Below, piece after piece: positions 1-64,000 of a stretch of DNA of 64,000 bases (the first letter of the stretch is position 1; each line of letters opens with the position of its first letter). The position numbers and the translations under genes are program-made. The stretch spans positions 822,454 to 886,453 of the forward strand of contig RPFO01000670.1 in assembly GCA_009746045.1 (NCBI GenBank), read 5' to 3'. A model generated the notes under the pieces. That model worked only from the letters and a program-made list of their open reading frames with translations. It searched no databases and was not told the origin of the DNA. The DNA comes from Mesostigma viride. Lineage: Eukaryota > Streptophyta > Mesostigmatophyceae > Mesostigmatales > Mesostigmataceae.

Positions 1-1056
1 GCAACGGCAGCGCCTGACCTCCTGGACCCCAGCAGCCCTTTGCCCTTCGTCACCGCCATCCAGGAGGCCTATGCTGAGATCCAGCAGGCCTGTTCTCCCG
101 TCCGTGCCGCTCAGGCGGTACAGCGCCACCTCCCTCGCGGCACTCCCTCGGTCGCCTCCGTTCAATCTCCCGCCGCATTCCCTGCTCGCGTCATCGATAA
201 ACACCAGAAAACCTACGCGGGTATTCTGCACACGGCTGATTGGATTGCTCTTTTCGCGGACCTCAACGCCCAGGGACGTGCGTGGCTGTTCTCGCTTTCC
301 TTGCGGAGTGTGGGCTCGGCGTACCTTCGTGCTCTTCCCATGGCCCCCCCATTCGCCTTGGCTCCCAGCCACTACTCGGTGGCGCTCCGGCACCAGCTAT
401 TTGCCCCGCAGCCTCTTGTTCCGGCCGGGCGGCCTTGTGGTAGCTGTGGGCAGCCGCTGGATCCCACGGGGACTCACTACCTTGCCTGCATGGGGGGCCA
501 ACAGAATCAGAATTGGTATTTGTATTTGCACACTGTCCTCCTGACGGTGGTGCTCGCCATGATTCGGTCGGTTTTCCCCCACGCGAACATCCGGTCCGAG
601 GATGCGGATGGCGCTGCCTTCTATTCCCCCAACCACCGGCCTGACATCGTGGTGCTGGACTTTGAGGGGGGTGGCCGGCATCTGCTTATTGACGTTTCGG
701 TGGCGCGGCCCTTGGCTCTTAGCCACGTGGCTGGGGCCTCCCTCACGGCAGGTTACACGGCGGACCGGGCGGAGCGGGCCAAGCTCCTGGCCTACGGCGA
801 CGTCGGGCACCATCGTGTGGTGCCCTTTGTCCTGGAGGAGTTTGGGGCCATGGGGCCCCTGACCTCCGCCTTCTTCAAGGAGTGTTGCCGGCTCCGGGAG
901 GACCGGCTGGACCTGGAGGGCCAGCGGGCCCCATGGTCGGCGCGGACCTGGACGTCATATTGGCGTCAGCGCTTGTCGGTGGCGCTGACTCGGGCCATGG
1001 CTGACATCATGCTCCGCCGTACGCGGGCTGATTTTGCGGTGCAGCAGGGCTATTAG
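1..1056 (+). CDS. LINE family A, copy A1: C-terminal part of RT/RLE polyprotein
   Basis: The frame is open from base 1 to the TAG at 1054-1056, so the gene enters from outside the window. It encodes the region after the reverse transcriptase of the long ORF seen in A3 (about 61,810-62,864). A CCHC knuckle (CGSCG...THYLAC, about bases 432-492) is followed by the nuclease core RPDIVVLD...LLIDVSV (about 640-700). This is the CCHC plus PD-(D/E)XK arrangement of restriction-like endonucleases that nick target DNA for target-primed reverse transcription in R2/CRE/NeSL-type LINEs. Unlike A2 and A3, this copy has no frameshift: it keeps the full G run near 665 where A3 has lost one G. The family assignment is firm. 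The exact clade is not decided. Confidence 0.85.
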   Translation, partial: ATAAPDLLDPSSPLPFVTAIQEAYAEIQQACSPVRAAQAVQRHLPRGTPSVASVQSPAAFPARVIDKHQKTYAGILHTADWIALFADLNAQGRAWLFSLSLRSVGSAYLRALPMAPPFALAPSHYSVALRHQLFAPQPLVPAGRPCGSCGQPLDPTGTHYLACMGGQQNQNWYLYLHTVLLTVVLAMIRSVFPHANIRSEDADGAAFYSPNHRPDIVVLDFEGGGRHLLIDVSVARPLALSHVAGASLTAGYTADRAERAKLLAYGDVGHHRVVPFVLEEFGAMGPLTSAFFKECCRLREDRLDLEGQRAPWSARTWTSYWRQRLSVALTRAMADIMLRRTRADFAVQQGY

Positions 1057-1262
1057 GTTCCTCCCGTTAGGCGTTTCCATTGGTCTTATCGTAGTATAGA
1101 GCTTTGACATGGCTCTGTATATAGGTTTATAGCTGGGCGTTTGCTTTGGTTTGAGTGATTTCACTCTGCTGTAAGTAATTATATTTTTAATATATGTGGC
1201 TTTATATTGGTTATGTTTACTTGGGTGCCTTCACTTTGATGCAAGTAATTATATATTTTAAT
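1057..1262 (+). other. LINE A1 3' UTR and TA-rich tail
   Basis: About 205 bp follow the stop codon and match the 3' ends of A3 (62,867-63,078) and, reversed, of A2 and A4. The end holds two imperfect copies of an AAGTAATTATAT...TTAATATAT block. The tail then runs without a gap into the inverted 3' end of LINE B1, so the two elements meet tail to tail in TA-rich sequence. Confidence 0.8.
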
Positions 1263-1477
1263 ATATATTCATTGAGAATGATAGATTACGGAGGTGAGAT
1301 AGGCATGCAACATAAGGAAAAACCCGAGAACTGGGAGAATAACCCTGAAGAAATTAATAGTAATCTGACACAGACATCCAAGGATCACGCCAGCGGCACA
1401 AGGTACAACTAACTATACATCACAAAACTACACGCAGCAACAGCGCTGCCGGCCCACCATGCAGGCCTGGAAGGAAT

Positions 1478-4400
1478 CTAGACCGCATGGGTCGCGACAA
1501 AGTCGGCCCGGGTGCGGCGGAATAACACATCAGCCACGGTGCGAGTGAGGGCGAGTGACAGACGCTGCCGCCAATACGAGGACCACGTGCGGGCCGACCA
1601 CGGGGCGGTCTGACCCTCGAGGTCGAGGCGGTCTTCACGGCGCTGGCAGCACTCGTGGAAAAACTCCGCTGTCTTGGGGCCCATGGCCCCGAACTCCTCA
1701 AGGACAAAGGGGATGACCCGGTGGGGCCCCACATTGCCGTAGGAGGCAAACTTGTCGCGCTCAGCCACAGCGGCAGCAGCGCCGGCATCCACAGCCGCCC
1801 GGAGGATGTGGCGACCGGAAAGCGGCCGAGCCACGGAGACATCGATGAGCAGGTGGCAACCCTGCCCGTCGTAGTCAAGCACGGTAATGTCGGGGCGGTG
1901 GTTGGGTGAGTAGAGGGCGGCCCCATCCGCGTCCTCGCACTTGATGGTGGAGTGGGGAAAGACCGACCGAACCATGGCACACACCACCCGGAGGAGAGCG
2001 GTATGGAGATAGAGGAACCAGTTCTGGTTCTGCTGGCCACCCATGCACGCGATGTAGTGCGTCCCAGTAGTATCCAGAGCAAGCCCGCAGCTGCCGCAGG
2101 ACGCACCCGCCGTGATGAGAGGTTGCGGGGCAAAGAGCTGGTGGCGGAGAGCGATGGCGTAAAGGGCCGGAACCAGTGTGAACAAAGGGCTCATGGGGAG
2201 GGCGCGCAGGAATGCGGACCCCACGCTCCCCTCAAGGGAAACGGAGTGAAGCCAAGCCTTCCCCTGATCGTTCAAGCTCGCATGCAGACCCATCCAGTCG
2301 GCACAGTGTAGTATACCCGCGTAGGTCTTTTGTTGTTTTTCATGAACGCAGGCAGGGAAGACACTAGGACTGACGACAGTGGACACGCCGGGCGTGCCCC
2401 GGGGCAGGCGACGGTGGACGGCCTGAGCGGGGCGGACGAGGTCGCAAGCCTGCTGGATCCCGAGGTAAGAATCCTGCACAGCCTGCACAAAGGGGAAGGG
2501 GGATGGGGTGACCAAGTCGGGAATGGCGCTGACGGCGCTGGGGACCAACCGGCGGATCTCCGCCCAGGCCTGAGCAACAGAGCCAAGGAAGGCGGCGGGG
2601 GCGAGGCGGGCGGCGCGGGTGAGCCCACACCCGCCCATGCGGCAGGGGAGGGTGGCCAAGCGCATGGAGTGAGCTGGCAGGCTAGGGCCGGGGAGGAGCA
2701 CCTGCAAGGCGGCCTGAATGCGCTCGTCATGGCCTTCCGCGGCAAGCCGCACCAAGTGGGGGGGAGCGCCACGGAGCCAGTGAACCACCCGCGGGTGGGC
2801 GCAAAACCACAGGAGGAGCCCTTTGGTCTGGGGGTCCTTGAGGCGCGCCCAAGTCTCAAGGACATGGGTGCGCTGTTCCACGGTGGCCCGGAGCTCCTCT
2901 TCGACGTAGTCAGGGTCACCCACAGGGACGCCCAGGCACGAGAAACCACGCGCCCGCGCCAATGCCCCCGGGATAGCCGCGGGGAAGCCAGAGCAGTCCC
3001 CCTGGGGCGAAAAGACTGCACACTTGGGGAGGGTGAGCCGAAGGTTGATGGCCGCCATGGCCACTTCAAGGGCAGCCAGGGCGGCAACCACAGCGTCGGC
3101 CGGGCCAAGGGCATGGATATCGTCCATGTAGGCGAGGAGCACGACATCCGGGTGCGCAGCGTGGACACCTTGGAGAGCCTTGTGCAGCGGGGCAGACAGG
3201 TAAAAGGGGCCGAGGGGGTCACCTTGCTGGGTTCCCGTGCGGGAAGCGATGTCGGCGAACGTCCCATCCTCCATGAGGAAGGAGAGTTGAGTGGGTTCGC
3301 CGTAGCAGGCTGCTGTCCACGCAAGAAGGTCAGGGAACGCCTCGCCGACGGCCTCAAAGATGCTAGCCTTGGTGACAGCATTGAACGCATTGTGGCAATC
3401 CACCTTCAGCGCCACATGGGTCGGATGCGTCTCGAGGTAGGCCTGAACTGTGTGCACGATGATGTCGCTGCCCCCTTTGGTGGCGACGCCAAGCTGGGCC
3501 GCGACGGACTCCTCAGTATCACTCCGGTTGGGGCAGAAGTAGGCGCGAAACTCGGGGGCCTTTTGGCGACAAATGACCTTACTCACCAGCTTGCGTAGGA
3601 CCTCGCCGCAAGCAATGGGACGAACGCGGCCAGCAGGCGGGGGGACGTCGTCTTTCAGGAGGGCAATGAGGCGTGCCCCAGCCAGCCAAGGGCGCGCCGC
3701 GGGGGCCAGGGACCCCGCGGCCAAGTCGGCGGCAGCCTCAAAGAGTGCGGTCGCCCCGCCATGGCCCGCCATCACGGAGAGGTGCTCGTAGCGCCAGCCT
3801 GAGGGGCCGGTGGAGGAGGCGTTCGGCAGATCCTTCAGCACAGCCGTGAAGATGTCCAGGTCCAGGACAATAGGCGGGGGCGGGGGGGTGGCCGGGGCGG
3901 GCACCGCAAAGGCCGGTTCGTCGGGGTGAAGGTCGCGCAAAGCCTGCAGGGTCGGGGGAGTGGAGGGAGCCAACGCGGTCAGTTCAAGCTTTTGCATGGC
4001 CCGGCTCAATTCACCTACCTTCACCAACCGCATGACGTCAGCTTCCACCCGGGCAAAGGAGGCGGCCCCCGACACCCGGGTGGAGGCCGGAGGCTGCAGC
4101 GCCCACAGCCCTTCCCAATCCCCGAGGAGGAACCGCCGGCAGCGAGCGATGACCGCACCCTGTACGCCACGCACGCCCCGCTCCAACGGCGCTAAGAGGA
4201 GCCGGGGGGTGACGAGAAACAGCTTGTGGCCGAGTTCGTCGAGAGGGTGACTATGCATCCGGGCCAGGGAAAGCAGGGCGCAGCGCGTAAACAAGCTCCG
4301 GGCGCGGTGAGGGACGTCCGGGAGCGTCATGCAAGGGTTGCGCGCACAGGCGGCAAAAGGGAGCGTGGCCAGGAATGCCCAGCCTGCCGAGAGGTCCCCC

Positions 4401-5398
4401 GGATCGCTCGTACCCTGCGATGCCGGTGGAGGGGCAGGGGCCGACCGAGGGGCCGCCCCGGACCGGGAGGCCGGTGCGGCCGCCGGGCCGCCGGGCAGGC
4501 CGTTCTGGGGGGTTTGGCGGCGGCACTGCCGCTCATGCTGGTACCGCCCGTGGATCGAAAAAATCCGCTGGCAATGGGCTGCCGGGCAGCGGTAGCAGTC
4601 CATGGCGCGCATGGCGGCCTCCGTGATGTGGGGGTGGGAAGCCCGAATGTGCACCAGCAACGAATTCCGGTTGGGCAGGCGCGCGCCACACGGGTCACCA
4701 AGGGGACCATCGACTTGGCAATAATGGAAGCCATCTGAGGGGGTGCGCCCACCCGGTTGGGCCGGCCCGGGTCGAGAGGGGGAGGGGTCGGGAGCACCCT
4801 CAGCCAGAGGAACTACAGCTGCAGCGGAACCCAGGGCGGGGCCGGCCGCCGGGCGGTCAGCAGGGCTCGTGGCAGCCGAGGACAAGACCGGCGCGGGGAC
4901 GGCCCCCACGGCCGGGAGGGGGGCGCTGGAGGAGGCAGCCAAGCCGGCGCGCGACCCACGACCACGCACAGGGGAGGCAGGTGTCGGGGCAGGCGCGTGG
5001 GACTGGCGGCGCACGGACACGGGCGAGGGCCCCAGCGGGAGAACGCCAGGAGGCAAGGGGGAAAGGACCGCGGCCCGGCAAAGGGGGCAGGTGGCGGAGG
5101 TCGTGTGCAAGCTCGTGGCGATGCAAGCTTGATGGAAGACGTGGCCGCAAGCAGGGAGGCGGCAGAGACCGTCACCAGGGCGAGGCAGGTCCAAGCAGAT
5201 GGGGCAGGAGGGGCCGCTGGCAGTGACATCCACCAAGTGGGCCGGCCCGTAGTGGGCGGGCGCCGCGTCCCACCCCAGCTCCCAGCTCGGCAGTCGGGCG
5301 ATCTCATCGGCGGAGAGAAGACGGCGGCGCGGACCAGCAGGGTGCCAGACATGGGGGATGCCCGCAAGCTCGAGCACATCGTGCAAGATGGCGGGCAC
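1478..5398 (-). CDS. LINE B1 polyprotein, RING-H2 / C2H2 / reverse transcriptase / RLE part
   Basis: 1,306 residues. A RING-H2 finger lies at about 65-107 (CPIC, then CGHVFHQAC, then CPLC; full C3H2C3 ligand set), the type used by E3 ubiquitin ligases. Two C2H2-like fingers follow at 227-292, probably for nucleic-acid binding. The reverse transcriptase spans about 570-810 with TGTQQGDPLG and the catalytic YMDD at 757-760. The C-terminus has a CCHC knuckle (1101-1119) and a PD-x15-D nuclease core (P1169, D1170, D1186) typical of restriction-like endonucleases, so the element should prime reverse transcription at its own nick. The first Met is just after the end of the upstream frame. In family A the two parts are one continuous frame, so the break here, next to a 9-C run near 5,430, is probably an indel rather than a gene boundary. 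Domain calls are firm; ubiquitin-ligase activity is inference. Confidence 0.88.
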   Translation of the reverse strand: MPAILHDVLELAGIPHVWHPAGPRRRLLSADEIARLPSWELGWDAAPAHYGPAHLVDVTASGPSCPICLDLPRPGDGLCRLPACGHVFHQACIATSLHTTSATCPLCRAAVLSPLPPGVLPLGPSPVSVRRQSHAPAPTPASPVRGRGSRAGLAASSSAPLPAVGAVPAPVLSSAATSPADRPAAGPALGSAAAVVPLAEGAPDPSPSRPGPAQPGGRTPSDGFHYCQVDGPLGDPCGARLPNRNSLLVHIRASHPHITEAAMRAMDCYRCPAAHCQRIFSIHGRYQHERQCRRQTPQNGLPGGPAAAPASRSGAAPRSAPAPPPASQGTSDPGDLSAGWAFLATLPFAACARNPCMTLPDVPHRARSLFTRCALLSLARMHSHPLDELGHKLFLVTPRLLLAPLERGVRGVQGAVIARCRRFLLGDWEGLWALQPPASTRVSGAASFARVEADVMRLVKVGELSRAMQKLELTALAPSTPPTLQALRDLHPDEPAFAVPAPATPPPPPIVLDLDIFTAVLKDLPNASSTGPSGWRYEHLSVMAGHGGATALFEAAADLAAGSLAPAARPWLAGARLIALLKDDVPPPAGRVRPIACGEVLRKLVSKVICRQKAPEFRAYFCPNRSDTEESVAAQLGVATKGGSDIIVHTVQAYLETHPTHVALKVDCHNAFNAVTKASIFEAVGEAFPDLLAWTAACYGEPTQLSFLMEDGTFADIASRTGTQQGDPLGPFYLSAPLHKALQGVHAAHPDVVLLAYMDDIHALGPADAVVAALAALEVAMAAINLRLTLPKCAVFSPQGDCSGFPAAIPGALARARGFSCLGVPVGDPDYVEEELRATVEQRTHVLETWARLKDPQTKGLLLWFCAHPRVVHWLRGAPPHLVRLAAEGHDERIQAALQVLLPGPSLPAHSMRLATLPCRMGGCGLTRAARLAPAAFLGSVAQAWAEIRRLVPSAVSAIPDLVTPSPFPFVQAVQDSYLGIQQACDLVRPAQAVHRRLPRGTPGVSTVVSPSVFPACVHEKQQKTYAGILHCADWMGLHASLNDQGKAWLHSVSLEGSVGSAFLRALPMSPLFTLVPALYAIALRHQLFAPQPLITAGASCGSCGLALDTTGTHYIACMGGQQNQNWFLYLHTALLRVVCAMVRSVFPHSTIKCEDADGAALYSPNHRPDITVLDYDGQGCHLLIDVSVARPLSGRHILRAAVDAGAAAAVAERDKFASYGNVGPHRVIPFVLEEFGAMGPKTAEFFHECCQRREDRLDLEGQTAPWSARTWSSYWRQRLSLALTRTVADVLFRRTRADFVATHAV

Positions 5399-5412
5399 GG
5401 CCGCACCCGCGC

Positions 5413-6771
5413 TCAGCTCAAGAACACGCCCCCCCCCGCATCGTACAGAACCAGGTCGCCGGCGTGCACGGTGACAGGAGCCCCGAAGTCAACGCGCAGG
5501 CGGGCGGCTTGCGCTGGGGTGACCGCCGTAGTCAAGCGCCCGTGGGCCTGCGCAACAAGGCCGGCCGAGCCGGGCCCGGCAGAGGCAAGAAACGTGTGCA
5601 GCTGAGGGCGATCGAGCAAGGCGTGGTCGGTGGCCCCCCCAGCGAGATATGTCGCACGGGCGGCCTGCTGGGCCTGCACGGCAAGCCCTGTAGCAAAGAG
5701 CACCACCGCCTGCGCCACTTGAGCGTCCAGATTCAGGAGCCATTCTTGGCGCACCGCGGGCAGGTGCCAAGGCAGGCGGCCGCCGGCATGGTAGTCCTCG
5801 AGGACAAACCCCCAAAGCGTGGAGGCAAGGACAGGGGGGGAGGCTGCCTGCAGCATGTGCCGGACACGAACCACAAGGGCACTAAATTCAGGGGGCCGTG
5901 GGAGCGTAGGAAACGCCGCGTGCAAGCCGACAGCGTCCAACAGCAAGGGGCAATACAGCCAAGAGAACGTGGCGTGCCGGAGCGCGCTGACGCCCGCAAT
6001 GTTGGTGGGGGGCCAAACGGAGAAGTCGTGGGACCCAAGCGCGGCCGACCAGGGGCCCACCACAGGAGTCGCCGCAGGGTGTCCCACAGCCTCAGGGAGG
6101 AGAGCCGCCAGGGACCCCTCAAGCACAGGAGGACGCAGGTCAGTGGCCACCGCCGTGCTGGCCGGAGGTGGATCCCCAGAGCTAGGCGGGGCAGGGCCAG
6201 GGGACCCCGCGGAGGGGCCGGACGTGACGGCGCGGGGAGAGCGGGAGCACGGTGTGGAACCCTCCACGAGGGCCGCAAGGCCCAGGAGAGGGTCCAGCGA
6301 GGGGCTGCGGGAGGGGGCGCGGGCCGAATGGGATCCCGGGGTCGACACGGCCGCGCGTCGGGAGCCTAGGGACGGCCGAGGCGGGGCCACGCAATGAGGG
6401 CACGCCCAAGGACCCGGGGGAGGCAGCCGGAAGAGGGGCGGGACCAAGCAGCGCGTGTGCCAGCCGCATTGGCACGAATCACACACAAGGAGACGGGGGG
6501 CATCCTCACCACTGTGGCAGACCTCGCACACAAGCGAGAGTGGCACAGGGGCGCCACGACCGCCGTCGTCCAGGTCGCCCATCTCCTGCAGGTGCGCCGC
6601 GATGCGTAAGGACCGACGCGGCGCAGGGGCGCCACTAGGCAGCGCATCCCGCGCCCGGGAGGTGCGGCGTCGTGAAGGAGGCATGGGGGAGGTGCGTAAA
6701 ACAACGGAACCGGAAGCGCGGGGGGGAGAGCGAGATGCGGACGCGGGGGGTTTGGGGGGCGTGCCCCCCAA
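5413..6771 (-). CDS. LINE B1 N-terminal part with PHD finger
   Basis: 452 residues, Arg/Pro/Ser-rich at the start. Residues 82-127 form a PHD finger (CEVC, CDSC, GWHTRC, CPHC: C4HC3 order). PHD fingers usually read histone H3 tails, and some LINE ORF1 proteins (CR1/L2 groups) carry related fingers, so a role in chromatin targeting is plausible. Residues about 250-450 are a conserved unknown region also present in family A (about 58,390-58,960), where it is fused in frame to the RING part. The stop at 5,413 lies directly after the poly-C/G run near 5,430, so this is most likely the N-terminus of one polyprotein of about 1,760 residues. The start at 6,771 is the first Met after the G-rich leader. 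Confidence 0.75.
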   Translation of the reverse strand: MGGTPPKPPASASRSPPRASGSVVLRTSPMPPSRRRTSRARDALPSGAPAPRRSLRIAAHLQEMGDLDDGGRGAPVPLSLVCEVCHSGEDAPRLLVCDSCQCGWHTRCLVPPLFRLPPPGPWACPHCVAPPRPSLGSRRAAVSTPGSHSARAPSRSPSLDPLLGLAALVEGSTPCSRSPRAVTSGPSAGSPGPAPPSSGDPPPASTAVATDLRPPVLEGSLAALLPEAVGHPAATPVVGPWSAALGSHDFSVWPPTNIAGVSALRHATFSWLYCPLLLDAVGLHAAFPTLPRPPEFSALVVRVRHMLQAASPPVLASTLWGFVLEDYHAGGRLPWHLPAVRQEWLLNLDAQVAQAVVLFATGLAVQAQQAARATYLAGGATDHALLDRPQLHTFLASAGPGSAGLVAQAHGRLTTAVTPAQAARLRVDFGAPVTVHAGDLVLYDAGGGVFLS

Positions 6772-6830
6772 GCGGGGGGTTTGGGGGGCGGCAGCCCCCC
6801 AACGCGGGGCGGCCGCGGCCGCGCCCTCGG
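6735..6830 (-). promoter_or_regulatory. G6-T3-G6 leader of LINE B1
   Basis: Directly upstream of the B1 start codon are two near-identical units of about 36 bp, each with GGGGGGTTTGGGGGG on the plus strand followed by a C6 run. They can form hairpins and G-quadruplexes. The sequence then merges into the 230-bp array at a shared CTCGGCGCAGG. Position suggests a 5' UTR; a function is not shown. Confidence 0.45.
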
Positions 6831-8076
6831 CGCAGGTTTTTTCAGCTGTGCATGGAGAAAAAAACGTGTCTCAATCCAGGAACCCCCGTCGGTTCATCAT
6901 GTCAGCCTAGAAAACTGGAGCGGTGGAGCCACAACTAACGGGAAAGCCGCATTCAAATTCGCCTAGCCCACGGGTCACAATTGGCCGACAGGTAGATGCA
7001 GCCAGCCCCGGGCGTGTCGCAGACAGTAATCACTACGTAGGCCGCGGTGCCGCACCTCGGCGCAGGTTTTTTCAGCTGTGCATGGAGAAAAAAACGTGTC
7101 TCAATCCAGGAACCCCCGTCGGTTCATCATGTCAGCCTAGAAAACTGGAGCGGTGGAGCCACAACTAACGGGAAAGCCGCATTCAAATTCGCCTAGCCCA
7201 CGGGTCACAATTGGCCGACAGGTAGATGCAGCCAGCCCCGGGCGTGTCGCAGACAGTAATCACTACGTAGGCCGCGGTGCCGCACCTCGGCGCAGGTTTT
7301 TTCAGCTGTGCATGGAGAAAAAAACGTGTCTCAATCCAGGAACCCCCGTCGGTTCATCATGTCAGCCTAGAAAACTGGAGCGGTGGAGCCACAACTAACG
7401 GGAAAGCCGCATTCAAATTCGCCTAGCCCACGGGTCACAATTGGCCGACAGGTAGATGCAGCCAGCCCCGGGCGTGTCGCAGACAGTAATCACTACGTAG
7501 GCCGCGGTGCCGCACCTCGGCGCAGGTTTTTTCAGCTGTGCATGGAGAAAAAAACGTGTCTCAATCCAGGAACCCCCGTCGGTTCATCATGTCAGCCTAG
7601 AAAACTGGAGCGGTGGAGCCACAACTAACGGGAAAGCCGCATTCAAATTCGCCTAGCCCACGGGTCACAATTGGCCGACAGGTAGATGCAGCCAGCCCCG
7701 GGCGTGTCGCAGACAGTAATCACTACGTAGGCCGCGGTGCCGCACCTCGGCGCAGGTTTTTTCAGCTGTGCATGGAGAAAAAAACGTGTCTCAATCCAGG
7801 AACCCCCGTCGGTTCATCATGTCAGCCTAGAAAACTGGAGCGGTGGAGCCACAACTAACGGGAAAGCCGCATTCAAATTCGCCTAGCCCACGGGTCACAA
7901 TTGGCCGACAGGTAGATGCAGCCAGCCCCGGGCGTGTCGCAGACAGTAATCACTACTGTAGGCCGCGGTGCCGCACCTCGGCGCAGGTTTTTTCAGCTGT
8001 GCATGGAGAAAAAAACGTGTCTCAATCCAGGAACCCCCGTCGGTTCATCATGTCAGCCTAGAAAACTGGAGCGGTG
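6831..8076 (-). repeat. 230-bp tandem repeat, 5.4 copies, at the 5' end of LINE B1
   Basis: Units begin (CGCAGG) at 6,831, 7,061, 7,291, 7,521, 7,751 and 7,982; the last is cut at about 8,076. Copies are practically identical apart from a 1-base insertion near 7,956, so the array is young or homogenised. It lies between the 5' end of B1 and the 3' end of B2, both minus strand. Short ORFs of 81 residues recur in each unit only because the unit repeats; I do not treat them as genes. The array could be LINE promoter monomers, as in mouse L1, or an unrelated satellite used as a landing site. Confidence 0.9.
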
Positions 8077-9661
8077 CATTAATATATATATATTCATTGA
8101 GAATGATAGATTACGGAGGTGAGATAGGCATGCAACATAAGGAAAAACCCGAGAACTGGGAGAATAACCCTGAAGAAATTAATAGTAATCTGACACAGAC
8201 ATCCAAGGATCACGCCAGCGGCACAAGGTACAACTAACTATACATCACAAAACTACACGCAGCAACAGCGCTGCCGGCCCACCATGCAGGCCTGGAAGGA
8301 ATCTAGACCGCATGGGTCGCGACAAAGTCGGCCCGGGTGCGGCGGAATAACACATCAGCCACGGTGCGAGTGAGGGCGAGTGACAGACGCTGCCGCCAAT
8401 ACGAGGACCACGTGCGGGCCGACCACGGGGCGGTCTGACCCTCGAGGTCGAGGCGGTCTTCACGGCGCTGGCAGCACTCGTGGAAAAACTCCGCTGTCTT
8501 GGGGCCCATGGCCCCGAACTCCTCAAGGACAAAGGGGATGACCCGGTGGGGCCCCACATTGCCGTAGGAGGCAAACTTGTCGCGCTCAGCCACAGCGGCA
8601 GCAGCGCCGGCATCCACAGCCGCCCGGAGGATGTGGCGACCGGAAAGCGGCCGAGCCACGGAGACATCGATGAGCAGGTGGCAACCCTGCCCGTCGTAGT
8701 CAAGCACGGTAATGTCGGGGCGGTGGTTGGGTGAGTAGAGGGCGGCCCCATCCGCGTCCTCGCACTTAATGGTGGAGTGGGGAAAGACCGACCGAACCAT
8801 GGCACACACCACCCGGAGGAGAGCGGTATGGAGATAGAGGAACCAGTTCTGGTTCTGCTGGCCACCCATGCACGCGATGTAGTGCGTCCCAGTAGTATCC
8901 AGAGCAAGCCCGCAGCTGCCGCAGGACGCACCCGCCGTGATGAGAGGTTGCGGGGCAAAGAGCTGGTGGCGGAGAGCGATGGCGTAAAGGGCCGGAACCA
9001 GTGTGAACAAAGGGCTCATGGGGAGGGCGCGCAGGAATGCGGACCCCACGCTCCCCTCAAGGGAAACGGAGTGAAGCCAAGCCTTCCCCTGATCGTTCAA
9101 GCTCGCATGCAGACCCATCCAGTCGGCACAGTGTAGTATACCCGCGTAGGTCTTTTGTTGTTTTTCATGAACGCAGGCAGGGAAGACACTAGGACTGACG
9201 ACAGTGGACACGCCGGGCGTGCCCCGGGGCAGGCGACGGTGGACGGCCTGAGCGGGGCGGACGAGGTCGCAAGCCTGCTGGATCCCGAGGTAAGAATCCT
9301 GCACAGCCTGCACAAAGGGAAAGGGGGATGGGGTGACCAAGTCGGGAATGGCGCTGACGGCGCTGGGGACCAACCGGCGGATCTCCGCCCAGGCCTGAGC
9401 AACAGAGCCAAGGAAGGCGGCGGGGGCGAGGCGGGCGGCGCGGGTGAGCCCACACCCGCCCATGCGGCAGGGGAGGGTGGCCAAGCGCATGGAGTGAGCT
9501 GGCAGGCTAGGGCCGGGGAGGAGCACCTGCAAGGCGGCCTGAATGCGCTCGTCATGGCCTTCCGCGGCAAGCCGCACCAAGTGGGGGGGAGCGCCACGGA
9601 GCCAGTGAACCACCCGCGGGTGGGCGCAAAACCACAGGAGAAGCCCTTTGGTCTGGGGGTC
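8077..9661 (-). mobile_element. LINE family B, copy B2, 5'-truncated
   Basis: Near-identical to the 3' 1.57 kb of B1. Homology begins with the TA tail at 8,077 and stops at about 9,661, where the match to B1 position 2,838 is lost and an AT microsatellite begins. A 5' truncation like this is the usual result of incomplete target-primed reverse transcription. The 3' tail (ATTAATATATATATA) interrupts the sixth unit of the 230-bp array. Confidence 0.88.
8303..9661 (-). pseudogene. LINE B2 C-terminal polyprotein fragment (CCHC + RLE)
   Basis: Open frame from the truncation point to the stop at 8,303, the last 450 or so residues of the B polyprotein. It contains the CCHC knuckle and the RPDITVLD...LLIDVSV nuclease core but no reverse transcriptase, so it cannot be active alone. 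Only a few base changes separate it from B1 (for example at 8,767 and around 9,322), so the two copies are recent. Confidence 0.85.
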
Positions 9662-9663
9662 CT

Positions 9664-9850
9664 ATATATATGTGGCTGTGCATGCACGCAAATACTACAG
9701 TAGTATACAATTAATGCATGTAGTATGTTTGCATGCATGGTGCGATGCTATGTGAATATACTGAGCTGCATGTGACTACAGGTGTGTGACTCGTGGTGTG
9801 CATTAATTAATTAATTAACTGAATTAATTAATTAATATTAATTAATCTCG
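9664..9850. repeat. AT-rich microsatellite, (TTAA/ATTA)n
   Basis: TATATA and TGCATG words are followed by a run of ATTAATTAATTA at about 9,800-9,846. No coding signal. It marks the 5' truncation side of LINE B2. Confidence 0.7.
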
Positions 9851-9917
9851 TGTCCCCATTGGGGGACCACGGAGGCTAAACAGGTGGGGATGTGATAAGT
9901 AACTCGCATATTCTCAC

Positions 9918-10093
9918 CTTCCATACAAGAACCTTGTTTTCCAGCAGGCTGAAGAGCATGACAGGCGTCTATGAGCTCGCCAGCTCCTTGCAACGGTGAT
10001 GCCGCTCCCAGGCAGCTAGGGTCCTTGACTACGCAATCTAGAATGTCTACCGTGTGAAAACCTCCATACAGGAAGCGTAGCAAAGCCAGATAA
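9918..10093 (-). CDS. candidate host-gene exon, product unknown
   Basis: A 176-bp minus-strand stretch with coding character: it begins after an acceptor-like GGGCAG (forward 10,094-10,099) and ends at a canonical donor GTGAGA (forward 9,912-9,917). The frame (LALLRFLYGGFHTVDILD..., SPLQGAGELIDACHAL) has no stop and ordinary protein composition, unlike the neighbouring repeats. The predicted helices would suit an alpha-solenoid protein, but I do not recognise it. More candidate exons on the same strand lie at 14.5-16.2 kb and 24.4-25.0 kb. Whether they form one gene cannot be decided here. Confidence 0.4.
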
Positions 10094-10099
10094 CTGCCC

Positions 10100-10885
10100 G
10101 ATCAATTCTGGGTAGCTTTAGGAAGCATGGCATACGCAGCGTAAGGAAAACCATTGAAAGCTGCGGAAAATCTGATAGCACAACTGCAACAAGTGGAGAA
10201 CAAAATAGCAAGAAAAACCCAGAAACGGCGCAAAAAGTTTCATGCCAGGTTCATTAAGAGCGCAAACAGACTGGGCGGTGACATGCGGCATATCAACGTA
10301 CCACGGCCGGCATTATTTCCTATACCCAGGCGCGCAAGAAAAGCCAGCCAGCCATGGATGGATTAACCGCGGATCGCGCAGGCCTGAACGAAATCATTTT
10401 AGAAATGACAGGAAATGGCCGCAGATCGAAGATGCTTAGGTTATTTTCATGGTGTCCGTTACTAAACGGCTCTTGCTGCATCAAAAAAACCCACGAATAT
10501 CGAGTTCTACCGTCGCAGGCACACATGCTAGATTATTCATCGCGGCCAAATTGTTGGATGAGACCCCCGTGCAAATCTGTACCAACAAAGGCAGCGAATT
10601 TGCAAATAGCGCAGATCTTGCTATGAAACATCATAATAGAACATCACTTTTAACCATCGGCTTAATTTTTTCGCCTGTCGCCCGCCGGAGTAGCCATATT
10701 TTAACGGAACGCACGTCGCCATGGCCACCTCCGCACGGTGCGCGCACTGTGCACCACAATTTCAAAATAAGATCGCGTCGAATTGTGAAAGTTCAGACGG
10801 GTCAGTACTTAGTAGAGATACGAAATCTGTGGCTTCAAATCGTTGCCCTGTCGTTCTGGCATCCTAGCCGCGCAAAACGTAAAAA
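10100..10885. other. no recognisable gene
   Basis: Unique, moderately AT-rich sequence with short open frames only (the longest about 170 codons at 10,449-10,961, running into repeats). No domain, repeat or RNA motif seen. Confidence 0.4.
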
Positions 10886-10887
10886 AA

Positions 10888-11025
10888 ACGCGGAAAATAC
10901 GGCATTATACGGTATTATGCGTCATTATGCGTCATTATGCGCTAAAACGTATTACGTATGAAAAATTATACGCTAAAAACCAGCGCATAACGTATTATAC
11001 CGTATTATACGGCGTATGATCTCAC
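10888..11025. repeat. TATACGG/CGTATTA-rich quasi-palindromic repeat
   Basis: Words such as GGTATTATGCG, CATTATGCG and ACCGTATTATACGG occur in both orientations and can fold on themselves. The same vocabulary flanks Copia E (48,057-48,114 and 55,938-55,985), so this is a dispersed repeat family with no coding capacity. Confidence 0.5.
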
Positions 11026-11028
11026 ACT

Positions 11029-11700
11029 GATTGGTCCTGCCCAGTAGCAGGAGTTAACGTAAAGGACTGTGTTTCCTTGTTATTAATAAAGGCAACTTCC
11101 TGCAAGAACCATGGCGGAATTCGTGGCATTCTCACCCTCACAACTGCAGGTCACCCTGTTATCATGCTGTCAGTAGTAATTCACTAGGAGTTAATTTTAC
11201 GGGGCGTAAACGCCCCGGTTGAGGTTACCGGGGCGGTTACTGGCCAGTAACCATGTACGTTTAAGGTTACCGGCCAGGTTACCGGCCGGTAACCCGGAAT
11301 GCAACAGACTAAATACCGGCCGGTAATGGTTACCGGGCGGTAATAGTTACCGGAACGTTTACTGGGCGGTAACTTTTACCGGAGCCGTAACCATGCCCGT
11401 AACCTATCTGGGTTACGGTCATGGTTACGGCCCAAGTAGAAGTTACCGGGCGGTAAACTGGTGTGGTTACGGGACCAGTTCTGAGAACCGGGATGGGTTA
11501 CCGGCATGGTTACGGGACCAGTTCTGATAACCGGGCCTGGCTACTGGCCTGGTTACGGGTCCGTCAACCGTCCCGTGACCTGCAGTAGTTACGGCCCAGT
11601 AGTTGACCCTGGCTACTGCGGTGGTTACGGGGCCGGTTATGCCCCAGTAATAATAGTAACCCATGCCTACAACGCAGCCTGTCCGGGTTATGGCCCCGGA
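11029..11700 (+). repeat. dispersed repeat X, copy 1, with GGTTACCGG array
   Basis: Starts at ATTGGTCCTGCCCAG and contains CAGGTCACCCTGTTATCATG and CACTAGGAGTTAAT, then about 500 bp of degenerate GGTTACCGG / GGTTACGGG words. A second copy lies inverted at 25,450-26,440. Each copy lacks the insertion found in the other: the 94-bp mini LTR here, the 592-bp MITE there. They therefore serve as each other's empty site. Confidence 0.75.
11052..11145 (+). mobile_element. 94-bp mini solo LTR related to Copia E
   Basis: Begins AGTTAACGTAAAGGA and ends CCCTCACAACT, flanked by perfect 5-bp direct repeats GCAGG (11,047-11,051 and 11,146-11,150). It consists of the first 15 bp and about the last 79 bp of the 617-bp E LTR, including AATAAA (11,085-11,090), so about 520 bp are missing inside. 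The inverted paralogue of its target at about 26,400-26,440 has a single GCAGG and no insert. The target duplication shows that it integrated through LTR ends. Whether it was already short at that time or shrank later is open. Confidence 0.85.
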
Positions 11701-12425
11701 TTCTAAAATGCATTGACCCCGGCTATGGTGAGTGGCTTGCATGATATGGTGCTTTTCAAGATGCATTTTTGAATTAGGCATTTCATTAAAATGTTTAAGA
11801 AGTCATTAATAATCAATTGCACGAATCACTTCCATCCGATGTTGTCAACGTGGGCTTCATGATGAAATCGTGGAGATGACGCACATGAAGTTCACGGAAC
11901 ATCTTAGGTAATAAATTAAGCCGTTACGGCAGTAGAACCTTGGCCGATGAGGGTGGCGTCTTGAAGCTGTTGTCACCCTCAAGTCCGCTCGGCCAGGGGT
12001 AATCGCCCATGTTGATTTGAAAGGTACCGCCGTCCATATGGCGGCTCCGCTTTTGGTGCGAGTTGACCAACTTCCCGTCTTAATCATTCCGGATTGCCTG
12101 CAGTTCATTCCGCCTTTGTCCAAGTAAGACAGCAACTGTCACGCACTCATAGAAAACGCGAAATGCCCCGAATGCAGTTACGGCCATACGGTAGCGAGGA
12201 ATAGCAGTTGAAATTTCTAGTACACAGGCAACTAGTAAGAAAAGGGACGATGCGTGCACCACCACCAATACGTACGTGCATCCCTCTCTTGAAAATGACA
12301 GCATCTTCCATGCCGTCCAAGAAAAACGCAACGTATTTAACATGAACCCGAATGCAGTTACGGTTGTAGACTAGTGAGGACTGGCAGCTGAAAGTTCTAG
12401 TTGATGGGCTGAGAATAAGGAAAAA
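11701..12425. other. intergenic, one internal duplication
   Basis: No supported gene. A segment of about 90 bp (CGAATGCAGTTACGG... to ...GATGCGTGCAC) occurs at about 12,170-12,255 and again, diverged, at about 12,350-12,440. The second copy leads into the minisatellite. Confidence 0.45.
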
Positions 12426-12429
12426 AATG

Positions 12430-12970
12430 ATGCGTGCACTCACCTACCCTATTACGTCCCTCCCATGGCAAGGAACCAGCAAAACCACCCACATACCCTG
12501 TTGTGTCCCTCCCTTGACAAGGAACAAGCACGTGCACATGCCCCACCCCACATGCATGCCTCCCTTGACAAGAATCGAACGGGCACGTGCACCCACCTAC
12601 CCTATGTGCACCCCTCCTTTGACAAGGAACAAGCACGTGCACATGCCTACCCCACATGCATGCCTCCCTTGACAAGAATCGAACGAGCACGTGCACCCAC
12701 CCACCCTGTGTGCACCCCTCCTTTGACAAGGAACAAGCACATGAACTCACCTACACTACGCGCGTCCCTCCCTTGACAAGGAATAGGCACGTGCATATGC
12801 CTACCCCACATCCATGCCTCCCCTGACCAGTAACAAGCACGTGCACCCACCTACCCTACGTGCATCCCTCCTGTGACATGGACTCTACCCCACATGCGTC
12901 CCTCCTTTGACATCGAACAAGCACGTGCACCCACCAACCCTATGTCCGCCCCTCCCTTGATAACACAACG
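12430..12970. repeat. minisatellite, about 51-54 bp unit, block 1
   Basis: About ten units built on CCTCCCTTGACAAGGAACAA, GCACGTGCAC and CCCACCTACCCTA. The first clean period is 51 bp, others drift to 54. The same unit in the same orientation forms block 2 at 17,146-17,865. Units differ by several bases, unlike the young 230-bp array. Confidence 0.85.
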
Positions 12971-13244
12971 GTATGAAAGTGCCAAAAACCTACCTTATAA
13001 GCCCTACATGGAACAGATTAAGTCCAAACATGCTAGATATGTGCAGGCAGCATGTTTGGGACACCAATAGAAGGAATTGAACTTTCCAGATTTTTCTGAC
13101 CTCCGTTGGTCTATTTTTGGCACATCTATATTTAGCAAAATTTCAGGTTTTACAATAAACAAATCCCGTATAATATGCAAATAAAGAGCTCCTGGCCTGG
13201 CTGCTTGCAAGGAGACTGATGCTCATGACTACCAACTGTGCACC
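12971..13244. other. AT-rich spacer, nothing recognised
   Basis: Short unique stretch between the minisatellite and the 173-bp satellite. No ORF or structure worth calling. Confidence 0.4.
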
Positions 13245-13965
13245 AGGTCCCATGGTCATCTGACCCCATTTAGTGACAAACTGCCACCAAATGCTAGCAA
13301 AAACGCGCGTTTTTCACGTTTTTCACCACATAATGTTGCAGTTTCCATACAAGATGTGCCCAGTTGAGGCTAGATCTCTGCATGCATGCTTAACATCATT
13401 ATTTTAGACATTGTGAAAAAATTCAGGTCCTTAACACTTCGTTTGGTGACATTTTGCTGACAAATGCTAGCAAAAACGCACGTTTTTCACCTTTTTCACC
13501 ACCATTCATTGCAGTTTCCATACAAGGTGTGAACAATTGAGGCTGGAAATTTGGAGGCAGACTTGAAATTGCTAGTTTAGCCAATGCACAAAAATCCAGG
13601 TCAACCAGGTGTCATTTGATGGCAGTTTGTCAGCAAATGTTACCAAAAGTGCGCGATTTTCGCCTTTTTCGCCACAATTCATTGCAGTTTTCATAGAAGG
13701 TGTGAACAACTGAGGCTGGAAATTTGCAGGTAGACTTAAAATCACTAGTTTAGCCAATGCACAAAAATCCAGGTCAACCAGGTGTCATTTGAGGGCAGTT
13801 TGTAAGCAAATGTTACCAAAAGTGCGCGATTTTCGCCATTTTCACCACAACTCATTGCAGTTTTCATAGAAGGTGTGCTCAGTTGAGGTTGGAACTTCGC
13901 AGGCAGGCTTAAAATCGCTAGTTGAGACAATGCACAAAACTCCAGGTCAATCCGATGTCATTTGG
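13245..13965. repeat. 173-bp satellite, four units
   Basis: The landmark AGGTC(A/C) recurs at 13,245, 13,425, 13,598, 13,771 and 13,944; the last three steps are exactly 173 bp, the first 180. Each unit contains a TTTTTCACC/TTTTCGCC block and CATTGCAGTTT(C/T)CATA. Units are diverged by roughly 10-25 percent by eye, so the array is old. The length is in the range of nucleosome-sized satellites; a centromeric role is not implied by four units. Confidence 0.85.
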
Positions 13966-14500
13966 TTGAGTAATACATGCAATACATGTCAGTTTCGGTT
14001 CTAAGATGCTCACTGATTGAGCAAACCTCCTAAGTGAAATATGGCAAACTCCCATTTATATGGCTTGCTAACTATAAAATCCTTTCATCCATTATGTAAT
14101 ACGACTTTTGTGACATACAAAGAAAATTTTGTTCATCTAAACATTGGCTGGACCCAGCTGGCTATATGCCCAAGTGGCCACGCTGAGGCGATTCCTATTG
14201 AGGGGCTTGCTGAAAATACCACTCGCAGCTGTCACAGGGGCTAGAAGGTCTATTCTACACCCACAGCATGCAAAGTAGACCTAAACCCAACCTGGATATG
14301 CAGCAATCATCACGTACCAGCCGTGAGGGTTGAAAGTCGCTCGGCAGGCGGCATGGCGACGATGCGTTTGCGCACCTTTGTTGTGGCGTCGTTAAGTGTA
14401 AGTAGTGGTATATCCCTTGACAAGGCCTGCCTGCCTGACCTTGTCACACCTCATCCCCCATTCCTCAACTTGCATACCTCATGCTCCTGCCTAGACTCTC
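13966..14500. other. no recognisable gene
   Basis: Unique sequence between the satellite and the first candidate exon of the next cluster. No motif or repeat identified. Confidence 0.35.
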
Positions 14501-14514
14501 AGCCTGGGCCTGCC

Positions 14515-16196
14515 TTGCTGGCCACGAAGCTTCCATGTTGGACGTCCAACTTCTCAGCCAGCATGGTGGCATTAAGTAGCCACTGACAAATCAAGCCCCG
14601 CCCCCTGTTGCTGCCTCAAGGTTTGCCCTAAGCAACTAAATAAACTTGCTTGGCCACTATCATACCTAGCATGAAGTGACCACTGCACAATATCCGTCAG
14701 CTGCCTGGCCACGGGCGTACCACAGTCCACATTAACGCATGCTGCATGAGGCCAACTCTCCATAGCCCTTTCTCATTGTGGTCTTGCTCTTGCTCTTGCC
14801 CTTGCGCTTGCCAACTGTCAGTCATCCTTGTACCTTGTGCCATGCTTCTCCCAGCCATCCTTGACTGTCTCCCAACTACTGCACTTCCTCAGCTAAACTG
14901 TCAAACTAGATCGTGCCTCATCCCATCTCTCATCGCCGTAAGGACCCGAAGTCTGGCTTGCATCTCAGCAATGGTTCGTATGTGCGCCTGTCTTTCTGGG
15001 TGAGTGGCAGTGGCCTTGGAGTAAGAGGCGTTGCGCATGTGCATGTGTGTGTGGTTCTCTTGGCAATTGAACCCTTGCACCCCTGGCATTGTGGATGTAC
15101 CTGAACAAGTCTCGCGTGCAGACACGTGTGTGGTACTCCTACACACAGATCTCGAGTGATTTATCTAGTACCAAATCCGAAAGGCTTGCATCACTCCCCG
15201 GACAGGAGAACTTTTGCGGATGACTGTAGGTGTAAGTTGGCGATGCCATGGTAACCGGAGACGTCCGTCCTATAGTCAGCAAAATTGGTGCGAGAGGTCC
15301 CCAGTTCGATTCCGGTCAGATTCATTTGCAGATCGCGTTTTTCCGCGTTTTCCGCGGCCCGGCACTGACCGCAAATGGTTTTCACCTTTGCGGAGTGTCT
15401 GATCAGAGTATGGCCATGCACACTGCCGTAATGTCGCCAAAATTCTGCCAACATGCATCATAGGAAAATCAGGAGTTGCTGGTAGGCCACAAGAAATGAG
15501 AAAAGAAGTTGCACATACCTATCTGAAGGGCAGGTTTTGGGTTTCTTCATTGGCGCTGGTGGCAGCGTGCGTAGTAATTGGCTCATTTACCCGTGCCCTT
15601 CGCCAGCACGCACAGCCTGAACTGCATGAACGTTGGCGTCCATGATGACGCCCTCGGCTCATCAGTCATGGTGTCACCGTGGGTGATGAAGGCAGCTTGG
15701 GTGCTGGCATGGAAGGCATCATGTGCACTAGGCCGCCATGTGGCCGCAGCACAGGTAGCAGACATAGCCCAGCAATTGACTCTCTCCCTGCTCTCATGGC
15801 ATCACACCCGCTCCACAAACCATGATGAATAGTTTTCATGTACAGGCATGTCCTATACATGCGTCAGGGTAGATGCTTTGTTGATGCGTAAGAGGAATGG
15901 CGTGCATGTATGCAATGGGTTGGATGGACTCATCAAAGCACGCGCTGCCATCAACCGTTAAAGGAGGCCACCCATAACTCTGGGGTTGCCATCAACATTC
16001 TTTCATTTCTTTGCCAATTAAGGGTCAGCCATGCCATGCAAGAAAACTGCCCATATTTTGTACCACGCACAACCATATATAACAAAGCAGCAGCTTTGTT
16101 ATCCATAGCCTTGACTGCGTCGACATCAATGTTGTCATCGGCGGCAATGGCCAGCCAGCCGGCAATAGCTTGCACGCAACCCAGCACGGCCTCTCC
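14515..16196 (-). other. cluster of candidate host-gene exons, product unknown
   Basis: Several minus-strand blocks read like spliced exons. About 16,080-16,196: after TTAG, frame with AGWLAIAADDNIDVDAVKAMD. About 15,591-15,660: frame VIMDANVHAVQAVRAGEG, ending at a GTAAATG donor. 14,907-14,995: after CCCAG, frame ERQAHIRTIAEMQARLRV, coiled-coil-like. About 14,666-14,750: frame DCGTPVARQLTDIVQWSLHA, ending at a GTATGA donor. About 14,515-14,582: frame NATMLAEKLDVQHGSFVASK. Exon phases could not all be reconciled and no domain is recognised. This may be a real gene with long introns or a decayed copy. A tRNA-like/SINE-like insert at 15,190-15,470 lies between the exons. Confidence 0.35.
15190..15470 (+). 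repeat. possible tRNA-derived SINE remnant
   Basis: GGTGCGAGAGGTCCCCAG is followed by GTTCGATTCC at about 15,302-15,311, which matches a tRNA B box / T-psi-C loop. An A-box-like TGGCGATGCCATGGTAACCGG segment (read in two pieces) lies about 60 bp upstream. The T stem does not pair well, so this is not a functional tRNA. The reverse strand translates to the NRTGDLSHQ-type peptide often seen opposite tRNA-derived SINEs. Only one copy is in the window, so the SINE call is tentative. Confidence 0.35.
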
Positions 16197-16199
16197 CTA

Positions 16200-17145
16200 A
16201 CATCCGTGTGAAGAATTGCTTCTTGATATTCCTAGTCTCTAAACTAGGCTGCACATCGCTCGTGTGAGGAAACAGCTCGCCATCAAACCGTCGCTCGCTG
16301 AATGGCGCACTTCCCGTAAAATAGGAGTACGATGACACAAAGGGACTCGGAAGACGGGGAACTGGTACAACATTCGTCCGCGAAAGGCCAGGGCTTCGTC
16401 AAGGAGTGAATTGGCACCTAGATATGAATATGAGAACGTACCGCTAGTCGATAACCATGACTCTCTTGCAATTGAGGTCTGTTTCGCACACCCCGCAGCA
16501 GAAATTCGTTGCGGCATGCACCTGCTGGCATGCAGGTTGTGCATGTCGGGAGGTTAATAACAACCCCGACGCCGTGGGCGTCGTTAGTGCCAAGAAAGCT
16601 TGCATTAAACATGACGTTTGGGGCAAACGCGAATATATATGGATTATCGGTTTGCCAAGCCTGACGCAGCCTTGAAATTGGTCGGAATTATGCGGTAGCT
16701 CGGGAAAAAAAATTGCACCGGTATTGAAAAAAGTCGTTCGGTCAAAGTCGTTAGAATTAAAAAATGCGTCGTTTATGATCATAAACTCGATCTTAGGGCG
16801 CACTTCATCGGGAATTTTTTTGGCTGCAGTCAGGTGGGGTCGAGAGAAAATCTGCGACCAAACAGGCACCCACCTGTGAATGACGCAATATGCTGTTCGA
16901 TTCCGCAGAGTTTCTGCCGAAAAAAAAATAATGGTGGACCGAATAACTCCTTAGGAGGATGATCGTAAAATTTCAGCCTTGATAATGCCTTTTTACGCGC
17001 TCAACATCGCCTGCCAGACCGCCATGCCTGTCGCCCGGAATTCGGTCACCGTCGTGCACCCGCACACCAAAATTTGCATTTGGCGCCACTTTTCGGGTAC
17101 CGCTTACGAGGTCGGACTTTGGCGCGGCTCGTACCGTTGTGAAGG
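16200..17145. other. no supported gene
   Basis: Contains an AT-rich minus-strand open frame of 141 codons (16,444-16,869) with no recognised domain and a local inverted repeat around GCATGCACCTGCTGGCATGC at about 16,515. No other feature seen. Confidence 0.35.
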
Positions 17146-17865
17146 TACAAGCATGCCCACCCACCTACCCTACCTGCATCCCTCCCTTGACATGGAACAA
17201 CCATGTGCACATTCCTACTCCACATGCCCCCCTCCTTTGACAAGGAACAAGCATGTGCACTCATCTACCGTACGTGCATCCCTCCCTTGACAAGGAACAA
17301 GCAAGCCCACCCACCTACCCTACCTGCATCCCTCCCTTGACATGAAACAAGCACGTGCACATGCCTACCCCACATGCATGCCTCCCTTGACAAGGAACGA
17401 GCACGTGCACCCACCCACCCTATGTGCACCCCTCCTTTGACAAGGAACAAGCACATGAACTCACCTACACTACGTGCGTCCCTCCCTTGACAAGAATCGA
17501 ACGAGCACGTGCACCCACCCACCCTGTGTGCACCCCTCCTTTGACAAGGAACAAGCACATGAACTCACCTACACTACGTGCGTCCCTCCCTTGACAAGGA
17601 ATAAGCACGTGCACATGCCTACCCCACATCCATGCCTCCCCTGACCAGGAACAAGCACGTGCACTCACCTACCCTACATATGTGCCTCTTGACAAGGACC
17701 AAGCTCGTGCACCCACCTACCATACGTGAATCCCTCCCTTGACAAGGTACACGCATGCCCACCCACCTACCCTACGTGGGCCCCTCCCTTGATAATTAAG
17801 GTACAAGCATGACCAGCCACCTACCCCGCGAGCCTCCCTACTTTGACAAGGAACAAGCACGTGGG
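17146..17865. repeat. minisatellite, about 51-54 bp unit, block 2
   Basis: About thirteen units of the same CCTCCCTTGACAAGGAACAAGC / CACGTGCAC(C) family (quoted in two parts) as block 1 at 12,430-12,970, in the same orientation. Some sub-blocks match block 1 closely, for example the run near 17,455-17,650. This suggests that the intervening 4.2 kb was inserted into, or duplicated with, one ancestral array. Confidence 0.85.
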
Positions 17866-18880
17866 CCCGCTAGCATGGCAGCAAGGAAGACATTACACTA
17901 ACATGGCATGGCCAAAGCAAAAGAGACAGAGAAGTCAATGGAGAGAGAGCTCCTAAGAACTCCTAGTAAAATTGGCAACCATGGAGGGCAAAAAACGTTC
18001 AACAACTTACGAAGGGCATCGGCACATACACAGAAGCCCAGGTGTGCCAGGTGTAAAATAAGCGAGATTGAAGTGTCGCCTACCTCGTGGGAGACTTTTG
18101 GTATCTGGTAAACAATGAAAGCGAGTGGAAAGATGGACAACGTGAAAATAACATACAATCGACTGCAATGCATGCAAAGAGGACAGAATCAGTAATAAAG
18201 CGCGCTGCATTCAGGCAGCGCTGAGCAATTGAACGGTGAACAATTTAATCCGGAACGCATTGTCTACGCGACTCGATGCGACTAAACGTGGCATGCATAC
18301 GCGGCCGCTGACTGAAGACATTGTGTACCTGGCTCAGCAAGGTGCGCTTGCAGCCGCTTTCTTAAATATGCCGCAGGCGCACGATGTAACGAATTGAAGT
18401 TTGCATGTAGTAACAAAGGCAAGAAAAGCGGTGTAGCTGGCTACCGACTACGCCATAGTAAGCTGTATCGGAGTTGGCGCTGCCGATGGCTGGAAACGGA
18501 TGACCGAATCATGCTAAACTGGGGCTCCAAAAGGGCTTGTCATGCATCCTAGTGCGCCTTTTGCTTTTTTTTCTTCAAGCATCGTGAGCATGCGGGTTTA
18601 GGGGGGCGCATATTCTTTCACCACTATCAGTCGGCTGGACTGCAATCGGCATAGCCAGCGCAAGGTGATGCAAGGGCAGGCAAACTTTACCAGCTCGTTC
18701 AAGGCTCGTTGATGAAATTCAAACATCTAGGCGGCGCGTCTGCAACGGCTCATCGCAATTCGAATTCGCAAGCAGAACCCTCGTTACACGTGGCGCATTG
18801 CAGAGATCTGCTTCGGGCGGCTTGGCGTATCTCACTGCGTCGTGACTCGAGTACATAGTCAGCCTAAGTACTCTGGGGGC
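17866..18880. other. no recognisable gene
   Basis: Unique sequence with only short, non-coding-looking open frames. No repeat or motif supported. Confidence 0.35.
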
Positions 18881-18884
18881 CTCG

Positions 18885-19775
18885 AGTTCGGCAGTCCCCT
18901 ATTCGGAAATCCCGGATCATATGTACTCCACATCATATGTGCCGAGTCACATATGTGCGGATCATATGTGCCGAGTCGAAATATTTGTGGATTTCTATGT
19001 TTGGCGGAGGCCGGGTAGGCCAAGTCGAAATAGGAATTACGGCCTGAGGCTGGGAATAGCCGTCGGAGTCGTAATTAATCGAGTCACCTCGGTAACGAGC
19101 GGTGTGTGCGGAATGCCGGATTTCCCCACGCGGCCCAATTTTAGTTAAGTAATGCAATACGCATTACTTTTGCATAATTGCAAGTATGCAAAAGTAATGC
19201 GTATTGCATTACTTAACTCTATGTACTCTTGGAGTACATAGTGTGCCACCCTATGTACTCTTGGAGTACATAGTGTGGAGTACATAGTCACTCCTTCCTA
19301 TGTAATACGGGCGTGTCTCACCGCGTCGGCAGTCCCCTATTCGGAAATCCCGGATCATATGTACTCCGGACTAAGTACTCTTGGAGTACATAGTGTGCCA
19401 CCCTATGTACTCTTGGAGTACATAGTGTGGAGTACATAGTCACTCCTTCCTATGTAATACGGGCGTGCCTCACCGCGTCGGCAGTCCCCTATTCGGAAAT
19501 CCCGGATCAATGGATCATATGTACTCCGGACTATGTACTCTTGGAGTACATAGTGTGCCACCCTATGTACTCTTGGAGTACATAGTGTGGAGTACATAGT
19601 CACTCCTTCCTATGTAATACGGGCGTGTCTCACCGCGTCGGCAGTCCCCTATTCGGAAATCCCGGATCATATGTACTCCGGACTATGTACTCTTGGAGTA
19701 CATAGTGTGCCACCCTATGTACTCTTGGAGTACATAGGGTGGAGTACATAGTCACACCTTCCTATGTAATACGGG
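18885..19775. repeat. tandem array of short hairpins (CTATGTACTC/GAGTACATAG)
   Basis: Units of about 153-160 bp are marked by CAGTCCCCTATTCGGAAATC at about 18,891, 19,331, 19,481 and 19,645. Each unit carries two copies of CTATGTACTC-TTG-GAGTACATAG, a perfect 10-bp stem with a 3-base loop, plus further GAGTACATAG half-sites and CATATG words. About eight such hairpins lie between 19,219 and 19,760. Confidence 0.8.
19143..19218. repeat. 76-bp perfect foldback, 34-bp arms
   Basis: AGTTAAGTAATGCAATACGC... pairs perfectly over 34 bp with ...GCGTATTGCATTACTTAACT around an 8-base loop. It sits where the hairpin array begins. Flanks (ATTTT / CTATG) do not form a target duplication, so mobility is not shown. 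The AGTTAA/TTAACT ends recall the LTR ends of the Copia elements here, perhaps by chance. Confidence 0.7.
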
Positions 19776-19779
19776 GGTG

Positions 19780-20000
19780 TAATCATATGTAATCATGTGT
19801 AATCATCGGTAAAAATCGGTAATCATTTGTCCTTTTTTGGTAATCATGTACGTGTAATCATGTGTAATCATGTGTAATCATCGGTAAAAATCGGTAATCA
19901 TTTGTCCTTTTTTGGTAATCATGTACGTGTAATCATGTGTAATCATGTGTAATCATCGGTAAAAATCGGTAATCATTTGTCCTTTTTCGGTAATCATTTC
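19780..20000. repeat. 75-bp tandem repeat, three units
   Basis: GTAATCATGTGTAATCATCGG and GTAAAAATCGGTAATCATTTG recur with CATCGG at 19,804, 19,879 and 19,954, a 75-bp period. Within each unit GTAATCAT itself repeats four to six times. Non-coding. Confidence 0.85.
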
Positions 20001-20143
20001 GGTCAGGGTCACGTGTGCTTGTCTGCATGATCGATCGTCCAGACAAGCTGCACTGCCCCCAAGACCCTAAGTTACACAAGATGATGTTGTTGGGTGTTGA
20101 AATGGAACAACGAAGGTCGAAAGCCTGCGCTTAATGTAAATTA

Positions 20144-21211
20144 TTAATTAATGCGCTTACCCGGGGTCTCGAATTGCTTGGTCTCCTGGACGATGGTGCT
20201 GTTCCACACCGCGCTCCTCGCCTTCAGTTGAGCCGGCGTGTAGTCCTCGTCGAGGCTGAAGTCGCCGGGCTGGAGCAGACGACGTGCTCCCAGCACGAGG
20301 CGTTTGTCGTGCATGGAGGCCATGGTGACGACGACCAGGCCCGGAGGGCCTGGCAGCCGAATGGCTCGTTCAATGACAACACGGTTCTGGAGCTGCATCT
20401 TCCCCAGAAACGCTGGGCCGCGCAGCTCCTCGGCAAGTGATTGTGCTGTCTCATGTGCTGCCGCGCCTGTCTGGAAGCCTTTGATTACCATATTGCGCTG
20501 GCGTTGCTGCACTGCATTCTGGGTGACCGCAGCGGTAGCTGCAGACTTGGCCGCCTGTTGAACGATGGTGGTCAACTGCTTGCCGGTGACGTCGGCAAAC
20601 GTGGTAGTTTTGGCGGGGGCTGCCATGGCTTTCTTCAGCTCCAGCAATTGTGCCGTCGCAGCTGCAGACGCCTCCGTCAGGACCTTAATGTCGCCCTGCA
20701 CGGTCGTAAAAGACTGTGCGACGTCCTGCAGCTGCACGTTAACATCGGTCGCGGGGGCTGGCCTGGCGATGGTCGTCGCCGGCAGCTCGACAAGTTCAGG
20801 GCAGCACGAAATAAGACAGGCAAGCCGACGCTGGCGCTCATCCCAATGAGGCCACTCATCCGAAGCAACCTCCATAACCTGGCCGCTCTTAGGGTGGCGA
20901 ATGGGGGCGTCGTTGTCGTTGCGGAGCTTCAGCACGCTTGTCACAGCGGCGTCATTGTAGGCGAGTAAGGTATCGATGTCTGCCAGGCTCAAACGCTGGC
21001 CTGGCATGTAGAATGAGGAAGAAATGGCGTCCGGCAAGGAGGTTTCAGCAGCTATCGGAGTTGCTTCCGAAGTCTTGGATCGCTTGTTAGCGGCGTTCTT
21101 GGCGACGACAATGTCGTGGGCGATTTTGTTTGCAGCAATCTGGGCATCAATAGAATCGGCGGCAAGAGCTGAAGACGATGCGGGGACCTCCATAGCTACG
21201 TTTAATAGCAC
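20144..21211 (-). CDS. LINE ORF1-like nucleic-acid-binding protein (partial, possibly spliced)
   Basis: 355 residues. The N-terminal third is Ala/Asp/Glu-rich, and a helical region at about 165-235 looks like a coiled coil. Residues about 245-345 resemble the RRM-like and C-terminal domains of L1-type ORF1 proteins: RNMVIKGF, then VVIERAIRL...GLVVVTMASMHDKRLVLGARRLL in two parts, then LDEDYTPAQLKARSAVW. Such proteins coat LINE RNA; related domains also occur in some DNA transposons. The frame stops at 20,144, right after CCGG|GTAAGC, a good splice donor, so the true end may be in an exon that is not visible. No reverse transcriptase frame follows within the window. The start could also be the second Met at 21,193. 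Confidence 0.55.
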   Translation of the reverse strand: MLLNVAMEVPASSSALAADSIDAQIAANKIAHDIVVAKNAANKRSKTSEATPIAAETSLPDAISSSFYMPGQRLSLADIDTLLAYNDAAVTSVLKLRNDNDAPIRHPKSGQVMEVASDEWPHWDERQRRLACLISCCPELVELPATTIARPAPATDVNVQLQDVAQSFTTVQGDIKVLTEASAAATAQLLELKKAMAAPAKTTTFADVTGKQLTTIVQQAAKSAATAAVTQNAVQQRQRNMVIKGFQTGAAAHETAQSLAEELRGPAFLGKMQLQNRVVIERAIRLPGPPGLVVVTMASMHDKRLVLGARRLLQPGDFSLDEDYTPAQLKARSAVWNSTIVQETKQFETPGKRIN

Positions 21212-21410
21212 CTAGACGAGGGCAGGGGGCGCAGGCACACTGATCACGTGCGTGGTGCCGCCATAATGTGCAGAAAAATAGCAAGATCTGCTGGGCAGGC
21301 CGCTGGCGATAACTTGCGAAATCCTGGGCGATGGCTGCCAAAAATTAGATCGGCGTGTTCGTCATCAAAAGGCGAGTCTATTGCAATTTACCCGACCAAA
21401 TTTCATCATG

Positions 21411-22117
21411 GATGGATGGATGGAGGGAGGGAGGGAGGGAGGGAGGGAGGGAGGGAGGGAGGGAGGGAGGGAGGGAGGGAGGGAGGGAGGGAGGGAGGGA
21501 GGGAGGGAGGGAGGGAGGGAGGGAGGGAGGGAGGGAGGGAGGGAGGGAGGGAGGAGGGAGGGAGGGAGGGAGGGAGGGAGGGAGGAGGGAGGGAGGGAGG
21601 GAGGGAGGGAGGGAGGGAGGAGGGAGGGAGGGAGGGAGGGAGGGAGGGAGGGAGGGAGGGAGGGAGGGAGGGAGGGAGGGAGAGGAGGGAGGGAGGGAGG
21701 GAGGGAGGGAGGGAGGGAGGGAGGAGGGAGGGAGGGAGGAGGGAGGGAGGGAGGGAGGGAGGAGGAGGGAGGGAGGAGGGAGGAGGGAGGGAGGGAGGAG
21801 GGAGGGAGGGAGGGAGGAGGGAGGGAGGGAGGGAGGAGGAGGGAGGGAGGGAGGAGGGAGGGAGGGAGGGAGGGAGGGAGGGAGGGAGAGGAGGGAGGGA
21901 GGGAGGGAGGGAGGGAGGGAGGGAGGGAGGGAGGGAGGGAGGAGGGAGGGAGGAGGAGGGAGGGAGGGAGGGAGGGAGGGAGGGAGGGAGGGAGGGAGGG
22001 AGGGAGGGGGAGGAGGGAGGGAGGAGGAGGGAGGGAGGGAGGGAGGGAGGAGGGAGGGAGGGAGGGAGGAGGGAGGGAGGGAGGAGGGAGGGAGGGAGGA
22101 GGGATGGATGGATGTTC
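21411..22117 (+). repeat. (GGGA)n tract, about 700 bp, G-quadruplex-prone
   Basis: Uninterrupted GGGAGGGAGGG with occasional GGA phase shifts, framed by GGATGGATGGATG on both sides. All three plus-strand frames are open only because the repeat lacks stop codons; these poly-Gly-Arg-Glu frames are not genes. The tract ends in (TTAA)n at 22,118-22,137. It can form many G-quadruplexes on this strand. Confidence 0.95.
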
Positions 22118-23400
22118 TTAATTAATTAATTAATTAATGGTCAAATTAAAGGCAATCATGGTACATGAAGCGAGACAAATCATGCCTGGACGCATGGCGA
22201 TGTAAGAGCCCCCCCTCCCCCACGCCAGGAGGAAGGGGTGCGTGACTGAGTAGAGTAGTTAGGATTTTGTATTAAGAGAGACAACTTTGTATATTATCAA
22301 GGAGACAACTTGGTATATAAGATTAGAGTGAGATCAGCTAGTCTTCGCGGCTCAGTTCTAATGCACCCACCCCCATGAGTCCATGGAATACGTGCTCCTG
22401 CTCCAGATCCTTAATTAAGGCCAAAATGAGTCCCTTCCAAACAACGTTTGCACTTAGATAGTTAGACGAATTATGCCCGACGAAGCTGGAACTTAACAGC
22501 CACAATGAATTACGGTTGTTCAGACCTTGTACAACGCCTCAGGGCATTTGGAGCCCTGAATGGTAACAAATGCTAACAAGGTAGTGTTGCTATCAATAAT
22601 GATTTTAAAAATTAATATGATGTCATTAATTAATTAATTAGTTATCAACATCACTCCGTTGGGAGTAAATGTAGCACATATCCCTGAGAAGGGGCATATG
22701 GCTTTTAATACATTCTAGGCTACTTCATGCAAGGGTGGGAATGTAAGCTACCCCTGCTCTAGGTGCACCAGGGCACCTGCACCACCATGTCATATTACAA
22801 CCAAAACTGGTCGTCATCATGCAAGCATCTGAAGCATGGTCGCAAAACTTCGTGTGCAAAATCTCATGTCATAAGGAGCCCAACATTATGACAATTTCCA
22901 GGCTTTGTAAAGATTTTTGATTTAACGATGACTACAGCACAAACAGTGAGCGAAACCCTGGTGCATGCGAATGCCTGAGTGGCGACTGTTCCTAACAGAA
23001 TGCAAGATGTAAGGTAGACATTACGAGTATGCCACAAATGTGTGATGTGCAGTGCACATGCATGTGAGCTACCATGGTCCGGATTCTCCCGATTTCTGGC
23101 CTGCGCTCAGTGGTTGTCTCCTTGATGTATACCCCATGACACCATACTTCTAAACTACTTAAGAACCTTGGCACATTGCAAAATGGGAAAGAAAGCTGAA
23201 CAATACATGCAACATCACTCACTAACACAGCCATGTGATTGCTACCAACACGTACCATCTACGTCCTGTGTGAAATTATTGGCAACGACACGCCAAGCAA
23301 ACGCCAAGGTATAGTATAACTGCGACAGGCTGGCACATGTCACCTGGCATCCACGTATGCTCACCCCAAGGCATTGGCATATCCCCATGTCTATATCCGT
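22118..23400. other. no recognisable gene
   Basis: AT-rich, with ATTAATTAATTA at 22,118-22,137 and 22,626-22,640 and a duplicated AGAGACAACTT / GGAGACAACTT motif near 22,278-22,310. No coding signal. Confidence 0.4.
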
Positions 23401-23419
23401 TGCCCTTTGTGCGTACCGA

Positions 23420-24220
23420 GTCACCCATGCAGTCACCCACCCATGCATCCACCTGGCCCACCCACACAAGTACTCATACACTTGCGCACCTGAGTACCCA
23501 GCCACCCACTGGTCCACCCACCCGGTGACCCAGCCAGCCAGCCACGCACCTACTAAACCAACCTATCTAACCACTCGTGCACCCAGGCACCCAGCCACAT
23601 ACCCACCCACTGGGACATCCACCCACCCAGCTAGCCACATATGCAATCTACCCACCTAGGCAATAAGGAGGCATTCACCCATCCTTTTATCCAGGCACCC
23701 ATTACTAAAACCACGCAGCCACCTAACCACCCAGCCAGCTGGCCCCATGTGTGCCCACCGGGCCGCCCACCCCTGACCCACCCACGCCCCTTCCCACTCG
23801 ACCACTCTTTCCCCCCATACCCTTATACCCACCGACCTGCACCCACTCACCCTCACACATCCACATCCTCTCAGCCAGTCACCCACCCATCTCACCCCTA
23901 ACATGCACAGCCCTCCACCCGCGATAGGTGAGTCGATCCCAACTACAAAACCACCCACCCACCCATATCCGTGCACCCAACCACCCATCTACCTTCCCCA
24001 TCGCTCACCCCACCCACTTCTAATCACAGCTACACATCCACCCGCCACAAACCAACGGTGCAAATCCTCCAGCCCATGAAACAGTTTCACTCAGGCATCC
24101 AACAATGCACCCACCTAGGAGTTCCCAAACCCCGTCGATCCCCCAGCCACCTGGCGATTCACTTATAAGCAACCACCCTTGCACCCATCCACCCACCATA
24201 ACCACCCACCCACCCACCCG
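23420..24220. repeat. degenerate (CCAC)n / CACCCA-rich tract
   Basis: About 800 bp dominated by CCACCCACCCA and CAGCCAGCCA words, grading into the pure CCCT tract. Long open frames here reflect composition. No gene is supported. Confidence 0.75.
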
Positions 24221-24412
24221 CCCGCCCTCCCTCCCTCCCTCCCTCCCTCCCTCCCTCCCTCCCTCCCTCCCCCCTCCCTCCTCCCTCCCTCCCTCCCTCC
24301 CTCCCTCCCTCCCTCCCTCCCTCCCTCCCTCCCTCCCTCCTCCTCCCTCCCTCCCTCCCTCCCTCCCTCCCTCCCTCCCTCCCTCCCTCCCTCCCTCCCT
24401 CCCTCCCTCCCG
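24221..24412 (-). repeat. (CCCT)n tract, opposite strand to the GGGA tract
   Basis: Pure CCCTCCCTCCCT with a few CTC phase slips. It is the complement of the 21,411-22,117 tract, so the G-rich strand is here the minus strand. G-quadruplex potential lies on the minus strand. Confidence 0.95.
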
Positions 24413-24432
24413 CCACCCCACCCACCCACCCT

Positions 24433-25028
24433 CTCCAACTGCATGTGGACTGCCTCTCCCAGCGACTCGGCCAGCCGTTTGAGTGTGTTTGGGACCATAT
24501 GCTGATGCCCATGGATATTACGCGCGCCATCAACCAGGCAACACCAGTGACACTTTGAGCTCCTTGTTATCCTTCTCATCGGATGTACTGACGACACCCT
24601 GCACAATTACAGCTCACAAGGCAACTAACATGCTGGAGGAACGCATCCGCCGCAGTGGACGTCAGTAACGGATGTTGCAATGTTGCTGGAGGGAGGTCAA
24701 TCGACCGCACCCGTACATACAAGGGGCAATTATTGATGCGTCATACCCAAAACAGGAAGAAAATGTGGCACAACTAACCTTGCCATCAACATGGATGGAC
24801 GGAGTTGGAGACCAACTGCAGCTCGGCATTCGCAAGGGCACAGGCTGTGTTGTTCAGCAGGTCCACCGCTGGACTGCCCGATGCCGAGTCCAGGTTCTTC
24901 CTTACACAAACTCTCCACAAGCGTGATTGTCGCGTCCTTGGCTGCCAACTGCGGAAAGGAGGCCAGTGCTCGCTTCAGCAGGAACTCGGCAATTGCAATC
25001 ACGGTGGGCCCTGGCACGATTTGCAGGC
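24433..25028 (-). CDS. candidate host gene fragment, four exons, product unknown
   Basis: Minus-strand exons with splice-like borders: 25,028-24,791 (after TGTGTAG; contains AIAEFLLKRALASFPQLAAK and, after a 1-base shift near 24,894, AVDLLNNTACALANAELQL), 24,685-24,630, 24,598-24,535 (SDEKDNKELKVSLVLP) and 24,501-about 24,433 (HMVPNTLKRLAESLGEAVHM). The 105-bp first intron (GTTGATGG...CTCCAG) joins the flanking frames exactly in phase. The next two candidate introns are only about 31-33 nt, or 43 nt with another donor, and phases there are not fully resolved. The helix-rich composition suits a HEAT/ARM-type protein, but I do not recognise a family. The frameshift means it may be decayed or misassembled. 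Confidence 0.4.
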
Positions 25029-25450
25029 CTACACATGCTTGCCCCGCATGTGCCTCCCCCACGTGTGCATCCACCGCAGTTGACGTGCTTGCTCGCAGCT
25101 CCCACTACCGCTGGCTTCGTTGCCATGTTCCTCCACCCGTTTCCTCTTGCATCTTAGCTGTTCCTCGCGCTTCTCCGCAGCCTCTCTTTCCCTCTCTTCC
25201 TCTCTCTTTTCTGCTGCCGTTCATGCCTTGCTCCAGATATAGATGTGGCTGCTTAGGCGTTCAATCTGCATCACAGAATTGGACGATATGCACGTCAAAG
25301 GAAAGCCAACCAAGCAGCAACATTACCAACAATGTAGCGGGAGGGTCAGTGCAGAGGCCAGCAACATAACTGCCTTAGTCTTGTACTCACTCTTCGTCAA
25401 TTAACGCGTCTTCTACGTCTTCCACAGTGTGCATGCGTAGCTAGCCAGCT
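25029..25450. other. no recognisable gene
   Basis: Mostly CT-rich sequence (CCTCTCTTTCCCTCTCTTCC near 25,180), possibly the upstream intron of the exon cluster to its left. Nothing else seen. Confidence 0.35.
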
Positions 25451-26440
25451 ATGTCGCGGTTTACGATCCAGTTAACGATAACGGCTCCGTAACCACCCCA
25501 GTATTGGGGCAGCCATGGCGCCGTAACCACTACCTGACCCGTCCCGTATACCCCAACGTAACCTGAACCGAAGCCGTTCACGCCCCCGTAAACATAACCG
25601 GCTCAGTTACTGGGCCGTACCGAATCTCGGGGCCAATATTCCGAATGGTACCGTAACCGGTCCGGTAACCCAAACCGCCAACGAATACGGACCCGTAACC
25701 TGGCCCGTCGAAGTTACCGGGCAGGTTACGGGGGCGTCGAAGTTACCGGACAGGTTACGGGGGCTTCAAATTAACTCCTAGTGTTAAGGGGGGTGTTTGG
25801 AATCATACACTGACCCCATGAATAGACGCCGTTGGCGGTAATGGGAAATTACTATTAGGCGTCTAGCACTAGTGTTTTATATAGGGTACCGTTGGCGGTA
25901 ATGGGATATATTACTAGTATTAGGTTACCCGAATCGTTGGGAAAACAGATCGTACTACTACGCATATCACATCTGTACTCGTACAATCCGTAAGGATTCC
26001 CTATGTAGTTGTTCCTCGCATATTTGGATTCCGGGACACGTGGTCAAAGTCCACGACTAGCAAAAGAATCTCAAGTGTATATATGCCAAATGGCAACCTG
26101 TAAATACTGTTAGTCTAGATTCTTTAGTTGCGTTATAGATTCTTTAGTTGCGTTATTGTGTGTTTGCCACCTGGAGCTCATTCGTACATAGAGTACAGAT
26201 GTGATATGCGTAGTAGTACGATCTGTTTTGCCAACGATTCGGGTAACCTAATAGTAATATCCCATTACCGCCAACGGTACCCAATATAAAACACTAGTGC
26301 TAGACGCCTAATAGTAATTTCCCATTACCGCCAACGGCATCTATTCATGGGGTCAGTGTATGATTCCAAACACCCCCCTTACTACTGACAGCATGATAAC
26401 AGGGTGACCTGCTGCATGCTGGGCAGGACCAATGCACCCT
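25450..26440 (-). repeat. dispersed repeat X, copy 2, with MITE inserted
   Basis: Inverted relative to copy 1 (11,029-11,700). It has the GGTAACC-rich array at 25,450-25,775, the ACTCCTAGTG edge, the MITE at 25,787-26,378 and then the ACTACTGACAGCATGATAAC / GGACCAAT edge up to 26,440. The core flanks match copy 1 base for base over more than 50 bp; the arrays have diverged. Confidence 0.75.
25787..26378. mobile_element. 592-bp MITE with about 190-bp inverted repeats
   Basis: Left arm 25,788-25,980 (GGGGGGTGTTTGGAATCATA...) is the inverse of right arm 26,191-26,378. The 3-bp direct repeat TTA flanks it (25,784-25,786 and 26,379-26,381), as in PIF/Harbinger-type elements; a 2-bp TA reading is also possible. 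Each arm contains a sub-repeat CCGTTGGCGGTAATGGGA twice, a plausible transposase-binding array. No ORF. The unoccupied site is present in repeat X copy 1 near 11,172-11,190. Confidence 0.8.
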
Positions 26441-27095
26441 TTACATGTGTGGGGCAAAACAGACAACAAGGACACTTCCTCACGTGGGTATCCCAAGCCG
26501 TGCCGGTCACCACGCCGTCACGCACTGCGGTGCGGGTCTCCACCTTGAACCCCACATGTCGCCGGAGGTACAACCGAAATTGCTCCAACGGAAATCGACT
26601 GACGCCCGACAGAATCGAGCCGGCCCGAAGGTCGGATGGCATCTTATTACAGCGCCGACGTCGCCGCTCGAATAAGGTCTCACCCTCCCTGCCGTAGTCG
26701 CTCAAAAACACGAGAGGGTTGAAGGTCTCCTCGTTTAGCTCTCTCACCAACTGCATGGTGCGCGCGTCTGGTGCCGCCGGCCCGGTCTGCGTCTCCCGAA
26801 TGTTGTCGCGCCCAGCTGATGGAGATGGCGCGACCGGCCGGCGGGCCCCGCCACCTGCCCCCCCAGCTCCTGAAATGGCACCTCGGACCGCAGGCTCTCC
26901 GCGAGCTATCTGCTTCCTTGCCTCTGCCACCGAAGGCTTACCGCGAGCAGGTATACCGGCCCAAACTGCTGATGGTACGGCTTTTAACACGTATGGCTTT
27001 TTAAAATAGCGCCTTAAGGATTGAGAACGAATGCGAAAGACCTTTGATTTCCTATGCGTCACAGCGCACGATGGTGGCTTAAGAATACTCGTCAC
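26382..27095 (-). CDS. hypothetical protein
   Basis: 237 codons from the Met at 27,095. There is a basic N-terminus, an Ala/Gly-rich middle, then an Arg-rich segment (FERRRRRC) and a Cys-containing end (KCPCCLFCP). The last 20 or so codons lie in dispersed repeat X, so the end may be accidental. No domain is recognised, and the upstream sequence is cut by Copia C 50 bp away. It could be a fragment of a transposon gene. Confidence 0.25.
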   Translation of the reverse strand: MTSILKPPSCAVTHRKSKVFRIRSQSLRRYFKKPYVLKAVPSAVWAGIPARGKPSVAEARKQIARGEPAVRGAISGAGGAGGGARRPVAPSPSAGRDNIRETQTGPAAPDARTMQLVRELNEETFNPLVFLSDYGREGETLFERRRRRCNKMPSDLRAGSILSGVSRFPLEQFRLYLRRHVGFKVETRTAVRDGVVTGTAWDTHVRKCPCCLFCPTHVKGALVLPSMQQVTLLSCCQ

Positions 27096-27144
27096 ACAAT
27101 ACGAATAAGCTCAAACCCGGAAAACCGGTTTCGTATATTACAAT

Positions 27145-27844
27145 AGTTAAACGTTCTTCGCACACGCAATGTGAAGGATATGGTTGCAATGCAGCAATGT
27201 GTGAATATGGTTGGAAACGGAGCTTTGTTAAAATCGGATAATGTTTACAGCGCTCACACACTTGAGGCTTGTACACGCGCTTGCCAAGTCAAGGCACAAC
27301 ACGTGAGGCGGGCTCGCAAGAGAGATGCCCATTTGGCACTGGCCTATTGTTTATATACTTGTGCACTGTGCTTGCTAGTCCTGAGCAGCCTAGGAGGCCT
27401 GCTCAGTAATAACACCCCCGGTACAGTATTCACTACCTGTACAGCGCCCAACCCCTATACAGTAGGTCTGCCATACAGGCACAGTGACCACAGAGCACAG
27501 TCCACAGTGACTATTGCATCTGCACCTAGAAGTCCAGGACTAAGCCTGCGGTACCAACAGACCACAGGTTAAGGTTCCTATTTCCTGCGTACGACGTATC
27601 AATCCAATACCGTCGTAGGTACAGCACCTAATTCCTGTCAGCCCAGGAATTACTGTCGACCCCATATGTCGTCGGCAAATATTCACGTCCGACTTAGAAG
27701 AACAGCCGGCTCGCGCTCGCGCGCGACCGGGAAGTCGGAACGCCATAACTTTCTTGATACTTGTCGGAATGAACTCGTTCCGGTGCCGCTGGAATCGCAG
27801 AGATATGCCGAATCAGGATCATGCCAATGCGCTTGGCGTTAACT
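27145..27844 (-). repeat. 3' LTR of Copia C (700 bp)
   Basis: Starts AGTTAAACG and ends GCGTTAACT on the plus strand, so the ends are near-inverted. On the element strand it is preceded by the purine tract AAGAAAAGAAAGGATTGG (forward complement 27,845-27,862), nearly the same as that before the E 3' LTR; this fixes the boundary. Outer flank ACAAT. Confidence 0.93.
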
Positions 27845-28016
27845 CCAATCCTTTCTTTTCTTGAGCTGTAGCAGCTCACACAAGTCTACATACAAACACA
27901 CACAATGGGTACTGGACATCCTCCCCGACTACAAGTCACAACCCGCTGGGCATGACAGTCAGCTTGGATTCCTTATTATATGTACATAGCACCCATACTG
28001 GCTCAGGAGCACAAAC

Positions 28017-28897
28017 AGTTACGTTAAATAGTGCCGGAACCTTTTGCCGCCTGAGGCAAATCGGTCCGTAACACTATTTTGCCCGGAATAACCACTTCCG
28101 AGCACCCAAGTTAATTCGGCCGAATTAACTTGGGTGCTCGGAAGTGGTTATTCCGGGCAAAATAGTGTTACGGACCGATTTGCCTCAGGCGGCAAAAGGT
28201 TCCGGCGCTATTTAACGTAACTAAAACCTGGCCTCGTGGAGGGGGACGAAGAGCCCGAGACATCCGCCTAGGCCGCTGAGCACGCACCACTAAATGCGCC
28301 GGAGCTGCCTCAGTGAGGATTCGAACCCCTGACCTCCAAGGTGCACGGGTTTTTAGTTACGTTAAATAGTGCCGGAACCTTTTGCCGCCTGAGGCAAATC
28401 GGTCCGTAACACTATTTTGCCCGGAATAACCACTTCCGAGCACCCAAGTTAATTCGGCCGAATTAACTTGGGTGCTCGGAAGTGGTTATTCCGGGCAAAA
28501 TAGTGTTACGGACCGATTTGCCTCAGGCGGCAAAAGGTTCCGGCACTATTTAAGGTAACTAAAACCCGTGCACCTTGGAGGTCAGGGGTTCGAATCCTCA
28601 CTGAGGCAGCTCCGGCGCATTTAGTGGTGCGTGCTCAGCGGCCTAGGCGGATGTCTCGGGCTCTTCGTCCCCCTCCACGAGGCCAGGTTTTAGTTACGTT
28701 AAATAGCGCCGGAACCTTTTGCCGCCTGAGGCAAATCGGTCCGTAACACTATTTTGCCCGGAATAACCACTTCCGAGCACCCAAGTTAATTCGGCCGAAT
28801 TAACTTGGGTGCTCGGAAGTGGTTATTCCGGGCAAAATAGTGTTACGGACCGATTTGCCTCAGGCGGCAAAAGGTTCCGGCACTATTTAACGTAACT
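28017..28897. mobile_element. 881-bp compound palindrome with 5-bp target duplication
   Basis: Three copies of a 206-bp near-perfect palindrome (28,017-28,222; 28,355-28,560; 28,692-28,897), each beginning AGTTACGTTAAATAG and ending in its inverse. They are separated by two spacers of 131-132 bp that are inverted copies of each other. The whole is symmetric about 28,457/28,458 (ATTCGGCCGAAT). Direct repeats CAAAC lie at 28,012-28,016 and 28,898-28,902, so it entered the Copia C 3' UTR as one unit. Ends (AGTT/AACT) and duplication length match the Copia elements. No ORF. The 11-mer CAAATTACAAT next to the right border also follows the C 5' LTR. Confidence 0.85.
28565..28608 (+). other. tRNA 3'-half-like sequence in palindrome spacer
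   Basis: CCCGTGCACCTTGG, then AGGGGTTCGAATCCTC (T arm with the B-box core GGTTCGAATCC), then ACTGAGGCA, which looks like an acceptor 3' strand. The inverse copy is at about 28,308-28,351. A matching TGCCTCA lies at 28,519-28,525 inside the central palindrome, 90 nt before the end, but no convincing D or anticodon arm forms between them. It is therefore tRNA-derived or tRNA-like rather than a tRNA gene. Confidence 0.5.
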
Positions 28898-28902
28898 CAA
28901 AC

Positions 28903-29477
28903 AAATTACAATGAGTCCCTATCCCTTCACGGGAGGCTCGTTGTGTTACCCATGTACAAGAGGTTGGCCAACTGTGGCAGCCCATAGGTGTTCAGCTAAG
29001 AACTTGAGAAGTATGTACAACCTTCAGGACCTTAGGCGAAACCCCACAGATCACCCACAACAGCTCATCAGAAAACATTGCTGACCCCCAGACGGGAGTC
29101 GGCGCCGGTCTGCTGCCCCTTATCGAACCAGACACAACATCTACGCGAAGCACATGCAAAACACAAGCTCCTATACTCGTTCCAACCGTGGAAAATCAGG
29201 GGACCTGTCGCCACCTCACCAGCATGGTGGATGGGTCAGCCAGTCCGTGAAACTCCGCCTTAAGACGGCACCAGGGAATCGAACCCCGCCCACAAACCAC
29301 AGATCTGGGGAAACCTCAGACTGAGATGAAAACCCCAGATAGACATCTCTCCATCAGAGACAATGTCAGACATTCTCACACCAGAGACATGTCTCACCCC
29401 TCAAGGTGTGCTCAGGATTATGTACAATCAAGCTCCCAGCCTGATATCCAGAGACTTAAGCACCCAGCTCTCAGCTT
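28903..29477 (-). other. 3' UTR of Copia C with B-box-like motif
   Basis: Non-coding between the pol stop and the palindrome. Forward 29,270-29,289 is the complement of GGCGGGGTTCGATTCCCTGG, which also occurs exactly in the 3' UTR of Copia E (about 54,652-54,671). The motif contains a tRNA B box. Confidence 0.6.
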
Positions 29478-30754
29478 TTAGACAGATAGACCGACTTGAC
29501 AGTCAGCATTCATGAGCTTCCTCAGTACATTGTACTGGGCTGGGGCCTTGTGTGGCAGCTTTGTCAATGCATCAGCAGGGTTCTCCTCACCAGGGATATG
29601 CTTCAAGTCAACCAAACTGGCCAACTCCTTCAGCAACAAATAATCCAGGTCCCGGCTCCTGGCCAGCTGCTTGTGAACAAACTGGACCATACCCATGCTG
29701 TCTGTTAGCAACAACGTCTCCATCTGCAAGGTCCAAGGGGTAACTGAAGCCAGCTCCAGCATTAACTCCTTTATGTACAGGCTGGACTGGATCCCCTCGC
29801 ATATGGCCCTGCATTCTGCCACATCTGAACTGATACAGACCCTCTTCTGCAGTCTGCTGTACCAGCTGAACAAACTTGCCCTGCTCTGATAAAAAGCAAA
29901 CAGAGCAGCAGATCTCCCCCTGACCTTGGTAACCTGGCGAGCATCCATGGAACTGTCAACAAAGATCTCCAAGGTGATAGGCTGGGTAAAGTCAATCCCA
30001 GACAAAATCAGATCAGGGGTACTCTCCACCAACCGGGCTATGACTCGAGGCTTCTCATCCTCAAGTACCTCATCAGGCATTCTGCTATGGACCATCAAAG
30101 ACGGACCACAGATGCTGGCAAACCAGGCCCACATGCCTCTCAACTCAGGTCCTGCAGCCTGGGTGATCTTCTCTGGCAAGGCCTTCACAATGGTCTGTTT
30201 ATAATCTCCTCCAGCCTGAAGCCTGATACTCCACTCCCCGTCCCTCCTGAACAGGGTAGCCTGCATTCCACAGAACACTACAGGCTTGTTGGGCTCCTGC
30301 CACAGCTCCTTGCCCAGTGAAAACTTGCCACTGATGACAGGAATAAACTTCTTCAGCCAGGTCGTGGGGGCTAGCAAATGCAGATCATCTCCATGCAAAC
30401 TAGCATACACTGGCAGACCCTCCCATTGGGCCAGCAGCAAACAGGGATCAACTGAAGACACTCTCAAGCCACACTCACTGATCAGAGCTTCCTGCAGCGT
30501 GAGTCTCCAGATGATTGGGCTCGACCTGAGTCCTTCCAGGCCCTTCAGAATAACCAGGAATTGTTGATGCAGCTCCAGCTTCCAGATGGCAGGCACCTCG
30601 ACACAGTAAGGCTCATCCTGCTTCCACACCCTCCTGGCCACTTCTGGATCAGATTTTAAAAATGCCCTCTTGAAGTCCAGCAGCACTGATGACATAGCTG
30701 CTCCCCTGTTCAGCAACCCCACGTAGAGACATAGCAAAATTCTCCATGTGTCGT
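29478..30754 (-). CDS. Copia C pol, C-terminal part: reverse transcriptase + RNase H
   Basis: Continuation of the pol frame that is broken at 39,260 by element D. Removing the 8,505-bp element and one 5-bp duplication restores phase exactly: (41,548 - 30,737) - 8,510 is divisible by 3. The part here has LDFKRAFL (first catalytic Asp), PVDPCL-like SVDPCLLL, YASLHGDDLHLL (catalytic box HGDD in place of Copia YVDD) and an RNase H with VDSSMDAR, AECRAICEG, LLTDSMG and NPADALTK, which hold its acidic residues. Intact to the stop at 29,478. The whole pol would be about 1,186 residues, close to the 1,161 of element E. Confidence 0.93.
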
Positions 30755-31209
30755 AGTTAGATGAGATGCTTAGGCTGACACACGGATTTCCGGCCTGCGC
30801 GCCGCGTATTGCCTACCGCGGCTGAGCGGGACACCTCAGTACAGTACGGCAGGGTGTACGGTACTGAGGTGTCATGTGGACCGATGTGCGGTTAGTGCCA
30901 GACTGTTCCTAGGTGCTAGCTCGACCCGCCAGGTCCGGTGTAGCCGGGCCTGACGGGCCGAGTCTTAGTTGGTTGCTAGTGACGTGGTCGCATGGCATTG
31001 CAGTGTACAGTTGTCCACTGGTCGTGTGCTGCAGGTAGCACCGCCATAGGCATATAGGCGTAGCACTGGGGAGTGCCACAGCACCCGAGTCTGCCCAGTT
31101 CCATTCTGAGCCCTCAGCTTTCATCGCTCTCTCATTGTATTATTGTAATACAATCATCATTCGCTCTCAGCTTTCGCAGTTGTTCGTCGTCCCTAGTCTC
31201 CATCCAACT
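30755..31209 (+). repeat. 5' LTR of Copia D (455 bp)
   Basis: AGTTAGATGAGATGC to CTCCATCCAACT. It contains a self-complementary CACCTCAGTACAGTAC...GTACTGAGGTG element near 30,832-30,873. Identical to the 3' LTR. Confidence 0.95.
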
Positions 31210-31227
31210 TGGACTGAAAAGTTCGAT
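31210..31227 (+). promoter_or_regulatory. probable primer-binding site of Copia D
   Basis: TGGACTGAAAAGTTCG follows the 5' LTR directly. TGG pairs with a tRNA CCA end, as usual for a primer-binding site. The tRNA is not identified. C and E lack a TGG at this place and instead share ATTACA three to four bases after the LTR. Confidence 0.45.
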
Positions 31228-31252
31228 ATTTTTTTTAAGCAAAAAAAAAGAT

Positions 31253-32520
31253 ATGGCTTCCAACAACGGCAACAACGGCAACAACAACAAGGGGAAGGCG
31301 CCTGCCAGGCGCACCTCACCCCGCCTTTCGCCGGAGGGCACGCCCTCCACCACCGATGCGAGGGTGACGCCCAACGTCCCTTCCGCACGGTGGTCGCTGA
31401 CCAACCCAGGCGTCGGGGCCCGCAGGTGGGGCCCGGCGCCCGGGGGATGGCGAGCGGGCGGCCGTTTGCCACTGGCGGTTCGTCCGCCATGGCACCTGGG
31501 GGGCAGGTCCCCCGGGCACGACGTTCCCCCGTCGCAGGTGACGGGGGTCGTGAGCGGAGTGATTCCTCCGAGGAGGATGGCGAGGTGCCGCCTGCGAGGC
31601 CTCGGCCTTCGCTTGAGCTTTCGTCGCAGACACCTGCGACGTCTGGCAACCTTTCCGTGGGCCGACAGATGGCCACCATGGACATTGACCGGTATGGGGA
31701 ACATGTTCCGCCCCCGGTCATGTTCGGGCGCCCACCCCATTTTCTCCCCCTTGGGGAGGACGACATCCCGGCGTTCATTGCGGTGAACGGCCGGATCATG
31801 CTCAACGTTTTCAGTTGCTTCCAGATGAGGAGATACACGCGATAGAGGTTCATCGGGTGCACTCGCTGATCGAGGGGCGTCTTAGGATGCAGATCCCACT
31901 GGTTCAGGTGGCGGTTTGGCTGTACTGTTTCGCCAATCGGCCGAGGCACAACCCCGGCACTGTTGATCAGTGGGCGTCCAGGCAGCGCCAGAGAGAGGCG
32001 CTGCGCGTGGTCTCCAGACCAGAGATCGCGCTGACTCCGTTGCCAGCGTGGCCCCAAGTCACGCCAGTTGGCTGGGGCCCGGATAGGCGTGAGGCGGCTG
32101 CGATGCCGCCTGCGACGGGGCGCGGGGCGGCAGACGCCCCCAACACGCCCATGGGTGGTGAAGCCACCCAGGACCCTCTGGCAGGTCAGAGGGTCCAACC
32201 TCAGCCGCAGGCTCCCCCGCCCCGCGTGGGGGGCCAGGTGGCTGAGGAGGCCACCGGGGTCGCAGGGACCCCGGCGGCGACACAAGCGCCCGGGGTCGCA
32301 GGGACCCCGGCAGCGACGCCGGCGCCTCCGGCGCTGGCGGGGGATGCAGCCCCCATGGAGGGTGTCACGGGCACCTCCAGCGGCTCTGGGGGGCAGGCCC
32401 CCTCTAGCCGCAACAAGGACAAGTCCCTGGCAGGGCCGGAGGGGCCCAGGGTCCCACCGCAGCTGGGCAGCAACCAGCACTGCTGGAGGGCGACCTGCAA
32501 GGTCGCGACTTCATCACCCT
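31253..32520 (+). pseudogene. Copia D gag N-terminal / ORF0-like region, frameshifted
   Basis: The Met at 31,253 starts a basic, Asn/Gly-rich segment (MASNNGNNGNN). The coding signal then moves between frames near 31,440, 31,815 and 32,515. The middle part (DIDRYGEHVPPPVMFGRPPH and GEDDIPAFIAVNGRIMLNVF) is non-repetitive. The following part is rich in Ala/Pro/Gly with repeats of GVAGTPAAT. By position it corresponds to the separate ORF0 of elements C and E. No domain recognised. Breaks may be real or base-calling errors. Confidence 0.6.
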
Positions 32521-33927
32521 GGTGATGAGGCCGTGTGGCGTGCCATACAGACAGCCACAGCCTCCTTCCGTGGGCTGGCCGACAGGAGCCAGCAGATGCA
32601 CGTCGCGGAGGCGGGCAGCCTGGTGTGTGCAATCATCACGCACATCCTGGGCCTGCCCAACCTCCAAGAGGGCACACGTAGGGTGTGCGACGACCTGCTG
32701 CCTGCCCTGCAGGCTCTCCTCTCAGGGAGGAGGGTGCAGGGCAGCAGGGTGCGTCTGGTGCGTTTGCTGGAGCTCCTACACAACGCCATCCTGAGAGGGG
32801 CGGGTAGGTGGCTAACTCTGCCTACCTGGTTGCATCACAATCTTACTAACCCTACTGACGATGAAGTGTCCCTCTCTCCCACCTTCCATGATTGGGAGGA
32901 GGCCCGCAGCAGGAGGCGGGAAGTGACACACACTCACACCCCCAACCAGCCCACCCCTATGTTGTCTAACCCTCCTACACAGCCCATGTTTGCCCATCCT
33001 GCTCAGCTCACTCAAGTAGCACTTCCCTCTCAGCAGGTCTCTCCTGTGAATGCTGCAGCAGCAACACCATCTTCTCCCTCTCCCCCTGCATCCCCCTCTA
33101 GGTTGCCCACTTACAATGAAAACCGTCCTGTGGATAGGATTAATGTCAGGGGGCTGCCTGAGGGGTATACTAGGGAGCAGGGGAATCATGCACTTCTCTC
33201 TCTGCAGCTGGCTAGGGAGGAACTGAATGTCAAGAATTGGTTTGGATCTCTCATGCAGGGGGATTTCTACCATCAGTCCTCTTCTCAGATTCAGAATCTC
33301 ATTCTTGTCTTCCAGCGTAGGTATCCCAAGTGGCAGGACACGCAGGCTAGGGCAGTTTGGGAGGCTTTCATGAAGGAGCTAACTGACCTCCTCTCCACCC
33401 CCTCATCTGTGGACATCTATGGGGCATTCAGGTGGGTAGAGGAATACAGGGTCACATCAGTGGACTATGTGGCTGAGACAAAGAAATATGAGCTAGCCAT
33501 CAAAGCACGTCCTGATGTCCAGCAGCTAGATCACAAGTTCTTGCTGCGTTCCTTCCTTGAGAAACTCAAACTTGACAAAAACACCTACGCTATGCTTGCA
33601 ACAGGAATGGCAAAGTACTGGGAGGACATGAAGGAGGCATTGGATTATATCAAGCTGGCCTTGGCTCCCCTTAGCCAGGGGGCCATGGGCACCTCTGTAA
33701 AGAGGGTCAGGGGGGAAGAGAGGGAGGAGGAGGATAGGGAGAGGGAAGACAGGAGCAAGAGACCTGTCACTATGGCAGAAGTCAAGTCCCTGCTGGGACA
33801 AATGTTTAAGGGCAAGGGCAAGGGCAAGGGCAAGGGCAAGGGCAAGGGCAGGGGCTGGGGCAAGGGCAAGGGTAAGGGGCAGTCTCCCTCCAAGGGGGGC
33901 AGCTCCAGCAACAACAACAACAACAGT

Positions 33928-33981
<54 letters not shown>

Positions 33982-36324
33982 AACAACAACAACAACAAGA
34001 AGCAGGACAAGGAGGACAAGTCTTCTCAGCGGTGCACCCGCTGTGGCATGAAGTACCACCTGCGGCCCACCTGCCGCAAGAACGTGGACGAGCTGGGGCA
34101 TTTGGACGTCCTGTGCCACAAGTGCCACGGGCCGCCCCACGGTGACCCCAAGGACTGCAAGCGGCCTCCTTACGGCAAGAAGTGTGAGTCTCCCTCTCAT
34201 GCTGGCTTGAGTGTGCCTGCTTCACCTTCTTCTTCTGCATGCCCCACTGTCAGAGCAGTGAGCAGTTCTGGAAAGGTGCTACAGCTGGTTTCAGAAGATT
34301 ATGTCTCTAAACCAACCTTCACATCTATGGTTCCCAAGGTGTGCAGAGTGTCCCCAGCAGAGGATGCTCAGATCAGTTTTCAGGAGCTTGCTTTGCAGTT
34401 GCATTTCCTTTATGGGCATGAAGTGAGTGCAGAGGTGGTGGCAGCAGCAATAGGGGGGGCAGCACTCAGACGTGCATGCCAGGTGGTCAGATCCCACTGC
34501 CAGCATTGTCAGTTCAATGCACCCAAACCCCCTAAGTGGCATGTAGCTACCCCACCTAAGAGCAAGGGCAGGGTGGTAGGAGATGTCTTTCATATCAAAG
34601 GACAATCTTACTTGGCACTTAAAGATGCATGGTCAAGGTACACAACCATTGAACCATTACCTGGAATGGACAAGACACAGTTGCTCAGGGCTCTCTTGAT
34701 TGCTCAGGCCAGGTACTACCCTGTGGAGGCATTGTTACTGGATCAGCAGTTCACATGTCTTGCCAATGAACCAGGGTGTGAGGCTATTGATCTGGCTGGG
34801 CTAGAAGATCATGAGAGGCAAGGCATTATTGAAAGGGCCATCAGGTCCATTAAAACCCTTGTAGCCAAAGAAGATGGCAATCTGCTGGCTGACAGTGGGT
34901 CCTATGCTGACAGAGCTCTGTGGTCCACCAGGTTGTGCCAAGTCCTCAACAGGAGGCCACTCATGAAAACCCCACAAGGGGTGGTCATTACACCAGATGG
35001 ATTGCATGCAGGCATTTATCCACCTGAGGTACTAGCCCTCTACAACGCACAGCGAGCACAGACAGCTAGCAGGTTAGCTGTCAAGGATGCAAAGCATCCA
35101 CGTCCCACCTTCAGAGAAGGGGATCAGGTCCTATTCTACAAGGAGTCGGGACTAGGCAAGGTGGGTACCTGGCATGGGCCAGCCACCATCCTAAAGTTTA
35201 ACACCACTGGCAGGACAGTGTTAGTTAAACACAATGACACGGGAAAAATTCACAGGTGTTCACCTCACAGGATGAAATTGTATTTTCCAACTGTGTCAGA
35301 CGTGGCAGAGGAGGAAGAGCTGTTGGCCGACAGCCCTGTACAGTTGCCTGGCATCCCAGCGTTGCCCAGTGAGTGGTTGTTTGGAACACCCACTGGTGAG
35401 TGTGAGAGCCACACCCACTGTGACACCCAGGTCACCCTTGATGATTGCAGGCAGTCACTGCAGGATTGGCCCCCTGCAGCAGAGGGTCACATTGGCAAAA
35501 CAGGTGATCAGCAACCTATCACCTCTACAAGTGTGAACATAGCTCAGCCACTAGCTGCACCTTCCAAACGCAGCCTAGCAGACGCTGTTCGCATTTTACA
35601 AGCAGCTCATAGAGCCAAAGCTCAAACTGCTGCAGGATCAGCTAAGGTGGGGAAGGTTGGGCAGAATGACAATAGCCCATTTATGGTTGCAGTGGACACA
35701 CAAGCCCAGGTCAGCATTATCAGTGCCCTGGCTGTGCCCCATTTGCCTTTGGAACCTTCACCCTGGCACCATGTGGCTGATTTCTCAGGGCAGTCATCCC
35801 TCAAGGTATTAGGTCAGGTCATGTTGACTATACTCGGTATCCCCACTCCTTTTCAGGTCTTGGAAGGTTATAAAGGGAATGCTTTATTGGGGGATCCTTT
35901 TCTCTGTTACCCTGGTGTCCTCATATCCAGTGATAGACTATCCATCCAGGACATGGGTGGTGTTGATCTGAATCATTTCAAAATTTCTCTTGAAAAACTT
36001 CTTAACACCAACATTGCTTCTGTAAAATTTGCTACACCCAAGTATGCCCCAGGGCAAGAACCCTGTGTGGCAGACCTGGTTCACAACCAAAAACTTCATC
36101 CCAACTCATTTGGATTGGGCAAGCATGATGTGGCTAAAATGTCTCCTCTTTCTTATGAACAGATAGAGCAAGACTGTCGCACACACATAGGATTCCTAAA
36201 ATGGGTGGAGGCCTTTAACAAGGCCAGGGAAGAATGGGTAGTGCCAGATCCTCTTAGTCCTTCTCATACTCCCCTGTCACACCTATTGACAAAAAGCCTG
36301 CAGGGTGCAAGCACTTGCGCCTGA
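32521..36324 (+). CDS. Copia D gag - integrase - aspartic protease
   Basis: One open frame. Gag: helical capsid-like region, then Gly-Lys repeats (33,808-33,870) and about 30 Asn codons (33,910-33,998), then two knuckles CTRCGMKYHLRPTC and CHKCHGPPHGDPKDC (about 34,033-34,160). Integrase: H-x4-H (HFLYGH) and CQVVRSHCQHC zinc finger, core with GDVFHIKG, LLLDQQF and GIIERAI (D, D, E; D-x29-E), then an SH3-like domain (GDQVLFYKESG...). Protease downstream of the integrase: AVDTQAQVSII at about 35,689-35,721, LKVLGQV and LLGDPFL. The frame ends at 36,324, and RT continues in another frame after a break near 36,250. Nothing protease-like lies between the knuckles and the integrase. Confidence 0.88.
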
Positions 36325-37691
36325 AGTTTGTGTGTAAACATAAGCCAGCAGCAGATGGGTCAGTCATCTTTCATGCTAGACCTTGTGTGACAGAGTTCAA
36401 GGGCACCACTGATCTGACAGAGGCAGAGTTGTACACGCCAGGCATTCAGCAAACATCCCTAAAAATCTTGCTGTCTGTCTTTGTGGGTCATCTCAATGAT
36501 GGGGATGACTATATCTGTAAGGCTACAGACATTAAAAGGGCTTTCCTGAAAGGCTCACCTGAGATAGCACAACAAGTGTGGCATGGTCAGGTGTACGTAG
36601 TCTCCACTCCCAGAGTTTGGGCAAAACACATCCCTCAGCAGTACCTGAAAGCTAACATAGGTGTTGAAGGGCTGCAATCAGCTCCTCGCATTTTCAGGAT
36701 GTCAGCTCAGGCTGTGTTTGAAAAGTTAGGGGCTAGATATGATGACATAGACCCTTGCTTCTTTGTGGTCCCACACCCTCATGGCATTCTCACCTTTGTG
36801 TGGCATGGGGATGATCAGCTGATTGCTGGGCCAAGGCGTGCTGTGGATGATTTTATTCAACAAGTGTCACAGCATTTTGAGATTGGCAAGCAAGTAGAGC
36901 TGGGCACCACTGCCATAAAATTTTGTGGCACAATGTTACAACTCCAGCAGCATCAAAACCAGTGGGTGTGTGCACTCTACTCTCCCAATGATTACATGCA
37001 CAGCTGCTTGGAGGTTTTGCAAACAAAAATCAAACCTGGAGCCTGTCCTACCATTAGAGGCAAGCTGGGGTGGTTGTGCTCAACGTGTGCACCTCACCTG
37101 GCTGTGGTTAGCAGAGTTGATGATGATGTCTTGATGCAAGTAGGTCACAAAGCCATCACCAAAACTCTCCAGGAGGGCCCTCCCCTTATCTTGCACTCCT
37201 TGGATCTCCACAAAACCATTCACATCCAAGCTATGATGGATAGTTCCATGGAGTCCAGGCAGATTACCAAGTTGCAGGCAAGGGAGTCAGGCTTGTATTT
37301 TGTGCAGAATGATGATGCACCCTTGTCTCTCATTTCATGGTACAGCCGGTTGCATAGACGCAAGGCTGTCAGCAGCAATGCTGCTGAGTGCAGGGCAGTG
37401 GTGTCAGCAGTGCTTCATGCCAGGTACTTGAATCATGTGCTGGTTTGGTTGCAGATGCAAGCAGGCAGCAATGCTGGGGTGGTGGCACACTTGCTCACTG
37501 ACAGTCAGTCAGTCCTCAGTTTCCTTGCTAACCCCTATGCTGTGCACACTGATCTTGACTGGGTGGTCCTGAAACAGGAGTCCACCTACTGGGAGTCCAC
37601 CCGTCACGTGGAGGACAAACACAACGCTGCTGATGCACTCACTAAAGTGCCTCAGCAGGCAGCTGACAATACCAGCTGTTGTACCACTTGA
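36315..37691 (+). CDS. Copia D reverse transcriptase + RNase H
   Basis: 458 codons from the Met at 36,315; aligned coding extends upstream to about 36,250 in this frame, so this is the C-terminal part of pol after a single-base break. Motifs: TDIKRAFLKGS (catalytic Asp), GLQSAPRIF, DIDPCFF, FVWHGDDQLIAG (HGDD box), then RNase H with MMDSSMESRQ, NAAECRAV, LLTDSQSVL and NAADALTK. Domain complement is complete. D is more diverged from C and E than those two are from each other. Confidence 0.92.
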   Translation: MRLKFVCKHKPAADGSVIFHARPCVTEFKGTTDLTEAELYTPGIQQTSLKILLSVFVGHLNDGDDYICKATDIKRAFLKGSPEIAQQVWHGQVYVVSTPRVWAKHIPQQYLKANIGVEGLQSAPRIFRMSAQAVFEKLGARYDDIDPCFFVVPHPHGILTFVWHGDDQLIAGPRRAVDDFIQQVSQHFEIGKQVELGTTAIKFCGTMLQLQQHQNQWVCALYSPNDYMHSCLEVLQTKIKPGACPTIRGKLGWLCSTCAPHLAVVSRVDDDVLMQVGHKAITKTLQEGPPLILHSLDLHKTIHIQAMMDSSMESRQITKLQARESGLYFVQNDDAPLSLISWYSRLHRRKAVSSNAAECRAVVSAVLHARYLNHVLVWLQMQAGSNAGVVAHLLTDSQSVLSFLANPYAVHTDLDWVVLKQESTYWESTRHVEDKHNAADALTKVPQQAADNTSCCTT

Positions 37692-38804
37692 TGAACCCCT
37701 ATGGCAAGCAGGCAACCCTGCCCCATAGGGGGGACGCCTAGCAGGGTCCTGTTCACCAGGGCCGCCTAGGTCACCCAGTACCCCTTGGGCAGGTCCAAGG
37801 GGTAGGTTGTGGCTTCCAGCAGGGGGTTGGTTGGAGTCTGTTTTCATACATCTGCGTGCCCTATGCCCAATAAAATCTGTTTTGATTTTTTCAACACCAT
37901 GGAATTTCGTTATGCACACCTTCATAGGTGGGCATGGGATGTATCTCACACCTTTATTCACTAGGGCGTATGCCTTGGTGGATTGGCCTTGAGCTCAGTG
38001 GCTCAGGTGCCCCCATTCAAGTGGAGGGTCAAAGCTCCCTTGACAGGTGGTTACCCAGGACCCCAGTTCACTGTGGATATCCTGGGCCACCTGGCCTTAC
38101 TGTTCAGTGGCAGTAAAGGCATGGGTGCTGTCATGTTGTCTAGTACAACGTGCTCAGCACAGGTGCAGGATGAAATATTCCTGTCACCTGTCACCAGGAC
38201 TTCAGTCACCCATGTGCAGGGCAGGGGTGGCTGGTCTCACACGTTGTGCAGGTGCAATGTGGCCAGGTCCAGGATGTCATAGTCCTGTCACCTGTCACTC
38301 GGACTTCAGCCCCCTCTGTGCAGGGCAGGGGTGGCTGGTCCTCACATGTTGTGCAGGTACAACATGGACAGTGCAGGGTGCAATAAACCTGTCCACTGTC
38401 ACTCCTCAGGTTGCAGGTAACCTGAGCTCAGTTGACCCAGCCTGGCTGGATATTTTCTCTCTGAGTGGGCGATGATGATGGAACAACATGGAACCTCTTA
38501 AACGGTTACCTTGGCATTTTTTACAATGGCTTTCTTGGCTGGTGATGCACTCCCTGGATAGGCAGACAGGCATAGCTATCTCCCTTGTGAGCTCGCGAGG
38601 AGGAGGAACTCCCCGGGCATGTTGAGCTAAACGTGATGCCATCACAAGTACTGCACGAGTTCTGGGGCCCATCTTTTTCAGTCCAGATGTGGCAGTATGG
38701 GTGTCAGTTGCTCAGCACCTCAGTCAGCTTGGAGTCAGTCTCCTAGCTGGGCAGGGTCAGGCTTGAAGTCGCTAGCCTTCAACCTGAAAGGAAAACATAA
38801 TGGG
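37692..38804 (+). other. 3' UTR of Copia D with short tandem repeats
   Basis: AATAAA at about 37,869. From 38,090 to 38,400 a unit of about 104 bp (GCAGGGCAGGGGTGGCTGG at about 38,216 and 38,320, with CCTGTCACCTGTCAC) is repeated two to three times. A purine-rich GAAAGGAAAACATAATGGG precedes the 3' LTR and may be the polypurine tract. Confidence 0.7.
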
Positions 38805-39259
38805 AGTTAGATGAGATGCTTAGGCTGACACACGGATTTCCGGCCTGCGCGCCGCGTATTGCCTACCGCGGCTGAGCGGGACACCTCAGTACAGTACGGC
38901 AGGGTGTACGGTACTGAGGTGTCATGTGGACCGATGTGCGGTTAGTGCCAGACTGTTCCTAGGTGCTAGCTCGACCCGCCAGGTCCGGTGTAGCCGGGCC
39001 TGACGGGCCGAGTCTTAGTTGGTTGCTAGTGACGTGGTCGCATGGCATTGCAGTGTACAGTTGTCCACTGGTCGTGTGCTGCAGGTAGCACCGCCATAGG
39101 CATATAGGCGTAGCACTGGGGAGTGCCACAGCACCCGAGTCTGCCCAGTTCCATTCTGAGCCCTCAGCTTTCATCGCTCTCTCATTGTATTATTGTAATA
39201 CAATCATCATTCGCTCTCAGCTTTCGCAGTTGTTCGTCGTCCCTAGTCTCCATCCAACT
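38805..39259 (+). repeat. 3' LTR of Copia D (455 bp)
   Basis: No difference found against the 5' LTR over 455 bp. Followed by GTCGT, the target duplication. Confidence 0.95.
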
Positions 39260-41548
39260 GTCGTGTAGCATCCCTGGCGTGTATAGCTCCTCTCCTGGCA
39301 GACTCCCCGTGCCGTGATACTCATTCAGGACAGGCCTGACATGGGGCACTGATACCTCATCCACAACCTTCCTCTTCAGCACAAATCTCAAAGCAAGCTT
39401 CCTTGATGCTGGGGGACGTCTGTCTGTTGGTGCAGCACACTCAAACTGCAACCACTCCTCCAATGCCTTGGAGAAGGCGAGCTTCCAAGCCTCAAACAAA
39501 GTAGGCGAGCTCATCTCTTGGACCAGCTGGTCATATGTCAAAGGAGAGTGTGCAGCAAGGCTCCTGTGAGTTATGCCAATACTGCTGGGGTGCAACACAG
39601 CTGGAATCACCAAACTGGCCGCTGGGGGCACCTCCCCTTCATCCCATTTTACACCCTTGACCGGCTTGGCCCTGCACCTGACTGGAAATGTTGTCCTGAA
39701 ATTTTCTAGGGGAATCATCCCCCAGCCATCTCTTCTCAGAGCTGTAGCTCTGATAGAAATCCCAGGATTGCCCAGAAAATTCTGACCCAAAATCACAGGG
39801 CCATCATAGTCCTCTAGGACAAGGAAGGTCACATCCACACCCATGACAGGGGCAGTAACCTCTCCCAACACCCTTAGATGCGTCCTACCACTGAAATCAG
39901 ACACCCAGGGGCAACTTGGTTCTCCGACCAGCAGTTCTCCTGTATGCTGAGGTCCCATGACAGAAACCTGTGCATTGGTATCTATCTCCATGGCAGCTAC
40001 CTCAGGTTCATCCAACTGGACAAGCTTGGACACCTTAGGCTCCTTCTTGGCTCTTTGCAAAGCCTGTACAATATCTGATAGACGCACACCCCTAGGCCTG
40101 GTGTCGGGCCGTTCCGGAGGTGCAGCCTGTCCGCCTGCTTGCCCAACCACCGTATGTGAAGGTACCCCAGGGGCCGGGCCAGGGTCACCCTGAGGGCTCG
40201 ATACAGCTGTAGCACCCTGATCAGGAAGCTCCACGTCACCCCCGCCTTGTACACCAGCGGGCACCTGGAAGAGGTCTCCTTGATTACCTCCCCGGGGACG
40301 GATCTTTGACCAGGACAGACGGTGCACTGCTTGGGAACCATCAATGGCCACCCAGCACTTATGGCCAGCGGCTTCTACTCGGGTCACCACCCCATCATGC
40401 CAGCTGCCACGTTTCCCTGGAAAGCTTGGTTCCTTCCACACAACAACCTGTTGTCCAACGTTAGGCTCTAGGACACTCCAGCCCTTGTCTTTCTGCCTCA
40501 GCTTGAGGAACTTGGCCTCTAGCTTCTCCTTCCATGCCTGCTCAGCATCAGCTGGCAGCATCCTGGTATGCAGCATAAGAGGATTGATGGCAATGTCACC
40601 AAAGAACATGGGAGTCCTCAGGTTCAGCCTATCCTCCACAGAACGTAGCCATGCAGATGTCACAATGGCAGATGACGTCCTTGGAATCCTCTCCACCAGC
40701 AGCACAGTCTTGATCTCTTGGATGGCTCTCTCCACCACCCCTTGCTGGCCGTGGCTCTCCCTGGGTGTAATAAGCAACTCTGGAAACTCTGGCAGGTTCT
40801 CACAGCACTCAAACTGAATGTCACACTGCAACAACTCCAACCCACCAGGGTACCTGCTCCTTGTCAACTTCAGAGCAGCAATCAATGTAGGCTTCTCCAT
40901 GTCAGGCAGGATCTCTAGGGTCTTGTACTTGGTATATCTGTCCACTGCCACCAGCAGCTTCAAACCCCTGATTCTCTGAATATCTACCTGCACATGGCCT
41001 GGCTGCAAAATAGGAGTCCTGGCATGAGACTGCTTGGGCTTTCTAGCAACTAGCCTGCACTTGCAAGCTTGAGCAACCTGTTGGCAGATGGAGTACAACT
41101 CACTTCCTCCCAGCCGTCTAGCAACTTGCAAAGACTGAGCTGCATGGCCAAACATGGTATGCAACCTTGAGGCAATGTCATACAAGAGAGAAAACCTTTT
41201 ATTGTCATTATTAGCACTCAAGGTATGTACAGATCCCTTATGTACAGGAGGCACCAGGGTCGTGCCTGTCAGACTGTCTCCAGCCCTATCCTCATCCTGA
41301 CCATCCTGTGCCAGTCCTGCACGGTCAGAATGCTTCTGAGATCCACCTGGGTCCACATCACCAGGTCCTACCTCAGGCTCAGCACCGCCATGGCGGGCAC
41401 GTTGGCGAGTAACCACTGCAGCTACAGCTGGCATACTCTCTGTGGTAACCAAGCTTGCCCCATCGTGTCCAATAGGCTCTTTCACTAGAGCATGGGGCTG
41501 CCCCTCACTGCTGTCACTAGCAGCTTCATTACACACCCCTGGGGGCAC
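39260..41548 (-). CDS. Copia C pol, N-terminal part: integrase, protease, start of RT
   Basis: Read from a GTG at 41,548; the frame is open from about 41,578, and no upstream ATG is available. Zinc finger LHTMFGH (H-x4-H) and CQQVAQACKC; core QVDIQ, QCDIQF and GQQGVVERAI (D, D, E; D-x29-E); SH3-like domain VGQQVVVWKEPSFPGKRGSW. After the integrase comes the aspartic protease MEIDTNAQVSVMG (about 39,965-40,005), LRVLGEV and VILGQNFL, then the first part of RT (LRFVLKRK..., ELYTPGMLHD) up to the D insertion. Gag lies 35 bp upstream in another frame, so a shift or reinitiation is needed, or one base is wrong in the linker. Confidence 0.92.
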
Positions 41549-41583
41549 CCTCCAGGGTTCAGGGATGTGTGCAGCCGCTCAAG

Positions 41584-42771
41584 TCAATGATCAGCAGCCT
41601 TGCCCTTGCCCTTGTCCTGGGATGGACCAGCCTTGTCCTTGCTGCCACCCTGAGCTGGCTTGCTCTGACCTTCCTGCCTCAGGTACGAGGGACACTCATT
41701 CCTGAAGTGACCCTTCCCCTGGCAGAAATAACATTCCACCTGACTGATGTCCCGTGAGGTCCCACTGCTGGGCCCAGCCTTGGGAGGACCACCCACCCTC
41801 TTGAAGTCAAACTGGGACTGTGGATGTCCCGACTTCGGCGGGGTCCCCCGTCCAGCCCTTCTGTCACGCCCCCTCCTGGACCTTCCTCGACCCCTTGAAG
41901 AGGTCTCAGGCCCTCTCGAGGGCGCTGGGCCCCCGTGGCCCGATCCCCTCATGGACTTAACCGTGGGTTCAGCGGCCTCCTCATCACCCTGACGAGGGCG
42001 CTTACCACCCACGTACTTGCCGCTGAAACACTCATACAACTGGTCCGTCATGGCTGCCCAGCCATGGACCTGTCGCATGTGGATGGTCACATTATCCATG
42101 GTGACCGGATCCAGCTGCAGCGACTTGAGAAAGTCGCCCATGGCCATCCGATCTGCGACGAAGAAGCCCTTGGCCATGGCGTCCTCCCTCAGCTTGACGA
42201 AGTCTTCAAAGGCGTGGACCACTAGCTGCCCCTTGATGGGCTTGTAGTCCAGGTATTCTTGCTTCAGGTGGGACCCATCTATGGTCCTCTTGTCACTCAG
42301 GAACGACCTGAGTCGCGTCATAAACGCCGCCCAGGTGTCCCCCGCCGCGTGTCGCTCCCGAACAAACTTGAACAGCCGCCTCGCCGACTGCCTTATGTAG
42401 GCACTAGACGCCAGGATGCGAAGCTTGTCACCGTTGTATATCTCCGTGTACAAGTTCATGTCCTCTAACATCCTCTCAGCATCCCGGGGCTGCCAATTGT
42501 CCTTGATGGACTGAAACTGGCCTAGCACCGCGTACCCCTCAGCAACGGTTGGTCGCTTAGGCGCCGCTTGATCTGCGGCTGGCGCGTGCTGACCGCCCTG
42601 CGATCCTTGGCTCTGATTATCTGGCACCTCAGCCTGGTCTCCCAGCGCCTGGCCGTCCCCGCGTCCATCGAGTCCACCGCGTCCATCTCGTCCATCTCGT
42701 CCATCCAGCCCAGCGCCGCGCCGCGTGTAGCCCAGAAAACCCGCTTGTTGGTTGATAGCTCCATCCTCCAT
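41584..42771 (-). CDS. Copia C gag with CCHC zinc knuckle
   Basis: 395 residues. The N-terminal 65 residues hold a Gly/Asp/Arg repeat (DGRDGRDGR, coded by a 9-bp tandem). Residues about 95-260 are the helical UBN2/Copia-type gag core (DNWQPRDAERMLEDM, FMTRLRSFLSDKR). A basic RGRGRSRRGRD linker and one knuckle CYFCQGKGHFRNEC follow near the end. It packages element RNA. It stops at UGA (41,586-41,584) followed by CUU, a leaky-type context, as in element E. Confidence 0.92.
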   Translation of the reverse strand: MEDGAINQQAGFLGYTRRGAGLDGRDGRDGRGGLDGRGDGQALGDQAEVPDNQSQGSQGGQHAPAADQAAPKRPTVAEGYAVLGQFQSIKDNWQPRDAERMLEDMNLYTEIYNGDKLRILASSAYIRQSARRLFKFVRERHAAGDTWAAFMTRLRSFLSDKRTIDGSHLKQEYLDYKPIKGQLVVHAFEDFVKLREDAMAKGFFVADRMAMGDFLKSLQLDPVTMDNVTIHMRQVHGWAAMTDQLYECFSGKYVGGKRPRQGDEEAAEPTVKSMRGSGHGGPAPSRGPETSSRGRGRSRRGRDRRAGRGTPPKSGHPQSQFDFKRVGGPPKAGPSSGTSRDISQVECYFCQGKGHFRNECPSYLRQEGQSKPAQGGSKDKAGPSQDKGKGKAADH

Positions 42772-42838
42772 GATGGCCTCTGTTCAGATCTGCTACAGCC
42801 AGCCAAGTGGCCAAGCAGCAATTAAAGCAATATAAGCT

Positions 42839-42857
42839 ACTGAACAAGAAAGGAAAG
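42839..42857 (-). promoter_or_regulatory. candidate 3' splice site between ORF0 and gag of Copia C
   Basis: On the minus strand CTTTCCTTTCTTGTTCAG is a strong polypyrimidine-AG acceptor, 68 bases before the gag ATG. Element E has TTTTCTTCTGCAG at the same relative place (49,474-49,486). It may allow a spliced gag mRNA that skips ORF0. Confidence 0.4.
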
Positions 42858-42873
42858 TGCCAAGTGTTACCAC

Positions 42874-43794
42874 TCAGGCAAGACCACCACGGCTGGCCCC
42901 AGGCGCGTCCTGGTTCTCCTTGTCGCTGTCGTCGTCGCTGTCGCTCACCACAATCAGCTCTGGTACCCTGCTACCTGCTGCGCCGTCGTCGACCCGCTGT
43001 CGGCCCGCGATGACTGAATCGTCACCGTTGGTAAAGTAGACAGGTGACAACCCGTCGTGGGTCCCTCGCGGATTGTACGTTGGCACCTCGTGGTCGCCAA
43101 GTGTCTCGTCGCCTAGCCCAGCGACACCCCCTGCTCCTACCTCAAGGTCTCTATCGTACCCAAGAGGTGCAAACTCCTCCCAACGCGTCACACGAACGCG
43201 AAGGGGCGGGGGCAGCTCCTGAAAAGGAACTCTTACTCGCTCCGGAAACCTGCCGACTCTTGTCGCGCGCTGTCCTCCGGTGATGGCTTCCGCTGTCGCC
43301 CCGACCTCTGCAAGCCGCCTGTAGTGCTCCGCTCCGCGTCGTTCACGCCTAACTGGCCCCGCTGCAACACCCTCGTCGCCGATGCCGCCTGCGAAAGCAC
43401 GTGGTACTCCCGCGCCCGCTACTGTCGGTACAAACTCGTGTCGCCCTGCGCCAGCTGCTTCCGCAACCTCGCCTCGCCTTGCCGCCAACTCCGTCCGCAC
43501 TCGCTCAGCTACTGCTGTAATCACCGCCTGGATGCCGACCAACCCGTGAAGCTCCTGCTCGAGGTCGTCGATGCTCCGGTGCTCCGGAATGACGATGGTT
43601 TGTACGTGTCGCAGAATTCGCTCCCAATCTTCGACCTGGTCGTCGACGAATTGCACGAAGCTGCGATTTACAGGCGGACGATCTGCAAGCAATAAAGATA
43701 GATCCCGAACGACACGGCGTAATTCAGGAGAAATCGAACCCCCAGCAGACTGCCGAAACCGGAAATCCTGCTGCCGTTGTTCCTCCTGCACCAT
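42874..43794 (-). CDS. Copia C ORF0, extra ORF before gag, unknown function
   Basis: 306 residues between the 5' LTR and gag. Residues 20-115 look helical (DDQVEDWERILRHV, DDLEQELHGL). The middle is Ala/Gly/Arg-rich and the end is acidic (SDSDDDSDKEN). No known domain. Element E has an ORF of different sequence but like character in the same place, and D has an equivalent N-terminal extension. A separate frame upstream of gag is not part of the standard Copia plan. It is open over its full length in an element with nearly identical LTRs, which argues for use. Confidence 0.7.
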   Translation of the reverse strand: MVQEEQRQQDFRFRQSAGGSISPELRRVVRDLSLLLADRPPVNRSFVQFVDDQVEDWERILRHVQTIVIPEHRSIDDLEQELHGLVGIQAVITAVAERVRTELAARRGEVAEAAGAGRHEFVPTVAGAGVPRAFAGGIGDEGVAAGPVRRERRGAEHYRRLAEVGATAEAITGGQRATRVGRFPERVRVPFQELPPPLRVRVTRWEEFAPLGYDRDLEVGAGGVAGLGDETLGDHEVPTYNPRGTHDGLSPVYFTNGDDSVIAGRQRVDDGAAGSRVPELIVVSDSDDDSDKENQDAPGASRGGLA

Positions 43795-43887
43795 TCACCA
43801 CCGGACGAGCTCCTCTCGTCGTCAACGCTGCACACCGCAACCGGCAACGACCCTCCTGGCCGTTCCGCTGAGACTGATTGTAATTTG

Positions 43888-44586
43888 AGTTAAACGTTCT
43901 TCGCACACGCAATGTGAAGGATATGGTTGCAATGCAGCAATGTGTGAATATGGTTGGAAACGGAGCTTTGTTAAAATCGGATAATGTTTACAGCGCTCAC
44001 ACACTTGAGGCTTGTACACGCGCTTGCCAAGTCAAGGCACAACACGTGAGGCGGGCTCGCAAGAGAGATGCCCATTTGGCACTGGCCTATTGTTTATATA
44101 CTTGTGCACTGTGCTTGCTAGTCCTGAGCAGCCTAGGAGGCCTGCTCAGTAATAACACCCCGGTACAGTATTCACTACCTGTACAGCGCCCAACCCCTAT
44201 ACAGTAGGTCTGCCATACAGGCACAGTGACCACAGAGCACAGTCCACAGTGACTATTGCATCTGCACCTAGAAGTCCAGGACTAAGCCTGCGGTACCAAC
44301 AGACCACAGGTTAAGGTTCCTATTTCCTGCGTACGACGTATCAATCCAATACCGTCGTAGGTACAGCACCTAATTCCTGTCAGCCCAGGAATTACTGTCG
44401 ACCCCATATGTCGTCGGCAAATATTCACGTCCGACTTAGAAGAACAGCCGGCTCGCGCTCGCGCGCGACCGGGAAGTCGGAACGCCATAACTTTCTTGAT
44501 ACTTGTCGGAATGAACTCGTTCCGGTGCCGCTGGAATCGCAGAGATATGCCGAATCAGGATCATGCCAATGCGCTTGGCGTTAACT
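43888..44586 (-). repeat. 5' LTR of Copia C (699 bp)
   Basis: Same as 27,145-27,844 except one missing C at about 44,160. Followed on the plus strand by ACAAT, the target duplication. Confidence 0.93.
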
Positions 44587-44591
44587 ACAAT

Positions 44592-45308
44592 GTCACCACA
44601 CAGATTAAAACACTCAATGCGGGAAGACTTACACCCAGTAGGCGAGGGATTCACACTCGAGCCCACAGGAGATTTACACTCCAGGATTAAGCGATATGGT
44701 AAATAATCTGTAGAGCAACGTCGTAAATTACGATACAAGGTCCGGATTGCTGGCATAGCTCGTGCCTTCCTATTTTGTCCCTTCGTCCCCGTTGGCGGCT
44801 GCGCCTGGCGCTGCCAACCAGGCATGACGTGAGGTCCGCGGGGACGGGCTTCTCGAACCGTCTAGAACACATTAAAGACCAACGGCTACAGGCCTCTCCT
44901 GAAAAATATCCAAATGTCCGTAGGTACCATCATAACGCATGTGCAGTGCCACTTGGCTGTCCCGTAACTCCCGTTCAGGCGCTAGGTCTGCCTACGGCGC
45001 AAAGGCCAAGTTCGTCAGCAAAACTTCTATGCACTTACTTCCACACGGATTGCCTCGGCTGTAAACTATACTATGGCCTCGGCACTGGCGCCGGATTACG
45101 GTCGGCGCCGATCGACCGGGACGGATAATTTATATTTACCACAAACGGCATGTTGCATCCGTGCAACACACCTCCCCCCCCATGCAACAAAAGAGGTGGC
45201 TATACTCCTGTAGCCGGGACTTATAAATGTCAGACTGTATACATGGTCACTGTTCCCTTCCAGGGCACGCATCGATCGTGCCAATTGTCACCGTCCGTTG
45301 GCGATGGT
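44592..45308. other. intergenic, no gene recognised
   Basis: Unique sequence between the Copia C target site and the unknown ORF to the right. It has a C8 run near 45,172-45,180 and no domain or repeat. Part may be the 3' end of the Gypsy-related element. Confidence 0.35.
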
Positions 45309-46576
45309 TTACGGCGCCGGGCGGTAAGGGCTCGGGCGGTGACCCCCACGAGCGGAGCCCCCACGGCCATGCCCGCGCAGAGGTGCGGCCGGGCGTTGAC
45401 GCCGGTGGACACGCTCAGCCGGCGCGGCCTCAGCCGGCTCGGGAAGAGGCAGGCCATTGGCCTGGACTAGGGCGTGCTGGAAGGTGAGTTGCCGCTCGCC
45501 GGCGCGTGCATCATGGCGTTTGGCCAGGTTGACATCCCGCAGCGCCTCCAGTGGGAAAACGCTCAAGAAGGCGGCGAGGAACGTGTGTCGGGTGAGGGAC
45601 ACCGAACCTCCTGTCCAAACGATACCGCAGTGGTGGGTCCCGACAAAGAATGCCATGGCCTGGTCGAGGACAGACCGGGCGCCCCATGGGTCCGTGAACT
45701 GTACGGCAGAGAACATCTCTGGCGGGAGCACGTGCCGATAAAACTCCACCGGCTGATCCGCGTGAAACCGCGGATGTGCAGCACCTGCATGGGCGCCGCC
45801 CGGGGTGTCCCCCGCGAGATCGTACATGATCCCGTCGATCACGTGGGTTGGGGCCACGATGCGGCGGCGCTCCGCAACTGGCACCGCCAGCGGCACGTCG
45901 ACGTCAAGCTCCAGTAAGGACATGCCCGGTCCGGTTGCGCCAACTGAACGCCTAAGGTGGGACGCACCCTCACGCGGGCCCACACGAAACCCAGGGGGGC
46001 AGGCCCAGCATCGGCGCACATGACACGCACGCGAGCAATGGTGGCAGCCTGCGTACGCCGTAGAACCGTGGTTACAGTCGTGAAACGCCGGGGGCGCAGG
46101 ACAGGGGCGGGCGGAATCGACCGAGGCACTGTGGTCGCGACAGCGGGAGTAACCGATGCCGGGGCTTGCTGGGCTCCGAGGAGATGTTGCACCAAAAGAG
46201 ACTGCTGTCGCAACATCTCGTGCAGCATATGTGACTGCTGCTGGAAAAGCTCGACCAGCTGGGGGGTACTAGCCACGGCGGCCGCGTTGGGAGCGTGGGC
46301 TCCACCCGCCAGCGCAGGCAACGCACCAGCAACCTGCCCCTGAGCCGGCTCAGCTGCCGTCCGCGGCAGGGGGGCGCTGCCGGGAGCGGTTGGACCCATC
46401 GCGCCGCGCTCCCCAACCCCTGAGTCGCCCGCAGAGGAACTGTTGTCATCTGCCACCGCAGGGGATGCATTCCCACCACCGGCGGTATCCGCACCGAATA
46501 ACTCGATGTCGCCCATGGACTCCTGGGGCGGGGCGGCCTGCATCAAGGCAATGCACATGCAAGGAGCATTACGCAA
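45309..46576 (-). pseudogene. unknown ORF downstream of Gypsy integrase, one frameshift
   Basis: Two overlapping frames (46,576-45,839 and 46,019-45,309) join into about 410 codons with a break near 45,950. The N-terminal half is Ala/Pro-rich with a Gln-rich coiled-coil-like segment (LVELFQQQSHMLHEMLRQQSL, read in two parts). The C-terminal half is non-repetitive (HADQPVEFYRHVLPPEMFSA, DQAMAFFVGTHHCGIVW). It starts 22 bp after the integrase stop. Some Gypsy elements have a third ORF there, but no signal peptide or membrane span supports an envelope-like role. It could equally be a gag-like gene from another element. Confidence 0.4.
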
Positions 46577-46597
46577 AAGGTAAGAGATGGGCCAGAA

Positions 46598-48056
46598 TTA
46601 TGCCAACCCTGCCCGGGCTTTGTACTCCTGTAGCAAGCGTGCACAGCCCGTGAGTCCAGCCTCAGCTACCCATGAGTGCTCTAGCTCTGTTTGGGAGAAC
46701 TTCCACTTAAGGAGGTACTCGCGGCGACGGCCTCGATTGCGGTGGGCTACAATGTCCTCCACCTCATCCTCGGGTTCGCCCGTCTCGGGGTTGAACTCCA
46801 AGGGGGCGGGTGCCATGACACGACCTGGGAAGGTGCTCTTGCGGTAAAGCTTAAGCTGGTCAACGTGGAAAACATTGGACTTCAGCTGCCACGAGTCCGG
46901 GATGGCGACAGACACCATCACCTCATTGAACACCTTCTCCACCAGATACGGTCCAAGGAATAAGGGGCGGAGCTTGACCTTCAGGCTGTCCTCGAACTTG
47001 TGCGAGAAGCGGCCTTGGTGGGGGCCCTCAATTAAAACCAAGTCACCTGCTTCGATTGCAGGGGTGCGCCTGTCCAGGGTACTTTGGACTCGCGCCATGT
47101 ACTTGGCACGCGCCTGACGTAGGCCACTTATGGCGCTGGAATGAGCTTGCACCATCCGTTGTACCAGCTCCCGCGCCCCTGCGACTGTGGAGCGTAGCTC
47201 CGTTGTCGTGGTGATGGCTGGGGCGGTCAAGAGATCGGTGGGAGTAAGGGGATGCCTGCCTGTATCAAGAAAGAACGGGGTATACCCGTGGGCAGAATGG
47301 GGGGCATTATTGAGTGAAAACTCAATGAATCCCAGCACTTCGTCCCAATTCCTCCCGTCTCGATCCAGGTAGTGCCGCAGTGCCTCTTCCACCACCCGAT
47401 TCACTCTCTCCACCATGTGTGAGAAGAGCTACTGTGATAGGCCGTACCCATAGACAACTTAGTCCCGACGACCTGAAAAAATGAGGTCCAAAATTTTGAC
47501 GTGAACAGTTTGTCCTTGTCGGTGATAAATTGTCGGGGCATGCCATGGAGCCGGAACACATTGTTTAGGAACAAGTGGGCACACTCTTCAGCCGTCAGGG
47601 TGGCCTTGCAGGGGATTAAATGGCATCTCCGCGTGAGCCGGTCCACCACTACCAGGATCTGAGCATTGCCCGCCTTGGTCTCTGGCAAGGGCCCAATGAA
47701 ATCCATCATCACCGAGTCCCAAGGGAACATGGGGTCTGGAATTTCCTTTGGAACGCCCTGTTTGCCCGTATTCCGTGGCTTCATGTGCTGGCAGCTGTCA
47801 CAGGTACTGACATACTCCCGCACATCACGAGCCATCTTAGGCCAATAGTAGGACCTCCGGGCCCTCGCTAACAGCCTATCCTGGCCTTGGTGTCCCCCCA
47901 AGACGGAGTCATGTAACTCAAATAATACCTCGGCGCGGCATATTTGGGGGACATACAAGCGCCATGAGTCTTGACGGGCCGCCTGGCCACTGACATTCAC
48001 GTAAAGGAACCCGTTTTGAAACTTGGCTGGGTAGCCGTCCATGCTCTGCAGAGTGA
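46598..48056 (-). pseudogene. Gypsy (chromovirus-type) integrase with chromodomain, fragment
   Basis: First frame (to 47,401): zinc finger HDSVLGGHQGQDRLL...CDSCQ and integrase core with MDFIGPLP, TDKDKLFTSKFW. A break near 47,415 separates this from the second frame MVERVNRVVEEAL, which carries the catalytic Glu, the GPF-type SH3 domain (LRPLFLGPYLVEKV) and a C-terminal chromodomain (EDIVAHR...REYLLKWK, HSWVAEAGL) ending at 46,598. Chromodomains direct integration to marked chromatin. Protease, RT and RNase H are missing: the upstream side ends at about 48,056 in a TATACGG repeat next to Copia E. No LTR identified. Confidence 0.88.
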
Positions 48057-48114
48057 GATCGTACGTTATACGCGTTATACGGTCACGGTGGAGTATAATG
48101 TATAATACGGTATA
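48057..48114. repeat. TATAATACGG repeat, left of Copia E
   Basis: Short CGTTATACGCGTTATACGG / GTATAATGTATAATACGG words. The right part continues at 55,938-55,985 after the E target duplication GTATA, so E split this repeat. Related to 10,888-11,025. Confidence 0.6.
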
Positions 48115-48730
48115 AGTTAACGTAAAGGATTTACGTTAGATGGATAGAGATTGTTACGCTCTTTCCAACGGCACCTTGAACGCCTCATTTGGTTAAGGAA
48201 CGTAAAAGTTATGACGTTTCCTAGGCTGTGCCGACAGTACCCGGCGCGCCACTGTGGGCGCGTACGGACACAGGATGTACAAGTGTCACTTTGATAGTCC
48301 GCAGGACGTTGACAGGACTTGTACAGGACTTGATGGTCAATTGATAGGTAGGCGCACTGTAGCGCGCCAGGACCTATGAGACAATTGATGCTGACTAGTG
48401 TACGGATAGGTCCACAGGACTAGCCGTATGGACAATTGATAGATCTGCGCGCCAAAGGCGTGCCAGAGTCTGTGTAATCAATTGATTGACAGTTCAGCTG
48501 TGACAGTGCAGCTGAATACTTGGACGCGTCCCTAGTAAGCTATATGAGTGACTTGGTCACACCGGGACGCTAGTTCTTGCGTGCACGTTCTCTTGGCACT
48601 GCGACCCTGTCGTCTGTGCTGCGTGCAGTCTTGGAAGTGACGTGACTTACGTCTGTGTTTCCTGATTGTTAATAAAGGCAACTTCCTGCAAGAACCATGG
48701 CGGAATTCGTGGCATTCTTACCTCACAACT
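48115..48730 (+). repeat. 5' LTR of Copia E (616 bp)
   Basis: AGTTAACGTAAAGGATTTACG to TTACCTCACAACT. AATAAA at 48,671-48,676 and a conserved AAGAACCATGGCGG, an ATG in strong context, near the end; both are kept in the 94-bp mini LTR. The sequence downstream does not start with TGG, so the primer is unclear. Confidence 0.95.
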
Positions 48731-48754
48731 CGTATTACACGCTCTGTCAAAAAG

Positions 48755-49237
48755 ATGCCAAATTCGGAAGAATTTCGGATTCCGGACGATGAGGAAATAG
48801 CCGCTCCGCCGGCTGGTTCTTCGTCAAGACCGACGGTGCCGTCGTGGCAGCAATTGCTCGACGAAGTAACGGTCTCGCTCGACGAGCTTCATCGTCAGCA
48901 GCGTGCAGCTCACGCATTGCTCGGGGATAACCCCGAGGACCCCGATTTGCCAGCACTGGTGCCGGCAATCCGCAACCTGTTGGACCAGATTCGAAACATT
49001 TTATCGACATTTACGGTCCAGGTGCGGGGAGGTTTGCGGTCGGTGACCGAAGTCACGACTGCCATTGAGGAGTTGGACAACGTCCTCTCTTCACTCACCG
49101 GTTACCAGAGAAACCTGCAAAACTGGGCATCGCTTCGCACGGGGGGCGCGCCGGCGGTGTCAACAAATTTGTTTCAGGATCTCGCGCTGTATCGCTGCTC
49201 ACTCGCGGCGTACGCAGTCGCGAGCGCCAGGTTTTAA
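48755..49237 (+). CDS. Copia E ORF0, extra ORF before gag, unknown function
   Basis: 160 residues from the first ATG 24 bp after the LTR. Acidic N-terminus (NSEEFRIPDDEEIA), then helices with heptad character (QLLDEVTVSLDELHRQQRAAH, in two parts; VTTAIEELDNVLSSL). A further open frame at 49,246-49,464 (72 codons) may continue it after a frameshift. No domain recognised. The second E copy begins the same ORF at 63,837 with silent-looking changes. Together with ORF0 of element C this suggests a conserved accessory protein, with helical character more than sequence shared. Confidence 0.7.
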   Translation: MPNSEEFRIPDDEEIAAPPAGSSSRPTVPSWQQLLDEVTVSLDELHRQQRAAHALLGDNPEDPDLPALVPAIRNLLDQIRNILSTFTVQVRGGLRSVTEVTTAIEELDNVLSSLTGYQRNLQNWASLRTGGAPAVSTNLFQDLALYRCSLAAYAVASARF

Positions 49238-49473
49238 TTAACCTGGTGGCATTTCTCGCCTCTGTGCGAGAGTGGATTCCCGCGGGGTGGGAATTATTGA
49301 CGATCTTTACACATCCTCTGCGCCTCGTCGCGCGTCGGCGCGTCGCAACTTACGCGGCGGGGAGCACGCCGGTTTTAATTCATACCGGTGCAGGTCCGGA
49401 GCTGGATATGGAGGATCGTGAGTTCGTATACACGTACTGCGACTTCAGGGGCCTTGACTACTAGTCGGCCTAA

Positions 49474-49486
49474 TTTTCTTCTGCAG
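49474..49486 (+). promoter_or_regulatory. candidate 3' splice site before gag of Copia E
   Basis: CCTAATTTTCTTCTGCAG has a branch-like CTAAT, a pyrimidine run and AG, 148 bases before the gag ATG. It parallels the acceptor in element C at 42,839-42,857. Confidence 0.4.
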
Positions 49487-49634
49487 TACTCGTCGACATT
49501 TTTTTTGTCGAATTTTCAGCGGCAATTCGCGGGGCGGCAGCGACACCGGCGCAGGCGGCAGTGGCGACACAAAAATTTTGTACATATTTTCTGCTGCTTT
49601 GTTAAGGTGTTCTTTGAATAGCTGGTAGTGCAGG

Positions 49635-50746
49635 ATGGCTGAGGGACGCCGTAGCAAGGGTCCAGCCAGTGGGAATAATAATGGGGGTGCTGGTAGTGGA
49701 ACCGCTCACGTAGATGACGTGGGGCTTACCGGAGAGATTACCAACCTTCCTCACAATAATAATAATGCACAAGCTATTCATGGCTTTGATCTTACCACAC
49801 AGGGTCTTTTAATTGTCAATCAGTTGCAGCCTGTAACCTCAGACTCCAAGCCTAAGCAGGCTGAAGAGTTTGTGGAGGGATTGGAAGGGTTCCCTAGCTT
49901 GTACGGTGGTACAAATTACTATCAAATCTGGATAGGCAGTAGCACTTTTGGCAAGTGTACTGACCAGATTAAGGACCTAACCAGGGAGTGCAAAAAGGCC
50001 AATAAGGCCTGGGCACTGTACGTGGCTGAGCTGAAGGAGCTGCTGGAGGACCAGAAAGAAGTGGCATCCATTGGCAGGACAAGTACCAAGGGTGGGAGGT
50101 CAAGGGGGACCTGATCCAGAACTTTCTCAACTATTGTAAGATGGTTGAGGAGGGCAGGGCTCACGGCTTTAATGTCGCTGATAACATAGCCCTAACCAAC
50201 TGGCTCAAGGTTTCTGGGCTGGATAAGGCGACACGTGGCTCCTTAAAAGTCATGTGTGCCCCACACTCTACCCTGAAGGCCTACAAGGTCATCATTAAAC
50301 AAGCACTCGAGGCAGAGGAGCTGTTTGAGGGTGGAGTGCCAGCAGTGAAGGCTACCCAGGCAGGCGGGCGTACCCAGGGTGGCTCCAAGACGTCTGAGGC
50401 TGACCGAAGCCAAGGAGGGCGTAGGGGCAACCATCACAAGCGCAAGGGAGATCATTCACCTGATTCTGACAGGAGGTCACACTCCAAGTCGGTGTTCAGG
50501 CGGGTGGGTGGTCAGCCCAAGCAGGGCAACGCGTCTGACAATGGGGGCAGTGGCCAGGGCAAGTCCAAGATACAATGCTACCTGTGCAAGGGGTGGGGGC
50601 ACATCAAGAAGGAGTGTCCCAGCTTCAAGAAGTCCCAGGGCCAGGGCAGCAACAAGAATAACAACAACAACAAGAAGAACAACAACAAGTCCCAGGCAGG
50701 CCAGCCTTCAAAGGGCAGTCAGCAAGAAGACAACAAGGAGCAGTGA
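49635..50746 (+). CDS. Copia E gag with CCHC zinc knuckle, one frameshift
   Basis: Starts at ATG 49,635 after a T-rich leader. Residues 1-145 are in one frame; near 50,070 the coding signal shifts by one base (WHPLAGQ/WQDKYQGWEV region) and continues to the stop at 50,744-50,746. It holds the helical gag core (VEEGRAHGFNVADNIALTNW), basic Gly/Arg linkers, the knuckle CYLCKGWGHIKKEC (about 50,577-50,618) and an Asn/Lys-rich tail. The role is RNA binding and particle assembly. The break could be an error in the assembly, since the LTRs are near-identical. Confidence 0.88.
50744..50746 (+). other. UGA between gag and pol of Copia E, in frame
   Basis: The gag frame after CAG-UGA-CUG continues without another stop into pol up to 54,373. 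The first ATG of pol comes only at 50,888. UGA followed by CU is a context known to permit readthrough in several systems. This would give a gag-pol fusion in a minority of products, as retroelements need. Confidence 0.55.
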
Positions 50747-50887
50747 CTGTCTGAGGCAACCCCTACACACCTTAATTCACCCAAGGGGGAGGCCAGGTGC
50801 TCCAATGCAGATTTTATATCTGGGCAACAAGAGGGTGATCTCCAGGTTCAGTGTGGCCCCAGGTCACCTGGAGAGGTACAGGTTCCT

Positions 50888-53800
50888 ATGAAGACGTCCT
50901 TGACAGCTGATGCAGCTGTAAGTATGTCTGACCCTATGCATCCTCGTGCTGGGCACGAGGGTGGACCTCTCATTTTGAGAGAAACCAATGTACAACCACA
51001 GAGGGGTGTGAAGGCCTCTGGTGGTATGCATGTGGTCCCTGCTGGCGGTCCAGGTGTTGGGCATGAGCAGGGTGACTCAGGCTCTGAGTCAGAACAGGAT
51101 GGAAGTCAGCATGGTGATGCTGGACAACCTGACAGCACAGTCCTGACTGTGCCAGGGACTGCTTCCTCTGTGTACCAGGAGTTGGGTGCCCGAATCCACA
51201 ACATGTTTGGGCATGCCACTTCTCTGTCAAACAACTTTGCCTTCCGTATGGGCAGGGCACCCCTTCTTAAGGCGTGTCAGCAAGCTGCCTCACGGTGTAA
51301 GTGCCAGTTGTCCTCCAACAAGCCCAGGAAATCACATGCCAAAGCTCTACCTCAGAGCATTGGTGATCTGCAGTGTGATATCCAACACATCAGGGGCATG
51401 CAACTGTTGGTGTGCGTGGACAGGTACACGAAATACAAGGTGCTGGAGCATTTACCTTCTATGAAGAACAGGTACTTGCTGGCTGCCCTGCAGAATGTAA
51501 GAGCCAAGTTTCCTACCACAAGGATCCAGGTGGACATGCAGTTTCAGCATCTCAAGGGTGATCCTACCCTTCCTGAGTTGCTGGTTACACCTAGGGAGGC
51601 TCATGGGCAGCAGGGTGCTATCGAGAGGGCAATCCAGGAGGTCAAGAAATTGATCATCTCTGAAGACTGGGTACCCTTGTCTGCACCTGCACTTGTCAGG
51701 AGTGCATGGCTGAGGAACGTGGAGCAGCAGCTGAACAGCAGGGTTAACTTCTACTATGATGGAGTTGCTGTCAGCCCAATGGGTCTATATCATGGCCTGT
51801 GCCCACCACATGTGCTGGAGGGCTGGAAACATGCTGCACATGTCACCTTTGCCAAGCTGAGGGAGAAGGACCGGGGTTGGAAGATGCTGGAGCCACAAGT
51901 GGGTCAGAAGGTCCTAGCTTGGAAGGAACCTAGCCTTTATGGCAAACGTGGTAGCTGGAGTCCTGGGGTGGTTACCCAGGTTGATGAAGCTAGCCACGCA
52001 TGCTTGGTCAGCATGGAGGACGAACCAAAGCATGTACACCGGCTGAGTTGGTCATATGTCAAGCCTAACCTGATGAATGAGGGCAGTCAGGCACAAGGCT
52101 CACAGGATCTGCAGGATTTTCAGGTCCCAGGTGACATCACTGACGCAACGACCACATCTGTTGCAGGGGAATCTGTCAGCCCTGGCCAGGTTGCAGAGGT
52201 ACTTGTTGAACAGGCTGCAAGGTCAACAGCTGGGGAGTCAACTGTCAAGCCCAAGGCACTAACCAAGCCCAGGGGGACAAGTTTGGCTGGATTGATTGGG
52301 GCTCTACAAAGGGCCAAGAAGCAGCCCAAGGTAGCCAAGCTCAGGTGGCATGGCAATCTGGGGCTGGACACTGCCTTAGAGGTAGACACTAATTCTCAGG
52401 TCTCCATTATTGGGACCAGGGCTGCAGCAGGGTACAGCATGTCTGAACCCAGCTATCAGTTTGTGTCTGACTTCAGTGGCGGGGTACACGTGAAGGTACT
52501 GGGTGAGGTATTCATTCCTATCCTTGGACAGGACACTGCTTTTTGTGTCTTGGAGGGCTATCAAGGACCTGCTCTTCTGGGGCAGAATTTCCTATGCCAG
52601 GATGGGGTAGTGATCACGTCCTCTCTCCTGACTAAGGAAGGGGCTGGTCAGGTCCCACTGATTAATTTCAGGACCACTCACCTATCACGTGCAGTAACCA
52701 GGACGGTTAAGCGTGTGCAAGTGTGCCAGGGGCAGGAGCCCTTGGTTGATGACCTCATACTGCCAGCTGCTAGTCATCCAAGCAGTTTGGGCATTGGTCC
52801 TCACTCACTTGCTGGACACAGCCCTATCAACTACCAAGGCCTGGTGAAGCTCATGTCCTCTCCCATTATGTGTCCCCAGGTCACACTGGGTCTGATTAAA
52901 TCTGGGGAGGACTGGATCTCCAAGAAATGCGTGGAACCTGTCAATGACCTGCCTCCTGCACGACGTCTACTCAAGCTCAAGTTTGTCATCAAGATGAAGG
53001 AGGTGGACGGGGTCAAGGTACCACATGTCAGGCCAGTGCTGAATGAGTTCAAGGGTACTGGTGAGTGCACTGCTGAGGAGTTGTATACCCCTGGCATGCT
53101 GCATGATACTTGGAGGCTGCTGCTGTGTGTCTTTCTAGGCCTTCTCAACAAGGGCTTGGACTATGGCTCAGTGGTGATAGACTTCAAGAGGGCATTTCTG
53201 GAGGGTGATGCAGATGTGGCACAGGAAAAGTGGGAGGGCAAGACGCCTTTCTATGTTAGGGTGCCTGCTGTATGGAAAAGGGACATCCACACGGAGTTCC
53301 TTAAAATCCTCAAGGGCCTGGAGGGCCTGAGGTCAAGTCCAATAATCTGGAGGGAGACTCTCAACCGTTTCCTGAAGGAGCATTGCAACTTGAAGGTCTC
53401 TCCTGTAGACCCCTGTCTGTTTCTGGGGCAATGGGAAGGCCTGCCAGTGTATGCTTCGCTGCACGGGGATGACCTACATCTGATAGCTCCCACGTCGTGG
53501 CTTAAGGAGCTGATCTCCATCATTAAGTCCAAGTTTCCTCTGGGTAGGGAGCAATGGCAGGTGGAGAATGAGCCTCTGCTGTTTGTGGGCATGGAGGCCA
53601 CACTGGTGAAGAAGGGAGGGGAGTGGCGTATGCTGCTGGTGGGGGGCAATGACTATCAAGAGACCCTCATTAGCAAGCTTCCTCCAACCATCACACAGGC
53701 ACTGTGTCCCATGGTGAGGGGCATGGTTGCTTGGGTGGCAGGCATTTCCAGGCCAGACCTTATGGTCATAGCCAGGTTGCCTGATGACATGCTGGTGGAG

Positions 53801-54373
53801 CTAGGGTCTGCCAAGGTGGCTGATCAGGTCAGGGCTTCATCTGGCATTCTGTTGTCTGCAGTGGATTTATCACAACCCATTTGCATGGAGCTGTATGTGG
53901 ATAGCTCAATGGACAGCAGGCAGGTCTCCAAGGTCAGGGGCAGGGCTGCAGGGCTCTTTGTGCTCAGACAGGAAGGCCTGGGGAGTTTGGTGAGCTGGTT
54001 TAGTCGCCTGCACAAACGGGTGGCTGTCAGCAGTGATGTGGCAGAATGCAGGGCTATTTGTGAAGGCATTCACACAAGCCTTTATCTGAAGGAGTTGCTT
54101 CATCAGATGACTTCTAACACTCCTTGGCCACTTCAGGTTACCACTCTTCTAAAAACAGACTCCATGGGGATGGTGCAGTTTGTGCACAGGCAGATGGCCA
54201 GAAGTAGGGACTTGGATTATCTCCTTCTTAAGGAGTTGTCCTCCTTGGCCAATATTGAGCATATCCCTGGGGTTGACAATCCTGCTGATGCTTTGACCAA
54301 GCTAGTGCAGAAGGCAGCAGTGCAATACAAGGTTCTTCAGTCTCTGATGGACCCATCTCAGCAAGCTGTCTAA
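50888..54373 (+). CDS. Copia E pol: integrase - aspartic protease - RT - RNase H
   Basis: 1,161 residues from the first Met; open from 50,747. Integrase: H103-x4-H108 zinc finger with CQQAASRCKC (about 130-139), catalytic D164 (QCDIQ), D216 (QVDMQF) and E246 (GAIERAI), D-x29-E; SH3-like domain 338-393. Protease after it: EVDTNSQVSIIG (D500), HVKVLGEV, ALLGQNFL (562-569), a complete retropepsin half with N in place of G in the D-T-G box. RT about 690-900: VIDFKRAFLEG, GLEGLRSSPIIW, SPVDPCLF, SLHGDDLHL (D861, D862). RNase H 1000-1150: D1005, E1053, D1091, D1134. No second protease motif lies before the integrase. All active sites are present, so this copy may be competent. It works with gag in cytoplasmic particles, then in nuclear integration. 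Confidence 0.95.
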   Translation: MKTSLTADAAVSMSDPMHPRAGHEGGPLILRETNVQPQRGVKASGGMHVVPAGGPGVGHEQGDSGSESEQDGSQHGDAGQPDSTVLTVPGTASSVYQELGARIHNMFGHATSLSNNFAFRMGRAPLLKACQQAASRCKCQLSSNKPRKSHAKALPQSIGDLQCDIQHIRGMQLLVCVDRYTKYKVLEHLPSMKNRYLLAALQNVRAKFPTTRIQVDMQFQHLKGDPTLPELLVTPREAHGQQGAIERAIQEVKKLIISEDWVPLSAPALVRSAWLRNVEQQLNSRVNFYYDGVAVSPMGLYHGLCPPHVLEGWKHAAHVTFAKLREKDRGWKMLEPQVGQKVLAWKEPSLYGKRGSWSPGVVTQVDEASHACLVSMEDEPKHVHRLSWSYVKPNLMNEGSQAQGSQDLQDFQVPGDITDATTTSVAGESVSPGQVAEVLVEQAARSTAGESTVKPKALTKPRGTSLAGLIGALQRAKKQPKVAKLRWHGNLGLDTALEVDTNSQVSIIGTRAAAGYSMSEPSYQFVSDFSGGVHVKVLGEVFIPILGQDTAFCVLEGYQGPALLGQNFLCQDGVVITSSLLTKEGAGQVPLINFRTTHLSRAVTRTVKRVQVCQGQEPLVDDLILPAASHPSSLGIGPHSLAGHSPINYQGLVKLMSSPIMCPQVTLGLIKSGEDWISKKCVEPVNDLPPARRLLKLKFVIKMKEVDGVKVPHVRPVLNEFKGTGECTAEELYTPGMLHDTWRLLLCVFLGLLNKGLDYGSVVIDFKRAFLEGDADVAQEKWEGKTPFYVRVPAVWKRDIHTEFLKILKGLEGLRSSPIIWRETLNRFLKEHCNLKVSPVDPCLFLGQWEGLPVYASLHGDDLHLIAPTSWLKELISIIKSKFPLGREQWQVENEPLLFVGMEATLVKKGGEWRMLLVGGNDYQETLISKLPPTITQALCPMVRGMVAWVAGISRPDLMVIARLPDDMLVELGSAKVADQVRASSGILLSAVDLSQPICMELYVDSSMDSRQVSKVRGRAAGLFVLRQEGLGSLVSWFSRLHKRVAVSSDVAECRAICEGIHTSLYLKELLHQMTSNTPWPLQVTTLLKTDSMGMVQFVHRQMARSRDLDYLLLKELSSLANIEHIPGVDNPADALTKLVQKAAVQYKVLQSLMDPSQQAV

Positions 54374-55320
54374 GCTGGTGCATGGTTATAGGGCATTGGA
54401 GAGCAGATTGTGTGGTAGTGTCAGCATTGTGACTGGCATAATACCTGTATTTTAGTCTGTACTAAGGCTCATGGACCATGGTACACTCACTCTGATTTTA
54501 ATCAGGATACAGCCAGGTTTTGGCTGGGGTTCATGCTGTTGACTACACAAGGTTGACAGGTCCATTACAGACCATGTATTCTATTTTAAAAGAAATGTAT
54601 ATTTGTACATACTCTCACAATGGTCTGGGAACCTTTATTCTGGGGTTTATAGGGCGGGGTTCGATTCCCTGGTATTATGTTTCTACAAGCTGGCCTGTTC
54701 AGGTGTTTGCCTGTTCAGACTTCCCTAGTTCCCCAGGGCAGGATTTAATTGTTGCCTATGTGTTTCATTTTGTCATTTGTTTGCTGTGGCAGTTTACCAT
54801 CTGGCAAGTAGACGGGCGCCGTAAGACGGGCGCCAATAGACCCCTGTTGAGAGAATGACAGGCAAACTATTGTAATACGCCTTACTTTGTCAAGTGGTAT
54901 TTTAATTGTCATGGATTTATTGTACTTATATTGAATATGTACTGGGTTTTATGGGATTAGTATCTGGGATTAATGTAACTCACCGCCAGAAGGTCATTGT
55001 ACTGGAGGCTCTACCGAGGTGATGGGATTAATTCCTGGAGAAGACCTCATAGAATTAACCTGTATGTATTTAATTTTGTGTGCTTCTAATATCTGGTGGT
55101 ACTCTGTAATGCCACTTCCATAGGTTTTTCCATTTCTCATGAAATGGTTTTCCCTGTGGCAGATCTGTTTCTTTTCCAGTTCCTTAAAAGAAAGGGCTGG
55201 GGGAATGGCAATGGCCATTAAAGACATCTGTTCAAGCTTCAAGCTGGAGTGAAGGACATTTCAAGCTACTTCAAGGGTCCCTGGCAGGGGATGTGATCCC
55301 TAAAGAAAAGAAGGGATTGG
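54374..55320 (+). other. 3' UTR of Copia E with B-box motif and polypurine tract
   Basis: No gene. GGCGGGGTTCGATTCCCTGG at about 54,652-54,671 is identical to a motif in the Copia C 3' UTR and includes a tRNA B-box core. GACGGGCGCC occurs twice at about 54,812-54,832. The purine tract AAAGAAAAGAAGGGATTGG (55,302-55,320) primes plus-strand synthesis and borders the LTR. Confidence 0.75.
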
Positions 55321-55937
55321 AGTTAACGTAAAGGATTTACGTTAGATGGATAGAGATTGTTACGCTCTTTCCAACGGCACCTTGAACGCCTCATTTGGTT
55401 AAGGAACGTAAAAGTTATGACGTTTCCTAGGCTGTGCCGACAGTACCCGGCGCGCCACTGTGGGCGCGTACGGACACAGGATGTACAAGTGTCACTTTGA
55501 TAGTCCGCAGGACGTTGACAGGACTTGTACAGGACTTGATGGTCAATTGATAGGTAGGCGCACTGTAGCGCGCCAGGACCTATGAGACAATTGATGCTGA
55601 CTAGTGTACGGATAGGTCCACAGGACTAGCCGTATGGACAATTGATAGATCTGCGCGCCAAAGGCGTGCCAGAGTCTGTGTAATCAATTGATTGACAGTT
55701 CAGCTGTGACAGTGCAGCTGAATACTTGGACGCGTCCCTAGTAAGCTATATGAGTGACTTGGTCACACCGGGACGCTAGTTCTTGCGTGCACGTTCTCTT
55801 GGCACTGCGACCCTGTCGTCTGTGCTGCGTGCAGTCTTGGAAGTGACGTGACTTACGTCTGTGTTTCCTGATTGTTAATAAAGGCAACTTCCTGCAAGAA
55901 CCATGGCGGAATTCGTGGCATTCTTACCCTCACAACT
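55321..55937 (+). repeat. 3' LTR of Copia E (617 bp)
   Basis: One extra C (TTACCCTCAC) relative to the 5' LTR; otherwise the same. Followed by the duplication GTATA. Confidence 0.95.
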
Positions 55938-56172
55938 GTATAATACGGTATAATACGGTATTATACGTTTTCGTACGGACACACTCAGAATACTCTGATT
56001 TTACAAATTTTAAGACACCCACCATCAATCCACATGTTTTTAACACTGTTTTGGACATAATCCAAGGTTGCCCTACCCTCGGCTATACTCTATACGGTGG
56101 ATATTGTGGACACGATCGATGTATTGCATGTAATACTGAGAATGTAAACGTGCGCATGCATAATTGTGTGTA
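55938..56172. other. remainder of TATAATACGG repeat, then unique sequence
   Basis: 55,938-55,985 continues the repeat split by Copia E. The rest, up to the LINE A2 tail, is AT-rich with no gene. Confidence 0.45.
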
Positions 56173-58129
56173 TGTATATATATTAAAAATATAATTACTT
56201 ACAGCAGAGTGAAATCACTCAAACCAAAGCAAACGCCCAGCTATAAACCTATATACAGAGCCATGTCAAAGCTCTATACTACGATAAGACCAATGGAAAC
56301 GCCTAACGGGAGGAACCTAATAGCCCTGCTGCACCGCAAAATCAGCCCGCGTACGGCGGAGCATGATGTCAGCCATGGCCCGAGTCAGCGCCACCGACAA
56401 GCGCTGACGCCAATATGACGTCCAGGTCCGCGCCGACCATATGGGGCCCGCTGGCCCTCCAGGTCCAGCCGGTCCTCCCGGAGCCGGCAACACTCCTTGA
56501 AGAAGGCGGAGGTCAGGGGCCCCATGGCACCACAGGACAAAGGGCACCACACGATGGTGCCCGACGTCGCCGTAGGCCAGGAGCTTGGCCCGCTCCGCCC
56601 GGTCCGCCGTGTAACCTGCCGTGAGGGAGGCCCCAGCCACGTGGCTAAGAGCCAAGGGCCGCGCCACCGAAACGTCAATAAGCAGATGCCGGCCACCCCC
56701 TCAAAGTCCAGCACCACGATGTCAGGCCGGTGGTTGGGGAATAGAAGGCAGCGCCATCCGCATCCTCGGACCGGATGTTCGCGTGGGGGAAAACTGACCG
56801 AATCATGGCGAGCACCACCGTCAGGAGGACAGTGTGCAAATACAAATACCAATTCTGATTCTGTTGGCCCCCCATGCAGGCAAGGTAGTGAGTCCCCGTG
56901 GGATCCAGCGGCTGCCCACAGCTACCACAAGGCCGCCCGGCCGGAACAAGAGGCTGCGGGGCAAATAGCTGGTGCCGGAGCGCCACCGAGTAGTGGCTGG
57001 GAGCCAAGGCGAATGGGGGGCCATGGGAAGAGCACGAAGGTACGCCGAGCCCACACTCCGCAAGGAAAGCGAGAACAGCCACGCACGTCCCTGGGCGTTG
57101 AGGTCCGCGAAAAGAGCAATCCAATCAGCCGTGTGCAGAATACCCGCGTAGGTTTTCTGGTGTTTTATCGATGACGCGAGCAGGGAATGCGGCGGGAGAT
57201 TGAACGGAGGCGACCGAGGGAGTGCCGCGAGGGAGGTGGCGCTGTACCGCCTGAGCGGCACGGACGGGAGAACAGGCCTGCTGGATCTCAGCATAGGCCT
57301 CCTGGATGGCGGTGACGAAGGGCAAAGGGCTGCTGGGGTCCAGGAGGTCAGGCGCTGCCGTTGCCAAAAGGGGCAGGAGCCGGCAGCTTTCCGCCCACGA
57401 CTGAGCGACGGAGCCCAAAAATGCTGCTGGGGCCAGCCGGGCGGCACGAGTCAGACCGCAGCCACCCATCCGTGCAGGCAGGGAGGCAATGCGAATAGCA
57501 TGTGGCGGGAGGTCGGGGCCGGGACCAGCTGCGCCAAGGCCGACTGGATGCGTTCGTCGTGGCCCTCGGCGGCCAGCCGGACCTGAGCCGGAAGAGCGCC
57601 CCGGAGCCAGTGAACGACGCGAGGTGAGCGCAAAACCACAGAAGCAGACCCTTGGTCTGCGAATCATGAAGGCGCGCAATCAAGGGCAGTACCTCAGTGC
57701 GTGCCTCGAGGGCGGCCCGCAGAGCATCGATGACAAACGCGGGTCGCCAACCGGAACGCCGAGGACATCCAACCATGGAGGCGCTCGTCCCGGCCCAAGA
57801 GCTGGGGCGGAAAGCCGGAGCAATCACCTTGGGCGAGTACACCGCGCACTTGGCCAGGGTCAACTGGAGGTTGATGTCGGCCACCGCGGTCTGCAGTGCC
57901 AGCAGAGCCGCGGTGGTGTCCGGCACAGGGCCCAGAAGGTAGATATCATCCAAGTAGGCCTGAATAGCGACCGCCGGGTGGGCAGCATGGACCGCTTGGA
58001 GGCAACCCTGGAGGGGGGCGGCAAAGTACAGGGGTCCCAGGGGGTCCCCTGCTGGGTGCCCGACGCGACAGCAGGCCGCCGCGAGTGCCGTCCTCCATGA
58101 TGTGAACCAGTTGGCCGGGCTGGCCGTAG
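56173..58129 (-). mobile_element. LINE family A, copy A2, 5'-truncated, inverted to A3
   Basis: Minus-strand copy of the last 1.95 kb of the element: TA tail at 56,173, 3' UTR, C-terminal coding, cut at 58,129 within the RT segment LVHIMEDGT. The equivalent bases in A3 are about 61,035-63,005. It meets A3 head to head without a spacer, so A2 and part of A3 form an inverted repeat with arms near 1.95 kb and a loop of about 2.9 kb. Confidence 0.88.
56317..58129 (-). pseudogene. LINE A2 RT/RLE polyprotein fragment, frameshifted
   Basis: Coding signal on the minus strand alternates among three frames (breaks near 57,640, 57,120-57,160, 56,720-56,740 and 56,540). It keeps YLDDIYLLG from RT at about 57,935-57,960, the CCHC knuckle and the RPDIVVLDFEG nuclease segment. 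It lacks everything upstream of the RT middle and is inactive. Confidence 0.85.
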
Positions 58130-61100
58130 CACACCCGGGGCCCCACCCGTCGCCTGGCCCCGCCGACGGGGGCGCGGCGCTGTCGCCTGGGCTGGGCCCG
58201 GCCGACCCCGGCGGGCCTGGCGACCCCGGCGCCCGCCCCCGGATGAGGCTCCCCGACGCTCTGGCCTCCCTTCCCCAGCCGCGGTTGGCCACCCAGCCGC
58301 CACCCCCGTCCTTGCCGCGTGGGACGGCGGCCCCCGGGCCCACGCGTTCACCTCGTGGCCGCCCTCGCACATTGTCGGCGTGGTGGGCCGCGCCACCTTG
58401 CTTGGGCGTACTGCCCTTTGTTGCTGGACGCGGTCGGCGAGGCCGCCTTCCCCTCGCTCCCTAGGCCCCCGGCCTTCCTGGCCCTAGTTGCGCGGGTGCG
58501 GGCGAATTTCTTTCCGCCGCCCCCCGGTGACGGCCTCGACTCTTTGGGGCCCGATGTCTTGGAAGGATATCACGCCGGCTGCCGGCTGCCGTGGCATCTC
58601 CCGGCCGCCCGGCAAGAAGAGCTGCTTTCCCTGGACGAGCGGGTGGGTCAGGAGGTGGTCGAGTTCGTCACGGCGGTGGCTCGAGACGCACAGGTCTCGG
58701 TGCGGGCGGCCTACCTCGCGGGCGGCGCCGACCTGGGCCTCATGTCCCCGCGGCAGCTTCGCCTCTTCTTGGACGCCCAGGCCCCGCCTCCCGGCCCGGT
58801 TGCCAGTGGGGGCTTTCTCATCACCTCCCTCAGCCTGGCGCAGGCCGCCATGCTGCGCATGGAGTTCGGGGCCCCCATCGCGGTTCAGGGCAGCCAGGCC
58901 ATCTTGGTGGACTCGGCCGGGCGCGCCCAGCCCCTAACCGCGGGGACGCCTGTTTCTGCCTTCCTCCACGACATCCTGGAGTTGGCAGGCATCCCGCACG
59001 AATGGCACCCCGCGGCTGACCAACCAGCCGGCATCCTCTCGCGCGCCCAGATTGCTGCTCTCCCGGGTTGCTGGGAGGCCGGCTGGGACCCGCCCCCCCC
59101 TCATGTCCGGTCCCTTCTGGAGGGGGACGACCCCGAGTCGGGCTCCTGTGCCATCTGCCTTGAGCCCTTCCGGCCGGGGATGGCTTGTGTCGCCTGCCCG
59201 CGTGCGGCCACACATTCCATCAAGCGTGCATCGCGCGCAGCTTGCTCCACTCCGTGCCGCGCTGCCCGTTGTGCCGGGCTGTTGTGCCGCCCCCTGGGAC
59301 TGCGCTTCCTCTCGGCCCGCCCCCCGGTCTCGCTGGGTCCCCTGCCGGGTCCCCACCGGGCCCCGGGGCCAGCTGCCTCCCCGACCCCTCGGCCGCCGCC
59401 CCCGGCCTCGTTGCCGGGGCCTGGGGTGGTCGCGGGCGCGCTGGCGAGTCCCCCTGGGAGGGCGCCGGCGTTCTCGATACCCCTCCGCTGGGGTCTCCCC
59501 GTGGGCACTGCCTCCTCCGTGGCCCCGGCGGGCATGCCGGGCGCTGGTCGGGTCGTGGTGCGCGCGCCTGCCGGCCCGGCTGGGGAGACGCCGCAGGCCC
59601 CACGTCCTGCCTTTGCTGGCGCCGCTCCCCGCCACTCAGCGCCGCCGACGGCCTTCACCGGTGTCCGTGCTGCTTCCCACGGGGTCCCCGTGTGCTGGTG
59701 TGTTCCACAACCGTAACCTCCTCTGCCAGCACCTTCGCGCTGTGCACCCCGATCTCGGCGCGGCGGATCTGCAGGCCATGAGCTGTTACCGGTGCCCGGA
59801 AGCTCACTGCCAGCGGGTGTACTCCATTCACGGGCGCGCTCAGCACGCGCGCGCCTGTGTTGCTCAACGGCCCCTCAACCGCCAGCAGTCCCGGCCCCCT
59901 CCCCCCCTCCCGCCTCGGCTCCCACCGGCTCCCAGCCCCCGCCGCCCGACTACTCGGCCAGTTGGCGTTGGCTTGACACGGTTCCCTGGGATGCATGCGC
60001 CATCAACCCGACGTCTACCCTGACCGACCTCCCCCACCGCGCGCGTAGCCTTTTCGCGCAATGTGCAATCGTTTCTCTCCGGCGCATGCACGCCGCTCCG
60101 GACGACCCGCTGGGCTTTAAACTGCACATGGTGACCCCCCGCCTGCTCCTCACCCTCTCGGGCGTGGTGTGCGCGGCCTCCAGGGTGCGGTTATCGCCCG
60201 TTGCCGACGCTTTCTGCAGGGGGACTGGGAGGGGCTGTTTGGCGTGCCGCCCCCGCGCACGGCCCGGCTGTCGGGGGAGGTCAACTTCGAGCGGGTGGCC
60301 GCCGATGTCATCCGCCTCGTCCGCGAGGGGCAGCTCAGCCGGGCCATGACCCGCTTGGAAATGGCCAAGCTGGCCCCCGCCAATGCGGCTACCCTGGCGG
60401 CCTTGGAGGCTCTTCACCCTGCGGAGCCCGGATTCCAGCTGCCCGTGCCGGACCCCCTGCCGGCCCCCCTCCGGCTGGACCGCGACTGCTTCCTGGAGGT
60501 GATGCGTGCGGTCCCGCGGGCTTCCTCTACCGGGCCGTCGGGCTGGCGCTACGAGCACTTGGAGGTCCTGGTGGGGCATGGGGGCGAGGACATTCTCTTT
60601 GACACCCTCATTGACCTGGCGGCTGGTCGCGTTCCTCCCGCTGCGCGCGAGTGGTTAGCGGGCGCTCGCCTCCTCGCTCTGCTCAAGGGTGTCTTGCCCC
60701 CCCCGAGGGCAAGGTGCGCCCGATCGCCTGCGGTGAGGTGCTCCGCAAGCTCGTGGGCAAAGTGATCTGCCGCCAAAAGGCGCCCGAGCTCCGTGCCTTT
60801 TTCTGCCCGCCCCTCGCAGCGGGTGAGACCTCGGTGGCGGCCCAGCTGGGGGTGACGACTCCAGGCGGGGCGGATATCCTCATCCATTCGGTGCAGGCCT
60901 ACCTCGAGGCCCACCCCACCCACGCTGTCGTCAAGGTCGACTGCCACAACGCGTTCAACAGTCTGTCCTGCGCCAGCATGTTTGCGGCCGTCATGGAGTC
61001 CTTCGAGGACTTGTACGCTTGGACAGCCGTGTGCTACGGCCAGCCCGGCCAACTGGTTCACATCATGGAGGACGGCACTCGCGGCGGCCTGCTGTCGCGG

Positions 61101-63078
61101 TCGGGCACCCAGCAAGGGGACCCCCTGGGACCCCTGTACTTTGCCGCCCCCCTCCAGGGTTGCCTCCAAGCGGTCCATGCTGCCCACCCGGCGGTCGCTA
61201 TTCAGGCCTACTTGGATGATATCTACCTTCTGGGCCCTGTGCCGGACACCACCGCGGCTCTGCTGGCACTGCAGACCGCGGTGGCCGACATCAACCTCCA
61301 GTTGACCCTGGCCAAGTGCGCGGTGTACTCGCCCCAAGGTGATTGCTCCGGCTTTCCGCCCCAGCTCTTGGGCCGGGACGAGCGCCTCCATGGGTTGGAT
61401 GTCCTCGGCGTTCCGGTTGGCGACCCCGCGTTTGTCATCGATGCTCTGCGGGCCGCCCTCGAGGCACGCACTGAGGTACTGCCCTTGATTGCGCGCCTTC
61501 ATGATTCGCAGACCAAGGGTCTGCTTCTGTGGTTTTGCGCTCACCCTCGCGTCGTTCACTGGCTCCGGGGCGCTCTTCCGGCTCAGGTCCGGCTGGCCGC
61601 CGAGGGCCACGACGAACGCATCCAGTCGGCCTTGGCGCAGCTGGTCCCGGGCCCCGACCTCCCGCCACATGCTATTCGCATTGCCTCCCTGCCTGCACGG
61701 ATGGGTGGCTGCGGTCTGACTCGTGCCGCCCGGCTGGCCCCAGCAGCATTTTTGGGCTCCGTCGCTCAGTCGTGGGCGGAAAGCTGCCGGCTCCTGCCCC
61801 TTTTGGCAACAGCAGCGCCTGACCTCCTGGACCCCAGCAGCCCTTTGCCCTTCGTCACCGCCATCCAGGAGGCCTATGCTGAGATCCAGCAGGCCTGTTC
61901 TCCCGTCCGTGCCGCTCAGGCGGTACAGCGCCACCTCCCTCGCGGCACTCCCTCGGTCGCCTCCGTTCAATCTCCCGCCGCATTCCCTGCTCGCGTCATC
62001 GATAAACACCAGAAAACCTACGCGGGTATTCTGCACACGGCTGATTGGATTGCTCTTTTCGCGGACCTCAACGCCCAGGGACGTGCGTGGCTGTTCTCGC
62101 TTTCCTTGCGGAGTGTGGGCTCGGCGTACCTTCGTGCTCTTCCCATGGCCCCCCCATTCGCCTTGGCTCCCAGCCACTACTCGGTGGCGCTCCGGCACCA
62201 GCTATTTGCCCCGCAGCCTCTTGTTCCGGCCGGGCGGCCTTGTGGTAGCTGTGGGCAGCCGCTGGATCCCACGGGGACTCACTACCTTGCCTGCATGGGG
62301 GGCCAACAGAATCAGAATTGGTATTTGTATTTGCACACTGTCCTCCTGACGGTGGTGCTCGCCATGATTCGGTCGGTTTTCCCCCACGCGAACATCCGGT
62401 CCGAGGATGCGGATGGCGCTGCCTTCTATTCCCCCAACCACCGGCCTGACATCGTGGTGCTGGACTTTGAGGGGGTGGCCGGCATCTGCTTATTGACGTT
62501 TCGGTGGCGCGGCCCTTGGCTCTTAGCCACGTGGCTGGGGCCTCCCTCACGGCAGGTTACACGGCGGACCGGGCGGAGCGGGCCAAGCTCCTGGCCTACG
62601 GCGACGTCGGGCACCATCGTGTGGTGCCCTTTGTCCTGGAGGAGTTTGGGGCCATGGGGCCCCTGACCTCCGCCTTCTTCAAGGAGTCTGGAGTGTTGCC
62701 GGCTCCGGGAGGACCGGCTGGACCTGGAGGGCCAGCGGGCCCCATGGTCGGCGCGGACCTGGACGTCATATTGGCGTCAGCGCTTGTCGGTGGCGCTGAC
62801 TCGGGCCATGGCTGACATCATGCTCCGCCGTACGCGGGCTGATTTTGCGGTGCAGCAGGGCTATTAGGTTCCTCCCGTTAGGCGTTTCCATTGGTCTTAT
62901 CGTAGTATAGAGCTTTGACATGGCTCTGTATATAGGTTTATAGCTGGGCGTTTGCTTTGGTTTGAGTGATTTCACTCTGCTGTAAGTAATTATATTTTTA
63001 ATATATATGTGGCTTTATATTGGTTATGTTTACTTGGGTGCCTTCACTTTGATGCAAGTAATTATATATTTTAATATA
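58130..63078 (+). mobile_element. LINE family A, copy A3, nearly full length, 5'-truncated
   Basis: Begins inside the N-terminal region, after the place where B1 has its PHD finger, and runs to the 3' UTR and TA tail. It shares the tail with A1. At the tail it meets A4, inverted. Confidence 0.88.
58319..62864 (+). pseudogene. LINE A3 polyprotein (RING-H2 / C2H2 / RT / RLE), several frameshifts
   Basis: 58,319-59,185: conserved N-terminal region read directly into the RING start CAICLEPF, so the N-terminal and RING parts are one polyprotein. After a break near 59,185 the RING-H2 continues in another frame (CRLPACGHTFHQAC, CPLC). C2H2 region about 59,700-59,870. Further breaks near 60,170 and 60,700 lead to RT (VRPIACGEVLRKLVGKVICR, TQQGDPLG, YLDDIYLLG at about 61,208-61,234) and the CCHC/RLE part. 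A lost G near 62,473 and a 5-base insertion near 62,688 break the C-terminus relative to intact A1. Confidence 0.88.
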
Positions 63079-63195
63079 TATATTAAAAATATAATTACTT
63101 ACAGCAGAGTGAAATCACTCAAACCAAAGCAAACGCCCAGCTATAAACCTATATACAGAGCCATGTCAAAGCTCTATACTACGATAAGACCAATG
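63079..63195 (-). mobile_element. LINE family A, copy A4, 3' end, cut by second Copia E
   Basis: Inverse of the A 3' UTR tail joined tail to tail to A3. It stops at ACCAATG where a Copia E LTR begins. The same sequence continues in A2 (GGAAACGCC), so A4 is not truncated but interrupted, and its remainder should lie beyond the window. The duplication is expected to be CAATG. Confidence 0.8.
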
Positions 63196-63812
63196 AGTTA
63201 ACGTAAAGGATTTACGTTAGATGGATAGAGATTGTTACGCTCTTTCCAACGGCACCTTGAACGCCTCATGTGGTTAAGGAACGTAAAAGTTATGACGTTT
63301 CCTAGGCTGTGCCGACAGTACCCGGCGCGCCACTGTGGGCGCGTACGGACACAGGATGTACAAGTGTCACTTTGATAGTCCGCAGGACGTTGACAGGACT
63401 TGTACAGGACTTGATGGTCAATTGATAGGTAGGCGCACTGTAGCGCGCCAGGACCTATGAGACAATTGATGCTGACTAGTGTACGGATAGGTCCACAGGA
63501 CTAGCCGTATGGACAATTGATAGATCTGCGCGCCAAAGGCGTGCCAGAGTCTGTGTAATCAATTGATTGACAGTTCAGCTGTGACAGTGCAGCTGAATAC
63601 TTGGACGCGTCCCTAGTAAGCTATATGAGTGACTTGGTCACACCGGGACGCTAGTTCTTGCGTGCACGTTCTCTTGGCACTGCGACCCTGTCGTCTGTGC
63701 TGCGTGCAGTCTTGGAAGTGACGTGACTTACGTCTGTGTTTCCTGATTATTAATAAAGGCAACTTCCTGCAAGAACCATGGCGGAATTCGTGGCATTCTT
63801 ACCCTCACAACT
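63196..63812 (+). repeat. 5' LTR of a second Copia E copy
   Basis: 617 bp from AGTTAACG to CACAACT, with few changes against the first E copy (for example CATGTGG near 63,269 and GATTATTAATAAAGG near 63,747). Followed by the same leader as the first copy. Confidence 0.95.
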
Positions 63813-63836
63813 CGTATTACACGCTCTGTCAAAAAG

Positions 63837-64000
63837 ATGCCAAATTCGGAAGAATTTCGGATTCCGGACGATGAGGAAATAGCCGCTCCGCCGGCTGGTT
63901 CTTCGTCAAGACCGACTGTGCCGTCGTGGCAACAATTGCTCGACGAAGTTACAGTTTCGCTCGACGAGCTTCATCGTCAGCAGCGTGCAGCTCACGCATT
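63837..64000 (+). CDS. ORF0 of second Copia E copy, partial
   Basis: Same start as 48,755 (MPNSEEFRIPDDEE). The visible differences (near 63,916, 63,931, 63,951 and 63,957) are mostly in third codon positions, a sign of selection on the protein. It runs off the window. Confidence 0.75.
   Translation, partial: MPNSEEFRIPDDEEIAAPPAGSSSRPTVPSWQQLLDEVTVSLDELHRQQRAAHA

Follow-up and report, generated by a model that had tools for sequence, protein, structure and literature searches.

The window, the whole 64,000-nucleotide stretch of DNA that was analysed, raises the question of whether LTR retrotransposons exist in which a retropepsin-like protease (PR) lies behind the integrase (IN) and directly before a Copia-type reverse transcriptase (RT). 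Domain order serves to distinguish LTR superfamilies, and the original prediction proposed for three elements (E, D and C) a Copia lineage with the protease moved, in the order Gag-IN-PR-RT-RNase H (RH). Our reading, to which we assign a probability of roughly 85%, is that E, C and D, together with a further genomic family (D2) and one ENA protein (P0001), constitute one deep LTR retrotransposon lineage with Copia-type RT-RH and a Gag-IN-PR-RT-RH polyprotein.

Element E (48115-55937) is an LTR retrotransposon whose LTRs are 99.4% identical over the aligned stretch. Its features, all on the forward strand, are:

48115..48730, forward: 5' LTR (AGTT...AACT), preceded by the target site duplication GTATA at 48110-48114
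48755..49237, forward: ORF0 of about 160 aa, without a Pfam match above the cut-off
49635..50746, forward: gag, its frame interrupted in the window copy
50744..50746, forward: gag stop TGA, which shares the frame of pol in all 31 copies
50747..54373, forward: pol frame including the stop codon; 1208 aa when counted from the codon that follows the gag TGA, 1161 aa from the ATG at 50888
51185..52066, forward: IN, with HHCC, a D,D,E core (second spacing 29) and an SH3-like C-terminal part
52304..52678, forward: retropepsin-like domain, DTN at 52385
52943..53536, forward: RT core (RVT_2), HGDD at 53462
53885..54307, forward: RH, approximate limits from alignment to Copia RT-RH
55321..55937, forward: 3' LTR, followed by the target site duplication GTATA at 55938-55942

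The pol coding region (50747-54370, then TAA) specifies IN, PR, RVT_2 RT and RH in that order. The HHCC motif occupies residues 103-139 and the D,D,E triad residues 164, 216 and 246, while the PR carries D500 in VDTNSQVSIIG and LLGQNFL at 563, and the RT has HGDD at 859. The 1208-aa frame was present in 40 of 40 among the matches listed (100% identity, rounded), and all 30 loci fetched were 99.4-99.9% identical to the window copy over the long match, reflecting recent amplification. An open gag frame of 373 aa including the CCHC knuckle is present in 12 of 31 copies, which do not include that of the window. Gag and Pol are separated by a single in-frame UGA in the context CAG UGA CUG. This arrangement suggests, from its sequence, translation by read-through; the context is identical in 31 of 31 copies, but these are recent and their agreement is therefore not independent evidence. 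No RNA structure beyond that of shuffled sequences was found 3' of the UGA (z 0.79). E is inserted beside what appears by eye to be a Gypsy integrase fragment with a chromodomain-like end (46598-48060, reverse strand).

Element D is nested in element C on the opposite strand, and their features are:

30755..39259, forward: element D, identical LTRs at 30755-31209 and 38805-39259, target site duplication GTCGT
34390..35280, forward: D IN, approximate limits, IN motifs from 34399
35623..35991, forward: D retropepsin-like domain, DTQ at 35695 and LLGDPFL at 35884
36315..37691, forward: D RT-RH, frame separated in the window copy
27145..44586, reverse: element C, interrupted by D, LTRs at 27145-27844 and 43888-44586, target site duplication ACAAT
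41584..42771, reverse: C gag with CCHC knuckle
40295..41164, reverse: C IN
39686..40060, reverse: C retropepsin-like domain, DTN codon at 39982
39265..39403, reverse: N-terminal part of C RT, ahead of the D insertion
29478..30737, reverse: rest of C RT-RH, on the far side of the D insertion

All three window elements have LTR ends AGTT...AACT rather than TG...CA, and all are flanked by 5-bp target duplications. The order IN-PR-RT-RH of C was read from the two pieces split by D, and in the window copy its gag stop is out of register with the pol frame. In two D copies (L036 and L037) the gag knuckle, IN, PR, RT and RH lie in one frame of 1505 and 1507 aa, respectively. Counting the window copy, 92 scored rows contain the D RT at 99-100% identity; frames of at least 1386 aa were present in 12 of these, one of which, at 18,754 aa, is odd. 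By count, 54 of the 92 rows have an RT frame of 494 aa, in which IN and PR would not fit; with copies 99-100% identical, this looks like the amplification of non-autonomous copies or of a frameshift. An ORF0 also lies upstream of gag in C (42874-43794, 306 aa, no Pfam match over the cut-off), and L037 has an open frame at a place similar to that of ORF0 in E and C.

A protein search with E recovered P0001 alone among the matches listed; with the D RT-RH, P0002 to P0004 were among the matches listed, and with the D IN-PR segment there was no relative among them. The fourth genomic family, D2, was reached through P0002. Its RH is carried by 30 rows, and the copy L038 encodes IN (4-286), PR (407-528) and RT (629-1101) in one 1105-aa frame. 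P0001 (ENA, 1214 aa) is the fifth member, 51% identical to E, with IN-PR-RT-RH in one uninterrupted frame; we treat it as an outside protein and do not count it as independent of the host genome. Scans of viral contigs and of genome contigs found no relatives. The two beta-glucosidases returned for P0001 by phmmer against the PDB (E 1.2-1.3) were rejected as chance matches.

The motif positions predicted for E, C and D were confirmed when re-read in the window, and motifs and Pfam together support the order Gag-IN-PR-RT-RH in each. The three families of the original prediction have grown to four in the genome plus P0001. A three-frame scan of the three elements with the pattern [hydrophobic]D[TS]G[ASCG] found no D[TS]G motif between the gag knuckle and IN in E, D or C. 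The six hits comprised four in the LTRs of E or D, one at 43004, upstream of C gag and out of frame, and one at 34888, within the D IN past the catalytic Glu. A PR profile built from E, C, D and P0001 was run on six-frame ORFs of at least 40 aa from the window and six loci. Below E 1 it matched only the five expected frames, those of the three source families in the window and of two D copies (E 1.9e-65 to 4.9e-58), and the next match had E 3.4. This profile is blind to Copia-type PRs, a type covered by the Pfam scans, in which no family matched the stretch between the gag stop and IN and Pol_BBD had no match in E, C, D, L036 or P0001. No protease was thus found upstream of IN by motif, profile or Pfam, in agreement with the original prediction. 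Pfam scanning of the host Copia elements L031, L033 and L034 revealed Pol_BBD, gag_pre-integrs, rve, SH3_retrovirus and RVT_2 in the conventional order, and L031 was the only one of the three to match a gag family; L032, outside this Pfam control, has the usual order by eye. Since host Copia elements show the textbook order, both the method and the genome are able to reveal an upstream PR.

The segment between IN and RT has the retropepsin fold in its predicted structure. Five models came from a 4-row alignment; the one used scored best, with a mean pLDDT of 67 against 50-53 for the others, and all 50 of the PDB matches listed by Foldseek were retropepsins, 6 of 432 matches having E of 0.001 or less. 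The PR profile searched against PDB sequences at E up to 10 gave five matches, each to a DDI1 or ASPRV1 retropepsin (E 0.24-0.78). Its nearest profiles are gag-asp_proteas and DDI1/ASPRV1; gag-asp_proteas matched three of four PRs at E 0.086-0.19 and that of E not at all, and no single PR passed the Pfam cut-off. The LLGxxF motif of the PR is the form seen in gypsy elements, retroviruses and DDI1. A motif arising by chance, or a copy that has been rearranged, would fit the Pfam matches to PR and IN, which are all sub-threshold, but is rejected as highly improbable given the fold matches, the four genomic families, the many near-identical copies and the one outside protein.

The PR departs from D-[ST]-G in its active-site triplet, which is DTN in E, C and P0001 and DTQ in D and D2; the third-position Gly, near-universal in retropepsins to our knowledge, is missing in five of five families. 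This replacement would be expected if the domain were a pseudoprotease, its fold retained so that Gag-Pol can dimerise, and cleavage left to a host enzyme or to the protease of another element. Such a role is unlikely, because the motif Asp and Thr are among the 29 of 135 PR columns invariant in the five families, host Copia elements also deviate at the same position (DSA in L031-L033; DTG in L034), and PR is conserved better than IN in both pairs compared. Between E and C, identity is 54% in PR, 50% in IN and 29% in the linker between them (no RT value, as the E RT could not be delimited there). Between D and D2 it is 63% in PR, 53% in IN, 29.5% in the IN-PR linker and 72% in RT; the PR-RT stretch, at 56%, may be more than linker. 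Because synonymous sites are close to saturated, these identities are compared in place of a formal dN/dS test, and by them PR is no less conserved than IN. We favour a PR that is probably catalytic with DTN or DTQ; a working protease of this kind would be a naturally occurring variation on a well-studied active site.

An active PR would act in the following way. Genomic RNA would be translated into Gag and into Gag-Pol, by read-through of the in-frame UGA in E or as a fused frame in D. Once Gag-Pol is packed in particles, two PR copies would pair as a retropepsin dimer, which would cut at putative sites on both flanks of itself and so free IN upstream and RT-RH downstream. The cDNA would then be made and inserted with 5-bp target duplications.

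The assignment to a Copia lineage stood for RT-RH. RVT_2 matched E at 3.9e-6 (27.1 bits, below the curated cut-off of 31.6), D at 2e-8, over the cut-off, and P0001 weakly at 0.014. In hhalign, the RT-RH profile aligned with that of four host Copia sequences over 417 columns at E 6e-14, and at 9e-21 with P0003 added. In the RT tree, the five families form one clade (100/100) separate from host Copia, P0003 and P0004, with an exact place that is unsure because long branches meet (program warning). The trees and domain profiles do not include L035 (L031 family, truncated frame) or L037, and the RT trees do not include P0002; D2 is in the second tree and missing from the first. With all five families in one RT clade, a single origin of the domain order is simpler than three.

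The assignment did not extend to IN and PR, which lack Copia-specific Pfam matches. The IN has HHCC and D,D,E residues in a predicted integrase fold, as in a DDE integrase. SH3_retrovirus and Pol_BBD gave no match up to E 1 in E, C and D, up to E 0.5 in the L036 D frame, or up to E 10 in three PR segments and whole P0001, scans in which HMMER filters drop most matches above about E 0.1. Both models matched in all three host Copia controls scanned; gag_pre-integrs had no match in the IN of the new elements and matched three host Copia elements. With neither PR nor IN significantly similar to host Copia by hhalign, the name Copia is secured for RT-RH only.

One history that would account for this, and to which we give a little less than an even chance, is that an ancestor lost its Copia PR and acquired a different retropepsin between IN and RT, and possibly a different IN as well, to become a chimera with Copia RT-RH. 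The PR resembles gag-asp_proteas and DDI1/ASPRV1 and not Pol_BBD, the family that the PRs of three host Copia elements match at E 2e-9 to 4e-15; hhalign detected no similarity between the PR profile and host Copia PRs (E 0.36; 0.13 against P0004), and Pfam finds no SH3_retrovirus in IN. However, with alignments of so little depth (template Neff about 2), lost similarity may be mere divergence, and the IN profile, at E 0.51 against host Copia and 0.24 against P0004, reached 0.0013 against the Copia IN of P0003. Copia-like elements can also have a PR of this sort, as P0004 (Copia-type RT, usual order) shows with the LLGxxxL protease read in it by eye. Loss plus gain of PR is as likely as a move; of the protease said to have moved, the order itself is upheld and the move as such is not.

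With Ty1/Copia (Pseudoviridae) the new elements share RVT_2-type RT and RH, IN before RT, a gag with CCHC knuckle and the 5-bp duplication. They differ in that PR follows IN, the order PR-IN-RT-RH being found in none of E, C, D, D2 and P0001, in that their PR and IN do not match Copia-specific Pfam models, and in having AGTT...AACT in place of TG...CA. Gmr1-like elements still have PR before IN, and their RT is Gypsy-type. Gmr1 is described as a Gypsy lineage with Copia-like integrase order, in which IN precedes RT; like the new elements, it departs from the domain order of its superfamily (PMC2774666). Ty3/Gypsy, BEL and Troyka resemble the new elements in a retropepsin directly before RT, but have IN last where it is first here (PMC12440569). 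The families that share this third arrangement of IN and PR are about 33-51% identical to E, and its persistence among them means that PR need not follow Gag. The ENA protein P0004 (1850 aa) shares a divergent RVT_2 RT and, by eye, a retrovirus-like IN C-terminus (MLVIN_C E 0.19, below the cut-off); it differs in its PR-IN-RT order, read by eye, and lies outside the new clade on a long branch whose place is unsure.

Our literature searches, with Repbase and most subscription journals outside their scope, found no paper on the order Gag-IN-PR-RT-RH among the titles listed, and the word "copia" is absent from the main texts of two genome papers, one of them PMC6947507. The REXdb plant survey required TG/CA ends and removed unexpected domain orders as likely mispredictions (PMC6317226), and elements like these would have been lost through such filters. 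It is possible, and we propose it only tentatively, that the elements represent an undescribed deep lineage with its own pol architecture, Copia-type RT-RH joined to a non-Copia IN and retropepsin, still jumping with a D-T-N or D-T-Q active site.

The window also holds non-LTR reverse transcriptase ORFs at 1478-5398 and 58319-62666, with RING-like and C2H2-like motifs by eye. The gene at G000:C557:4257032-4262234 matches P0002 at only 75-98% per stretch. P0002 bears the EukProt label Mesvir1, which we read as Mesostigma viride and from which Mesostigma is the probable host of the elements, and on this divergence the two Mesostigma strains may be different species.
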